DNA from: Physcomitrium patens
Lineage: Eukaryota; Streptophyta; Bryopsida; Funariales; Funariaceae
DNA: 64,000 nt
Direction of reading: 5' to 3'
Assembly: GCF_000002425.4 (NCBI RefSeq)
Contig: NC_037266.1
Location: 4,411,350 to 4,475,349, forward strand
Position numbers and translations under genes: made by a program. Of this stretch, positions 1-64,000 are shown piece by piece. The notes beneath the pieces are model-generated. The model saw only the letters and a list, made by a program, of their open reading frames with translations. It did not search any database and had not been told where the DNA came from. How positions within the stretch are numbered: the first letter of the stretch is position 1; each line of letters starts with the position of its first letter.

Positions 1-3000
1 TTAGTAAAAAAAATATCTATAGAGTAGAAAAATATATCATATTATTATAAGTAAATTCTACCAATGTCAAAAGAATTATTCAATTATCTTATTTTTAGTT
101 GATGGTACACCTCCAATATTACTCCAAAACTTGATTCACTTGCTTTATTTGTCTATAAGTTCAAAGATAGAAAAACAAAGATATTTTTATACCTACTTTT
201 AATAAATATTACATGATTATATGTTGAACAAGATATAATTTTAACAAACTTTGTACAAGATATCTTTGACAAGTTTGAGATATTCTTTAAGATCTACTTT
301 TATCAAGATATTATTGAAGATATGCTTTTATCAAGATATTATTGAAGATATACTTTAATCAAGATATTATTTAAGATATAATTTTATCAAGATATTATTT
401 AAGATATATTTTTATTAAGATATTTTTCAAGATTTACTTTTAACAAATTTTATGTAAACATATAACATTTTTATGATCTTGAAAAAATATTATATGATTG
501 CACAAAGTTTTTTAATGCCTTTCATATTTGAAGCTATTAAAATTTTCTAGATATTAATTCAAAATTCTTGTTGTATCCAAAATTTTTAATTGCTAGGAGG
601 TTATGACAAACTTAAATAATACGTAATTATATTTTATTTTTTAGAATATTTAATTAATTCTTAAAATAGAATATATTATTTTTAAACTTGAACTTGAAAG
701 TATCATAAGACTTAAAAAAATTATTCTTTATATCATGAATTAGAGAAATAAAGAACATACTTTATCAAATTTGCTTAAAAAAAGTTGAATCAATAATAAA
801 TGTTGATTTTATTACTCAAAGATGAAAATACTTTAGCTTTAAGAGAATCATTATTTTTTTTATCAAAAGCTATATCTCTTTCTGTTACTATAAGATAAAC
901 ATCTAAAAAGAATATTTGATAAACTTTATTTTTTTTTTTATTTATTTATTTTTTTTTTATATCAATAAGTGATTTTCAAATCAAATCTTGATAAAGATAC
1001 TCCAACATGCTTAATAATGATTCAAAATACATGCTTGCATGAAATATTTAAGGTTCTTATGATTTATATATATATAATGATTTGATTTAAAGCAACTTCT
1101 AGATAATGATGTTATTCTCAAAATAATTCCATGATTGCAAGAAGCTCTTTGTTATGGAGCTTGTAGTTGATCTTACTTGCTAAAATTTTTTAGGATAAAA
1201 AGCTATTATATAGAAATTATCATTTATTTATATTTATAATAATATCACTTTTTAAGCAAAGTCTAAGGCATCTATTTCTATAAAGAATGCCTTAAAAAAG
1301 TCAATACAATATAAAATGGATACAAAAATAAAGTTTATTTTTAAAACTTCAAAAGATGTTTTAGCTTCTTTACTCTACTTAAGTTTGTCTTTATATATAA
1401 GATGTATAAAAAGAGTTCCAATTTATAAATTTTTTTTTATAGAGATTCAATAATAATTGATAAATTTCAAAAAATATTGAATATCTCTTATTATTTTTGG
1501 AATCTTTTAATCTATGATAGTCTAAACTTTTTTAGGATCCATCATCAGACCATTATTTGAAATGATATATCTTAAGAAGTCAACTTAAAAAATATAAAAT
1601 AAACACTTTTTTATCTTGACATATAGCAATGTATCTTTAAGTTTTTGTAATACATGAAAAATATGAAGCTCATGCTCTTCTATATTCTTAGAGTAGATTA
1701 AAATTTTGTCTAGATAATAGATGGCAAAATCATCAAGAAAATCTCTCAAAAGAAATCATTCACTAGATATTAAAAAATAATTGGTGCATCCGTGAGTCCA
1801 AAAGATATGACATTATATTTGAAATGCTCATATCTAATTCAAAATATAGTCTTTTATTTATCTCCATCTTAAATGTATACTAAGTTATATGATCTTTGTA
1901 GATTTATTTTTGTATAGATCTTTTTTTTGATTGAATTGATCAAAATGTCTTGAAATCAAAGTTAAAGGATATCTCTTTTTGATCGTGATCTTGTTGAATC
2001 CTTAATAGTCCATATACATTTGCAATGTTTTTTTCTTTCTTTATAAATATGACAAAAGTACTTGCTAAAGATTTAGAATAGCATATGGAGTTTTTAGCTA
2101 GGTTTTTGTCAATGTATTCTTTGAGTGTAGCCAATTTATTTTGCAATAAGCTATAAATTGGTCCAAATAGTAGTTGAGCTTCTTCTCAAACATCAATTAA
2201 ATAATCATACTAACAATGCTTCAAAAAAAATATTTATATTCTTTTTTTTAATACATCTTAATAATCTTAGTATTCATTTAGAATGTTAGTTGTGATTTTT
2301 CCACTATCAAAAATAGTTGTGGCATATATAACAAAAGATAACTCTTCTTTTGTAGCAAATATGAAAGCTCTTGCAACTACCAATATGGATTTGATTATAT
2401 TGGACTTATGGATTTCTACTTGATTAACAAAATCTTGGATTAAACTATGAAAAAAAATCAAGGTTATGAAAAATCTAATATATTTAAGAATTATATTTTT
2501 TGAGCCATAATAATCCTAAAATAATTAGGTTGAAAGGAGATATAATTACATTAAATATTATTAAGCTATTATAACTATTAATTATTATAACTAAAATAAA
2601 TATTATAATTTTATATGTAACATCTCTAAAAGATAAAAAATAACCATTTATTATTTCTACATGCATGGATTTGATTTCCTTAACTAAAGATATTTCTTAT
2701 TTTTTTACAAAATCTTTGTCTATAAAATAAGTTGAGGCCTTTGAATCTAATAAAGTAAAGACTTTGTGATTTATTGGTTCCAAACAAACTTCTATTATAA
2801 AATAAGGTGTGGGAACTAAAGAGAAAATAGAACCTTCACTAGACGTCATACAAGATTTTAGCCGCATGGTTCTTATTGTAGCTAAAGACTATGTATTGGT
2901 TTTTCAATACATAGTCTTCTTTGATAACCATGCTCTTTATTTTGTAGATGTTTTACTTATTTGAAAAATATTAGGAAATGTGCTTAGGTTTTCTACAATA

Positions 3001-3560
3001 TAAGCACAAATCTTCTTAATAGTCTCAACTATCTTTTTACTTAGTAAGCAGTTTAAAATATACTGTGTCAATTTGCATATATTTCAATCTTAATGAATAA
3101 GCTTGTGTTAACTTAAAATCTATTGCTATAACTTTACTTCTATAATTTCAATCAAATCTTTATTTTTTCATATATTAAAAAAATCAATTGTTAGATGTAA
3201 TGGCTTGAGTAATAAATTTCTCTAATAAGTCTATTCTTAGCATAATCAATAATAAATCTTTAATGTTATCTTTTAATCCATACTAAAATTCATTAATAAG
3301 AGCCTTGTCATTTCAATCTATGTTGCAAGCAAGGTTTTGGAATTTAGCAATATATATAGAAGCTAAACATGATCCTTGTCATAAAAATATGAGTTTGGTT
3401 TTTGCTATCTTTTTTTAATTATTTTTTCTAAAAGTGGTTGTAAATACTTTTAAGAATGAATTCAGATCATAAAAAGATGTGAATCTTTTTCTATCAATGT
3501 TGCATGCTAAAAGAAAATATTTTCAAAGAAATATGGAGCTATAAATATAACTTGAAAAAA
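1..3560 (-). mobile_element. Ty3/gypsy chromovirus fossil, copy A (cut by window start)
   Basis: Read on the minus strand, this stretch runs in the order gag, protease, reverse transcriptase, RNase H, integrase. RT/RNase H-like sequence lies at about 1,260-2,160, the integrase zinc-finger part near 480-530, and gag-like sequence near 2,930-3,560. It aligns by eye with copy B at 20,095-28,235 over most of its length, for example 1,880-2,160 against 25,430-25,720. The copy is very A+T rich, broken in many places and evidently old. Its 3' end lies outside the window. It has no insertion where copy B carries the 23,256-25,335 repeat. Confidence 0.75.
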
Positions 3561-4174
3561 TCTTTCATATCACATGATATGGCATTGGGTACCAAATCCT
3601 ATCAAATGTATGTAATTTACTTTAATTAACAATTTTTATCAATTGATAGTTTTTTTATTAGTTAATATTATTCATATCAATTAAGATTTTCATATTTAAG
3701 TGGAGAAAAATCTTTGTCTTGATATTCTTATCAAGTCAAGACTTGTGAATGATTTTGAAAGTAAAAAAATTTATTGTAAGGATTTGCTAAGCTATGATGT
3801 TTTAGCCATTTTAGTAAAGTTAGAGGATTTTTCTTATTTTTACACTTGTACTCTTGAATTTTTGTTTTGTAATGTAAGAGATAGCTTGAATTAATTTGAT
3901 GTAGATTTCTAATCTTTTATTTGACAAGAATCTCTTTTTTTCTTCAATTTATAATATAGTAAGTTAGAATGAAGTAAATAAATAAATAAATAAATAAATT
4001 ATAATTTAGGTATTATTTTTATTACTAAATTTGGAGCATTACTAGGTACCAAAATCAACTAAGCTATTAGTATGGTATTATATTAGAAGACATCATATTA
4101 GTAGAGTGGGACACTATAAACTAGATACTAGATCCAGTAATATTGCATTAAAATACATTCCAATATAAGAACGG
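3561..4174. other. A+T-rich interval with a (TAAA)n microsatellite
   Basis: No gene or element part could be recognised here. A short TAAA repeat occupies about 3,975-4,000. The stretch lies between the recognisable part of chromovirus copy A and the first LTR-like repeat. Confidence 0.4.
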
Positions 4175-5761
4175 TGTTGTGATGTAATACAACTAATAGG
4201 TAAAAAAGGTGAAGAAATTATTATATTATAAAAGATATTACTTCAAATATTATAGAAAATTATCTTAGAAAATAAACAATAGTCCAAAAGAAATAAAATT
4301 AAAGGTGTAAATGCTATCTTTTGCACAGCAAGCTTCTACTTACTTTGTAAGGCCATAAATAAGGCAAAAAAAGTAGATTAGATTAATAAAGGATATGAGC
4401 ATATATAAAAAGACGTCAAGAGTTGATTTTAATAAAAACTAATTCAAAAAGATAAAATTTGATATCCAAAGAGGACTGGTTATTAACCTAGGTTGAAATC
4501 AAATCCTAAGGCACAAGACTAGGCACCTACAATAACTTTGGATTTTTTTTGCAAATCAAAGATTCGAATTTGAACGCAAAATTAATAAGGTTTTTTTGAA
4601 CATTAATTTCAAGTGATTTATTTGTATAATGACTTAGTAACAGCCTTGTAAAGTCACAATTATTTTGAATGACTTTAGAATTTGTGAAAAAAAAAAAGAT
4701 ATTATATTTTGAAATTTTTTGTAAGATTGGTAGCAAATCTATAGTTCAAATTTTGATAACTCATGATAATAGTTGCCTAAATTATATGATATAAGTTTGA
4801 GCTTGATTAGGTGATTGAATTGAAGCTTATTGAACTTTTTAAAAATTGGACTTTGAGAGGCAGTTAGGATTTCTAAGATTTTCATCAATCTACTTGTTGG
4901 ATTAGAGTGAAATTTATGTGTGAGAGTAATAGACTTGATTTACTATACATATTTGAATTTTGAAAAAAATCAAATATTATGAGAAGGAAATATTGGCACT
5001 AAAACACCATCATCAAGATTGAAGAAGGAAGCTGGCCTACACCCAAGTGGATTTTGATATTTTTCTTCTATTTAGTAAGTTTGATTCTATTAAAATTTTG
5101 TATGCTTATTGCTATAAAAACTTAGTTTTTGAGGAGTATATAAAATTTTAAGCAAGAAAAATAATTTAATCAATAAATATTGAGGTTCTAAACTGTGCTA
5201 AGATTAGGTTGAGTTGGTTAGGTTTTGATAAGGATTTGGTTTAGGATTAGGATTAAATTAGGATTGAGGATTTTGTTAGAATTTGGTAAAGATTTATGAT
5301 TAGACTAAGGTTTAGGATTTGATTTAAGATTTAAAATTTAAGATTTGATTTAGGATTTAGGATTTACTTAGGATTTAGGATTTACCAAGGACTTTGGATT
5401 TAGAATTTGCTTAAGATTTAGGATTTGGCCTAGGATTTGATTGAAGTCCATTAGGATTTCAACTAGGATTAAATTAAGACTTAGTTGAGATTAATTTATG
5501 ATATACTTGTGATTATTCTAATATTTCTTTAGGATTTTGTAATAATTCTTTTAAGATTTATTGTAGATTTTTTATTGTTTCTTTTGTAATTTCTTAAAGG
5601 TTTTTTTTGAATTTAATTAAAGTTTATTTAGTATTTTTAAGGTTTAATTAGAGTTATTTAATGTGCTATTGAAATTAGAATTTTATTGTTGCAATTTTTA
5701 TTCTACCTTCCACAGTGAAGTATCCAATGTATTCTCAAGTAAGACTTCATCTAATCTAAAA
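4175..5761 (-). repeat. LTR-like repeat with telomere-like array, copy 1
   Basis: The reverse complement of this segment matches 6,122-7,909 along its length, including both ends and unique landmarks such as the segment around 4,500-4,560 against 7,556-7,610. It contains a degenerate TTTAGGAT array at about 5,221-5,470. The plus-strand left end (TGTTGTGATGTAAT) corresponds to the right end of copy 2. Likely a solo LTR or related terminal repeat, decayed and old. No clear flanking duplication was seen. Confidence 0.65.
5221..5470. repeat. Degenerate telomere-like (TTTAGGAT) array in copy 1
   Basis: Many TTAGGATTT-type words are spaced 7-14 bases apart. They resemble the plant telomere repeat TTTAGGG but are diverged and irregular. 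The array is internal to the LTR-like repeat, so it is not evidence of a chromosome end. Confidence 0.6.
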
Positions 5762-6121
5762 GCGGGATACTGGTTCAATGTATTAGAATATTTAAAGATA
5801 TATTATTGCATTAGTTGTAATGTGTAGTATACAAGTTGTAAGGTAAAGCTCCAAGATAGTAAAGATAGTATTGGAATTGTGAGGCAATGAAGATATTAGA
5901 GTCTAGGTTAGAGGCTTATTCTAGAACACAAGGGAAAAGTTTTGATTTATTTCATTTTGTGGAGTTTTTTGCAAGACTTTTTTTAATCAAAATAAGGCAT
6001 TGTATTATGGTTGTTGGTGTTAAGAGTGACATTGGAGTTATTTAGCAAGGCAATTCATACAAGATAGTATAGCATAAGGATTTGATATAAATTACAAAAA
6101 AATAACAAAAATTCATAACAA
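5762..6121. other. 360-base spacer between inverted repeat arms
   Basis: A unique-looking A+T-rich spacer lies between the two head-to-head LTR-like repeats. No reading frame or known motif could be supported. Confidence 0.4.
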
Positions 6122-7909
6122 TGTCATATTACGTGAAGTCTACCTTAAAAGTGCACCAAGCACTTCGTTGTGGAAGATAGAATAGAAATTATAATAAAAA
6201 AATCTTAATTCTAATAGAATATTAAATAAATTCTAATTAGATCTTAATAATACTAAACGAGCTTTAATCGAATTCAAAAGAAACCTTTAAGAAATTACAA
6301 TAGAAACCTTTAAGAAATTATAAAAGAAACAATAAGAAATCTTAAAGGAATTGAAAGAAAATCCACAATAAAACTTAAAAGAATCCTTAAGAAGCCCTAA
6401 AAATATTAGAATAATAAAAAAATATATCTTTAATAAATCTCAATTAAGTTCTAATTTAACCCTTATTAAAATTCTAATAGACTTCAATTAAATCCTAAAA
6501 AAATCCTAAATCCTAAATTAAACCATAAATCAAATTCTAGAAAAAATTTAAATTCTAAACCAAATCCTAAATCAAACCCTAGAAAAATCCTAAATCTTAA
6601 AAAAATCTCTAAATCAAATCTTAAAAAAATTCTAAATCCTAAACCAAGTTCTAAATCAAATCCTAAATAAGTTCTAAACTCTAAATCAAATCCTAGATCA
6701 AATCTTAGACTCTAAACCAAACTCTAAATCAAACACTAGAAAAATCCTAAATTCTAAAATAAATCCTAAATCAAACCCTAAAAAAATTCTAAAACCTAAA
6801 TCAAATCCTAAATCAAATCTTAAACCTTAAATCAAATCCTAAATCAAACCTTAATTCCTTTCAATTTAATCTTAACATACTTTAGAACCTCAATATCTAT
6901 CAATTGAACTATTTTTCTTACTTAAAAATTTACAAACCTTTCAACAACTAAGTTGGCATCAAGCATACAAAATTTGAAGATAATTTCACATCCAAATAGA
7001 AGAAAAATCCTAAAATTTGTTCGGATGTTGGCTGGCCTCCTACTCCAATCTGAATGTTAAATTTTCAGTGCCATTACCTCCTTATTAAACCATTTAATTG
7101 TCTTCAAATTTCACATATGTGTAGAAAATTAAGTCTTTTACTCTCAAATACAAATTTTACGTCAATCCAACTAGTAGATTACTAAAGATCTTAGAAATCC
7201 TAACTGCCTTTCAAAGTCCAATTTTTGAGACCTCAACCTTCTTGAAATTCAATAACCTTCAATTCAATCCTTTGATCAAGTTTAAACTTACAACATATAC
7301 TTCAAACAACTATTTACATAAGTATCCAAACTTTTATATTGTAGATCTATTATCAACTCATGAAATTTTCTAAAATATAATATCTTTTTTATTTTATAAA
7401 TTCTAGAGTCATTCAAAACAACTATGGCTATGCAAAGTTCTTTCAAAGTCATTATGTACTCAATTCCCTCAAAATCAATGCTTAAAGAAACCTTATCAAG
7501 TTTTCTTTCAAATCTCACTCTCCAATTTATCAAAGAACCTCTGACTTACCATTTGTGCTTGGTTTTGTGCCTTGGAATTTGATTTTGGCCTAAGTTGATA
7601 ACCGGTTCTCTTTCGATATCAAATTTTATCCTTTTGAGTTAATTTTTATTTTAACCAACTCCTAACTTCTTCCTTCATATGTTCATATTCTTTATTTTTC
7701 TAATCTATCTTGTTTTGCCTTATTTATGACTTTTCAAAGTAAGTAGAAGCTTACTTTATAAAAAAGTAGCATTTAAACCTTTAGTTCTACTTTCTTTTGG
7801 AGTATTGTCTATTTTCTAAGATAATTTGCTATAAAATTTGAAGTAAGATCTTTTATAATATAATAGATTCTTCATCCCTTTTACCTATTAGTCATATTAC
7901 ATCATGACA
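6122..7909 (+). repeat. LTR-like repeat (probable solo LTR), copy 2
   Basis: The segment starts TGTCAT and ends ATGACA, a perfect 6-base terminal inverted repeat of the TG...CA kind that LTRs show. It is flanked on both sides by the same 7 bases, ATAACAA (6,115-6,121 and 7,910-7,916), as expected of a target-site duplication. Gypsy and copia elements more often make 5 bases, so the 7 is slightly unusual. Inside is a CCTAAAT-like array at about 6,485-6,860. No primer-binding site or coding part follows, so a solo LTR is the simplest reading. Confidence 0.65.
6485..6860. repeat. Degenerate telomere-like (CCTAAAT) array in copy 2
   Basis: The stretch is dominated by words such as AAATCCTAAATC and CAAATCCTAAA. 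It is the same kind of array as at 5,221-5,470 in opposite orientation, and longer. Confidence 0.6.
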
Positions 7910-7970
7910 ATAACAAATAGTGGTAGACGATGACATGCAATGTTTGCTAATGACTCAAAGTATCAATCTA

Positions 7971-8128
7971 CAATCATAAAACCACAGTAATAGGGCACCA
8001 TGGTCAAGGACTCACCATAATTATACAACTATAGTGATTAGGCACTACAATCAAAGGTTCTTTGTGATCATAGGACTACAATAATAAGGTCCATAGTTAT
8101 AAATACAGTGCACAATTATAAGGCATTT
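7971..8128. repeat. Diverged minisatellite, about 47-base unit
   Basis: Three full units (about 7,971-8,019, 8,020-8,066, 8,067-8,113) and a partial fourth share the pattern ATCATA..AC.A.A.TAATAGG.. followed by CA..GT-rich text. The units are well diverged, so the array is old. It lies just outside the 3' flanking duplication of the LTR-like repeat. Confidence 0.5.
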
Positions 8129-9146
8129 AAAAAAATACATTGTCTAAAATTCTTAATTGTCAAGTTTGGAAGGTCATTTCAAATGTATATGGAGTCCAAA
8201 TTTTATTATTTTTTAATAAATTTTATATAGAAAAGATCCAAGGAATTCATAAGTATATTCAATTTTTAGAGTGTAGGCCATTTAGAACATTAAAGTGACA
8301 TTTATTAAATATCAATTATATTTTAATTAAATTTTTTTATTTTTTTTCTTTTCCACATTTTATTTTATTGCAATTGCCTTTTATTATTATATTTTTTTCA
8401 ATTTGTGACCATCAATCATACATAAATGCTAGTTTCTTTGATTAACTTTGATTTTTATTTATGTATTATTGGAGATGAGGATTTAATGTGGATTTTTAAA
8501 TTTTATTTTTGATACTTCTTCCTATTTATAAATATTTTTTTTGGAGGTTTTTTATAGTTATCTCATTTTTTATTTATATTAGTTTGTATTAATAGGTATA
8601 TTATAGTAATAAATATATCATCAATTTTATAGTTAGCAAGATCTTTTTGTTTGTGGGTATATTGGACTTGTGGTGATCTACAGGTGATTGTCAATGAATT
8701 GCAAAGCTTGGTGGTTTTATAATTGTAAGTTGTCTTTTTAGCCTTTAAATAGTTTTAAGTATCCAATTAGTCACTTATGGTACATACTATAAATAAATAT
8801 TATTAATTTTCTTCACCATACTACTTAAATAGTGACTATATCGAAGACTTTGACTTAGAAGTAGCTACTAATGAAGCTTTTTATCCTATTTCAGTATTGG
8901 ATGTTTCTTGGAGGCTTTCGATCTTGAGGATAGATACATTTTATAAGATAGAAGATAATTCTTATAATATAGTAAGGAATAGATTTTTAAGAAGAATTGA
9001 AGATATTTTTTTTGTCAGATTAGAATCTGAAATTTTAAACATGGATGAAGGAAAAGCATCAAAGGTCTCATACTTTCAATGAGTAGTATGCCTTTGAGCT
9101 CTTACTACAATACTTGGAATAGGAGGCACTTCAAACCTATGGAAAA
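8129..9146 (+). other. Leader or terminal part of the plus-strand gypsy fossil
   Basis: An A+T-rich stretch precedes gag. Its position suggests LTR or 5' leader of the element that follows, but no matching copy of it was found 3' of pol in this window, so the assignment is weak. Confidence 0.3.
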
Positions 9147-12100
9147 TTGAATGAGAAATACTTACTTGAGTTACGTGAAATGGAGTGTTATTGGGAGGCA
9201 CATATAGAGCTTATTTCAGCTCTTAAAGAGGATGTTATTTCAAGCTTCATGCTTATGGTGAAAGAAGAAGATCCAATCCAAAAAGAAGTTGATAAATCTT
9301 CAAAAGATCTGAAAGGAAAAATACTAGTTACTTCTTTAACTAATACTCCAACTACTTTGTTTTGTATGGCTCAAGCTGTAAAGATAGCATTATTTACAAT
9401 AAAAGAATGACAATCATTTGAACTTCTCCAAATGTTTAGTAAACACTTAAAAGATAAGCACAGAGGTTTTAGGTTTGATCAAATGCAATGCATTTAAGAC
9501 TTCTATTATGACAAAAAAAATACTCCATATATCATATATACTTATTTGGCTTGATTTGTAGTAGAGTCAAGAAGTGTATTTATTGAGAGCCAATTTTTTA
9601 AGATTTTTTTAATCTAAGATTAACAAGAGACTTTTGAATTTAGCTACATCAAGAATTATTTTCAACTATAATGGTAGGGCAATATTTGCACAAGCATTTA
9701 TTGAAGTTGAAAAATATGATAAGGTACTTTGTCAACATGATTCTAATCATATGATAGTTTAGATGACAAATATGTCTAAACTCCAAAAGATGGCAACTGC
9801 GACAAGTAGCTTAGCAAAAACTCAATTTGAAAAGACTATGTGTTGTTGGAGGTGTGGTGAATCTTATTACACTAAGAATGATTCCAATTTTTCTAAATAG
9901 AAAAAAACCAAATACATGAAGGAATCTAAATCAAAAGATGATATAGTTAAAATAAGAGATAAATCTAAAAAAAATAATTGAAGTATATTCATTGTAATAA
10001 GCTTGACTACAATGAAGATAATTGCTTCATATTACATCTCTACAAACGACCTACTTTGAATAAAAAAAAGGCCTCAGAAGCTAAAATTATTGAGTTAGAA
10101 AAGAGATTTAATAGTACAGCCTTATTAAATCAAGTTACTAGATCTTATATAACTTTTAGAAATAGAATAAGTTTTTTCTCCCCAAAAAATTATATGCTAA
10201 GGCATTGAAAGAAATAGTGGTTGGAGTTGCTACATGTGCTCAAACAATAGCTAAGAATATAGTACCTATAACAAATGAAGTACTAGAACCTTTGTCTGGC
10301 TATTCAAGCAATCATTGAAATCCTAATATTTATATACGACTATCTATATTATTTGGCCTTGAAAATATTAATTGTGTAATAAATCCTTTTATTTCAATTT
10401 CAATACAAGATGAAGATACCAATATTAAAAACATAGTACATACTTTGATTTATAAAGTATTGAATATATCTATATTTCTAGTATTGACTTCTTGGCTTCA
10501 AAATTTAAACCAATAGGGATCTTTTAATTGGTTGATAAAATATTAGAACGTAAAGTGCCTACATCATTATTAGATAGACTCAAGCAATAACAAAGCCTTT
10601 AACACAAGAGAATTTGGATAAGTTACAAGCCAAACTTGCAACTAAAGTTATTTCTATATTTGATGAAGATCATTTCAAGGCAATAAACATTATTCCTTCA
10701 AGTGGAGTACCATTGGCTATAGAAGTAGCATTTTTATTTGATATTATAGCTAAATTTAGTTAAAAATATCAAAATTTATGCCCAAAAATTATACAATTAA
10801 TTAATAATAATAATGTATTGGTTGTTAGCCATACTAGTAGAAATACTATTCATATTATATCTTTACACATTATGTTTAATTCTAAGGCTTAACTAATTAT
10901 GATTGATAAGTAGCTTGCTTAAAAATTATGACTTATGTCTATAAACTTAGAATCTTATTCATTCACCACTATTACTTCTATAATGGGCACAAAGCAAGGT
11001 ATTGGCTATACCAAACAATCTTTGCAATTAATATTTTATATTAGAATTACTCTATTTTATTTACACTTATCTCTAAAGTATGTAGTGACTAGTGCTACTA
11101 GTTGTGATATTTTAGTGGATCATTAAATATTTATCTATTTGATTTTGGCTTAAATAATCAGATTACAGAAGCATAGATTCGACCAAGATGTTCTATTCAT
11201 GATAGAAAAAAAGAATTTATTTCAGTTATATTTGTAATAATTACTATATTTATGTCAACAAAAACCTTATTTGATTATAATACATTAGCATTTGATTTGT
11301 CTTATAGAGTGGTTCTATTAGAAGAAATATTAGTATTTATGTTCCATTTTATAAGACCAAGTAATCCACCTTCTTTAGAAATTCATATAAAACAATAGAA
11401 GCATCTATCTCCTTCCTAGAAAATATGTGCAAAACTCTTTTGTGAATGTAAAGAGATTTTATATTCATTAGATATATTAAAGATTCTAAAATATTTTTTA
11501 TTATTTACCTTTGTTCAATCTATTCAATCCCATCCACCAAAAAAGAGTATTATCCTTTTGGAATTCTTTGCAAGTATTGATATAGGTTTGGTAGTGATAT
11601 TGGAGGCTAGACTTATTAATCAATGGTACATCTATGTGGATATTAAAACTACATTTAATCAAGCAGTCCAATTTCATCTCCAAAGATTGTTGGTTATATA
11701 TCTCAAATAATTAAAACCTCTTACCATTTGAGGTTGTTTTAGCCAACTTCCTTGATATATCACTTTTATTAATAATAAAGATTTAAAGAAATTAGGCCAC
11801 ATAAACTTATTGATTGCTAGATGGCATTGTCAAGGTCAAGGATTTAATTTATACAAATATTATAGTAATGAAGCTCCTTATTTGATTAAAAGTGAAGACG
11901 TTGAGAGCATAGGAGTAGTTTCTTCAATAGATTAGCAATTAAAGGCCATATTGGCATATAATGTACTCAATTGGTGAAGAAAGAGACCAAAAAGTTTGAT
12001 AATTGGCCATTGAAATTAAGGCCACATCTTATTAATGTCAAAATACAAAAGATATAAGCTTTTATTTCCTCGTATTGCTATTATTTTGCCATAAATCTTT

Positions 12101-12230
12101 AAAATCTTGAAGATTATAAAGGCAAATATATTCATATCCAATTGCAAGATGGTCACCTAATCTTCCAATGATCTTATCAGCTTAGTATCTTAAAAAAGGT
12201 GGTGTCCAAGTATGAGTATAAATTTCCACC
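9147..12230 (+). mobile_element. Gypsy fossil D, 5' block: gag, protease, methyltransferase-like
   Basis: The gag part starts near 9,147. Two zinc-knuckle-like Cys/His stretches lie at about 9,840-9,890 (CCWRCGE) and 9,985-10,050 (IHCNKL). A protease-like part lies near 10,850-11,130. Two stretches at 11,531-11,933 resemble a C5 cytosine methyltransferase (listed separately). The matching pol block in the same orientation begins at 15,656, with other repeat material in between. The element is broken in many places and old. Confidence 0.65.
11531..11933 (+). other. C5 cytosine DNA methyltransferase-like domain in gypsy fossil D
   Basis: Within 11,531-11,707 the text IILLEFFASIDIGL followed by YIYVD fits motif I, the S-adenosylmethionine-binding region of C5 methyltransferases (consensus like LELFAGIGTG...VD). 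Within 11,755-11,933 the text LLIARWHCQGQGF fits motif IV, around the catalytic PCQ consensus. Order and spacing agree with the family, and both lie between protease-like and RT-like sequence of one element. LTR retrotransposons with such a domain are known to me from some dinoflagellates and charophyte algae. The call rests on motif reading alone. The domain is fossil and not expected to act. Confidence 0.6.
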
Positions 12231-12560
12231 CATCAACCCAAATTACAAGATGGCCTCAATTAAGAGTTTCTTATAATGGGTGGTGTGAAGTGGAAGTAAC
12301 AAACAATAAGAACTAAAGAAGAATAATACAAAACAAGCAAAACAGGTACAATCAAGCAATTGTACACTATAAAACAAGTCATAGTTTGTTCACTGGATTC
12401 TCACCCAATAAAAAGTAAAAAATAAAAGTAAAAATTATATTTTTTGAAAGGTAATTTTTATCTTTTCAATGACATAAAAAACATGTAAATCCGAATTACT
12501 ACTAGTAAGTTATGAAGGATTGAAAATAACAAGTAACAAATGGAAAGTGAAAATATTTTA
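12231..12560. other. A+T-rich repeat-derived stretch
   Basis: Low-complexity A-rich text with no recognisable gene or element part. It lies at the border between fossil D and the inserted material. Confidence 0.3.
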
Positions 12561-12564
12561 CCTC

Positions 12565-12780
12565 AAAATAACTTGTTAATAGATCAAGGGTTCGAACCTC
12601 ACCAAGGCTCACATGTAGTGTATATGGGTTTCCTGAAGAGGCCTTGAGGCCTTAGTCTTATCTTCCTACCTACATCCAAGGTGCTACAACCCATATGGGA
12701 CTTATGCACCTCTCTTCTTACAAGGACTATACTAGCTGCTGGTCCTCCTATTTTCTACTAGTAGAATTAATATTTTTGCA
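12565..12780 (+). repeat. Possible tRNA-derived short element (B-box-like)
   Basis: The text GGGTTCGAACCTC at about 12,588-12,600 matches the RNA polymerase III B-box/T-arm consensus GGTTCGANNCC. A convincing A box upstream was not found. The following 170 bases are less A+T rich than the surroundings. It could be a truncated SINE or a chance T-arm match. Confidence 0.25.
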
Positions 12781-12930
12781 TTTTTGACTTCACCATGGTG
12801 TTCAAAAATACCCAATTAGCCTAGAAACATTGTGTGGCCTTCAAAACCTTGCTCCATTTCTTCATAATGGCTCCCCAAGTGGTAAAACTCAATTTTACCA
12901 AGGTCTTGAAAATTACCCTAAACATTCATA

Positions 12931-13195
12931 GAAAATTCTAAATAAATTCTAAATAAATTCTAAAAATTACTATAATATTTCTATAATTCTAAGATCCATT
13001 TAAAGATATAATTTCCTATATTGATAATTTTTTATAGTGATAAAAATCAATTTGAATCTACTAAAAATTCTAAATAATTTCTAAATAAATTCTAAAAATT
13101 CCTATAATATTTCTATAATGCTAATAGTAATTTAAAGATATAATTCCCTATATTATTGATTTTTATAGTAATGGAATCAACTTAAATCTACTATA
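12931..13195. repeat. Tandem duplication, period about 131 bases
   Basis: The segment from about 12,931 is repeated from about 13,063. Both copies contain the run AAATTCTAAATAA, then AATATTTCTATAAT, then TTTAAAGATATAATT. The copies differ at many positions. Confidence 0.6.
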
Positions 13196-13914
13196 AATTC
13201 TACTTTCTATATAAATAATTAAAAAGACATGAGGTTCTTTTTCATGTTTCTTTTAACTACTAACTAACATTTATAGTTTTTGTATAAGTAATACATATAG
13301 ATATAAGATCAATATAAATATTGATTTTAGGAACTACTCCTTACTCCTCAATAGTAAGTAAAAATACTAAACCAACTAAAATAATTACCTCCAAAACTTA
13401 CTAAGATTCCATTTCTTCTCCACTAATACTATTCTTCTTTCTTTAACGTCTTCTAAGCACATCTTTACCTAATAATTGTAATTTTGGCACTCTACATGCA
13501 TTCTTTTGTCCTAAGACAATTATTGAGTCAATCTAATGATTCACACATGGCGACCATTTGAGACAACTTGTAATAGAGAAGAACCTAGAACTGACTTTTC
13601 AAAAGGCTATTGAATAAAAAGAGGGTTTGTCTATAGAAGGTTTCAATAGCTATCCAAGTCAAGAATGAGTGAGTTGCTACAAGTCTATAGGAACTAAAAT
13701 AGTTTTCTTTCTATAGAGTTATATAAGAAAATAGAAGAAAATTTAATTTAATCTTAAAAATTAATGATTCTAGAACAAGATGGACAAGACTAAGGCTAAA
13801 AAGGTGGTATCTCTACTCCCCTCTTTTGACATGAGAGGATTTTGGTATAAAGCCGTAAAGGCCTACATATCCATAGAAGGTACAATGTTGGTCTTTTCCT
13901 GCACTAATAGTAGG

Positions 13915-14005
13915 TCATTGGGATAGCCCATTTTTTCCAACCGGATTTGAACCCGGGATACTTACTTGACAATCTCTCATATGACCAACACTTCTACACC
14001 CTTTG
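13915..14005 (-). repeat. tRNA-like / SINE head candidate
   Basis: On the minus strand the text CCCGGGTTCAAATCCGG (about 13,940-13,957) carries a perfect B-box core GGTTCAAATCC able to pair as a T-arm. TGTTGGTCATATGAGAG lies about 25-45 bases before it as a loose A-box candidate. A SINE head or decayed tRNA gene is possible. No body or tail was identified. Confidence 0.35.
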
Positions 14006-14545
14006 GATGTTTACTAAGACACATTCTTCCATATATTAATGATTTCATTTATTTTTTATTTTTTATTTTTTATTCTTTTTTGTGATGGAACTATGTTGAA
14101 AGAAGGACAAGTTGATTGAATATAATAAAAACTTATCTTGACATCTAATGTTTAGCTTTCTATTTTTTTCTAATTTTGATGATTTTTTATTTAAGGGATT
14201 CAAAATGACAATTATAAAGATGAAATCTTTGATTATGGATGTAATGAAATCACACTTGATATTTCTTGCATCGATTGCTAGTAGTTCTAATAGGAAAGTC
14301 TTTTCCATTAAGAGTTTACAACCAAACTAAATTGTTTGAAAAGACTTCTTTTACTAAATAAGGACCCAATCACTTTGCATCAAATTTTCTTGGGAAATCT
14401 AATTACGTAGCATCTAGTAAGAGTATTAGCATGCCAGGCTTAAGGATTCTATCTTGTGTCATTTGTCAAAGGCAATTTTTCTTCTTCTTTGAATTACCTC
14501 TATATGTTGAGTACTTTGCCTTTTGGCCTCATTTATATCTTTTAA

Positions 14546-15615
14546 TCATTCTAGCCTATCAATTAAAGATTTCTTAGTTGACAATCTTGCTGTCAAGGCA
14601 ATTTGAAGTGAAGAAATTTCAAATTCAATTGATAAAATGGCTTCTATGCCATAAACTAAGGAAAATGGGGTTGCTTGGATTGTCTTTTTAAATTTCATTC
14701 TATAAGCCCACAAGGGTGCAGGGAGCTTTGTATCCCAATCTCTTTTAGATATTGTAACACTTTTTCTAAGGATATTGAGCAAGGTTTGATTTACCCTTTC
14801 TGTATGCCCATTTGTTTCAGGGTGATAAGGAGTAGTTTTTCTATGGTCAATTTTTTCAATTAAATCTTCCAAATCTGAACTTTGAATGCAATCAAAGTTC
14901 ATCCCAAAGACATCTTCAATTTTAATGTCATCTACCAAGGTTGCTAAATCTACTTCCACTTTATTGTCTTGCTAAGTAGCAAAACTATCTATGAAGTTAA
15001 CATTCATTACTTCATCTGCACTTGAAGTAGGGTGTTCCGCTAACCATTGGATGAATTCTCCATCATCTTCATAATTGTATAATCTTGGGCCCATGCAACT
15101 TAATGGGGTAGTTTGGACTACACTAGAATGAACTATGTCCTTTGCTATCGAATCAGTAAATTCAACCTTCTTTTTTAATTCTTTCTGTGGTTGTGGATTC
15201 AAAATTCATCTTCTAAAGAATAAGATGAGATTTTGGTTGAAAACAATCCTTAGATTTGAATAAGAATTTTAGTCAAGTTTTCTAGTGGTCCATAGATGAT
15301 ATGGGGCTTTTTACCTCCCCAATCAATTTTTGCATTAGTTGCCCTTAACCAGGGTCTGCCTAGAAGTAATAGGTACGAATTCTTACTTGGATGCATACGA
15401 ATAACATGAAAAGTAAAGGAATACTCCTTACCACCGATTATCACCCTACATCCAATAATTTGGCCTAAAAAGATGTCTTGGCTTTGATTAGCCATGTTAA
15501 TTATATATAGAGAAGGGCCAGTGATATTAAGACCGAACTTCTCTATTGTTCGTACATGCATGATATTTAATCCACTACTTCCATCCACAATAGTATAAAG
15601 TATGATTTTATCCAC
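14546..15615 (-). mobile_element. Minus-strand gypsy fossil E (protease and integrase parts)
   Basis: On the minus strand, 15,615-15,250 reads as a retropepsin-like protease with the DGSSGLNIM active-site region and the later LLLGRPWLR signature. 14,959-14,546 reads as the C-terminal half of a Ty3/gypsy integrase core (HRKTTPYHPETNGHTERVN). It is an incomplete and broken copy, but less decayed than its neighbours, so probably younger than fossil D, between whose two blocks it lies. Confidence 0.75.
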
Positions 15616-15655
15616 TATAAAGACTTCTAACTCGATTGCCCTTACTTCTTGTATT

Positions 15656-18270
15656 TAATTCAACTATCTATTTAGATGTAAGATTAAATTTGATCAATAT
15701 CCAATGCCAATGCTAGAAAAATTATTTAATACAATAGGATTCTTTCAAGTATTCAACACTTTGGATTTAAGATTTGGTCATCATAAATTATCATTATTTG
15801 TTAAAAATTAGATAAAGATAGAATTTTAAGAGATTAATCAAGATGATAAAGATTAATTCTATTATTAAAAGTTTCTTCCATTTGGTCTTAAAAATATACT
15901 AGCTCAATCTCAAGAAGTGATGGATCAAGTTTTATTTAGCTTGTTGTTTGCTTGATGCTATATTATTAATATTATCATTTTTAGTAGCATCCTATAAGAT
16001 CATGTAAGGTATTTATAAATAGTATTTGAAAGATTATGGCAATAGGAATTGTGCTTACATCATAAAAAATATAAATTCTTCGATAAATAATTATCATACT
16101 TAAATTATATGATTATCCCAAGAAGTCTTAGCATACAACAAGCAAAGGTAGATGCCTTGCAAAAATCCTAATACCAAGTGATGTTTTATGACTTTAGACT
16201 TTTTTAGAATTGATAAATTATTATTAGAGGTTTGATAAAAACTTAAGCAATATTACAAAATCGTTGACAATTTTTACACATAAATATCAACCATGGACTT
16301 AGAATCGTGAAAAATTATATATATTCAATATATTATAGCAAAAGTTGGGTTCAATTCTAATACTTCAACGTTTGGATTCTAATAGACTTTCTAAATTATT
16401 TATAAATTGGAGTGCAATAAGATTAGAAGGAGTCTTGACAAAAAATAATGATATAAAATAAGAATATATTATTGCATTTGTTTCTAAAAGTAATAACAAT
16501 GTGGAGTCAAATCACTCATCTTATAAAAGAGAAGCTTTTGCAATAGTTTAGACCATTGCTAATTTCTAACCTTACTTGTATGATCAATCTTTTATATTAG
16601 TAATTGACTATCAATCTTTGAAGTGGCTTATAGAATCAAATAAGTATATTGGCAAGTTTACAAGATAGATTTTATTGCTTAAAAATATGACTCTGAGGTT
16701 GTGCATTAGGCAGGCATTACCAATTTGAATGTCAATAGACTTTTTTGTAATCCATGCCCTTTATAAGAAGACTTAATCAAAACTTAGTGGTATAGAAATT
16801 ATAATTGAAAGATAATCTCTTGATGGCATACAACCACATGTTTGACTTTAATGTCAAATTCTACAATCATAGTTCTTGACCAAAATTTAAAAGAAGAATT
16901 GGACAAGAATCAAGTAATTAAAAATGTATAAAAAAATCTTATACAAGCTTCAACAAGGAACATTTCTTTCACTTATCTTGTATATGAAAAGAGATAGAAT
17001 TAGTCACTAAATAATAAGATTTTTTTGAAAGAAAAATTTATTATTTTGTAAGTAGCATAATAGTACTAAGCGCATAGTTCCAAGGCCAAATCAAAGAACC
17101 TCTTTAATATGACAAGTACATGAAGAATTTAGATATTTTAGGGTGAAGTGTGTGATTGAATTAGATGAAGCTTTAATACCTTATTACCTCAATTGAAGCT
17201 ATTATTTATTATAGATTTATATTATTATTGATCTTTAGACTTTATTGAACTACTTGTTATTACCTCATGGAGAGCTAAATACATGTTGATGATAGTAGAG
17301 TATTTTAACAAGTAAATTGAACTCGTGGCTTTATTACAAAATTCTTTAAAATTGTTAATTATGAAATTTTTAGTTAAGTATTGGCATATTTTCGAACACC
17401 TATTGAAGTCTCAATGGATCAAGAAAGAGAGTTTTTTAAAAGATTTTAGGCTTTATGTACTAAAGCTTTGATAGATTATTGTGTTATGTCTAGAAATCAT
17501 CTTGAAGCAAATAGCCTAATTGAGTGGGTTGTTCACATTGTCAAATGTAATTTACAAAAGTATGAATTACTTCATGGCAATTATCATAATTGAAATTTGA
17601 TGTTGCTATAGATTGCAATGGATTATTACTTCAATAAACAAACAACTTTGGCACTTTATAGCCCTTATCAATTGTTGTATGGATAGGAGCCAATTCTACC
17701 TAACTCAGTATATAAAAAACTAGTTCTAGTTGTTGACATAGACGATCTTGATATTTGAGCTCAATGTCTACATAATCAAGCAAAGTTCTTTAAACAAGCC
17801 ATATATATGGCTATAGAAAATTTATTTATTATTCAATAATATGATATTTTATAATATGCTAATATTTATAATAGAACTTATTGATTTTAGTTGCAAAGAT
17901 TCTCTAAAAGAGATTATGTGTATTTACAATATGAGGTGTCTACAACACTTGATATTAAAATAAGATCCACAATTCTACTTCTAAAGAATGTGTTGTCTAA
18001 TAGTATTTTATTGTTAGAAGGCAAAAATGGACAAGAATGTCAAGAGCATTTAAAGAATTGTATTCCTTGTCATCTTCCTACTAATGACTCTATACATTTT
18101 AAATTAGAATTGTATCAATTGGCCTTTTTTATTTTGTATGCAGTAAGAAGAAAGAAGCTGCTATCAGACTTTTGTATGATCAATGCCAATACATGTGGCA
18201 TATGGCATGTTTGATACTACCTTTTTTGATTCTTCCATGAAGAGATTGGATTTTTCTTCATTGTAAGAAG
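15656..18270 (+). mobile_element. Gypsy fossil D, 3' block: RT, RNase H, integrase, PHD-like end
   Basis: Reverse-transcriptase-like text (YPMP, FNTLDLRFG, LPFGLKN) lies at about 15,690-15,930 and RNase H-like text at about 16,420-16,720. Integrase-like text lies at about 17,100-17,760, including DQEREF and SRNHLEAN regions. A Cys/His-rich end lies near 18,140-18,265. It has the same orientation as 9,147-12,230 and is taken as the rest of that element, interrupted by later repeats. It is broken in many places and old. Confidence 0.7.
18140..18265 (+). other. PHD-finger-like Cys/His stretch at the pol end of fossil D
   Basis: In one frame DQCQYMWHMACL (18,178-18,213) shows the C-x-x-x-x-W-H-x3-C spacing of the second half of a PHD finger. 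Another Cys pair precedes it near 18,135-18,145. The downstream text again approaches the LP..W.C end of a PHD finger. PHD-like modules at gypsy pol ends would act as chromatin readers. Fossil and uncertain. Confidence 0.4.
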
Positions 18271-18439
18271 TCTCTTAGCCATGCTTCATCTCATGATAAG
18301 GACTGAAGATTTCCTCTATTATGTGTGTCACATACTTTGATAGACTAACTATTACAATACTAGTTTAAAAGAGTATTATTCGGCAATAATATAATTATGG
18401 TGTTCATCTTCAATAATATATATTTTGTAGTCCTAATTA

Positions 18440-19330
18440 ATTAGAAGGACTTTTAATCAACTAAAAGGTGCATTTAAAAGTGTATTGAGTGTCCATTTAT
18501 ATTTGATTTAAATTACATACTTTATAATTAATTTATAGCTTTCAATAAGTTAAGTTGAAATAAAACTGATCTATCTCATGTATCTAAGATCTTTCTAATC
18601 CATAGCAACATAAAATCTTATCATAAGATGGAACAAACTAGATTAGAAAAAAATTGAATAGAAGTAAATAGAATAAAATATGGAAGACAAAATTGAACAA
18701 TCTGAATTAGAATAGAATAAAACAAGGAGATACAAAATCCAATTATATTAAGAGAAAGGGTCTGAAGCCATACTTCACTAGATGCCCCAAAAGGCCCTAG
18801 TTAGTCCTATTTATATTTTATTCTACCACCTTAGACTTTCTAAAATGCTCCTAGGTAGTAGACTCTACTTAGATAATTACCTTAAATTCCTTTTAGAAGG
18901 CTCTATGGTAGGCCCTATCTAAATAATCACCTTGAGCTTTTTTTTAGAAGGTTCCATGGTGGATCTTATCTAAATAACTATCCTAAACTCTTTCTAAAAT
19001 ATTCTACGGTAGATCCTACTTGGTCCACTAACCTAACCTTAATTCTAGAAACTTCCATGGTTCTAACTATCTATCCCTATATATCAATAATACAAATATT
19101 TTATCTATATCCTATTATATATATATAATAATCTTTATTTATACAATAATTAGAATATTAAAAAAGATGCAATCTTAAATAGAGTTTTATTTGTTGTAGA
19201 AATCCTAAAAACTTTAAACTTGTTTCATTGAACTTCTCTAACATACTTATTTTTTTTTCTTTTATATATATAATAACAAGACTTTTTAGATTTAGTTATA
19301 AGCTTAATCTACTTGTTTCTCTCAATTATA
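18440..19330 (-). repeat. LTR-like segment with TATA box and heat-shock-element-like repeats
   Basis: On the minus strand a TATAAATA box lies at 18,816-18,809. Upstream of it (18,837-19,060) are about four diverged units of roughly 52 bases, each containing GAA/TTC text. A perfect TTCtaGAAacTTC lies at 19,043-19,055, and GAAggTTC at 18,947-18,954. This layout is that of an LTR promoter (U3 then R). Which element it served is not clear. Confidence 0.45.
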
Positions 19331-19416
19331 CAATTTTTTGGTGTAGACTTTGAATTTCATTATTAATATCTTATATAGGCATTGAAATATTACTTCTATG
19401 ATTGATATTTGTCAAG

Positions 19417-19930
19417 AATATAAATCTCAAAGAATTGAAAGATCAATACACTCTTATATCACTTAAAAAGACTTGATAATCAAACTAGAATGGCTATTGC
19501 CAAAGACAAAAGACTAAAAAGACTAAAAAGACTTGAAATAAGACTTAAGATTAGAAAGGCATTGATAAGAGTAAAGAAGACTTCACTCTTGCCTCCATAT
19601 ATACTATCTAACTATGTGGCAATATCTTATAGGACCTCAAACACATGTCTAAATTATAAGACACATGTCTTAATTTATAAAAAAAAGTTTTTTAAACGTG
19701 CACTAAATAATTAGTTTACTCCATAAACTATCAATAAGTATAATACGTGACTAATTTATTGACTAAGTTCCTAATCTATTAATCAACTACAAACATGGAT
19801 AAAGATAAAGCTATATCTATGAAATTTCTAAAAAACATATGCAAAAGATATTATCTAATTAATTTACTTTTAATTAATTCTACCTAATGATATAGATAAT
19901 TATTGAAATAAAAATATGTATTTATAAAAA
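19417..19930 (-). repeat. Chromovirus LTR, copy 1 of a four-LTR chain
   Basis: The segment aligns with 20,095-20,610, 27,715-28,235 and 28,430-28,965. Shared landmarks include AAGAGTAAAGAAGRCTTC, the GACACATGTC-like block and the CTACAAACA-like block. LTR ends are approximate. Confidence 0.65.
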
Positions 19931-20094
19931 TATAAGAGATATGTGAGATTTCTACCCTAAAAGTGTTAACAAATTTGTAAAGATTTGTAATAGTTAAAAA
20001 TCTAATTTCACTTCTATCAAGAGTAATATCTATAATTTTTTCTTCCATATATAATTCAAACAAATCTATAAAATAAATTAGTAGAGGATAATTA
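19931..20094 (-). mobile_element. Leader and gag start of a short chromovirus derivative
   Basis: Minus-strand text around 20,060-19,960 resembles the gag start of copy B at 27,467-27,340 (EEKIIDITLDRSEIRFLTI against MERKIIDVILSRSKNRFVTI). It sits between two LTRs and is a remnant only. Confidence 0.55.
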
Positions 20095-21970
20095 TCAAGG
20101 ACATAAATCTCAAAGAAATAAATCCTCAATATACTCTTATTTCATTAAAAAGGACTAGAAAGTCATTCAAAGATGATAAAATATTGAACTAAAATGACTA
20201 TTTCTAAAAACAAGCATACTAAAAAAAAGTCTTAAAATAAGACTAAAGACTAGAAAAATATTGACAAGAGTGAAAAAAGGCTTCGCTCTTGCTTCTATAT
20301 ATATTTTTAATTAAGAGCTATAAGGTGATGTTTTATAGGACCTCCAAAATGTGTTGACTTTGCAAGATAAGTATTTTAACTTAGAAGGCAAGTTTTCTAA
20401 ATGTACACTACATAATTAGCTTTTTTTGTAAGATATTAATATGTGGTTAATTTATTGACTAAGTTTCTAACCTATCAATCAACTACAAACACATGTAAAG
20501 TCAAAGTAATGTCTATGAAGCTTTTAAGAAGCTTCTTTACAAAATATTATATAATAAGTTTATTTTTATTTACTTCTACTTAATCATATAATTAAATATT
20601 AGAATAAATATGTATATTCATGCCATTTTTTTTTTAGGGATAAGTTCTACAAGGACCTGTCTACATATGTTGAAAAAATCCAAAATGCAATAAATTATGT
20701 TTGCCACATACTCTGATTTTTGTTCTCTTTGAAGATGGTTGATAAGTCCTCTTAGCTTTTGATAATTTTCTATACCAGGCCAAAAAGACCACCTTTTTAT
20801 TTGGTCATTTTTCAGGCCTTCATAACTTCTTTCAAATATAATATTTGGAACACCATTAGAAATTTTTTCTACCTCTAATAAAATCATCAAACATTGGGAG
20901 TCTCTTACAAAGAGGTGATACCGAACTCATTATATTTTGCCATCTATTTGAGGCAAGATATGTCATTCTTGAGGATCTTCATTTCGATTGTGTCAGCTTG
21001 AAGGTTGTGACAATTGTAATGTCTTATCTAGTAAGTCAGCAAGTAAAAGTTCTTGAATTGAATCTACTAGTTGTTGGTTCTTTATCTTCTTAGAGTCACA
21101 AATACAAAGAAATTACAAACAAGGGTAAAAAGTAGAATGCTATCTTTTTTAGATCTTGATTCTTTTATAGCAAAGATTTGTTATTTTTCATCTTGATTTT
21201 GATGGATGTTGTTAATAAAAAGCCTCAACTCTCTTTATTGCATTTGTAAGATTCTTTACTTGCTTCTATATGTATTTATTAATATCATATCTATGCCAAT
21301 GAACAAGATATTTCAACATATTTTAGCACTGCCTTGAATCTAAGACTTATTTTACCTTAAACTCTTGATTATTATCGACTTCTATAATAGGAGGTGGAAT
21401 TTGTCTTCTTCTTGAGATATTCATTGTCTTATATGGTTCAAAAAGAGATCCATGAAATATAAGGTGGATCTTTATAGATTCCAGTAGATGTAATTAACAA
21501 CCAATATGATTGACTTTTTTACAAATAAGAAAAGATTCAAGCCTATAATAGTCTAATTTATTACAAGAATGAGTAGTTTTGATATTGCAACAAAATAATC
21601 ATACTTTATCACTCACATTGAATTATGATTGTTCTTTGTAATAGGCATCTGCATTAATCTTTTATCATTCTTCAACTCTCTTTAAATATGCCTTCATTGT
21701 TACATATAGCTTTGACAAATAATTTGCTAAAACTTTTGTTGCAAGATTATCAACTTTCAAAAAGTCAAAAGTATCAAGTTATAGATGATAACCATGATTG
21801 GCAAAAAAAAAGGTGTTTATTCAGTGGAAGAATGTATCAAATTATTATACATAAACTTTGCCAATGATAAAAGAGTTGTCTAATCATCTTAATAATAGTT
21901 TTTGGTATACTTCAAATATTGTCTCAAAATTTGATTCATCCATTTTATTTAATCATTAGTTTAAAGATTA

Positions 21971-21972
<2 letters not shown>

Positions 21973-22010
<38 letters not shown>
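21973..22010 (+). repeat. Poly(A) tract inside copy B
   Basis: An uninterrupted run of about 38 A residues. It could be a slipped homopolymer or the tail of a short retroposed insertion. No duplication was resolved beside it. Confidence 0.8.
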
Positions 22011-22012
<2 letters not shown>

Positions 22013-23255
22013 TTATATTCCCCTTTTAAATTTTGAAAAGGATTTTTCAAAATCTTGATACAAATTGAGTTCTCTTATCTGATATAATATCTTTAGACGA
22101 TCTGTAATAATGACAAATGTTATTAAGAAAAAATTTAGCCGTTTCTTCATCTTTGATAGATTTTACACATGATGCAAAATATGAAATATTTATAAAATAA
22201 TCTACTACTACAAATATAGAATCATAAAAACCTAAAATTCAAAAGATCCATGATAAAATCAATAGAAATGAAAGACCATAGTTATTCTAGAATAGGTAAT
22301 GGATGAAGAAGTCCATAAGATCGATAGCAATGAATTTTAGATCTTGAACAAATATTACATGATTGTATAAAGTTTTTAACTACTTTCTTTATTTGAAGCC
22401 ACCAAAAATATTTTAATATTAGCTTCAAAGTCTTATTGTATCTAAAATATTCAGTTGCTAAAAAGTCATCATGAGTTTGAAGAACACATAATTGTACCTT
22501 ATCTTCTATAATATATAATTATTCTTTAAAGTAGAATAGATTATCCTTCAACACAAACTTAGAAATATCATGAGATTTAAAAGAGTTATTCTTGATATCA
22601 TCGACAAGAGAATCAAAAGAAATACTTGATTGAATTTGTTTGACAAAGATTGAAATAACAATCAATATTGATTTTATTATTCAAAGGTGAAAATGTTCTA
22701 GCTTCAAGAGAATTGTTCTTTATTGATCAAAAGATGCATCATCTTCTTTTCATATAAGATAAAAATATCTAAAAAAAACATCCAATAAACCTTATTGTTT
22801 TTTGAATCGATAAATAATCTTAAAATCAAATCTTGATAAAGACATACTCTAAGAAGTATAGCGACAATTCAAATCATGTGTCGATATGAAGTACTCAAGA
22901 TTCTTATTATTTATATATATGGTGACTAGATTCAAAGCGCCTTTTAAATAATGACACCATTCTTCAAATAAATCCACAATTACAATGAGTTCTTTGTTAT
23001 GGATCTCATAATTAATCTTAACTATTGAAAATTTTCTAGAATAGAAAGCTATCGAATGGAATTTATTACATGTTCTTATTTTTAATAATATTACATCTAA
23101 GACAAAGTTTGATGCATCTCTTTCTATAAAAAAAAAATACATTAGATAAGTCAATACTATATAAGATTGGTGCAAAAGTAAACTCCTTTTTTAAAGTATC
23201 AAATGATGCTTTTGCTTCTTTACTCTACTCAAGTTTGTCTTTAGAAATCAAACAT

Positions 23256-24665
23256 TGTCATATTACATGAAGTGTTATTTGAAAGTACATCAAGCATCTG
23301 GCTATGAAAGATAGAATGGAAATTGCAATAACAAAATCTTAATTTTAATTGAATATTAAATAAAATCTAATTAAACCTTAAAAATGTTAAAGAATTTTTA
23401 ATCAAATTCAAAAGAAACCTTAAAGAAATTACAAAAGAAATAATAAGAAATCTTAAAAGAATTGAAAGAATTGAAAGGCACAATCAATCTTAAAAAAATC
23501 TTTAAGAAGTCCTAAAAATATTAAAATAATCACAATATATCTTAAATAAATCTCAACCAAATTTTAATTTAATCCTAGTTGAATCACCAATAGACTTCAA
23601 TCAAACTCTAGACAAATCCTAAAAAAATCCTAAATTCTAAACTAAATCCTAGACAAATCTTAAATCCTAAATTTAATCCTAATCAAATCCTAAACCTTAA
23701 ACCAAATCCTAAATCAAATCATAATTAAATCCTAAAAAAACTTCAAATCCTAAATCAAATCTTAGCCAAACCTTAAATTCTAAATCAAACTCTAATCAAA
23801 TCTCAAATCCTAAATCAAACCCTAACTAAATCCTAAATCCTAAATCAATCCTAATCAAATCTCAAACTCTAAATCAAATCCTAATCAGACCTTAAATCCT
23901 AAATCAAATCTTAGATAAGTCCTAAACTCTAAATCAAATCCGAAATAAACCTTAAATCCTAAATCTTAAATTAAATCCTAATCAAATCCTAAATCAAACC
24001 CTGACCAAATCCTAAACCATAAATCAAATCTTAACCAAATTCTAAACTTTACATCAAATACTAACCAAATTCTAAATCCTAAATTAAATCCTAATCAAAT
24101 CTTAAATCCTAAATCAAATCCTAATCAAATTCTAAATCCTAAATCAAATCCTAAAAAAATCTTAAATCCTAAATCAAATCCTAAACAAATCTTAAATATT
24201 AAACTAAATCCTAGAAGAACTCTAAATCTGAAATCCAATCCTAATCAAATCCTAAACCTTAAATCAAATCCTAGACAAATCTTAAATCTTAAAGCAAATT
24301 TTAATCAAACCTTAGACAAATTCTAAATCGTAAATTAAATCCTAAATTCTAAAATAAACCCTAATCAAATTCTAAACCCTAAATCAAGACCTAAGGTAGT
24401 TCAAAACCTCAATATCTTTTAATTAAGCTATTGATCTTTTTTAAAATTTTAGACACCTCTCAATCTCTTAGTTGTAAATAAATACAAAAAAATTGAAGAA
24501 TATTGCACTTACCAAATGGAAGAAAAATCTTAAAATTTGCTTGGATATTGGCTAGCTTCTTTTTTCAACCTTGATACTAAATTTCTAGTACTAATGCCTT
24601 TCTTTTGTAACATTCAATTTATCTCAAAATTTTCACATATGTAAAAAAAAAAAAACAAAACAAAA

Positions 24666-24699
<34 letters not shown>

Positions 24700-25335
24700 A
24701 TTATTTATATACATAACTTTCACTCGAATTCAATTAGTAGGTTGCAAGAAATCTTAGAAACCCTCACTAGACCTAAAATTCTACTTTTTGAGACCTTGAT
24801 CTACTAAAATCCCAATAATCTTCAATTCAACAATTAGATCAAGCTAAAATTCATAACACATATTAAGTATAACTATAACTATTAATCCACAAAATTTCAC
24901 TTGTAGATCTACTACAAACCTCCTGAAATTACCCAAAATGACAATTCTATTTTATTTCACAAAAACTTTAGTCATTTGAAAACAACCTTGACTTTGTAAG
25001 GCTCTTACAAAGTCACTACAAATCCAAATTATACAAAACCAATGCTTATAAAAATCCTAATAAGTTTGCTATCAAATTCTTCTCTATAATTTCTAAAATA
25101 ATCTTAGAATTACTGTAATTCTATGGTTTTGTGCCTCGAGGTCTCATTTTGACCCAAGTTAACAACCAGTCCTCTTTGGGTATCAATTCATGGCTTCTTG
25201 AGGTAAATTTTGCTAATATCTACTTTCAACTTCCTCTTATTTATGTTTATATCATTTAATTTTCTAATTTACTCTATTTTGCCTTATTTATGGTCCTACA
25301 AAGTAAATAGAAGTTCATTTTGTAAAAACAAATAT
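23256..25335 (+). repeat. LTR-like repeat with telomere-like array, copy 3 (nested in copy B)
   Basis: The segment begins TGTCATATTACATGAAG, matching the start of copy 2 at 6,122. It continues in parallel through the array and the GTTTTGTGCC-like landmark near 25,120 (7,560 in copy 2). Its CCTAAAT array (about 23,585-24,410) is much longer than in the other copies. The right border near 25,335 is approximate. Confidence 0.7.
23585..24410. repeat. Degenerate telomere-like (CCTAAAT) array in copy 3
   Basis: About 830 bases are built of AAATCCTAAATC, CAAATCCTAATC and variants. This is the longest of the three arrays. A poly(A)/CAAAA tract follows at about 24,645-24,696. Confidence 0.65.
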
Positions 25336-25340
25336 TAACT

Positions 25341-25390
25341 TTGCATATAATCCTATATCTCTAAATTTGCATATAATCCTATATCTCTAA
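25341..25390. repeat. 26-base tandem duplication at the border of the nested repeat
   Basis: TTGCATATAATCCTATATCT occurs at 25,341 and again at 25,367, both followed by CTAA. It sits where similarity to the LTR-like repeat ends and copy B sequence resumes. Confidence 0.7.
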
Positions 25391-28235
25391 CTTTTGTAAC
25401 TTATTAATCTTTTTTTTAATGCGTATTAGATTATATGTTGCTCATAGATCTATTTTTGTATAGATCTTTGCTTGATTGAATTGATCAAGAAGTTCTAAAA
25501 TCCAAGATTGAGGATATCTATTCTTGATGTTGATCTTATTGAGTCGTCAATAGTCCACACACATCCACAAAGATCTATCTTTTTTCTTCACAAATAAGAT
25601 AAGAGTCCCAATTGGAGATTTAAAATGGCATATAAAACTCCTAGCTAAGTTTTCATTAATATATTCTTTGAATGTACCCAACTCATTTTGTCATAGACTA
25701 TAGATTGGTTCAAATTGTAATTGAACTCTTTCGTAAAAATTGATGGAACAATCATAAAGATAATATTCCAAAAGAATATTTATATTCTTTTTAAAAAAAA
25801 CATCCTAAAAATCTTGATATTAGCTAGGAATACTATTTGATGTCTTTTCAGTATCACAAATGGATATGACATATATAACAAAAGTTGAACTTCCTTTTGT
25901 AGCATGCATAAAAGTTTTTGTACCTAACGATAAGAGTTTAGATGTATTAGACTTATGTATTTTTACTTAATTAATAAAATTTTGGATTAAACTACCAAAA
26001 AAATCAAGGTTGTAAAAAATCCAATCTATTTGACAAGTATATTTTTTTAACCAAGTTAATTCTAAAATAACCAAATTAAATGAAAATCTTATTATATTAA
26101 ATATTACTATGCTATTATGATCTTTAATTACTACATCTAAAAGATTAGTTTCATACATAACATCTTTAGAAGATAGCGAATGATCATCTATGACTTCTAC
26201 ATGTACAAGTTTAGTTTTTTTGATTAATGATATCTCTTATTTTTTGACAAAATCTTCATCTACAAAACATGCTAAGGCTCCTAAATCTAACAAAGTTAAG
26301 ACTTTGTGATTTTTTTATTCTAAATAAATTTCAATTATAAAATAAGGTAAGAGGTCTAAAGAAAAAACAAGAGCTTTATTAGGAATTACAAAAGATTCTA
26401 GCTCCACAGCCTTATTATACCTAGAAAAACTTATTTTTCAATACATTGTCTTTTTTGGCAACCATGTTTCTCATTTTGCAGTTGCGTCATTTCTTTGGAT
26501 AATTTTAAGTAATATATTTAGCTTCTCTACAATATAAGTATAAGCCCTTTTGATGTTAGTGAGTCTTTTTTTACTTTGTAAGGTATTTAAAATGTATTGT
26601 ATCAATTTGCATTGATTATAGTCTTAATAAATAAGTTTCTAAGAACTTAGGACTTGCCATCATTATTTCACTTGTTCCTCTCCAATTAAGTCCTTATTCT
26701 TGACATCTTTCAAATAATCAATTATTGCATGCAATGGCTTAAGCAATAAATTATTTCAAAGTTTTTATCTTTGGCATTGTCAATAACAAATCTTTGACAT
26801 TATCTTTCAATCCATATCAAAATTGATTGATAAAGGCTTTATCATTCTAGTCCACATTGCAAGTAAGGTTTTGGAATTTAGCAACATATATGGTAGCTGA
26901 TCGTGATTCTTGCTGTAAAGATAAGAGCTTGATTTCTACTAATCTTTTTCAATAATTTTCTCCAAATATGGCCATAGACACTTTTAGGAATGAATTCAAA
27001 TCATAAAAGAGTCGTGAATCCTTTTCCATTAAAGGTGCAAACCAAAAGAGAGCACTTCTTGATAAAAATGTACCTATGAATCTGACTTGATTAAATCCAT
27101 CAGGATATTGAAAGAAATGCAACATCAGATAGAGCTTGACTTGTTGCAAAAAACCTTGAAATTTTGATCTTTTTCTATCAAACTTCTCAAGTATAGTAAT
27201 CCTTATCTTCGTTATAATTATAGAAGCAAAATTCCTTGGATTTAGTTGTGAGGCCAATCTACTTACTTCTTTCAATTGCATAACTTTTTGAAGGAAATTT
27301 TCAACTTTTTCCATAGACATAGGAATAGAATTTCCATAATTCATGTTGAAAATGCGTAAATCTTTTACTCTTACAGTGTAGACAAGCTTATAAAAATTTA
27401 CAATAGTTACAAATCTATTCTTACTTCTACTAAGAATAACATCTATAATTTTTCTTTCCATAGACAATTCAAATAAATTTAAAAAATTAAATTAGATGAA
27501 AGTAATCCACAACTTCTAATATTAAATAAAAATTTTAATAAAGAGAGATAATCCATTCTTTTTAAGAAAAAAATTAGTGTTAAAAAAAAAGATTATTTAT
27601 TTAAAAGTTGATAGTTTGTAACCTTCAAATCACAACAATAGAAATAGGATAATCCACTCACTTCTAAAAAAAGATAGAAATAGTAAATTAGTACTTTTAT
27701 CAAATTATCAAGGCTATGAATTTTTAAGAAAGAAATCCTCATTACATTCTTGTCTCACTGAAAAGAACTAAAAAGTCACTCAATGATGATATAGTATTAA
27801 ATCAAAATAACTATTGCTAAAAACAAGAAGACTATAAAGTCTTGAAACAATGCTAAGTACTAGAAAGACCTTGACAAGAGTGAAGAAGGCTTCAATCTTG
27901 CCTCTGTGTATATTCTTAACTAAGAGCTATACGGCAATGTCTTATCCAACCTCCAAAATGTGTTGACTTTATAAGATATGTATCTTAACTTACAAGACAA
28001 GTTTTCTATATGTATACCACATAATTAGCTTGTTTTGTAAGCTATTAATACGTGGTTAACTTATTGATCAAGTTTTTAACCTATCAATCAACTAGAAATA
28101 CATGTAAAGTCAAAGCAGCATCTATAAAGCTTTAGGAAGCTTTTTTATAAAATATTATGAAATAAATCTATTTTTATCAACTTCTACTTAATTATATAGG
28201 TAAATATTAGAATAAATATGTATGTCTATAATAAT

Positions 28236-28429
28236 AAACTGTAATCTCTAATAACAAATAAAAAAAATTATAAAAAAAACTAATCCACTTTGTTTAACAA
28301 TAAAATTTACTATTAAAAAACTAGAATATTAGTTTGAAGGTTGGTAATTCGTAATCTTTAAAATATAAAAATAGAAGTGGATTAATCTACTGATTTCTAA
28401 AAAAAACTAAAATAATGAGCTAGTAGTCT
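28236..28429 (-). mobile_element. Chromovirus leader between two LTRs
   Basis: The A+T-rich text resembles the leader of copy B at 27,480-27,700 (shared GTGGATTAATCYACT-like and TAGTTTGAAGGTT-like words). It separates the outer LTR from the 5' LTR of copy B. Confidence 0.45.
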
Positions 28430-28965
28430 TATCAAACTATTAAAGACATGAATCTCAAATACTCAAAAGATCAATACAGTGTTATATCACTCAAAAGTAC
28501 TAAATAATCACTCAAAGATGGAATAATATAAAATTAGAATGGCTATTGCTAAAGACAAGAAGACTAAAGTTTTAAAATAAGACAAAGAATTGAAAAGGCA
28601 TTGACAAGAGTAAAGAAGGCTTCATTCTTGCTTCCATATATACTATCTAATTAAGATCTACATAGTGACATTCTATAGAATCTTTGACAGGTGTCCAACT
28701 TATGAGACAAGTGTACAACTTATAAGACAAGTTTCCTATATATATACCACATAGTTAGCTTGTTTCACAAGCTATTAACATGTGTGATACATAGATAACT
28801 TATTGGCCAAATTTCTAACCTACCAATCAACTACAAACACATTTAAAGTCAAATATGTGTCTATAAAGCTTCTAAAAAGCTTTGATACAAGATAATATCA
28901 AATCTACTTATATTTATCTTCTATCTAACACTTCTTATTTAAGTAAATATGTATGTCCATGATAA
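28430..28965 (-). repeat. Chromovirus LTR, copy 4 of a four-LTR chain
   Basis: The segment aligns with the three other LTRs of this family (19,417, 20,095 and 27,715). Shared landmarks are GACAAGAGTAAAGAAGGCTTC and CTACAAACACAT. Ends are approximate. Confidence 0.65.
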
Positions 28966-29067
28966 TTGTTATACAATAATAACTTGCTTTAACTTTATAT
29001 TCCTAAAATAAAGCAAGGACCTTTAGCACTAATATAAATATATATGCTTGTAAGTATATATATATAG

Positions 29068-29113
<46 letters not shown>

Positions 29114-29278
29114 ATCTAATTTATTTTCAAAATTTCATATATTAGTCAATTGATTTTTTTTGTTGCGTTGAATTATAACTTTATATACATTCAAAAATTA
29201 ATTCTTATTTTTATTATTTATCAAATTATTTGGAATTTAAATTGACATATGTACACTTAAGATTTAAAAAATCTTTCT

Positions 29279-29315
<37 letters not shown>

Positions 29316-29880
29316 ATTAAAATATTATTTTTTAATATTATTTATATGTTAAAGAAAAATATTTGATCTTATATCAATATAATATATTTGGTGCATTAAT
29401 TGATTCTATTATTTTATAGATTTAGATGTTTAAAAAACTATAATCACTATTATTTTATTATAAATCTTCATTGATATAAATACACATAATTATTTGTACT
29501 ATTAGGAATAAATTTGTAATTTCAATTGTTTCATTTAATTTAACTTTATTTTTAACTAAAAGATTTGCAACATTCCAAAGCAATCTCTTTGTATACGAAA
29601 CTTTGAAAAAAGATTATCTACTTAATTACCTATATATACAAACATAATCAAAATCAAAATGGTAGACAACACCCTTCATTCATTCATCTTCTGCAACATT
29701 TGTGGATTTTGAAAGCACAACAAGGTCTACCATCCCATCCTAAAGAATGATATGGTAGAACAAACAATCACCCACATGTGAAAAGAAGAGTGGTGTCAAT
29801 AAATGACGAGACAAACAATCGACAACGTCCAAAAATGTCCCAAATAAAGTGTTATTGCATATTTGCCATATCTATAATCA
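28966..29880. repeat. A+T-rich border zone with two (TA)n microsatellites
   Basis: (TA)n runs lie at about 29,055-29,109 and 29,283-29,312. From about 29,650 the sequence becomes progressively less A+T rich toward the gene island. No gene was seen. Confidence 0.6.
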
Positions 29881-29899
29881 AACACAAAATCCCAACATC

Positions 29900-30950
29900 A
29901 ACACTTATATATACAAATATGGGACCGTACGACTCTCCACACCGCAAACCCTAAAATGGAGCACTGCCAGTGACGGAATCGGAGGGACGCGTGATTGAGC
30001 GCGCGATGCTTCCTCGTCGTCGTCACGAATTCCCACACGTGAGCTGCCCGTGAGGAGGAACTGTCCAGCCACCGATGCGGAGCTGCGCTGCGAGAGTATT
30101 TGTTACTATTCCCGTCGCTAATCTCGTATTCCTGCAACTGTGGGGGAGGGACCTTTGCAGCTGGAGGTGTGTGCCTCGTGCGCCATGTTCAGCCATAGGG
30201 GCCATGGATCCGCCATTTCTAGGGGGGGGTGTGCACATGATGGCCTGCTTCAGGGAGTTTCCCGGGCCCCGCTTTCGGAGCCCCCTTCGCTCCCTTCCAC
30301 TTGCGATATCATGGATCTGAATTCTTTGTATAAGTACAGCAGGGCTGGGTGATTGTGAAATAGCGTTGCGACTTCGTTTGTTTCCCACTCTTGGAGCACT
30401 GGAATCACGTCGTGTATCTGAGACCGAGATTGGCAGAGGCGATCGCCAGACGTTTGTCAATCTCGACTGCTCTCTCTGCTCGTGGTTTCAGTTCGCGAGG
30501 TGACATCGTAGAGCAAATTGTGCGGTCTCGGAGCAGGTAAGAGATGCTTAGCGGTTATAGCTTGCCTCTTTGATCGATGTGCAGTACGCTTGCAAGTGTG
30601 GGCTCGGTACGGTATGCTTTCTGGCTAGGATTAGCTACTGAATCTGCAGCATTTGGAAAATGATTACTTCGTGTATTGTTGGACCACCATTAGTAGCCAG
30701 CAGAATGCCAACCTTGGGTTTAGCTCCAATTAGATTCCAACTACGAGATGGTCTCGAGCATGAGTTCTATTTGTAGCTTATCCTCTCAGGTTCGTCACAT
30801 TGTACGTTTCAATTGAGATTAGTACAAATAAGTAGTTAAAAGTCGATAAGAATCTACCGACAAATGCTACGATGAATCAAAGCTTTATGATGCTATACGA
30901 TCAGCTGCGACCACTAGATAGTTTTGATGAACTGTTTCGCAAACTTGCAG
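29900..30950 (+). promoter_or_regulatory. GMD promoter, 5' UTR exon and 5' UTR intron
   Basis: GC-rich upstream DNA begins near 29,930. A TATA-like TGTATAAGTA lies at about 30,328-30,337. A leader exon probably ends at 30,535 in a strong donor (CAG/GTAAGA), and an acceptor TTGCAG lies at 30,945-30,950, ten bases before the ATG. The leader intron would be about 415 bases. The transcription start is not determined. Confidence 0.5.
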
Positions 30951-30960
30951 ATTGTTTGCA

Positions 30961-32445
30961 ATGTCTCAAGAGGCGGCGGCTTCGAAGAGGGCGCTCATCA
31001 CTGGTATCACCGGCCAAGATGGCTCGTACTTGACCGAATTCTTGTTGAAGAAGGGTTATGAAGTGCATGGGATCATCAGAAGATCCTCGAACTTCAACAC
31101 TCAGCGTTTGGAGCACATCTACATCGATCCGCACCAGTCCAGCGCTCGCATGAAACTGCACTACGGAGATCTGTCAGACGCGTCGTCATTGCGGAAATGG
31201 GTTGACTCGATCCGCCCGGATGAGGTTTACAATCTGGGGGCGCAGTCTCATGTGGGAGTGTCGTTTGAGAATCCGGATTATACCGCCGATGTGGTAGGCA
31301 CCGGAACGCTAAGGCTGTTGGAAGCTATTCGAATTCACATCCAAGCCACCGGAAGGCTGGTAAGTACTCTTGAAACCATTTCCGAAAGTCATCCTGCCTG
31401 ATCATTGATCATCACCGGAATCTTTAGTAATGCGCGTAGCCTAGCATGTGGCCTACGCCGGGGTGTTTTTTCTTTTTTAATTTTTGAGGCTTGCCTTCGT
31501 GAAGTGGCGCACTTTCTCACTTAAATACCGTCGTAATGGTTGTAAATGTTCAGGTGAAGTACTACCAAGCTGGATCTTCTGAGATGTACGGTGCCACTCC
31601 TCCGCCTCAAGACGAGACCACCGTGTTCCATCCTCGCAGCCCTTACGCCGTCGCCAAGGTGGCAGGGCATTTCTACACCGTGAACTACCGAGAGGCATAC
31701 GGGATGTTTGCATGCAACGGCATCCTGTTCAACCACGAGTCTCCCCGCCGAGGAGAGAACTTCGTGACGAGGAAGATCACTAGAGCCATTGGTCGCATCA
31801 AGGTGGGCCTGCAGAAGAAGCTGTATCTAGGTAACTTGAAGGCGTCTCGTGATTGGGGATTTGCCGGAGACTACGTGGAGGGAATGTGGATGATGTTACA
31901 GCAGGAGAAGCCCGACGACTACGTGCTCGCGACGGAGGATTCCCACACTGTGGAGGAGTTTCTGGAAGAGGCATTCAGCTATGTTGGTCTGAACTGGAAG
32001 GACCATGTCGAGATTGATCCCAGGTGAGCGATATCGAACAACGCTTCAGGGTCACCTGTTTCCAAATAGCTTTTAGGTTTTGTAAACAGATATTGCGACC
32101 TGGGTAAGTACCGAAGTGAACTAGGCTAGGTAATTAGCACAAAAAACAAGTGCCGGGAGTATCTAACCAGGTGGGGTTACATATATTGAAATTGAGATTG
32201 GTGAGTGCGAAAGAGATATATCTTAACCAGCGATCGTCGACTGTGGTGCTTACAGATATTTCCGTCCTTCGGAGGTGGACAATCTGCGAGGCAGTGCGCA
32301 GAAAGCGAAGGAGGTGCTGGGATGGCAGCCTAAGGTGCAGTTCAAGCAGCTGGTGGCGATGATGGTGGATGGTGATTTGGAGAAGGCGAAGCGAGAGAAG
32401 GTGCTTGTGGATGCTGGCTTCATTGACTCGCACCAGCAGCCCTGA
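30961..32445 (+). CDS. GMD: GDP-mannose 4,6-dehydratase
   Basis: This cytosolic enzyme converts GDP-D-mannose to GDP-4-keto-6-deoxy-D-mannose, the first step to GDP-L-fucose for cell-wall and glycan synthesis. Coding exons are 30,961-31,359, 31,554-32,023 and 32,256-32,445, all with GT/AG introns, giving 352 residues, the usual family length. It is an extended short-chain dehydrogenase. The NAD(P)-binding GITGQDG is at residues 15-21, the GSSEMYG active-site segment (Glu143) follows, and the Tyr164/Lys168 pair lies in YAVAK. The [19 protein letters not shown] block is conserved. The C-terminus [17 protein letters not shown] matches plant GMDs such as Arabidopsis MUR1. The first ATG after the leader intron is in frame. 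The gene looks intact, and its base composition is very unlike the flanking transposon DNA. Confidence 0.96.
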
Positions 32446-33815
32446 ATTTTGGGCACCGAATGAATAGTGTTAATAATTATATGAAACGAATGGATATAAT
32501 ATGACAGGCCTTGCAATATATGGTTAATATATTGATACATAGTGATATGTCAACCCGAGAGTACTTCTTCAATTAGGTTATAGCCTTAGCTTTGCCATGT
32601 AAGGCTTACAATATATTCTTCGCTGCCGCAGTGCTTAGCACACACCAAGTACTAGTTCCGAGCAATTTTAGTGGGTTGTTTATTCAGCAGAATGCACTGA
32701 CACCACTCATCTAGAATATAAGCCCGCATTCGGGTGCAAATCAATGCTATTCTCTGATGAGGACGATTTTGCCAACCTGTGCACCCTCCTTCGAAATGAA
32801 TATTCAATTCTTAACATGTTGATGGAACTTCACTATTATATTCTTTAATTAGAGTGACCAATTATAGAGGATCGAAGCTGCCTTCTATGTAATACATCTA
32901 AACTTTTTTATTGGTACTGTTGCACAGAAATGCCGAAGCATTCGGAATCTTTCTTTTTATATCATATAAAAGCAAGATACTACGGCTGACTCATGCTTTT
33001 ATTGTGGGTATATAAAGTTGCACCTCCATTTATATTCCAAGGAGGCTAGATTGCTCAATTTATCGGGAAATTTCTCAGTTAATTACTTCATAAATTATAC
33101 TGATTAATTCTCTTATGCCATCATTGTAGGTTTCTGCCCAGGGCAATCACTGGCCATCACTGCGCATATCCTGTGCATCTCCAAGAAATATTTTACAAGG
33201 TTATCGCCCTCCACAAATAGCTACTCCAATGATAGAGATTATACAATTATGTCGATAAGCTTCAGTAGAGAGTTTTCACATGAGAATTTCCGATGTGGCA
33301 ATAAGCGTAGTAAGACGAGCAATAATTTTGAAGTTTCCCGAAGTTTATCAGTTTTCCTATTCATTGCAAGAGCTGGAAATTGAAAGAATAAAGCATCGAA
33401 GTTTCAAAATTGCAAGATAATTTATTTGAGATAGTTTATTAAGATAATAATCAAGATGAATTTGACGATGTTCCCGAAAGAAAATATCCATAGTGAATAC
33501 TACATTGATGAGATCCATTTTTGCACTCCCTCTAGACCTCGTGAAGTCGCGCAATAGGTTATGGAAATACATATGCACAATATGTTCACATCCTTGAGAC
33601 AGGAGAGAAAATAGTACATTCACATGTACACCGTGACAGAAACACAAGTATATCTAACACATAACACCTCATGTACACTCTAATTACGCTCTATCGTTTA
33701 TATGTTGCCCTGCCTGGAGGTGAAGGTGTCTAAGATCCGATAAGCTCCCTTCGATTAGCAACTTCGGTGGTTAAGGATTCGTTACAGAATAATTGAGACA
33801 TCATGACCTCGAAAT
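32446..33815. other. Convergent intergenic region between GMD and the coiled-coil gene
   Basis: It holds the 3' UTR of GMD on the left and that of the minus-strand gene on the right. No conserved reading frame or repeat was found. Composition is intermediate between genes and transposon DNA. Confidence 0.5.
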
Positions 33816-36192
33816 TTATGCTTCAGTTGTGGTGGTTGTGGTGGTATTCACATCCTGCACGAACTTCTTGTCATCACTCTTGATGTCCTGCTCAGTCTCT
33901 TTCACCTCCTCCTGCAACTGAGCTGCTTTCTCAGCCTTCTTGACAGCTTCATCCTCACGGCCCTGGATGGCTTCCTTGTGCTCCTCCACTTGCACGCCAA
34001 CAGACTGGAGCTGGCTCTCAAGCTCTGCGTTCTTTTTGTTCAAGGCCTCAACTTCCTGCTCAAGCTCCTTGATTCTGTCTTGCAAAGCCTTCACCTTCTC
34101 GTCGACACCCTCGGCCTTTTGCACAGCCTCATCACGCTCCAAACGCAAGTTCTTCAGCTTAGTGCTCAAATCTGTGAGGCGGTCGGCGTGATTTTTTAAG
34201 TCATCATCCTTTGCAGCGAGAGCAGCCTCCTTCTCCTGCAGGTTGGCAGCAGACTCCTCACCAGCAGCAGCCTTAGATTTAGTGGCGTCCAATTCGGTAG
34301 CCAAACTCTTCTCAGCGTTGGCTTTGTCTTGCGCCTTTGCAGCCTCGTCCTCTAGGCTCGATTCAACATTGTCAATCTTGTCGTCTTTCTCAGCAGCCTC
34401 AGCTGCCTTCTCCTCTGCGATGGCTTCCTTCTCCTCAGCTTTAGAGAATGCTCCCATCATCTTACTCTTTAAGCCACCAATGCTGTCTATCAATCCTCCC
34501 TTCTCCTGCTTCAACTCCTTCGCCTCATTGCTTGCAGTTTCCTTATTCTTCTCTTCAGTTGCCACCTCAGATTCCAACTCCTTCTTGTCAGATTCAACCT
34601 CACCAACTTCCGCCTCAGTTTGACCAATGATTTTTTCAAGCTCAGCGATGCGCTCAGCCAACACACGTCCATGACCAGCATTGGCATCGTACTTCTTCTT
34701 CAAATTCTCAATCTCAGCCCTGAGAGTGCCAGTCTTTTCCTTCTCATTGGCAAGTGCATCAGCCAACATGTTGGAGCGTTCAACAGACTTCCTCAGCTCC
34801 TCCTTGTACTCTTCAACGGAGACTATGGACTTCTCCTTTTCCTCACCAACCTCAGTCAGCTTTGACTCCGCACTTTGAGCCTTCGATTCGAGGTCTCCGG
34901 CAACTGAGTCGAGCTCGGAGGCCTTCTCCTCAGCTGGAATTGCGCGGGACTTGAATTCATCAGCCTGGTTGCACGATGAGAAATATTTTTCAGAACCTCG
35001 CCAGAAGTGCGTAGATCAATAGTAAAAAAGAGATATAATCAAAGTCTTCTTCCAATTTACCTATTAATTCAAATCAGAATCGGAAAAGGAAAGATAAAAA
35101 TTATTAATTCTTTAAGGGACTGCATCAGAAACATCGCTCTAAATCAAGACTTCACCTTATTAGCAAGATCGCCAACTTTGGCTTCTTTCCCTTGAAGAGC
35201 GGATTCCTTATCAGCCAGCTTCTGACTCATGTCCTCAATCTTCATCTCCCTGTCTTGTAAGCCAGTGTGCACACCCTCCAAATCCTTCTCATATTTCACG
35301 TTCGTTTGCTCCAATTCTCCAAGCTTGGCTTGGTATTCTTTCATCTTCTTCTCAGCTTCGGTATACTTCTCATCTGCCTTCTTCAATTGAAGCTCTAGCT
35401 CAGCGGCCTTGGCACCGGCACCTTGAACCTCTCCTTCCAGATCCTTGACGCGAGCTTCCAGCTCAGATATCCTAGACTTCGCTTCGCGTGCTACTTTGTT
35501 GGACTTCTCGGTTTCATGGTTAGCCATGGCAAGCGCTTCTTCGCAGTCCTTGAGAGACTTCTTAAGTTTCTCATTTTCACCTTCTAGGTATGCCATTTTC
35601 TGAAACCACAGTTACCACGATTCAGTGCCAGCTGAGATCCATCAATATCCGACTCAGACTTCATAGCGCTACTCCCGCCCCGTAAGTTTCCCATCAATTG
35701 CGTATTTTTCCCGACCACAATAACGAATGTGGAGAATTGAGCACGTTTAATTTTACAACAGCCTCATGTCAATTCGAGTGTCACCACCAACAATGCATAC
35801 ATCGAATCAGCCAAGGCAATTGAGCATCACATCCACATGCAATCGGATTAACTCTTTAAACATAAACCATAACATAAATCACAATCCACTCAATTACGTT
35901 TCAAAATAAAATAAATAAATAAATTCTCATCTTCCGTATCGACAACCTCCTGTCACATAAACACTAAAACCTCATCCAAATTCAAACCGGAATTTCTAAA
36001 TGACACGCCAAAACCACTATATACCTCTTGGGCCTTCTTCCCGACATCCGATGGCACAACGACCTGCGCAGTGACAACCGAGCTGTTCTCAGGTCCTCCC
36101 ATCTTGTCCTGAGTCTCTTTCGCCTGCGATTCCAACTGCTGCTTGGCGTAGTTCACAGCCTCGGCGTTCTGTTGACTCTCCATGCTCGACAT
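33816..36192 (-). CDS. Long coiled-coil protein of unknown function
   Basis: Three minus-strand exons, 36,192-36,025, 35,599-35,156 and 34,964-33,816, join in phase 0 with GT/AG introns. They give 586 residues from the first ATG at 36,192, or 583 from the ATG at 36,183. Almost the whole protein after residue 55 is Lys/Glu/Ala-rich heptad text with few prolines, typical of an extended coiled coil. The last residues are a short Thr tract ending in EA. No transmembrane segment or signal peptide is visible, and the N-terminal 50 residues are Gln/Val rich. By resemblance it could be annotated as tropomyosin-, myosin-tail- or peroxisomal/mitochondrial division factor-like, but coiled coils mislead homology and the membrane anchor of the division factors is absent. 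A CT-repeat leader lies at about 36,232-36,262. Confidence 0.88.
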
Positions 36193-36231
36193 AGCTGAGT
36201 ATTCCGATCTCAATCTCCAATTCTCCCGAAC

Positions 36232-36580
36232 CGAAACACTCTCTCTCACTCACTCACTCAGTCGATCTGTTGAGGGAAGCAAAATCCCTAGGAAAGCTCC
36301 TCGACTAGTATCGGGAATCTGGACTCGCAGTGTTTGTAATCTCGCAGCGCCGGATCAAGTGAAGTCTGATTTGATTACAGCCATACTCCACTGCATAGTC
36401 ATATACTCGGGCATCTTTCCTGGCAAGGCGACGTGGCGGGGTCCGGCGTGAGGCGCCAGCTCAGACCGATCCTTGCGGTGCCACGTAGATCTAAAGCAGC
36501 CTCGGGAGTGGCACTCCCTGGGGTCGCCATGTGGCGAGCCCCACGCACATGTTGCTCCCATTGATCAAAGTTTTATAAAT
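36232..36580 (-). promoter_or_regulatory. Leader and core promoter of the coiled-coil gene
   Basis: On the minus strand a TTTATAAAAC TATA-like box lies at about 36,565-36,574, followed by GC-rich DNA and a GAGTGAGTGAGTGAGAGAGAG leader tract (about 36,235-36,258) before the ATG. The spacing would give a leader of about 340 bases. Confidence 0.4.
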
Positions 36581-37988
36581 AAATTAGGCGTCAGATGTTC
36601 TTCATCCTTTGAAACGGTCCTCGTTGTTTGTTAACCCTAATTAGCGTTCCACGGTATTTATCTTCGCAGCAAATTGAAAGTGTGCATTTAATTTTGCTCC
36701 TTTATATATGCTGTCTCGATTCTACTGGTTTTGAACGTATCATCTTGTTTGATTTGCCGAATGTTTCAGTTTATTTTTTATTTTTTTATTTTTTACCAAT
36801 CTTGTTTTTATAAAGACAAAATTGATTCGACTTCGAGAGGATTTTTTATTTTTTAATTATCATAGTCTGATTATTATGAATATTATTTGCATTGTCTTGT
36901 GCACGTAAACGCAAACACGCACACGCAAATATATATATATATATATATTTGTTAATATGCATACAATTAAATCTATCTCAACAATATGTACAGTACACAT
37001 GCCAAAAGTAATATAAAGGGCTACTTCATAATGTACATTTGAAATCTATAATACTTTGACTACTTACAATTTACATAAAAATTTCATTTAACAATTGAAA
37101 CTGTCAGAAGAGATTGCTTTTGGGAATGAAATATTTTGAAACATCAACCTTTGGTCGTATACTAAACTTTTTATTCGAAATTGTTTACCACAGTGAAAGG
37201 TAACTAATAAGAGAAAATTGCTGGTGGAAGACTAGCAGACGTGGCAGACACCATTCAGTATATGCCAGAGGATTCACTTTTTTCGCTTACTTGTTTTGTA
37301 ACTATGAATATTACCAGGATGGGAAACACCGAACTCCCATGAGCGGCAATAAAAGCGTGATTACCAAAGAGGATCTTCCGAACCTTCTGTGCAATGCTGC
37401 ACTAGAATGCCAGGTCACACACAGACCAAGTAAAAAAATCTAAGCAACAACCTTATTGACAGCACAGAGCTATATGCAGAAACATGAATGAACCCATTTG
37501 CAGGGCATTTAATCTCAAGGAAAAACACGTAACACAATCTCAAGAATTTACAAATCCTTCATCGATTAAAAAGGAAAAGAAAAGAAAAAAAACACCAGCC
37601 TAAAATCCTCTGTGGTTTCCGTGGGTTGAAATTTAAAGCTGGGAAGATGCGGAGTCGTAACAAGAACCACATCACCAACCACGAGTTTGAGGTGTGTACA
37701 CCTTCAGAACACATAGCTGGTCACAAGCAGCCTCAGCTTTCTTCAACTACGGACTGGTCAACAACCTCTTACTACTTTGGATCGCATTCTGTAGACAACC
37801 CTTGTAAGAGTAATGTCAGTGGCGTGAAATGTGTCTAACCAGAACGGGTGGCTAATAATGAATCAACTTTACGACCGATTCTGGCGTTGTTAACGGAACA
37901 CCGCCGACACACCAATGTTTTCTGATATGATAATGAGGAGCGGTGCTATTCACATACCAATTAATCCAATTCGAACGAATTAACAATG
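36581..37988. other. Intergenic region 3' of the JmjC gene
   Basis: Moderately A+T-rich, with a (TA)n tract at about 36,931-36,950. The part right of about 37,400 is probably the 3' UTR of the minus-strand JmjC gene. No other gene could be supported. Confidence 0.45.
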
Positions 37989-40263
37989 CTAAAAATGTCT
38001 GCGATTCTTTTTCCTCTTGTTGATGTTCCGTTTATAAACCTTCTCCACTGATTCATCTTCTCTGCAAACATCAGGACGTGAACAATTCAGAACAGTGGCT
38101 CCCACATAATACAGCACTTAAAAGACAGTTAAAATTATCTAGACAGAATTGCAAATTTATTGTGAACGATCATCTCCATGTCTACATCCTCATCCAATAT
38201 TAAACTGGAGTTAGTCTCTCAAACATTAACATCAAGTAGCACTCATTTTCCCATGTACTTTCGTATGAAGATGCATGATCTATAAATTTAATCGCCATCG
38301 CCAAGCTACTTACGGCACGTCTGCGATTACACACAAAAACTAATAGCAAAATAGAAATTGGGTAATAAATTCAGTAAAAAACTTACATAGGTTTGCCTTT
38401 CAGATGCACCACGGCTTCTCGAGCAGCATACAGTATCATCTTCTTCACCTGGACACACGATAAAGTGAAATTATTTGTTGAACAGTCTCGACAACCATGA
38501 CTTCTTTGAATAAAGGCTTGAATGCAGCTGAAGAATAAGACAAAATACCTCCAGCTTATCCTCTCTCGCTCGATGATCCATAGGAAGCAGACGGAATTCG
38601 TTCGTCAATCGCACACACTCTAGAACATTCTCCGGAGAAACGAAGTCCATGGCTACCTTAATGCAGGACTGCATCCACACAGTTGTCACACATCCAGTTA
38701 TTCATCCAAAATAGTAAAACTCGTGGACTTCATCCGAAGTAGTACAACATAGAGGTTTCTTCATCCAAAACCGTACTACATGCCAGAGAATCATGATTAC
38801 CTTCAAGTTGCGAACTTGATGTGGACAACCAGCTGGAATAAACACGGCTTCTTGTTCATATTGCTCAAATGTCCATGCTTCGACTCCTACCCGGATCAGG
38901 AACAGTGGCCCATAAACATTAGACAGGCGACATACACATGGTACAGGATTCGATTTAGAGCACTATTCGCAAAACGAAGTTAAAAATACTGCAGTCAAGA
39001 AACAACGCTTACCATATTCATCCTTCAGTTTTTTCTTGTGCTCTTCATCCAAGTAAAATGATTGATCATGAATAGGATGTGCTACCTGCACATGATCAAC
39101 AACATACACAACACTCACTCACTACGAAATCTGTGCATGGCATTCATTCACGTCGAACACTTTCAACTGTTGGTAACATGAATACTGAGCAGTCACATCT
39201 AAGATTCATTGTGAAGGTCAGTGAAAAGAGGCTTACAGAGTCAACTGGCAAATCACCATAATGCCGGAATTCTGCAACATGTTTAATCAGGTATTCTTGT
39301 AACTTGGACACATCTTCTCGTCTAAAGATATCCCATAACGCTCCACCATATGCAGGTTCAGCCTCATTCATATCGGTGACAGCCGTGCCATCCTCTTTCC
39401 CCTCAACAGCTTTATCAGTCTCGACGCTTTGTTTGATGTCATTTGCTTCAATAATCGTATCGTCATTAGACCCCGGGTTACTAAATGGGTGTAAAGGCAT
39501 CTCATCATCGTCTCTGTTTGCCACTTTTGCTGCCGCTTGTGAACTTGTTCTAGCAAGGAATTCATTCACCTGCTCAACTGCTAGCTTTTTGTAATGATCA
39601 CGTAGCCTGTAGATCTCCTTTCTATGGCTTTTAGAAATTTTGACTTCTTTAGAGTGCGTTAAAACGTTTACCTGTTCCATGAGACAAGGTGAGACCAATG
39701 TAATACCACCTCGTAAGCTTCCCCAATTATCCCGACACAATTATGAAAAGATTATTAATGTGAGCTTCTGAAATCAGTTGCAGCAGAAGTACATCAAAAT
39801 CAAAGTCGAAAAAAATAAGCAATACCGCATCTGACATGTCGCAGTGCAACTTGGTCACTGAATCACCGAGACCAAGTTCCTCACGTAGGCCATAAGCGAT
39901 ATATGTTTTGGGTCCCAGATCAGGTTTTACTGCTTCATCCGGAAGCTTTGAACCTAGGTTAAGGATGCCACTCTTCGGATCAGTGTATTCGTGGTAAGGC
40001 AGACATGCGAGAAATTCACCCCCATGGCGTGGAAGTCGCTCCTCAAAACGAGCAGATTGTGGCCAATCCTTGAGCTTGTACATGGTAGGCCACCCATTTT
40101 TATCAAACCACCCTTTCTCGTAACCCATGAAAAACTTATGGAAGTTCAACTCTGTCTGCAGCCAGCAATTCGAGGTTGAAAAAATATTAACTTCATTCAC
40201 AGAGACATATGCTATGGAACATTTAGAAGACACAAAATAAACAAAGTATCTAACACCAAGCAT

Positions 40264-40309
<46 letters not shown>

Positions 40310-43300
40310 ATGTGTGTGAGAATAACCTCACTCCAATCCGAACAATCAACTGCACGAACAGTTTTGCTGTCATCCTTAAATTTGCCTCGGGTTGTTTCTC
40401 TCAGGGCTCGCCACATAGTTAGCGGCTCCCAACTCAAGCCGGTGGCACCCTCCATCACATTTCGCACAATAACAGGTTGTCCCTGTCTCCAATGCTTTTG
40501 AAAATGTGATAAACCATCTTTCTCAGCCTCTTGTAGAGTAGGACAGTAAAGATAAATGTCTTTATCATCTGTCCGATGAGCGGCCAATCGCACAGTACCG
40601 TTCTCCGCACAATGCGTACACTTAGAGCAAGAACTGTCTTCTTTCTCTAAACTTTCATAATCCTGGAGCAGCTCTTCAACTTCCTCGATCAATTGAAAAA
40701 CCCAATTATGCTCAAAAAGCGATTTCAACCTTAACGTATGACACCCACAACCGCCCCGCATTTTCGGAGGACAAGGAATGTCACCATTTTCAAGTGGAGT
40801 CCACGGCGGAAGGATGACAGGTTCAAGAGAAAGACCCCCAGCATTTACGAACCCCATTTGTTCTCCAGTATCCACACCTCCGACACCTTGATGAGCCGAT
40901 CTATCAGCTGTTTCTTTGCTTTCACCATCCTCTACTTCATCCGCTTTGGGAGTCCTAGAAGTACTTGGTTCAGCTGCCTCTGCTATTACGTCTTTCTCCT
41001 CCCTAAACTCAGCAGGTTCTATCATAACTTCATCATCCTGCTGCGCTGACTCACTCGTTGCATCTTTAGTTGCTTCACAATCCGGCACAGAGGTTGGATT
41101 TGCTGGCTCTCCTAGCAATCCTTTCTCCACCTTCAGCTTCCCTGACTCAGTTTCCGTTAATACTGATTTTCTGGATTCTATCGATAAAGAATTTTTTGAA
41201 GCATTTTCGTCCCCCAAAACACTGCCACCCTCCTCCTTGGGAGACATCTCTGGTAACAATACTACCTCCTTACCAGGAATTCCTGGAAGCATGTGTGTTC
41301 CTATACCAGGTTCCATAGTATCGGGCAACTCATCTTCTGCAGTATCCTCTGAGGACTCTGCTGACTTCTCATTATTCTCATTATCCTGCATATCTTCATC
41401 CTCTTCCCGCACATCCGGGCTATGCTGCACAGTGTCTCCTTGAGGGTCTTCCTCGTCCTCCATGTCTGATTCATCTTTCGTTACTCTTGCCTCAGAGTGC
41501 TGTTGTGCAGACTCCGCTTGTTCTCCGCCTGGTTGCAGCCCAGCACGAAGCTCACGACAGCAGGTTAAGCACAAATCATAAGTGCACTCACAGGGAGGAG
41601 TGCCGCCATCACAGCTCCGAAAGTAGTCTACAATAGATGTACTACAATTATCACTGCAACGTTACAAAAGACAGCAAGTTATTAAAAAGGTTCATCCATT
41701 TTTCAGGACTTTTCACTTTCAGCAGGGCACGCCCACCAAGACAAATATATTGAATGTTACCAGATCAAATTTTAACACTTTTCACAGAAAAAGAAAACTG
41801 AAATCGTTAATGATAACTGTACAAATTAAGCTGTCCAAATTAAACTGTAGGATGTCAAGTTTATAAAAGAACTGCACCCAAATTTTATTAAGGGCATTCC
41901 AAAGTTCACAAGCGATAACAATTATGTATCAAATTCGTTAAAAAACAAAGATGTAATACCAGTATATTCGCTCATCCATAGATACGTTCGCATTTTCAAC
42001 TTTGATGTCTTCTGTACCTGCATGTAACATATCAATCTGATCAGTTCACTAACAAAATGCCTGAGTTTTCCACATCAAAGTGTACTGTTTAATTCAACAG
42101 AGACTACTACAATCAATGAGCTGAAAACTACCTTGAATCTTGCGCTCAATTTGCAACTCTTCTTTCTGCTCTAGCTCAATTTGCTTTAGAACAGGAAGAA
42201 TTCCATTAAGCATGTACTTTAAGAACTTCGTCCTCTCTGCTTCTGATATTTCCTTAGCAATCTGCCCACAAACAACCACAGGACCATCACATAACAGACA
42301 ACACTTTCAGAATCTAAAACAAATACGGAGTTGCTTCCTAATAGATCCAGTTGGTCTAAGTGCTCACCCGCTTAGGTCCATCAGTTCGAAGACAAGCCTT
42401 GCAGTTGCAATTTCCTTTGCAGAAGGGACATTCATTGGAGACGTCAGCTTCTGTCAAACGTGGATACCTGCAAAAAGGGGGAGAAAAAACACGGAACGTC
42501 TCACAAATGTTGCTTAGGTCAAGAGAAAGTTGGTAATACTGAGAAATGCGTGAGGCATCATGGAGAATTCAGGTCTCGATTTCACTATACCAGGCCTTAA
42601 TACAGGGAGCGCAATATCGCTTAGAATCGCATTTGGTGCAAAAGACAACCCGATTCTTATCATTTCTTTGACACTGATGGCACATTCTACTCCTTCCATT
42701 CCGATTATCATCTTTATCTGTGCTCTTCCACTTGACCTAGCACCACAAAGCAGCACGTAGTCAGCTCTAACAATCCAAAATTGTGAAATTCTAAGAACTA
42801 CTAATTTGCTATATAAAACGCCACCCTGAAAACGTCGTCTCACCTCAAATGACTAGGCATTTAGTGTAAAGAGTAAGAGCAATGAAGATATTCCGAACAT
42901 TCCACGCGCACCTCAGTGTAAAAACAGAGGTAAACTAAGAACTGCTTAACATTTGTGTAGACTGCAAGCCCTCACCTCTTTAGGGCGCCGGCCTCGAGCG
43001 ACTTTCTTCTCAAAGCTGTCATCTGAGTCTTCGTCGCTTCCTTCATCAACTTTCTCTTCTTTCTTGACCACTTTCAGAGAAGAATGTCCATTGGTGGCCT
43101 TACCATTGGTACTAGTTTCCTTCTTGTAAACCTTCAAAACCACCGTATCTCTGCTTTCATCATCTTCATTTTTTGCCACGAGTTCTTTCTTTTCAGTCTT
43201 CCGAACGAAAGTTTTTTCAATCTTCGATTTGATTCCGTCCTCTTTCTCCACCTTACCATTACTAGGCTTCTCCGAGATGTCGCAGATTGTCAATTCTCCT

Positions 43301-43707
43301 GAAATTGATTTGCGGCGATTAGGGAGGAATTCGGCGGCATACGTAACTTTCTGCGGCCGCTTCCGCACTTTACGAGTAGCATCCTCACCTCCAGTCCTTA
43401 ACTCATTAGAACGTTCCTGAGAATCATTAGAGTCGTGAAGCGCAGCGTCCGACCCCAAACCGCCACTTCTGCGGGGCTTTTTCTCAGGCGGTGCGATATC
43501 GGTAGTTGAATGCCGTCTCTTCACAGCTTTCGAACCACCCGCAGGTACAGGCTTCAAATGGCTCACACAAAACCGATTCCCTTCCACCCTGGGCTTCTTA
43601 CATCGCCAAACTTTGCCGTCATTCCTTGTACATCGTGTATCACCTGGTTGATCCGGATTTCTTTGCGCTTGAATAACCTCAGGACTTTTTGAACTATTGT
43701 CCGCCAT
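37989..43707 (-). CDS. JmjC-domain histone H3K9 demethylase, KDM3/IBM1-JMJ25 type, with WRC motif
   Basis: A nuclear Fe(II)/2-oxoglutarate dioxygenase expected to demethylate H3K9. Minus-strand exons are 43,707-42,976, 42,736-42,591, 42,467-42,368, 42,261-42,132, 42,017-41,960, 41,653-40,327, 40,155-39,826, 39,671-39,237, 39,085-39,013, 38,886-38,801, 38,668-38,549, 38,448-38,387 and 38,061-37,989. All have GT/AG borders and agree in phase, giving 1,223 residues. A WRC-like motif ([13 protein letters not shown]) lies at 23-52. RING/zinc-binding Cys clusters lie at about 262-330 ([19 protein letters not shown]) and 388-425 ([22 protein letters not shown]). The JmjC iron triad is present as HCD (His935, Asp937) and GCPHQVRN (His1133). 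An acidic, low-complexity segment lies at about 430-660. The last exon adds a basic tail; reading past the exon 12 donor would instead stop after KGKPM. Confidence 0.93.
40267..40305. repeat. (TA)n microsatellite in JmjC intron 6
   Basis: About 19 TA units lie within the intron between exons 6 and 7. Confidence 0.9.
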
Positions 43708-45660
43708 TGCTAGCTCACTGAAATTGCATTCTCCCTTAATGACACTTCACCGTTTCCAGATTCCTCTGCGCATTGACATGCCATGCCAGGCAAGTCGCAG
43801 AAGTAAGCTAATAGTTCCCATCAAATAGCGATTATCAATTCCTAGACCCGTCAAGGTGCTAAAATAGAATCCAGAGCAACAGAACAATACCTTGCCGGGA
43901 AAAATCAAAAGAACAGCTCCCCCTCGGTAGCTACAAAAATTCTTTTCAGAGGAAACGGCTTAAATTCTAGAGATTATTGGTCAACCTCCTTTCTGTTCAT
44001 AATTCATGCTTCTTGGCTTAATTGCTCCTGAAGCTAAGCACAAAATGATTGCAGGTAAGTTTTCTAAGTGATCTTTGCCAAACATAGTGAGGGTACCTGC
44101 ACGAAACCACGACGCCGTTGCATAGCAGTTATAATGACTCATTTCAAACCCCAATCGCCTCTAAATCAAATTTTAATTCAGTGCTACTCGGTACATTGAG
44201 CGTAGACACTCTATCGCTGATGAAGATCTGTGGTGATTATAAACTTAAGTAGTGATTATCCCGCGTAAGCTTGATTTCTCCTAAGGAAAATATCGAGTAT
44301 TTCTCCGCTTTCTGTTAGAGAGGCGGCTGCAAGTATTAAATCTTAGAGAGTAGAAACTCTTGGAATCCAACTAATTCATGGCCATACATCCTCTGTGGGA
44401 TATAATGAAACAAGGAAACTATTCATGGCCTATCGACACGCCAAACAATACCAAGCAAATTGTCATTGCCAAGACAAACTTACGAAAATGTCATGATTGT
44501 CACTCGCAAACTACGTCTAACCTCAAGTAAAGTATACCTGTGCAGCACCGTTAGGCGAGAATGGCGCTCCAAGACGACAATCCTTCCGCAAGAGGCGTCG
44601 TCAGGCCTAGAGGTAATCGGAGACAACAAAACAACCTGAACGCAAGCGAGGACCGCAATCTATGAACCCGAGGCAGTGTCGTTACAAAGAGCGAAGAAAC
44701 TCGAGAGGTCACAGCTGGTCGCAATAAGTCTCAACAATGCGAACATCGTCGCACACGGGGCAAGATCGCTCGATAACACAAAAAAGATTGCTCGTCCTAG
44801 TCCTCTCTTCCGTCCGCTTGCCCGCGTCGGCTAGCAGCAAACCACACCACACACTCCGAACCATTCAAACAAGCGCCCCAACCAAGGCAAGCGAGTTCCA
44901 AAGATTAAATAAAACTATGAAATAGGGCAACATATCCCAAGCCACTGATAGCCACAGCACCGCAAGCGCTCCCCTTCCTCTCTAATTGTTGCTTAACCCC
45001 TCATCCGCCACAACACTCGGGAATCCCTCAAACCTTGGGAAATTCACAAACCTCCCCCCCTCCCCACAAGTTCGTACCAGAGAAAATCTCATCCGCCGCC
45101 GCGGTTCGCCTCAAACTCCGCCTTCCTTTCACTACCTACGGGAACCCCGGGAACAAACCCTCCCACGGTCTCGCAGAGCTCACTGAATCCTCCACGCAAA
45201 TAAACGCTGAGTGGTGATGGCGCACGCTGGACACGTCTGATCCCCGACCCACCCACGCACAACTAGCCCCTAGCCCCCTTTGCTTCGCTTCCGATCCCTC
45301 TCTCGCAAGCCGAACACGGCACACTTCTGCACTGACGGATGCAGGCAGGGACGAAGGAAAAAGGGAAAGAGGAGGGCATTCAAACGCTTTCGCCCGGTCT
45401 GCGCCTGTTGTGTCTGTCTGTGTGTCTATCTATCTGTCTTCGTCGAGTGAGTGTATGTCTCTGTGAGAATTATCCTCTTCGCTCCGCTTGAGTTTCGTGA
45501 TTATGGGGAGTTAATTCCAGTGCCAATGGTGCGTGGGCGCGGGCAGGTTCTGGAGTTTCCACCAATTTCAAACCTACCCAAGCTGACGGAGGGCCAACCC
45601 CCGCTTAGGCCGGCTGGCCTTGGTGACGTCGCTCGTGCTTAGACCCCCCCCCCCCCCCAA
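43708..45660 (-). promoter_or_regulatory. 5' leader and promoter region of the JmjC gene
   Basis: A splice acceptor (TTTCAG at about 43,723-43,728 on the minus strand) just before the ATG suggests a leader intron. DNA at about 44,540-45,400 is GC and CpG rich, with no supported reading frame, and is the likely promoter/leader exon area. TCTG/TCTA repeats lie at about 45,410-45,440 and a 17-base poly(C) tract at about 45,643-45,658. The start site was not located. Confidence 0.45.
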
Positions 45661-46447
45661 AGCTCCTGGGGGGATCACTTGTGCATTGCAGCATTGGAAC
45701 TGGGTCTCGCACTAAAAACAATCCTGCTACACTTGGGTTTTGCCTCTTGCATTTGGTTTGTGTTTTCTCATTCTTGATTTTGTGATGTGTTGTGTTTTTT
45801 TGCAATTTAATCCCAATGTGAGTGGTCTCATTGGGCCCTGGGGGACAATGGTATCTGAGTTTGTAGAGCCCGTTCACTTGCATTGTTTTTGACAAGCCAA
45901 AGCCAAAACCCTAATGAGCCATGTAAAGGAGAGGAATGTCTTCCAGCTAATGTGGGAGATTTTTATTTAGCTGAATTGTTTTAAAACCACATCTTGTCAA
46001 ATTCTATAATTTATGAACTTAGCACAGTCCAAGTAAATGAGGTTATATTCATCATGTTATAACATCACCAATACCAAATTGGTTTGTTCTTCCATACTAA
46101 ATGGGACTATTCTTCCTATTTAGTTTGAATAAATTGTAAAGAGGCTCAATTTTACTATTTGGATGACATTTCAATTATCTTTTGAAAAATTGATGATCCA
46201 TTATTAAAATTAATAAAGAGTTGCACCTGGTAGTAGCACTATCAAACAAGCTGAATTGCTCTTGTATATAAATATAAATATTAAAAGAAGAATTCCATTA
46301 GGATATTTTATGAGTTCATTTTATATAGGATTCAAACATTGTTAACAATTTGATGGTAAATTTTTAATTTCTGAAATCCATTTTCAAATTTTCAAAATTA
46401 GTGCTATATATCTATAATTCTGCTTATACTAATTAAAAAGTCTTATG

Positions 46448-46490
<43 letters not shown>

Positions 46491-46808
46491 ACTTGAAAAT
46501 ATTAGTTATTTTAAGATTTGTAATTGACACATCAATTTAAACACAAGTTTAACCTTTAGTCATATGCATGTCAAACTTTTGTTGGTATGAAAGTTTGTAG
46601 TCAATGGAAATAAGTATCTACATTTCATTGCAAGATTTCCTTCATATGTTCCACAAGGAAGTGCTGCAAAATCAATGCCATATTATATTTGTGCTTAAAT
46701 ATATTCACCTTACTTAATATATGTCACCAAATACATTTAAATAATATACAAATTTTAAAAATTTAGTGTGTTCTTAGGCCAATATTCTTGATAAAGATTG
46801 AAAACATT

Positions 46809-46843
<35 letters not shown>

Positions 46844-47480
46844 AAATATAATTATAGATACTATATATTTTAAAAATTATTGATGAAATCCTAATCTTTT
46901 TTCTTTGAACCTATTTGAATCAATTACAATAAGCTACATGGATATATGATATAGAAGCTATGGTATAATTTTTTAATTACTTATTTGCTACAAAAATACC
47001 AAATATAAAACTTATTGCTTTGACATAAATTATATACTTGCATTGACATTGGTATAATATTAGTACTTAACAAAATTAATAAATAAATAAAATAAAACAT
47101 AATATTTATGATTCTTTTTTTAAAATCAAATTCTAAATCTTGGGATAATACAAAGGATATGATCTAATTTTTAGTCTTATTTTCTTTGTATAACTTCTAT
47201 CTACACCAAGAATAATAGTTGTTGTATAGAAAATAAACCTTGGAACTCAAAATTAGAAAGATACAAATGATAGTATAATAAATATTGAAATTGTGACAAT
47301 TGAAGTAATTACATTACTTGATCAAATCTCATGCTAATTATAATATCAAATGTACAAAGATTGTGATTATTATGTTGTATAATGGTGATTGAGTACTTTG
47401 TCCATCAATCCAACATTTCCAAGCAATAATTTTTTTAATATAATAATTGAATTTCATACAAGGTATGTCTCAATTTGTTA
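45661..47480. other. A+T-rich intergenic DNA with (TA)n tracts
   Basis: The GC-rich island ends abruptly after about 45,950. (TA)n tracts lie at about 46,450-46,486 and 46,810-46,840. No gene or recognisable element part was seen; probably long-decayed repeat DNA. Confidence 0.45.
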
Positions 47481-47486
47481 CAAACA

Positions 47487-50400
47487 TGTATATTTATATT
47501 AATTATTATACATAATAGAAGAATTTAGAAGAAGAAGTAGAATTAAGCGAATTTAATAATATCTTATAGAAAAGCTACTTAAAAATTTTATAGATGCAAA
47601 TTTGACTTTGAAAGTATTTTAAGATCATTGATAGGTTGAAAATTTGGCCACATGTTACACATGTAGACCACTAGCTTTACAAATTGACCACATGTTGTAT
47701 ATAATCATCACTTGTTATACAAGTTGGTCATATGACATACATGTTGGAAAAATGTCTTGCAATTTAGACACGTGTCTTGAAAGTTGGACACCTATTGGAT
47801 GATTTGTAGAACATTGTCACATAGTTCTTTAGTTAGAAAGTATATATAGAAGCAAAATTAAAGCCTTCTTCACTCTTGTTAACACCTTTTTTTTATTCTT
47901 GCATCATCAAAAATCTCTATTCTTTTTTTATTTGGCAATAGTCATTCAAGTTTCTATTTTATATCTATCTTTGATTTATTTACTTTCTTTCCTTGAGAAT
48001 CACAAGAATATTTTGCTTCTTTGAAGTTTTGTTATAATTTATGTCCTCAATAGTTTGACAAGAATACTAAATTGATCTTTGTGTTTTATTTTAAGAAGTG
48101 AGTGGATTATCTCTTTTCTTATTGTTGTATTTCAAAGGTTGTAAACTACCTTCAAATTAACATTTGTTTAATATATATTTTTTTTAACATTAATTCTTTT
48201 CTTTTAAGAAAGTAAACTACTTCACTTTGTGGAAGTTTTCATTTGATATAAGAAGTTATACATTATCATCTTTTAATTTGACTTATGGATTTGATAAAAT
48301 TATCTATTGTAAAAATAGAAGGAAAAAAAAAATTCATAGATGCTACACTAAATAAAAGTGAGAATAGATTTAGAACTATTATATATCTATATAAGCTTTT
48401 GAATATTTTTAGGATAGAAATTTCATTTACTACCAATATCAATTATAGAAGTATTACTCATATGCTTATAGAAGAAGTCAATAATAAAATCTAATATCTA
48501 TACCAATAAGTTGTTTAATTGAAAGAAGTAAATAGATCAACTTTGCAAGTAAATCCAAAAAGTCTTGCTACTATGAGTATGAAAGTGATAAAAATCAACA
48601 TGCCAAAGAAAATAGAATAAGTTCAAAATTTTGAGGATTTCTACAATAAATTAAATTTCATTAAAAATTACATTCTTCTCAATAGTTTGATGAACTTACT
48701 TAAGTTGGATTTATAGATCCACTCATATTGAAAAGTGGTTTTTGTTGATTTTCACCTTTAATAGAAAATGATTCAAAACTTTTATATAATCTAAATTTAT
48801 TCTTAAAAGTATTTATACACATTTAAAAAAAAATAATTGAAAAAGTGTAGCACAAACATGTTCTTAACTTTACAGCAAAAATCTTAATCAACTACTATTT
48901 ACATTGTTAAATTCCAAAGTCTTGCTTGCAACATTGATTGGAATGATAAAGTATTAATTCAAAAATTTAATATGGATCAAAAGATAATATTAAAGATCTA
49001 ATATTAATAACATAAAAAAAACTATAAAAATAATTTATTACTTAAGCTATTCCATGCAATAATTGATTCTTTGAAAGATACTAAGAATAAATATTTGGTT
49101 GGAAAGAGATAAATCAAGTAATGATAATAACTTCTAATTCTTAGAAACTTATTCATCAGGATTAGAATCTATACAAATTAATGCAGCATATTTTAAATCC
49201 AACTTGAAAATAAATGGTAAAATTTAGAACAAATGTCATTCTATGTAGGAGCTATCGACATACATTTTGAATTGTTGCCATGTCCATTATGTTATTTATA
49301 TGTCAAGATTTATACTTGATATTATTTATTGGCCATAAAAATAAATAAAAAATTGTTAAATTTTCTTTCAAGATATTTTTATTTTACATTAAAAAAAATA
49401 AATGTAATTTTTTATTAATAAAAAAATAATTCTTTTGAAGCTAAAGCAATTTCATCTCTAAGTAATGAAATTAATAATTATTGATTCAACATTTTTCAAT
49501 CAAGTTCAGTTAAGTATGTCTTCAAATCTTCTTGTGTATGATATCAATAATAATTTTTTCAAATCTTTTGATACTTTTAAATTTGAATTTAAAAAAATAT
49601 ACTTTTTTTCAAAGGATATTTACATGTTTTAAAAGATAAAACAAAATTACATGCTTTCATGTTCAATAAAACAATTTAGTTGTAAAAGATTTTAGATACA
49701 ACAACACATTAAAATTAATCTCAAGAGAGTTTTGGTAGCTTTAAATGTAGAATATAGTTAAAGATCTTGTACAATCATGTAATATAAGTTTAAGATCAAA
49801 ATTCCTTGTTACTAATCTTATAGTCTTTTGCAACTACTATCTATGCCAAAACAACTATAGTCATCTTTTTTATGGATTTTATCACAAATTTTCCAATCTC
49901 AAGTTTTTATAACTTTACATTTATGATAGTAGATTGATTCACTAAAATAGCATATTTTGTATCATGTATAAAAATTATTATAAGTATAAGTTTATTTTAA
50001 ATTTTTTTAATAATATTTATTATTATTATTGATTATCAAAGAATCTTATTTATCAAATAAAGGGAATCAATTCTTATCTAGGTTTTGAAGAATTATTTTT
50101 AAAATTTTGAACATAGACATTAAACTATCTTTGATCCTCCATCTTCAAAGTGATAACAAACAAAAATATTTAAATCAAGTATTAAAGTAATATTTGAGAT
50201 GTATCATTAATTACTATGAAGATGATTTAATAATTATTTTACCATTAGCAAAGTTTGTCTATTATTACATGTTATATTCTTCTATTAAATAATTATTTTT
50301 TATTCTAATTATGTTTATCATCTATGTTTTAATATTTTAGACTTTACAAAAGTTAATAATCTTATAATAAAAAAATTAAAAATTTATTTATAAGAAATAC

Positions 50401-52200
50401 ATGCAACAATAAAGGTACAATTAAGTGAAGCTTAAGAACAACAAAAGATCAAAGTAGATGTCTATTACAAGGAACAACCTCAATTCTATGGTAGCAATAA
50501 AATATGATTAATCTATCATAATATCAAGTATTATTTGACTTTATAATAAGTTATAAATTACTATAGACTTCGACAGTTTCTTATTTATAAACAAATCAAT
50601 TTAATTGTATTTTAATTAGACCTATTAGAGTCTATAAAATTCTATCTTATATTTTATGTATTTTTTAAGCCATAAAACACAATAAATATATTGTGAAGAA
50701 GATAAATGCCACTTCTTCTTGTAGAAGTTAATAATAATAAAAATATTTGATGTAAAAAAGTCTTATATTCTAGGCAATGCCAAAATATAATAAAATATCT
50801 TATACATTGATACAAATATAATATTAGTAAATATACATGGAAGTAACAAAAAAATCTTTAAAATATAATAAATAAAGTTGATACTTTTCATTGACAACAT
50901 CCATTAAAATGAAGATGAAGAGTCAAACAATTCTTTGTTATATAGTAAAATATATTCTATAAAGATTATATTTTATCTTTATTATGAACATCTAATAAGA
51001 AGATTCTAAAGATATTCCATTAAGTTCTAAAATATTCTAAAATATTCTTAAAATATTCTAACAAGTTCTAGAAATTCCTAAGAGAATTAAAGAAGTTAGC
51101 CAAAAAACTTCTTAAGGTTGCTTCATCTTCAAGCAACATAAAAACTTCTTAAGGAACTTCCTATAGTTGCTTCATCTTCAAACAAAGTGGAAACTTCTTA
51201 AAAAGCTTCTTAATATCTAGTATATATAAGAGTCAAGGCTAAGAGGATCCTTAGTCTCAACAATACATCTCTTGGAGTTCTAACTTACCTTTCTTGGTGT
51301 TGATCTTATATTTATCTAGTTAATTAAGTTCTTATTAGTTTTTTTGTTAAAACTCTTCTATTCAACTCCTTATTTGGTCTCCTATATAATGTATTTGTGG
51401 CAATCTTCTATCATTATTTGTGATTTTTTTATATTTGTATTGTTAAAGAATTGAAGAATCAATAACCAATAAATAGAATTCAAGAATTATTATTTGTTAA
51501 GTTATCAGACAATGTATTAAAATTGATTAGTCTTTAAGACAATCTAATAGACATTAAGATCTTTAAGAACTAAATATTTTTTCTTAAATAAATGAAAAAA
51601 TATAATATGTTTGATATCATGACGTTTGAAGAGTCTTTTAATATTTAGTGATATTAATAGATGTAGACACTACTTTTAATGATATTTTAAATATATTTTT
51701 TGAAGCAAGTAATAAAGGCCTCAATAATAATAAAATTATAGGGTCATCTTCTCTCTTTAGTATGGAATACTATTAATAATTAAAATAACCTATCGACCAG
51801 GTTTATCACTTACTTTAGATATTCACTACATATCATACATGTTTGTCACTTGTTATATAAATTGTCCATATAACTACATATTAGAAACTTGTCTTGCAAT
51901 TTAGACATGTGTCTTACAAATTAGACACATATCAAATGATATATAAAAGATCACTACATAGTTTCTTAATTGAATAGTATGTATAGAAGCAAAAGTGATG
52001 TCTTTTTTATTTTTGCCAATGCCTTTATTGTGTTTTTGCCTTGGTTCAAGAATCTCTAATCTCTTTTTATTTTACAATAGTTATTATAGTTTCTATCTTT
52101 TATCTATCTTTGATTTATCTACTTTTTATCCTTAACTCTCACAAGAATGTTTTAATTCTTTTGACTTTTATTATGATTTATGTCATTGACACAATTTGAT
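47487..52200 (+). mobile_element. Ty3/gypsy chromovirus fossil, copy C
   Basis: Terminal repeats lie at about 47,487-48,068 and 51,780-52,200 and share the rare block with repeated GACACRTGTC-like words and CTTCACTCTTG. They belong to the LTR family seen at 19,417-28,965. Inside on the plus strand are the gag start (48,285), integrase zinc finger and core (about 49,750-49,960), integrase C-terminal part (about 50,130-50,290 and 50,580-50,650) and a chromodomain-like part (about 50,720-50,870, with SRQCQN and YLIH). Other LTR-like material lies at about 50,960-51,700. Broken in many places and old. Confidence 0.7.
50960..51700 (+). repeat. LTR-like insertion with TATA box inside copy C
   Basis: Repeated TTCTAAAATATTC words and a TTCTAGAA (51,066-51,073) are followed by two related copies of a CTTCTTAAGG..TTGCTTCATCTTCAA block. 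A TATATATAAG box lies at 51,221-51,230, then GC-richer leader-like text. The layout is that of an LTR promoter on the plus strand. It separates the chromodomain part of copy C from its 3' terminal repeat. Confidence 0.4.
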
Positions 52201-52594
52201 TTTAATAAAAAAAAATAGTGTCTAATTAAAAATCTACATTAGGATGCAAATAGAAACATTTGAATTATTAAATATTTTAAAATTTTATTTTATTATTTTA
52301 AAGACTCATTATTATATTTTTGTAGGATAATCAATATGAATAAATAAAGATTGGCAAAGTTATGTTTTGCAAATTATAATTTGGCTTTAAAAAAATTATT
52401 TTTAATATTTTAATTGGCAACAATGATATTTTGAATTAGGATGATAATTTTGTATTTTGAGAATTGTATATGTATTTGCATTGGCTAAATTTTTTATTGT
52501 TGGGAATAAAAAAAAGAAGATAAAACAAATAAACAATTCAAAATAATTATACTAAAATCTTTGTTTTAAAAACATTTCTTTTGGATTTTATTTT

Positions 52595-52626
<32 letters not shown>
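52201..52626. other. A+T-rich DNA ending in a (TA)n tract
   Basis: No gene was seen. A (TA)n run at about 52,599-52,626 abuts the MITE that follows. Confidence 0.5.
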
Positions 52627-52630
<4 letters not shown>

Positions 52631-52844
52631 ATGTTATATAAACCCATACTTTTACTAAATAGATCCACCTTTGATAAAGAATATGGTAATCATGATAAAT
52701 ATAATTGGTTTTTATTGGTTGCATGGTTTTTATTGGTTGTAAATCCAATAGTGGGAGAATGAATCTAGAGGTTGTTATTTTTTTTCATGGTGATTAGGAT
52801 GGGTGGATCAATTTAGTAAAAACTTTGGTTTATTTAAAATTCTT
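52627..52844 (+). mobile_element. MITE, about 217 bases, in a TA repeat (copy 1)
   Basis: The ends are inverted copies of each other over about 45 bases: GAATGTTATATAAACCCATA at the left, and the reverse complement of the right end reads AGAATTTTAAATAAACCAAA; both continue into TTACTAAAT..GATCCACC. (TA)n lies on both sides. It is related to 59,266-59,453 in inverse orientation (shared AAGAATATGGTAATCAT). No coding capacity. Insertion at TA suggests a Tc1/mariner-related non-autonomous family. Confidence 0.75.
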
Positions 52845-54120
52845 TTATATATATATATATATATATGTAGTGTTTAGATTTGCCAATGAGAGGGCATGTC
52901 TGTGTTGTTTAGTCTCTCATATGAACCCTATCCATCACAACCAAATGGCTCTAACTTGTCACCATCTTGAAAAATGTGAAAAAGGGAGAAAATATAAAAA
53001 TGGGGTTGCATTCTTTGAAATGTGTGGATATACATACATACATACGGTTTAAATAATTTTTGATTTTCTGTATTTTCATCCTGAAGTGAGGTTTGGTACT
53101 GAGACAATCAATGTGAGGGTTCTATGTAAGTGAGTGAGTGTCAACAGGTCCATGGCATCAGGCAGATTGAGGGGAATGAGTTGTCCTTGTCTGGACATAT
53201 CAGTCCTTGCCTGGACATAGACAATTCAGGACAAGTTACTATTTGTTTGCTCCATTTATTTTTTTTACACTGACATGCTTCGTACTCAATTGGAAAGATA
53301 TCCATCTCAAATACTGATGACAACAAAACTGCAGAATACAACTCATTTCTCTTGTGTAGGTTCAAGAGCATTGTCCTTCACAAATTTTGGGGAGGGGGCA
53401 CAAGTACGAAACAACTGCCACCCAGAACCTGTGAATAGGCTCAAGTCATGCAGTCCCAAGATTTTATATTATCTGATGGTAGTTAGGGCAGGGTTTGTGA
53501 AGAGGGAGATTGTTGATACAACTGTTGGAGTTTGGAGCCTCAACTAAATTGCTCTAATGGACTACTCCCTTTCCATTGAGTCAGGGTTTGGCATCTAGGC
53601 ACCTTTGTGTTGAAAAAAGCAAACACAGACATGAGGTCGAAAGTCATAAAAGTTTGTACCTTGAGCGAGAATATAGTGGAAGATAAACTTGGAATAGTTT
53701 TCGGTATTTGTATTCCGTATTCTTTATATTAACCTCAACTTCGTGCAAAAGCTAAAAGCCTACTTTCACAGCGGGAAATGCTGGGTACATGCTGTTTGAC
53801 TTGTTGCTGAAAATCCCGTGTCCAGGTTTAGGGTTTAGAGTGCCCCCTTGGACTAGGAGTGAAGCAACTACTGTGCAATCAAGTCAAGGTCTTAATCCTG
53901 CTTGCTTCTCTGCAACCAGTCAAGTGCGATGAGCATTGAATCATTCTGAGATGCGTCAGACTATATATATTTTTATATTTATATTTGTAAGTAGTACTTT
54001 CTGTGCAATGGGTACAAATTGGCAAGTTGCATCATGTAAGCGAGTGAGTGACTGAGCCAATCTATTCGCAGAAGCCACCAAATTAGTCTCTTGTTTTCTG
54101 CATACATTATTTGCATACAA
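52845..54120. other. Single-copy-looking DNA without supported genes
   Basis: Composition is closer to the gene island than to transposon DNA. Short frames exist but none has recognisable family content or codon structure. A direct repeat of GTCCTTG-CTGGACATA-like words lies at about 53,183-53,221. Confidence 0.35.
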
Positions 54121-54164
54121 ATCCGAATAGGGTTTCAGCGAAGTGGTGCAAAGAGAGCCATTAG

Positions 54165-55664
54165 GGTTGGGATATAAAGGTGGTGCCTCTCAAAACGAAG
54201 GTCAGAGTTGATGAATTTTGTCCGCTGTTCCTCACCTGCCGACTTTGTGGAAACAATGCTTGTGATTGCTTAATGATCAGCATTTTTGGGGAGTGAGTTT
54301 TATCCCGTGAAGAAGCACAATTCCTTCTTATTAATTCGTTTCAGTTTGTTGCTTTTATCCTATTTTTTCGCTTGTATTTATGGTGGTTGATGTTTTGTGT
54401 TGTCCTAGTGCTGTTGTCTCTTCAAATAAAAACCCGGCCCATGTCTGAAGATTCAGAGCCTTCCATCTCCGAGGAGCCCCTTTTTCCCAGACACAGGACA
54501 TGCATGATCGCACAGGTGGCAGTAGTTTTTGCAGTTCTAGAAGCCAGCTTCTGCAGGATCACAGCTCTATGTTAAAAAATTTATGGGTTTTTATGTGTGG
54601 ATGCATGGTGCCTATCTAATGACCAATTGCGATAAATTAGCATCTAATTGATGAGTGGACTTGGGCTGTCCCATGGGGTACTGTGCATGTTTCTGTAGGG
54701 TGCTTTCCTGCCTAAGGACATTATCTATATAAGTGGTGCTCCAGCTAGGCCTCAGCAGCAGCAGAAGAAATGGTGCTTTTTCACTCTGCAGCCCTAAACC
54801 ATGGTATGTCTTGCATTGCACGTACAATGAAGCCAGAATTTGGCAGAAACACACTGCAAGCGATCCTACAGTTCAAGCTGTGAATATTTTGCTTTTTGGT
54901 TTTCATTTTTTCATTTTATTTAAGATTTGTGTGATGGTTCAGGAGTCTTCAAAAGCTTCAGAAATTACTGCAGGATTTCAACAATTCTTTAGTTACACCA
55001 CATCAAATTCCTTTGCATTGGAGATGCTATTCTAAGCACTATGTGCAAGAGGTCACTGGGGACACAATTCAAAGGCATCACACATGTCTGAACATAGGTG
55101 CAAAAAATGCACCAAGACAAAGCCAGTCGATGAATCCTTGACGACTCGCCTCACCGGATGTTGAATAGTTCCACCAAAAGAAAAAGAAAAAACCATGTGA
55201 AAAGAAGACACATGCAGAGAATAACTATGCAGAATGTGAGGCTTCTGAGATAAAATTGCTGGAGACAACCGTTGATCCAGCAGTCCTCATGTACAGCTGC
55301 TTAGACACAAAAAAAAAGTTGCAACAATGCAGAAAACAGGTGGCGAAACCGCGTGTCTCTCTTTAATTGGTATCCCTTAACTGCTCAGTTTCACAACCCT
55401 CATGGCTCCGCCCAAAGCTTGATTGATTGTTTGTTTGTTGGTGGCTTGTTGTGTGCAAGCAATGTTCTCGAAGGGTGTGCCATCTGCTTGGCGAATACGT
55501 CTCTTAAGCTCTCTCTTTCTCACACACATACACTCTCTCCTGCTGACTCACAATCTTATCCCAAAGCTCTCATGTGCGTCATGAAGCAGCAATCCAGTAA
55601 TTCTGCAGCCGCATCCATTCTCTACAAGATTCTTTTTCTTTTTCTTTTGTTAGTCTTTAAATGA
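54165..55664 (+). ncRNA. Possible Pol II transcript without a clear coding frame
   Basis: A good TATA box (GATATAAAGG, 54,171-54,180) in moderately GC-rich DNA suggests transcription rightward from about 54,205. The following 1.4 kb contains only short, unrelated frames. It could be a non-coding RNA, a leader of an unrecognised gene, or a dead gene. No hairpin matching a conserved plant microRNA that I know was found. Confidence 0.2.
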
Positions 55665-56900
55665 GTCCCATCTCTTGTGGGTCATACCACTTCAAAGTTT
55701 ACAGACTATCAGTCATCTACATACTCAAAATGTGGCTATACTCACAATGCAGAAAAAAGAAAAAAGAAAACAAATTAAGAGGAAAACGCATGAAGCTATC
55801 ACCTCGCCGAAAAAAGTATTCGAGGTTTGACTGGAGTGAAGGATTGAACAAGAGCCCGGCAGTGGTGGTGGTTGCGAAGCTGCAACCTCTCATCATACAA
55901 CTGCTACATTTCCCTGGGAAAGTGGATCACCAGTTTCCTTGGGGGTAACGCAGCCGAGAGATCGAGATCCCAATCCTAGGTATATCAAATCACAGACTTC
56001 GCAAATCACGTAAACGGCGAGGCGTACACTGCTTGAATCGACTTTTGACCGCCTTTTTCGGTGATCATTATTTTTTCCACCATTCCTCTGTTTTTTTCTG
56101 CCACTGGCGACGGATGTGACAGAAAGGAGCAGAAAACACTTCACCCGCACGGCACCCTCACAACACCGATGTGGGTCCTTCTCTATTGCGCTCTATGTGC
56201 AAACAATCGCGGTTGTCGAAATAACGCCGCGCCCGTTGTTTAAAAAAAATCCATTGGGTATGGGGCGAAATGGAGGAGGATTTTCACCATCGTCCAATGT
56301 TTTCGTCGCGACTTCCAAGACGTTGTGCGAAATATGTTACGGAATTTTGTGAGGGTGTGTTTTTCGCTTTTGTGTGTGAGTGCTGTGATAGCGTTCGAAA
56401 AGTGCTTTTGATGATCTGAATATGATTCAAATTTATTGGAATCCTGTTGTGCTCGTAGTTTAAATAAACAGTTGACAATAACCACTCAAAGTCTACTGTT
56501 CCGATTCGAAACAAATATTTTCAGTGTTTCACAAATATGCCTAAATCATTATTTAAGGGGGGAAAAAAAAATTGAAGACAAATCTCAAATACGTTACAAA
56601 TTTTGTAACCCCACTGATTTGTAAGCCAGTCCTTTAGGTTAAGTTTCCATCGGACTTCAGTCTGTTTTCCTTGTTTGCGAAGCTATTGCATCACAAGCTT
56701 AGTTAGTATTCTTATTCATTTCCCCCTCATTCCCCTCCTTCTTCAACTGCTGGTAGCAATTTGATCTAGGCCTCACGCCCAAGGTACACTGTAAAAAACT
56801 ATTCAACGTCTGGTGAGAATTCCAGGAGCGTTGAGAATAAACCTTCCTGAAAGATAGGGTTAACATGTGTCATTTCCGTGTCCATGATCGATGATATTCA
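55665..56900. other. Intergenic DNA, nothing recognised
   Basis: Mixed composition with short overlapping frames on both strands and no family similarity that I can name. Confidence 0.35.
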
Positions 56901-58990
56901 GGAGGGGATGTGCGAAGCATATACGAGACTACGATCACAAGCAGGCACTGTAGCAATGTGAGGAGGGGATCCACACACTTTCAACATCCAACCACGCCCC
57001 TGCCATATTCCGGAAGCTGGTGGATGTGCAGATGACAGTATTACAACCCAAAGCAACAATCGTGACATTGATGTTGCAGAGATTCGCACTGCATCCTTGA
57101 AATTTGTCTACAGTGATAGCTCCTCCGATCGATCATCACTCGTGACTCCCACGACATTGATGGCGCAATCAGGTGGTGGTGTTGTGAACTCCACATCTGC
57201 AGGAACGTTTCTTTTAATCTTGCCTGGGCAAGCGAGGAAAGAGCTAAACTCTTACTTGGAACCATCAGAATAGAGATGCAGAGCGGCAGAATTTGTCACA
57301 GAACGATGTTTACTATTCTTTCAGGACAACATCAAACCACCAACAAAAACCCAGTATAATTTTGTTAGCCTCCTGCACCTTCGTCACTCTCCAGTTGAAA
57401 GTTCCTAATATTCTTACCAGACTTCATCACCGAATCAATCCACGTGTGCAGGCAGAGGCATCTATGATTAGTGGGGCTCCTTGAAAACCGTCCTCTACTC
57501 GCATGCCTGGATTTGGAAAACTGCTAAAACCAGTTGTTTTTTTCCATCAATCGCCTCACATGGTCCATAAATTCTTGCCATACATCAGGAAAATAAACTA
57601 TTTCAAATATCCTCGACGACTTCAATGGTCAGTTTACCAAAGGATAGTGTCACCAAACACGTATCAAACACGTCATTGATTCCACAGGGTCTAACACAGT
57701 CAATCCCTGGGTCAGTTTACCATCCCATGCAAAGCACATCGCCTGAGCTTTGAGTCTTCATTTTTGTCTTCTGCGAAATGGCCGCTTTCCTCAGTATTGT
57801 CAGACCTGAAGTCGATGAATTCAAGGAGGGGTGAATGTCCAAGCACCTCCGCGTTTCATCGATCGTCTTCGGTCCTCTCTGTGCCTGCAAATGTTGACGT
57901 AATTTCTCGACCTTACTTTCAACACAACTCTTTACTTCTTGTGCCAATTCTGATGCTTCCATCCTTAGGAGCATTTTCTTCAATATTGTTGGCTACCAAA
58001 CATGGAAGGAAACTTTCAGAGCAACGATAACAATAGGTCATAGAGTATCTCAATTTCATCACGCAGTCACGAAGTAACAAATTTAGCGTCCTTACTACTT
58101 TCGGCCAGCTAAAGAAGGTTCAATAAAGCCCTCTGATGGGTGCACCAATAACACGATAAACAGCAGCTCTAAACCCGAGCTTCTGTTTCCACAAAACCTT
58201 AACAAGGTATAGTCTCGGTGCACTGTATGTAAGCAATTGAGCATGTAGATCTCTCTTACACCCATTCAAAACCACACTCTACGAGACAAAGCATGACATT
58301 AATTCAATACCATTCACCCTTTCGAGGCCCTTCAATCACGTATAAAAGTCTACAATTGCATGGTTGATCCAATGTCGTCTGGACCTCAAAAAAAAGTTCG
58401 ACTTATAACATTTGAAAGTATTACCAACTCCTAGACGGGGGACTAAAATTCAAACTATCCACTCAAAGCTAGAACCAACACAAATATTTGAAAAAAAAAT
58501 TAAAAAATGAAACACGCCCGCTTCATTGCATTCAAAACATCGATAATACATTTTCTATAAAAGAGTCTCCATTAACCAAATGAAAGCAAAACAATGACCA
58601 GAACACACGGTTAAAGACAGTAGAACAATCTGCTGATCCATGGCAGATCGAGGTAGTCCACCAAGATAATCAAATCCCGAGATAGTCCACCAACTCGCTC
58701 ACCAACGCCGGCCACGTTGAAGCATCACAGAAAGACGCACGAACCCGATTCCCCTTTTTTGCTTGAAATGGAGAGTCAAGGTTTGGAAGCTTCGGTGTCG
58801 GATGGGTCGCTGCCCATCAACACCAACACCATCTCCGCACCGATCAAAACCGCAAAACCCATCTGTGATTGTGATGCAACTCGAAAAAACGAACGGCAGG
58901 AAAAATATCAATTTCAGCTGCTGGTGCTGCTGCTTCGTGTTCGTCGCGGCGCTGCATTGACGCAGTGAGGGTCACGCAAATGGCTTTCTC
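56901..58990 (-). other. Unresolved region with possible minus-strand exon fragments
   Basis: Two short minus-strand stretches look somewhat protein-like. One at about 57,983-57,717 reads Glu/Lys-rich helical text (SELAQEVKSCVESKVEKL). The other at about 57,230-57,105 includes PADVEFTTPPPDCAINVV. They were not linked by convincing splice sites and were not recognised. They may be exons of an unknown or decaying gene. Confidence 0.2.
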
Positions 58991-59265
58991 TCTCCCTCAC
59001 ACGGCATCATCATTGTGTCTCAACCCGCAAGGGAGCACGAAACAAGGAAGCTATTCCATGAAGCCTGGTCTTGTGAGATCAGGGAGAGGGCGAGAGGGAG
59101 AGACCTTGAGCTTGAGGGCGAAGGAAGCGCCGCAACATGCAAAATCCAGCTCTCTCGCCATCGCTGCGAGAGTTTCGCCACCACTGAGCAGCATCCTGCG
59201 TCTTTTTTCTTACTTTTCGTCTTTCTTTTTACTTTTTAAAATATCTATAATATATATACAGAGAG
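58991..59265. other. GC-moderate border before the second MITE
   Basis: No supported gene. The sequence turns A+T rich at about 59,200. Confidence 0.3.
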
Positions 59266-59453
59266 GGGAATGTTAAATAGACCCAAGCTTGTACTAAATT
59301 GCCCCACTCATCATGATTTTTTTTTACCTATAGATTCTTTTTTCTACTACTAGATCCAAAACCAATGTAAATCAACCACATTCATAATGATTACCATATT
59401 CTTCATCATGGATATGTTGATTTAGTAAAAAAATGGGTCTATTTAACATTCCC
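59266..59453 (-). mobile_element. MITE, about 188 bases, in a TA repeat (copy 2)
   Basis: It starts GGGAATGTTAAATAGACCCA and ends with the reverse complement of the same 20 bases; the inverted repeat extends imperfectly through TTACTAAAT. TATATA tracts lie just outside both ends (about 59,250 and 59,457-59,476). Same family as 52,627-52,844, in inverse orientation and better preserved. Confidence 0.82.
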
Positions 59454-59479
59454 TTGCATATATATATATATATATAGTG

Positions 59480-60574
59480 TTCTTTTTTTCCTTTCTATTT
59501 TTTATTTTTTATTTTGTATGTGATGCATACAAGGGGTTGACTTGATTTTTAAGTTAATGGAGGTAATCAAAGGGATAAGACACTTTAGGTATAAGATTTG
59601 ATTGGAGGTAGACATAGCAAGCAACAGACCCAAGCAATTGATGGATTTTTCTATGTTCTTTTTAAAAAAATTTATCAATTTTTTTGTCATTTAATTTTTT
59701 TTCTATTTTCTATTTAATTTTTTAAATTTTAATTTAAATATTTAGATTATTTTAAGAATAATACGAAATTTTAGCATTTTGTCCCATGATAATTCCTTGT
59801 ACTTATATAAATTTGTTTAAATCAATTGTTTTGTATGTTTATAAGTTTATTAACATGTTAAATAAACTTAAAGTACAATACTTTTTTTGGGTCTATGTTG
59901 TCTAAAGGTATATTTCTCAAAAGAGAGTACAAATGATCTTGACTTCTTAAATTTAAATTTGTAAATTAGTGGCAAATTTTTTATTTGCTTAAGTAATTTG
60001 TTTAAATTTAAATTTTATGCTTTCTAAAAAATATTTTGTAGTTTAAATTGTAATAATAGACTACAAGTGATGTTTAACAATTTAATGACTTTATTATTTC
60101 TTGCATAAGTTCATCTATTTCTATTTCATAACTAGGCTATTTTCTTTTATTGCTAAAGACTTTGCTTAGGTGGTGCAAAATACCCACTAATTTTTTTATT
60201 GATTACTCTTTATTTTTACGTGTAAACATAGAATCATTAAATTACCAAATTCAAATATTTAATATATCTTATTCTTTGGTAGTCTTATTCATTACTTTTT
60301 TTGTTTTGTTTTTTTGTTTTTTTATTCATAGAAATGTTGAATTGTATTTTTTACCAACTTTAAAGAAGAAATAGAGAGATTTTAGAAAACCTTGTTTTAT
60401 CTCTTGTATAATAAGAAGGTTGTTTGTTTTAATTTATTTAATACTAGTTTTTCATTTAGCTCTAACAAATAAGGTCTTGATCATGTTAATGAAATCTTTG
60501 TAAAATTCAAACTTGTGTAGCAATAAATAAATATATAAATAATGTAAATTAGTTTAAAAAATTATTTTTATTTC

Positions 60575-60608
<34 letters not shown>

Positions 60609-60824
60609 TTTTAATATATTTATATTTATATATTTCAACTGATTGACTAAAAATTTATTAAAAATAAACTTGATTCAGAATAATATTTTCTTTTAAAATA
60701 GATTAGAACTATTGTTGTAAACTCTTTGCAAATATTTTATAAGATGTATTCAATAGAGTTATAGGTCTCTAATTACTTAATAGTACTTGATTCATTTTAT
60801 TATATGATATATTTTTATTATTTC

Positions 60825-60859
<35 letters not shown>

Positions 60860-61408
60860 TTGATATATACATTTATATGTATAAAAATTTAATGTGAGTG
60901 TCCAATTTCAAGTAATGGCAAATAAGTTTTAACATGTATTATATGATACATTACAAAGTTTGTGTAATAAAAAATGCCAATAGCAAGGTTGTGTTTGATG
61001 GTTTAAATGTTATGTTTTCTTATAAGCACATCGATGTAATGAAGAGGATTATAACTGTTATTGTTCTCTGTTTAATAAATACAATAAGTAGTACTTAAGT
61101 TTGATATATTTAAATTCTTAAAGATGATTTAAATGATATTTTGAGATTTCAACAAAATGTACTAATATAGAAAAAATATAAAATATATATATACAAACCA
61201 AGCCAATGTATTGTTTGTAAGAAACATATTTACAAATATGACTTAAGCAAATCCATTAAGATAGCTTAAAAATGCAAGAGTAGAAATTCAACTCCCATAC
61301 TAGAAAATAACAAAAGAACGACATATTTTTTTGTGATTTCTAGTGAAAGTATAATATTTACTTTCTGTAATTTTTTTGCTATGACTTGATATAATAAATA
61401 AATAAATT
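59480..61408. other. A+T-rich DNA with microsatellites
   Basis: Probably old repeat DNA. (TAA)n lies at about 60,578-60,605 and (TA)n at about 60,830-60,855. No gene part was recognised. Confidence 0.45.
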
Positions 61409-63551
61409 AAAAAAAAAAAAAAAACGATTGCATGAAATCGGTTCCACTGTCCTGCTGGCTCTCTGTATCTGTGACGAACATCGTTCATCCTACATCACAC
61501 ACACACACACACACATCTGTATGTATGTATATATGTGTATGTATATATATATATATATATATATTTCTCTGTGTGTATATATAAACATGTATGAAACACC
61601 GAAAGTTCTGTTATTTCCAATCAGAATGGGTGTAAATACATAGAGAACAAGATCATACTTGTGCGCGACGACAGTTTGCGTCATCTCAAAGGAAGAGAAG
61701 ACGTCTTCAGTGGCCTCCTCCACAGCATCACACAGCTTGCCTGTGCAGAATGATTAAGGGGAAACAAATAAGTTTACAAGAATGATTTTGGTTGTTCCGA
61801 GAAGAAAAAAGAAAGAAAGGCGTTGTAGCTTTGTGCTTGAGAATCGTGCCTAGCAAAGGTTCTTGTGTAGTGATCACAACTGCAAATTGTAAATCTGACA
61901 GCAGGCTGAAACGTGAACGAAATCTCGTCAAAGAAGGGTCTTGGTACCAGATGCAGAATTGCCACCGAACGTCATCTCAAACACTCAGATGAGTAAAACA
62001 GTCGAAAGGGGTAACAAGACTTACCAAACGCATCAGTCGATGCAAGACCCACCTCCCCAGTCATCGACTGGAAAATCTTCGACCCTTTTTTATTAGCTGC
62101 CTATCATGTCTACTCATGAATTTTGCCTCCTTCACATTGCCATTGACACCTCTCACTACATTCGCAGTTGCCCGGGATATATTACGAACCCTGAATACAC
62201 CGATTCCCACAGACAAGTCTTGAATGAGAAACAAAACAATCCATAATCACCAAAAAACAATCTGGCTGGATTACAAAGACAATCGGTTGTGGTAAACATG
62301 ACCAAACCAACACCACAAATCCATATCCTCTTCATTTTAGGGAGTAGGAAGAAAAGAATGCCACTTTAATTGAGTACGAAGAAAGCACCGCTTCGTGTTC
62401 CAAAGGGCTTTTAGAGTGATAGTGCTTGGCTTGTCATTCGAATTAAGCTTGCTCTTCATGCAAATGGTGCCCTTCTCAAGCTGCTCTACAATGGAGTCCC
62501 GAACCCAAGAGATTCCACGAATGATTTGGCCTGTACCAGTTGCAATGGCCCTCGCAGAGCTTGACCCATAATCATCGGCATTTGGCGCCATGGTCGTCCA
62601 AAATGCAGCCTTATTCTCTTCCGTAGTATCGATCTGATCATAGCCCCCGATGTTAGTTGAATCATACATGCAGTTCTGGAATTAACAAGATGAACAATCA
62701 CAAAGTTGATAACAACTTGGATTTTCTTTTTTCTTCTTTACTTCCTTACATTTTTATTTCCACCCTTGGAGGTCCAACACATTTGCATTTCTTACCTGCT
62801 TGCCGTCACTTCATAATACTTCCTTGACCACCATACTTTCTATCTGGTTTGGCTGAAGGAGCAACGAATTCGTTCCCTTTCTCATGTAATGGCAACTGTT
62901 GCGTATTCTGAATAAACTTGTTTTTTTGTTGATCTCCATGTACAAGGGTTGGAGATGAAAAGGAACTGTGCAAAGATAATAGTTCATCTAACTGCTTGAA
63001 CTCTTTCTCATGATCCTTATGGTCCGGAAACGTCACTCCGTAATTCAGCGTTACTAAGCGATCACCCTGCAGAGCACAAACAACACAGGAACCCATTCGC
63101 TCTCTGGAACCATAGAGACAAACGCAACATACTCACAGAGACGAATTTCATTACCTGGCCGTATTTTCTGCTTGAATGAAGGAACTGTACTACAGAAGTT
63201 TCAGGAGTAAATATTTGAAGCGACTCACTCCCAGTGTCCTCATCCAAAGTGGAGGTGTGAAGAAGTAATGAGTAGGATCGATTTTAACATTTAGCACATC
63301 ATACATCAAAAGGCCAATGCAAGTCCTCTCCAACACGCACAATCACAACACTGCCGTTGCCCTTTTGAGTAATGCGGACGATTGAGAAGGGGTCAGTTGC
63401 CAATCGAGGGTTCTGTTGCTCATCAACAAGGTGCACAATTGCAGCTGGAGTCGAAAACAAGCATTCTTCTCGAGGATTAAGAGGACGATTATTTGCGGAG
63501 TCGACATGTTTTCCAAAGTCTCCTCCTTTGCCACCTCCTCCTCTGACACCC
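61409..63551 (-). pseudogene. Senescence/spartin-domain (ERD7-like) gene, apparently decaying
   Basis: Plant ERD7-type proteins associate with membranes and lipid droplets under stress. Minus-strand segments in family order are: 63,551-63,305 (PAAIVHLVDEQ, DPFSIVRI, VRVGEDLHWP), 63,238-63,155, 63,066-about 62,800 (LVTLNYGVTF), 62,675-62,389 (ARAIATGTGQIIRGI), 62,190-62,150 (VRNISRATANVV), 62,096-62,025 (MTGEVGLASTDAFG), 61,740-61,659 (KLCDAVEEATEDVFSS) and 61,468 onward (YREPAGQ). Most borders are GT/AG and agree in phase. Signs of decay: no in-frame ATG for the first segment; an in-frame TGA at 62,808-62,806, ten bases before the best donor (62,796), with phase not matching the next exon; and the last exon running into an A/T tract at 61,409-61,425 before the family's usual C-terminus. 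An unusual splice pattern remains possible. Confidence 0.6.
61496..61563. repeat. (CA)n and (TA)n microsatellites in the ERD7-like locus
   Basis: (CA)n at about 61,496-61,514, TATG-type repeats, then (TA)n at about 61,541-61,563 lie between the last two recognisable exons. Confidence 0.85.
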
Positions 63552-64000
63552 CTGCGTATATTTTGGGGTAAAGCGAGGAATGAAGGTATTCGAGATAAGT
63601 AGAGAAACCATAAAAGATGATGAGTCTTGCTCCTCACAATGCTCAAATATTCTCAGTAACGTACATTATACCGAGTACCTCATACTTAATATGTACTCTG
63701 TATTATACTACATACCCTCTACTTAAGTACATACATATAGGCACTATTGCTTGTGTAGGATATGTCTTGTAGTTCTTGTTTGTCATGTTTCATATCCTTT
63801 TTGGTTTGCTTAGAGAGTGTAATGAACTTAGAGAGTATAGAAAAAAATCATATGCAAAGGGTTCTAATAGATTGCTTGTAGAGCATCCAAAATTGAGTTT
63901 TTTTGTCTTTTTCTTGTGAATGTTCAATACAAAATATTCAAGTTTAATATAATATTTAGCTTATTTCTATCATATCTCTTATCAATTGACATATGGTCCT
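63552..64000. other. Region upstream of the ERD7-like locus
   Basis: No start exon for the ERD7-like gene was found. From about 63,650 the DNA is A+T rich, with short TACT/TACATAC repeats. The remaining N-terminal part may lie beyond the window or be lost. Confidence 0.35.

What the first reader, a model, noticed from the sequence alone, without database searches (positions are those of the whole stretch)
11531..11933. Cytosine DNA methyltransferase-like domain inside a Ty3/gypsy fossil
Two open stretches between protease-like and RT-like parts of fossil D match motif I (LEFFASIDIGL with a following YVD) and motif IV (IARWHCQGQGF) of C5 methyltransferases, in the right order and about 70 codons apart. 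A mobile element that methylates DNA could shape its own silencing or protect itself. From memory, such elements are known in some dinoflagellates and charophyte algae; a moss-like lineage carrying gag, protease, methyltransferase, RT, integrase would extend that. The copy here is broken and old.
Basis: partly seen in the sequence, partly recalled or inferred. Interest (0 to 1): 0.9.

Follow-up and report, generated by a model that had tools for sequence, protein, structure and literature searches.

The report
Dead retrotransposon with DNA-methylating enzyme
This stretch of DNA, likely from a plant, holds the broken remains of a Ty3/gypsy jumping gene that carries the first half of a DNA-methylating enzyme domain related to DNMT3, and relatives with the whole domain, found in liverworts and environmental DNA, suggest that such elements likely methylated their own DNA copies.

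Summary
Window 11537-11836 is the first half (motifs I to IV) of a DNMT3-type cytosine methyltransferase (MT). A family profile built without this copy hits it at 78.9 bits (E 2e-24), against 0.6 bits for the best of 10 shuffles; Pfam sees nothing in the decayed copy itself. An intact relative, L001, matches fossil D in order from gag through zinc knuckles, protease, MT, RT, RNase H and integrase to a PHD finger. The second half of the MT is deleted in D, and 11867-11932 is the tail of ORF1, not MT.

In L001 and in D the ORF1 stop is TAG-CAR-YYA, a tobamovirus-type leaky stop, so the MT likely sits on the Gag side of a readthrough signal. Of 48 protein hits, 41 join MT to retroelement parts: 28 have gag-protease before MT, 1 MT before RT, 1 a zinc knuckle, 11 MT beside or between RNase H and integrase. 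Named plant hosts are Marchantia and Calypogeia. Precedent: KnitGypsy-Dnmt3 of Klebsormidium (PMC5890265). This is a new variant of that kind. Methylation of its own cDNA is inferred, not shown; the window's host could not be named.

The parts
3714..3950 (+). possible piece of D's 5' LTR, cut off from D by other sequence (uncertain)
   Evidence: 63% match over 245 columns, E 1e-9, to L001 7229-7449, noncoding
8440..8507 (+). possible leader before gag (weak)
   Evidence: 69% match, E 5e-4, to L001 8326-8392
8777..9611 (+). gag remains, frames shifted
   Evidence: tblastn of L001 ORF1 and its N-terminus, 38-41% identity
9592..10172 (+). end of gag and two zinc-knuckle-like stretches
   Evidence: tblastn of L001 ORF1, 34-39% identity
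10578..11117 (+). protease region
   Evidence: tblastn of L001 ORF1 residues 423-602, 39% identity; Pfam Asp_protease_2 match in L001 is weak, 20.5 bits under its cut-off of 24.3
11117..11536 (+). end of protease and spacer
   Evidence: first part of the 242-column match, 36% identity
11537..11836 (+). first half of DNMT3-type methyltransferase: motif I 11558-11590, YVD 11633-11641, motif IV 11813-11836 with WHCQG where relatives have WPCQG
   Evidence: HMM E 2.1e-24; 48% identity to P0015 over 124 residues, 11468-11839
11837..11866 (+). scar of the deletion that removed about 0.86 kb (rest of MT, motifs VI-X, and part of the tail)
   Evidence: 96 bases from the PCQG codons to the ORF1 stop in D, 960 in L001
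11867..11932 (+). C-terminal tail of ORF1
   Evidence: 13 of 22 residues identical to the end of P0015, 10 of 22 to the end of P0017; weak alone, E 0.001 and 0.058
11933..11941 (+). ORF1 stop TAG with CAATTA, leaky-stop context
   Evidence: same place as TAGCAATCA in L001 3489-3497
11974..12201 (+). start of ORF2, N-terminus of RT
   Evidence: 53% identity to L001 ORF2 residues 14-89, E 1e-19
12202..15679 (.). sequence that interrupts RT, holding minus-strand gypsy pieces; not part of the element
   Evidence: gap in the L001 match; minus-strand integrase piece
15680..16165 (+). RT
   Evidence: 56% identity to L001; RVT_1 E 4e-7, just above its cut-off
16141..17148 (+). end of RT, RNase H and linker to integrase
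   Evidence: 40% identity to L001
17145..18097 (+). integrase
   Evidence: 58% and 51% identity to L001 in two blocks
18109..18297 (+). PHD finger remains at the C-terminus
   Evidence: 49% identity over 63 residues, E 5e-13

Best explanation
Fossil D is a dead copy of a two-ORF Ty3/gypsy retrotransposon whose first ORF carries a DNMT3-type cytosine methyltransferase domain, and the living element likely used that enzyme to methylate its own newly made DNA copies. Shown: in the relative L001, ORF1 encodes gag, zinc knuckles, protease and a complete methyltransferase domain; ORF2, in the same frame after a TAG-CAA-TCA stop, encodes RT, RNase H, integrase and a PHD finger; D follows L001 in order, with half of the methyltransferase deleted and RT interrupted. 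Inferred: some ribosomes would read through the stop, so the methyltransferase would be made at Gag-like amounts and packed into the particle, where it would methylate the cDNA before integration. Inferred: the PHD finger would read a histone tail and steer integration, so that the element would carry both a writer and a reader of chromatin marks. The gain is likely that the insert arrives already marked like host chromatin, or is shielded from attack as foreign DNA.
Against: No activity, readthrough or packaging was tested. D's own copy gives no Pfam, PDB or protein-search hit. TAGCARYYA is no rarer than chance in the window as a whole (4 found, 5.89 expected), DNA for the stop is held for two copies only, and D's RNA fold is not special (z -0.84). 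The low CpG of D is shared by the whole repeat half of the window, so it is no sign of self-methylation.
Confidence: 0.7

Rival explanations
1. The methyltransferase acts on host chromatin, not on the cDNA: brought by the integration complex, it would methylate the landing site and the new insert and so hold the element's own spread down, which spares the host.
For: Some relatives have MT beside or between RNase H and integrase on the pol protein (11 of 48), and a PHD finger at the end of pol. PMC5890265 names self-restraint as one possibility.
Against: In L001 and D MT is on the Gag side of the stop, away from integrase. Nothing was tested.
Confidence: 0.2
2. The domain has lost DNA methylation and serves as a nucleic-acid-binding or RNA-methylating part of the particle.
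For: Motif IV reads WPCQ where DNMT3 has SPCN. The tested SymbioLINE enzyme did not methylate DNA in yeast (PMC5890265).
Against: Catalytic Cys in 46 of 47 rows, ENV Glu in 44 of the 45 rows that cover it, fold closest to DNMT3.
Confidence: 0.09
3. The methyltransferase-like stretch in D is a chance likeness or an unrelated insertion.
For: D is broken, holds foreign sequence within RT and only half of the domain; Pfam sees nothing in it.
Against: Profile hit E 2.1e-24, shuffles at most 0.6 bits; same order and junctions as L001; 28 of 48 homologs have gag-protease before MT in one protein.
Confidence: 0.01

Closest known systems
KnitGypsy-Dnmt3 of Klebsormidium nitens (PMC5890265; sections 9 and 11 and passages read)
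   Same: A Gypsy retrotransposon with a DNMT3-related domain in its coding region, key residues kept.
   Different: There the domain is in the Pol polyprotein ORF and the repeats are arranged as in DIRS elements (text and legend). Here MT ends the gag-protease ORF, before a likely leaky stop, and the other ORF ends in a PHD finger; PHD is not mentioned in that paper's main text. Its figure was not seen, so the exact order there is unknown to me.
SymbioDIRS-Dnmt3 and SymbioLINE-Dnmt of Symbiodinium (PMC5890265)
   Same: A retrotransposon that carries a cytosine methyltransferase; the DIRS one methylates CG.
   Different: DIRS and LINE elements, other integration machinery, reported there as independent captures.
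Animal DNMT3A/DNMT3B catalytic domain
   Different: About 24% identity; WPCQ instead of SPCN at motif IV; here it is part of a retroelement polyprotein.

Membership tests
C5 cytosine DNA methyltransferase (PF00145) | profile match above the curated cut-off | tested here: met
   Met in relative L001, 45.9 bits against 22. Not met by the decayed fossil itself.
C5 cytosine DNA methyltransferase (PF00145) | catalytic Cys (IV), ENV (VI), Arg pair (VIII) | tested here: met
   Cys 46 of 47 rows; Glu 44, Asn 45, Arg 44 and 43 of 47. D keeps Cys with Pro changed to His, and lacks VI-X by deletion.
DNMT3 class | closer to DNMT3 than to other classes | tested here: met
Ty3/gypsy | gag, protease, RT, RNase H, integrase in this order | tested here: met
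   L001 Pfam order and the colinear match of D; the protease profile match is under its cut-off.
Ty3/gypsy | long terminal repeats | tested here: inconclusive
   No LTR pair that I could assign to D; L001 is a contig with 127-base overlapping ends.
KnitGypsy-Dnmt3 | DNMT3 domain inside the Pol ORF | tested here: not met
   In L001 MT is in ORF1, before the stop that precedes RT. 11 of 48 relatives do have it on pol.
KnitGypsy-Dnmt3 | DIRS-like repeat arrangement and sequence kinship with the K. nitens copies | not tested
   No hit named as K. nitens came up; figures are not held.
Leaky UAG readthrough signal | CARYYA directly after the stop, downstream ORF in the same frame | tested here: met
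   L001 TAGCAATCA, ORF2 in frame; D TAGCAATTA, ORF2 match 38 bases on against 39, one base off.
Leaky UAG readthrough signal | measured readthrough | not testable with these tools
   needs a reporter test

The most novel reading that the evidence does not exclude
One lineage of PHD-bearing Gypsy elements has carried a DNMT3 writer since before liverworts and this window's host lineage parted, and the writer has sat in two different slots on one pol backbone: after protease, where a leaky UAG would put it at Gag dosage, and between RNase H and integrase. The element would be a self-methylating particle that marks its cDNA before landing and reads host histones on arrival.
Probability: 0.35. Interest if true: 0.85.

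Novelty: new variant of a known kind. Interest (0 to 1): 0.6.

Why it matters
Plants silence retrotransposons mainly by cytosine methylation, so an element that keeps a constrained DNMT3 domain makes one ask who writes the marks on a new insert, and for whose good. The published cases known to me are an alga and dinoflagellates (PMC5890265). Relatives with the whole domain in Marchantia, a tractable land plant, and the intact element L001 make the question testable. The Gag-side place and the likely leaky stop give a checkable prediction about dosage and packaging.

Tried and rejected
Searches with D's own MT letters gave nothing: Pfam, PDB (first stretch), proteins (420 candidates, none at E 10 or better). 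The way in was the better kept integrase part. Phage DNA: no match. Viral contigs with the pol part: no relatives; with MT: 8 contigs, 27-59% identity over parts of the query, taken for phage methyltransferases, not studied and not counted. Plasmids: 14 records, all under 60% identity, mostly integrase-like. Rfam: nothing.

LTRs: no pair that I could assign to D. A same-strand match 6110-6385 / 23245-23500 (75%) does flank D, but its inverted twin lies at 5523-5755 and L001 does not match it, so I took it for another repeat; this is not settled.

Not done: a tree against host DNMT3 genes (none held), so one or two captures of MT is open; dN/dS among relatives (DNA held only for L001 and D). 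In their place: conservation by domain and identity of D to L001 by codon position 1, 2, 3 (MT 0.57, 0.77, 0.43; RT 0.68, 0.78, 0.45; PHD 0.75, 0.63, 0.49), which fits past constraint, but D's shift to A+T also lowers position 3.

Rows dropped: P0052 and P0053 from the profile and the motif counts; P0050, P0051 and P0053 from the tree; P0020 from the Pfam scan of relatives, for which I chose 8 of the 48.

Full report
What was checked. The two stretches lie in one frame: LEFFASIDIGL 11558-11590, YVD 11633-11641, IARWHCQG 11813-11836. Searches with the fossil's own letters failed: no PF00145, no PDB match with the first stretch, no protein match. The decayed copy alone would not carry the claim.

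How relatives were found. The integrase part downstream is better kept. A search scored on residues 660-830 of the frame 15641-18340 gave two proteins, P0001 (61% identity, E 1.3e-55) and P0002 (53%, E 3.2e-45), both with RT, RNase H, integrase and PHD matches. Their alignment found one locus in the genome collection, L001, a 9285-base contig filed under an uncultured cyanobacterium. It reads as a whole gypsy element, so the cyanobacterial label is most likely contamination (inference).

Anatomy of fossil D. tblastn of L001 covers D in order: gag 8777-9611, end of gag and zinc knuckles 9592-10172, spacer and protease 10178-11117, spacer and methyltransferase 11117-11836, start of ORF2 11974-12201, then RT 15680-16165, RNase H and linker to 17148, integrase 17145-18097, PHD 18109-18297. 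From 12202 to 15679 other sequence interrupts RT. From the PCQG codons to the ORF1 stop there are 960 bases in L001 and 96 in D, so about 0.86 kb is missing; what follows, 11867-11932, resembles the ORF1 tail of P0015 (13 of 22 residues) and P0017 (10 of 22).

Is it chance? A profile of 47 relatives without D finds D at 78.9 bits, E 2.1e-24; the next hit in six frames has E 0.36, and the best of 10 shuffles (6-base blocks) reached 0.6 bits. A profile of P0039-P0049 alone, 11 distant rows, still gives 6.8e-11.

The family. The methyltransferase of L001 found 48 proteins at E 0.001 or better among the 7993 candidates scored, a capped list. Six of 48 carry a plant name from their source: five Marchantia polymorpha, one Calypogeia fissa; P0016 carries a bacterial name. 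By blastp 28 of 48 have gag-protease sequence before MT in one protein (arrangement A); P0035 has MT then RT; 11 have MT joined to pol (arrangement B), and in three of these, P0039, P0042 and P0049, it lies between RNase H and integrase; P0048 has a zinc knuckle; 5 show MT only; 2 (P0052, P0053) show no retroelement part. The pol parts of the 11 are 33-57% identical to L001 ORF2. PHD is present in L001 and in 5 of the 11 (P0039, P0043, P0047, P0050, P0051). In the MT tree of 47 rows D falls in a starred set with 13 rows of the L001 group (98/95), nearest P0015 at 56% identity over 99 columns; the 6 liverwort rows are one side of a starred branch; the 9 arrangement B rows in the tree are one side of a branch (93/92). 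D is a long branch of odd composition, so its exact neighbour is unsure. P0035, P0045 and P0048 are long branches too.

Constraint. Among 10 ORF1 proteins of the L001 group (45 pairs) mean identity is 84% in protease, 82% in MT, 69% in gag, and 59-64% in zinc-knuckle, spacer and tail regions. The catalytic Cys is there in 46 of 47 rows; the one without is P0051, which starts after it.

The stop between the ORFs. In L001 ORF2 follows ORF1 in the same frame after TAG-CAA-TCA at 3489-3497. D has TAG-CAA-TTA at 11933-11941 in the MT frame; its ORF2 match starts 38 bases after the stop, against 39 in L001, so one base is off. CARYYA after a stop drives readthrough in tobacco mosaic virus (PMC4132726, PMC2754532, passages), and the second paper mentions candidates among rice gypsy elements. 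L001 has a hairpin 8 bases after the first base of the stop (z -2.7); D's fold is not special (z -0.84). The motif is not rare as such (4 in the window, 5.89 expected; 2 in L001, 0.36 expected); its place in both copies is the argument.

How it most likely works. Shown: order, domains, kinship, conservation, shared stop context. Inferred: readthrough, Gag-like dosage, packaging, methylation of cDNA, reading of histones by PHD. I prefer cDNA as substrate because in this arrangement the enzyme would be part of the Gag-side polyprotein and so in the particle where cDNA is made. The SymbioDIRS enzyme methylates CG de novo and its authors proposed cDNA methylation (PMC5890265).

What is known. PMC5890265 (sections 9 and 11 and passages) reports KnitGypsy-Dnmt3 in Klebsormidium and DIRS and LINE cases in Symbiodinium; its main text has no mention of PHD. 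PMC12344493 (passages) repeats DNMT3 in streptophyte and dinoflagellate retrotransposons. Nine searches showed me no paper that reports such elements in bryophytes; I saw listings, and passages of PMC9516144, PMC6453930, PMC10538959 and PMC8616336, and most subscription papers are not held. So I do not claim that it is unpublished.

Limits. The genome search did not complete, so copy number, host name and age of D are unknown. A plant host is inferred from a WRC-domain gene at 42946-43746 (E 2.9e-10; that WRC is plant-specific is recalled). CpG O/E is 0.16 and 0.17 in the two parts of D, 0.15-0.25 in the other repeat stretches, and 0.79 in 30-44 kb, as expected where repeats were methylated and decayed.

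Noticed in passing
window 5523-5755, 6110-6385, 23245-23500: Inverted and direct copies of one repeat (75-76% identity), next to long arrays of degenerate CCTAAA/TTTAGG-like units (5227-5383, 6486-6854, 23613-24394): perhaps a fold-back element with a second half copy.
   Followed up: partly
window 14546-15654, minus strand: Pieces of a second gypsy element within the stretch that interrupts D's RT: integrase-like 14633-14851 (42% to L001, E 2e-10; rve_3 under its cut-off) and, by eye, a protease-like ORF 15250-15654.
   Followed up: partly
window 22849-23190 and 1156-1922, minus strand: Remains of other gypsy elements: RT_RNaseH E 4e-16 at 22852-23190 and a distant RT match at 1156-1922.
   Followed up: no
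window 30931-32027 (+), 33816-35611 (-), 42946-43746 (-): Host genes: GDP-mannose 4,6-dehydratase (first ORF, E 1.6e-50), a coiled-coil protein (tropomyosin profile under its cut-off), a WRC-domain protein.
   Followed up: no
L001; P0016: Retrotransposon DNA filed under bacteria: L001 under a cyanobacterial genome, and P0016 named a DNA cytosine methyltransferase of an Obscuribacterales bacterium. Both look like eukaryotic contamination, and the second name is then misleading.
   Followed up: no
P0039 residues 1191-1239: A Tudor-type domain (PF21743, E 6e-8) after the PHD finger in an arrangement B relative: a second possible chromatin reader on the same pol protein.
   Followed up: no
window 1-30000 against 30000-44000: Sharp split in composition: repeat part GC 0.24-0.31 and CpG O/E 0.15-0.25, gene part GC 0.44 and CpG O/E 0.79.
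   Followed up: no
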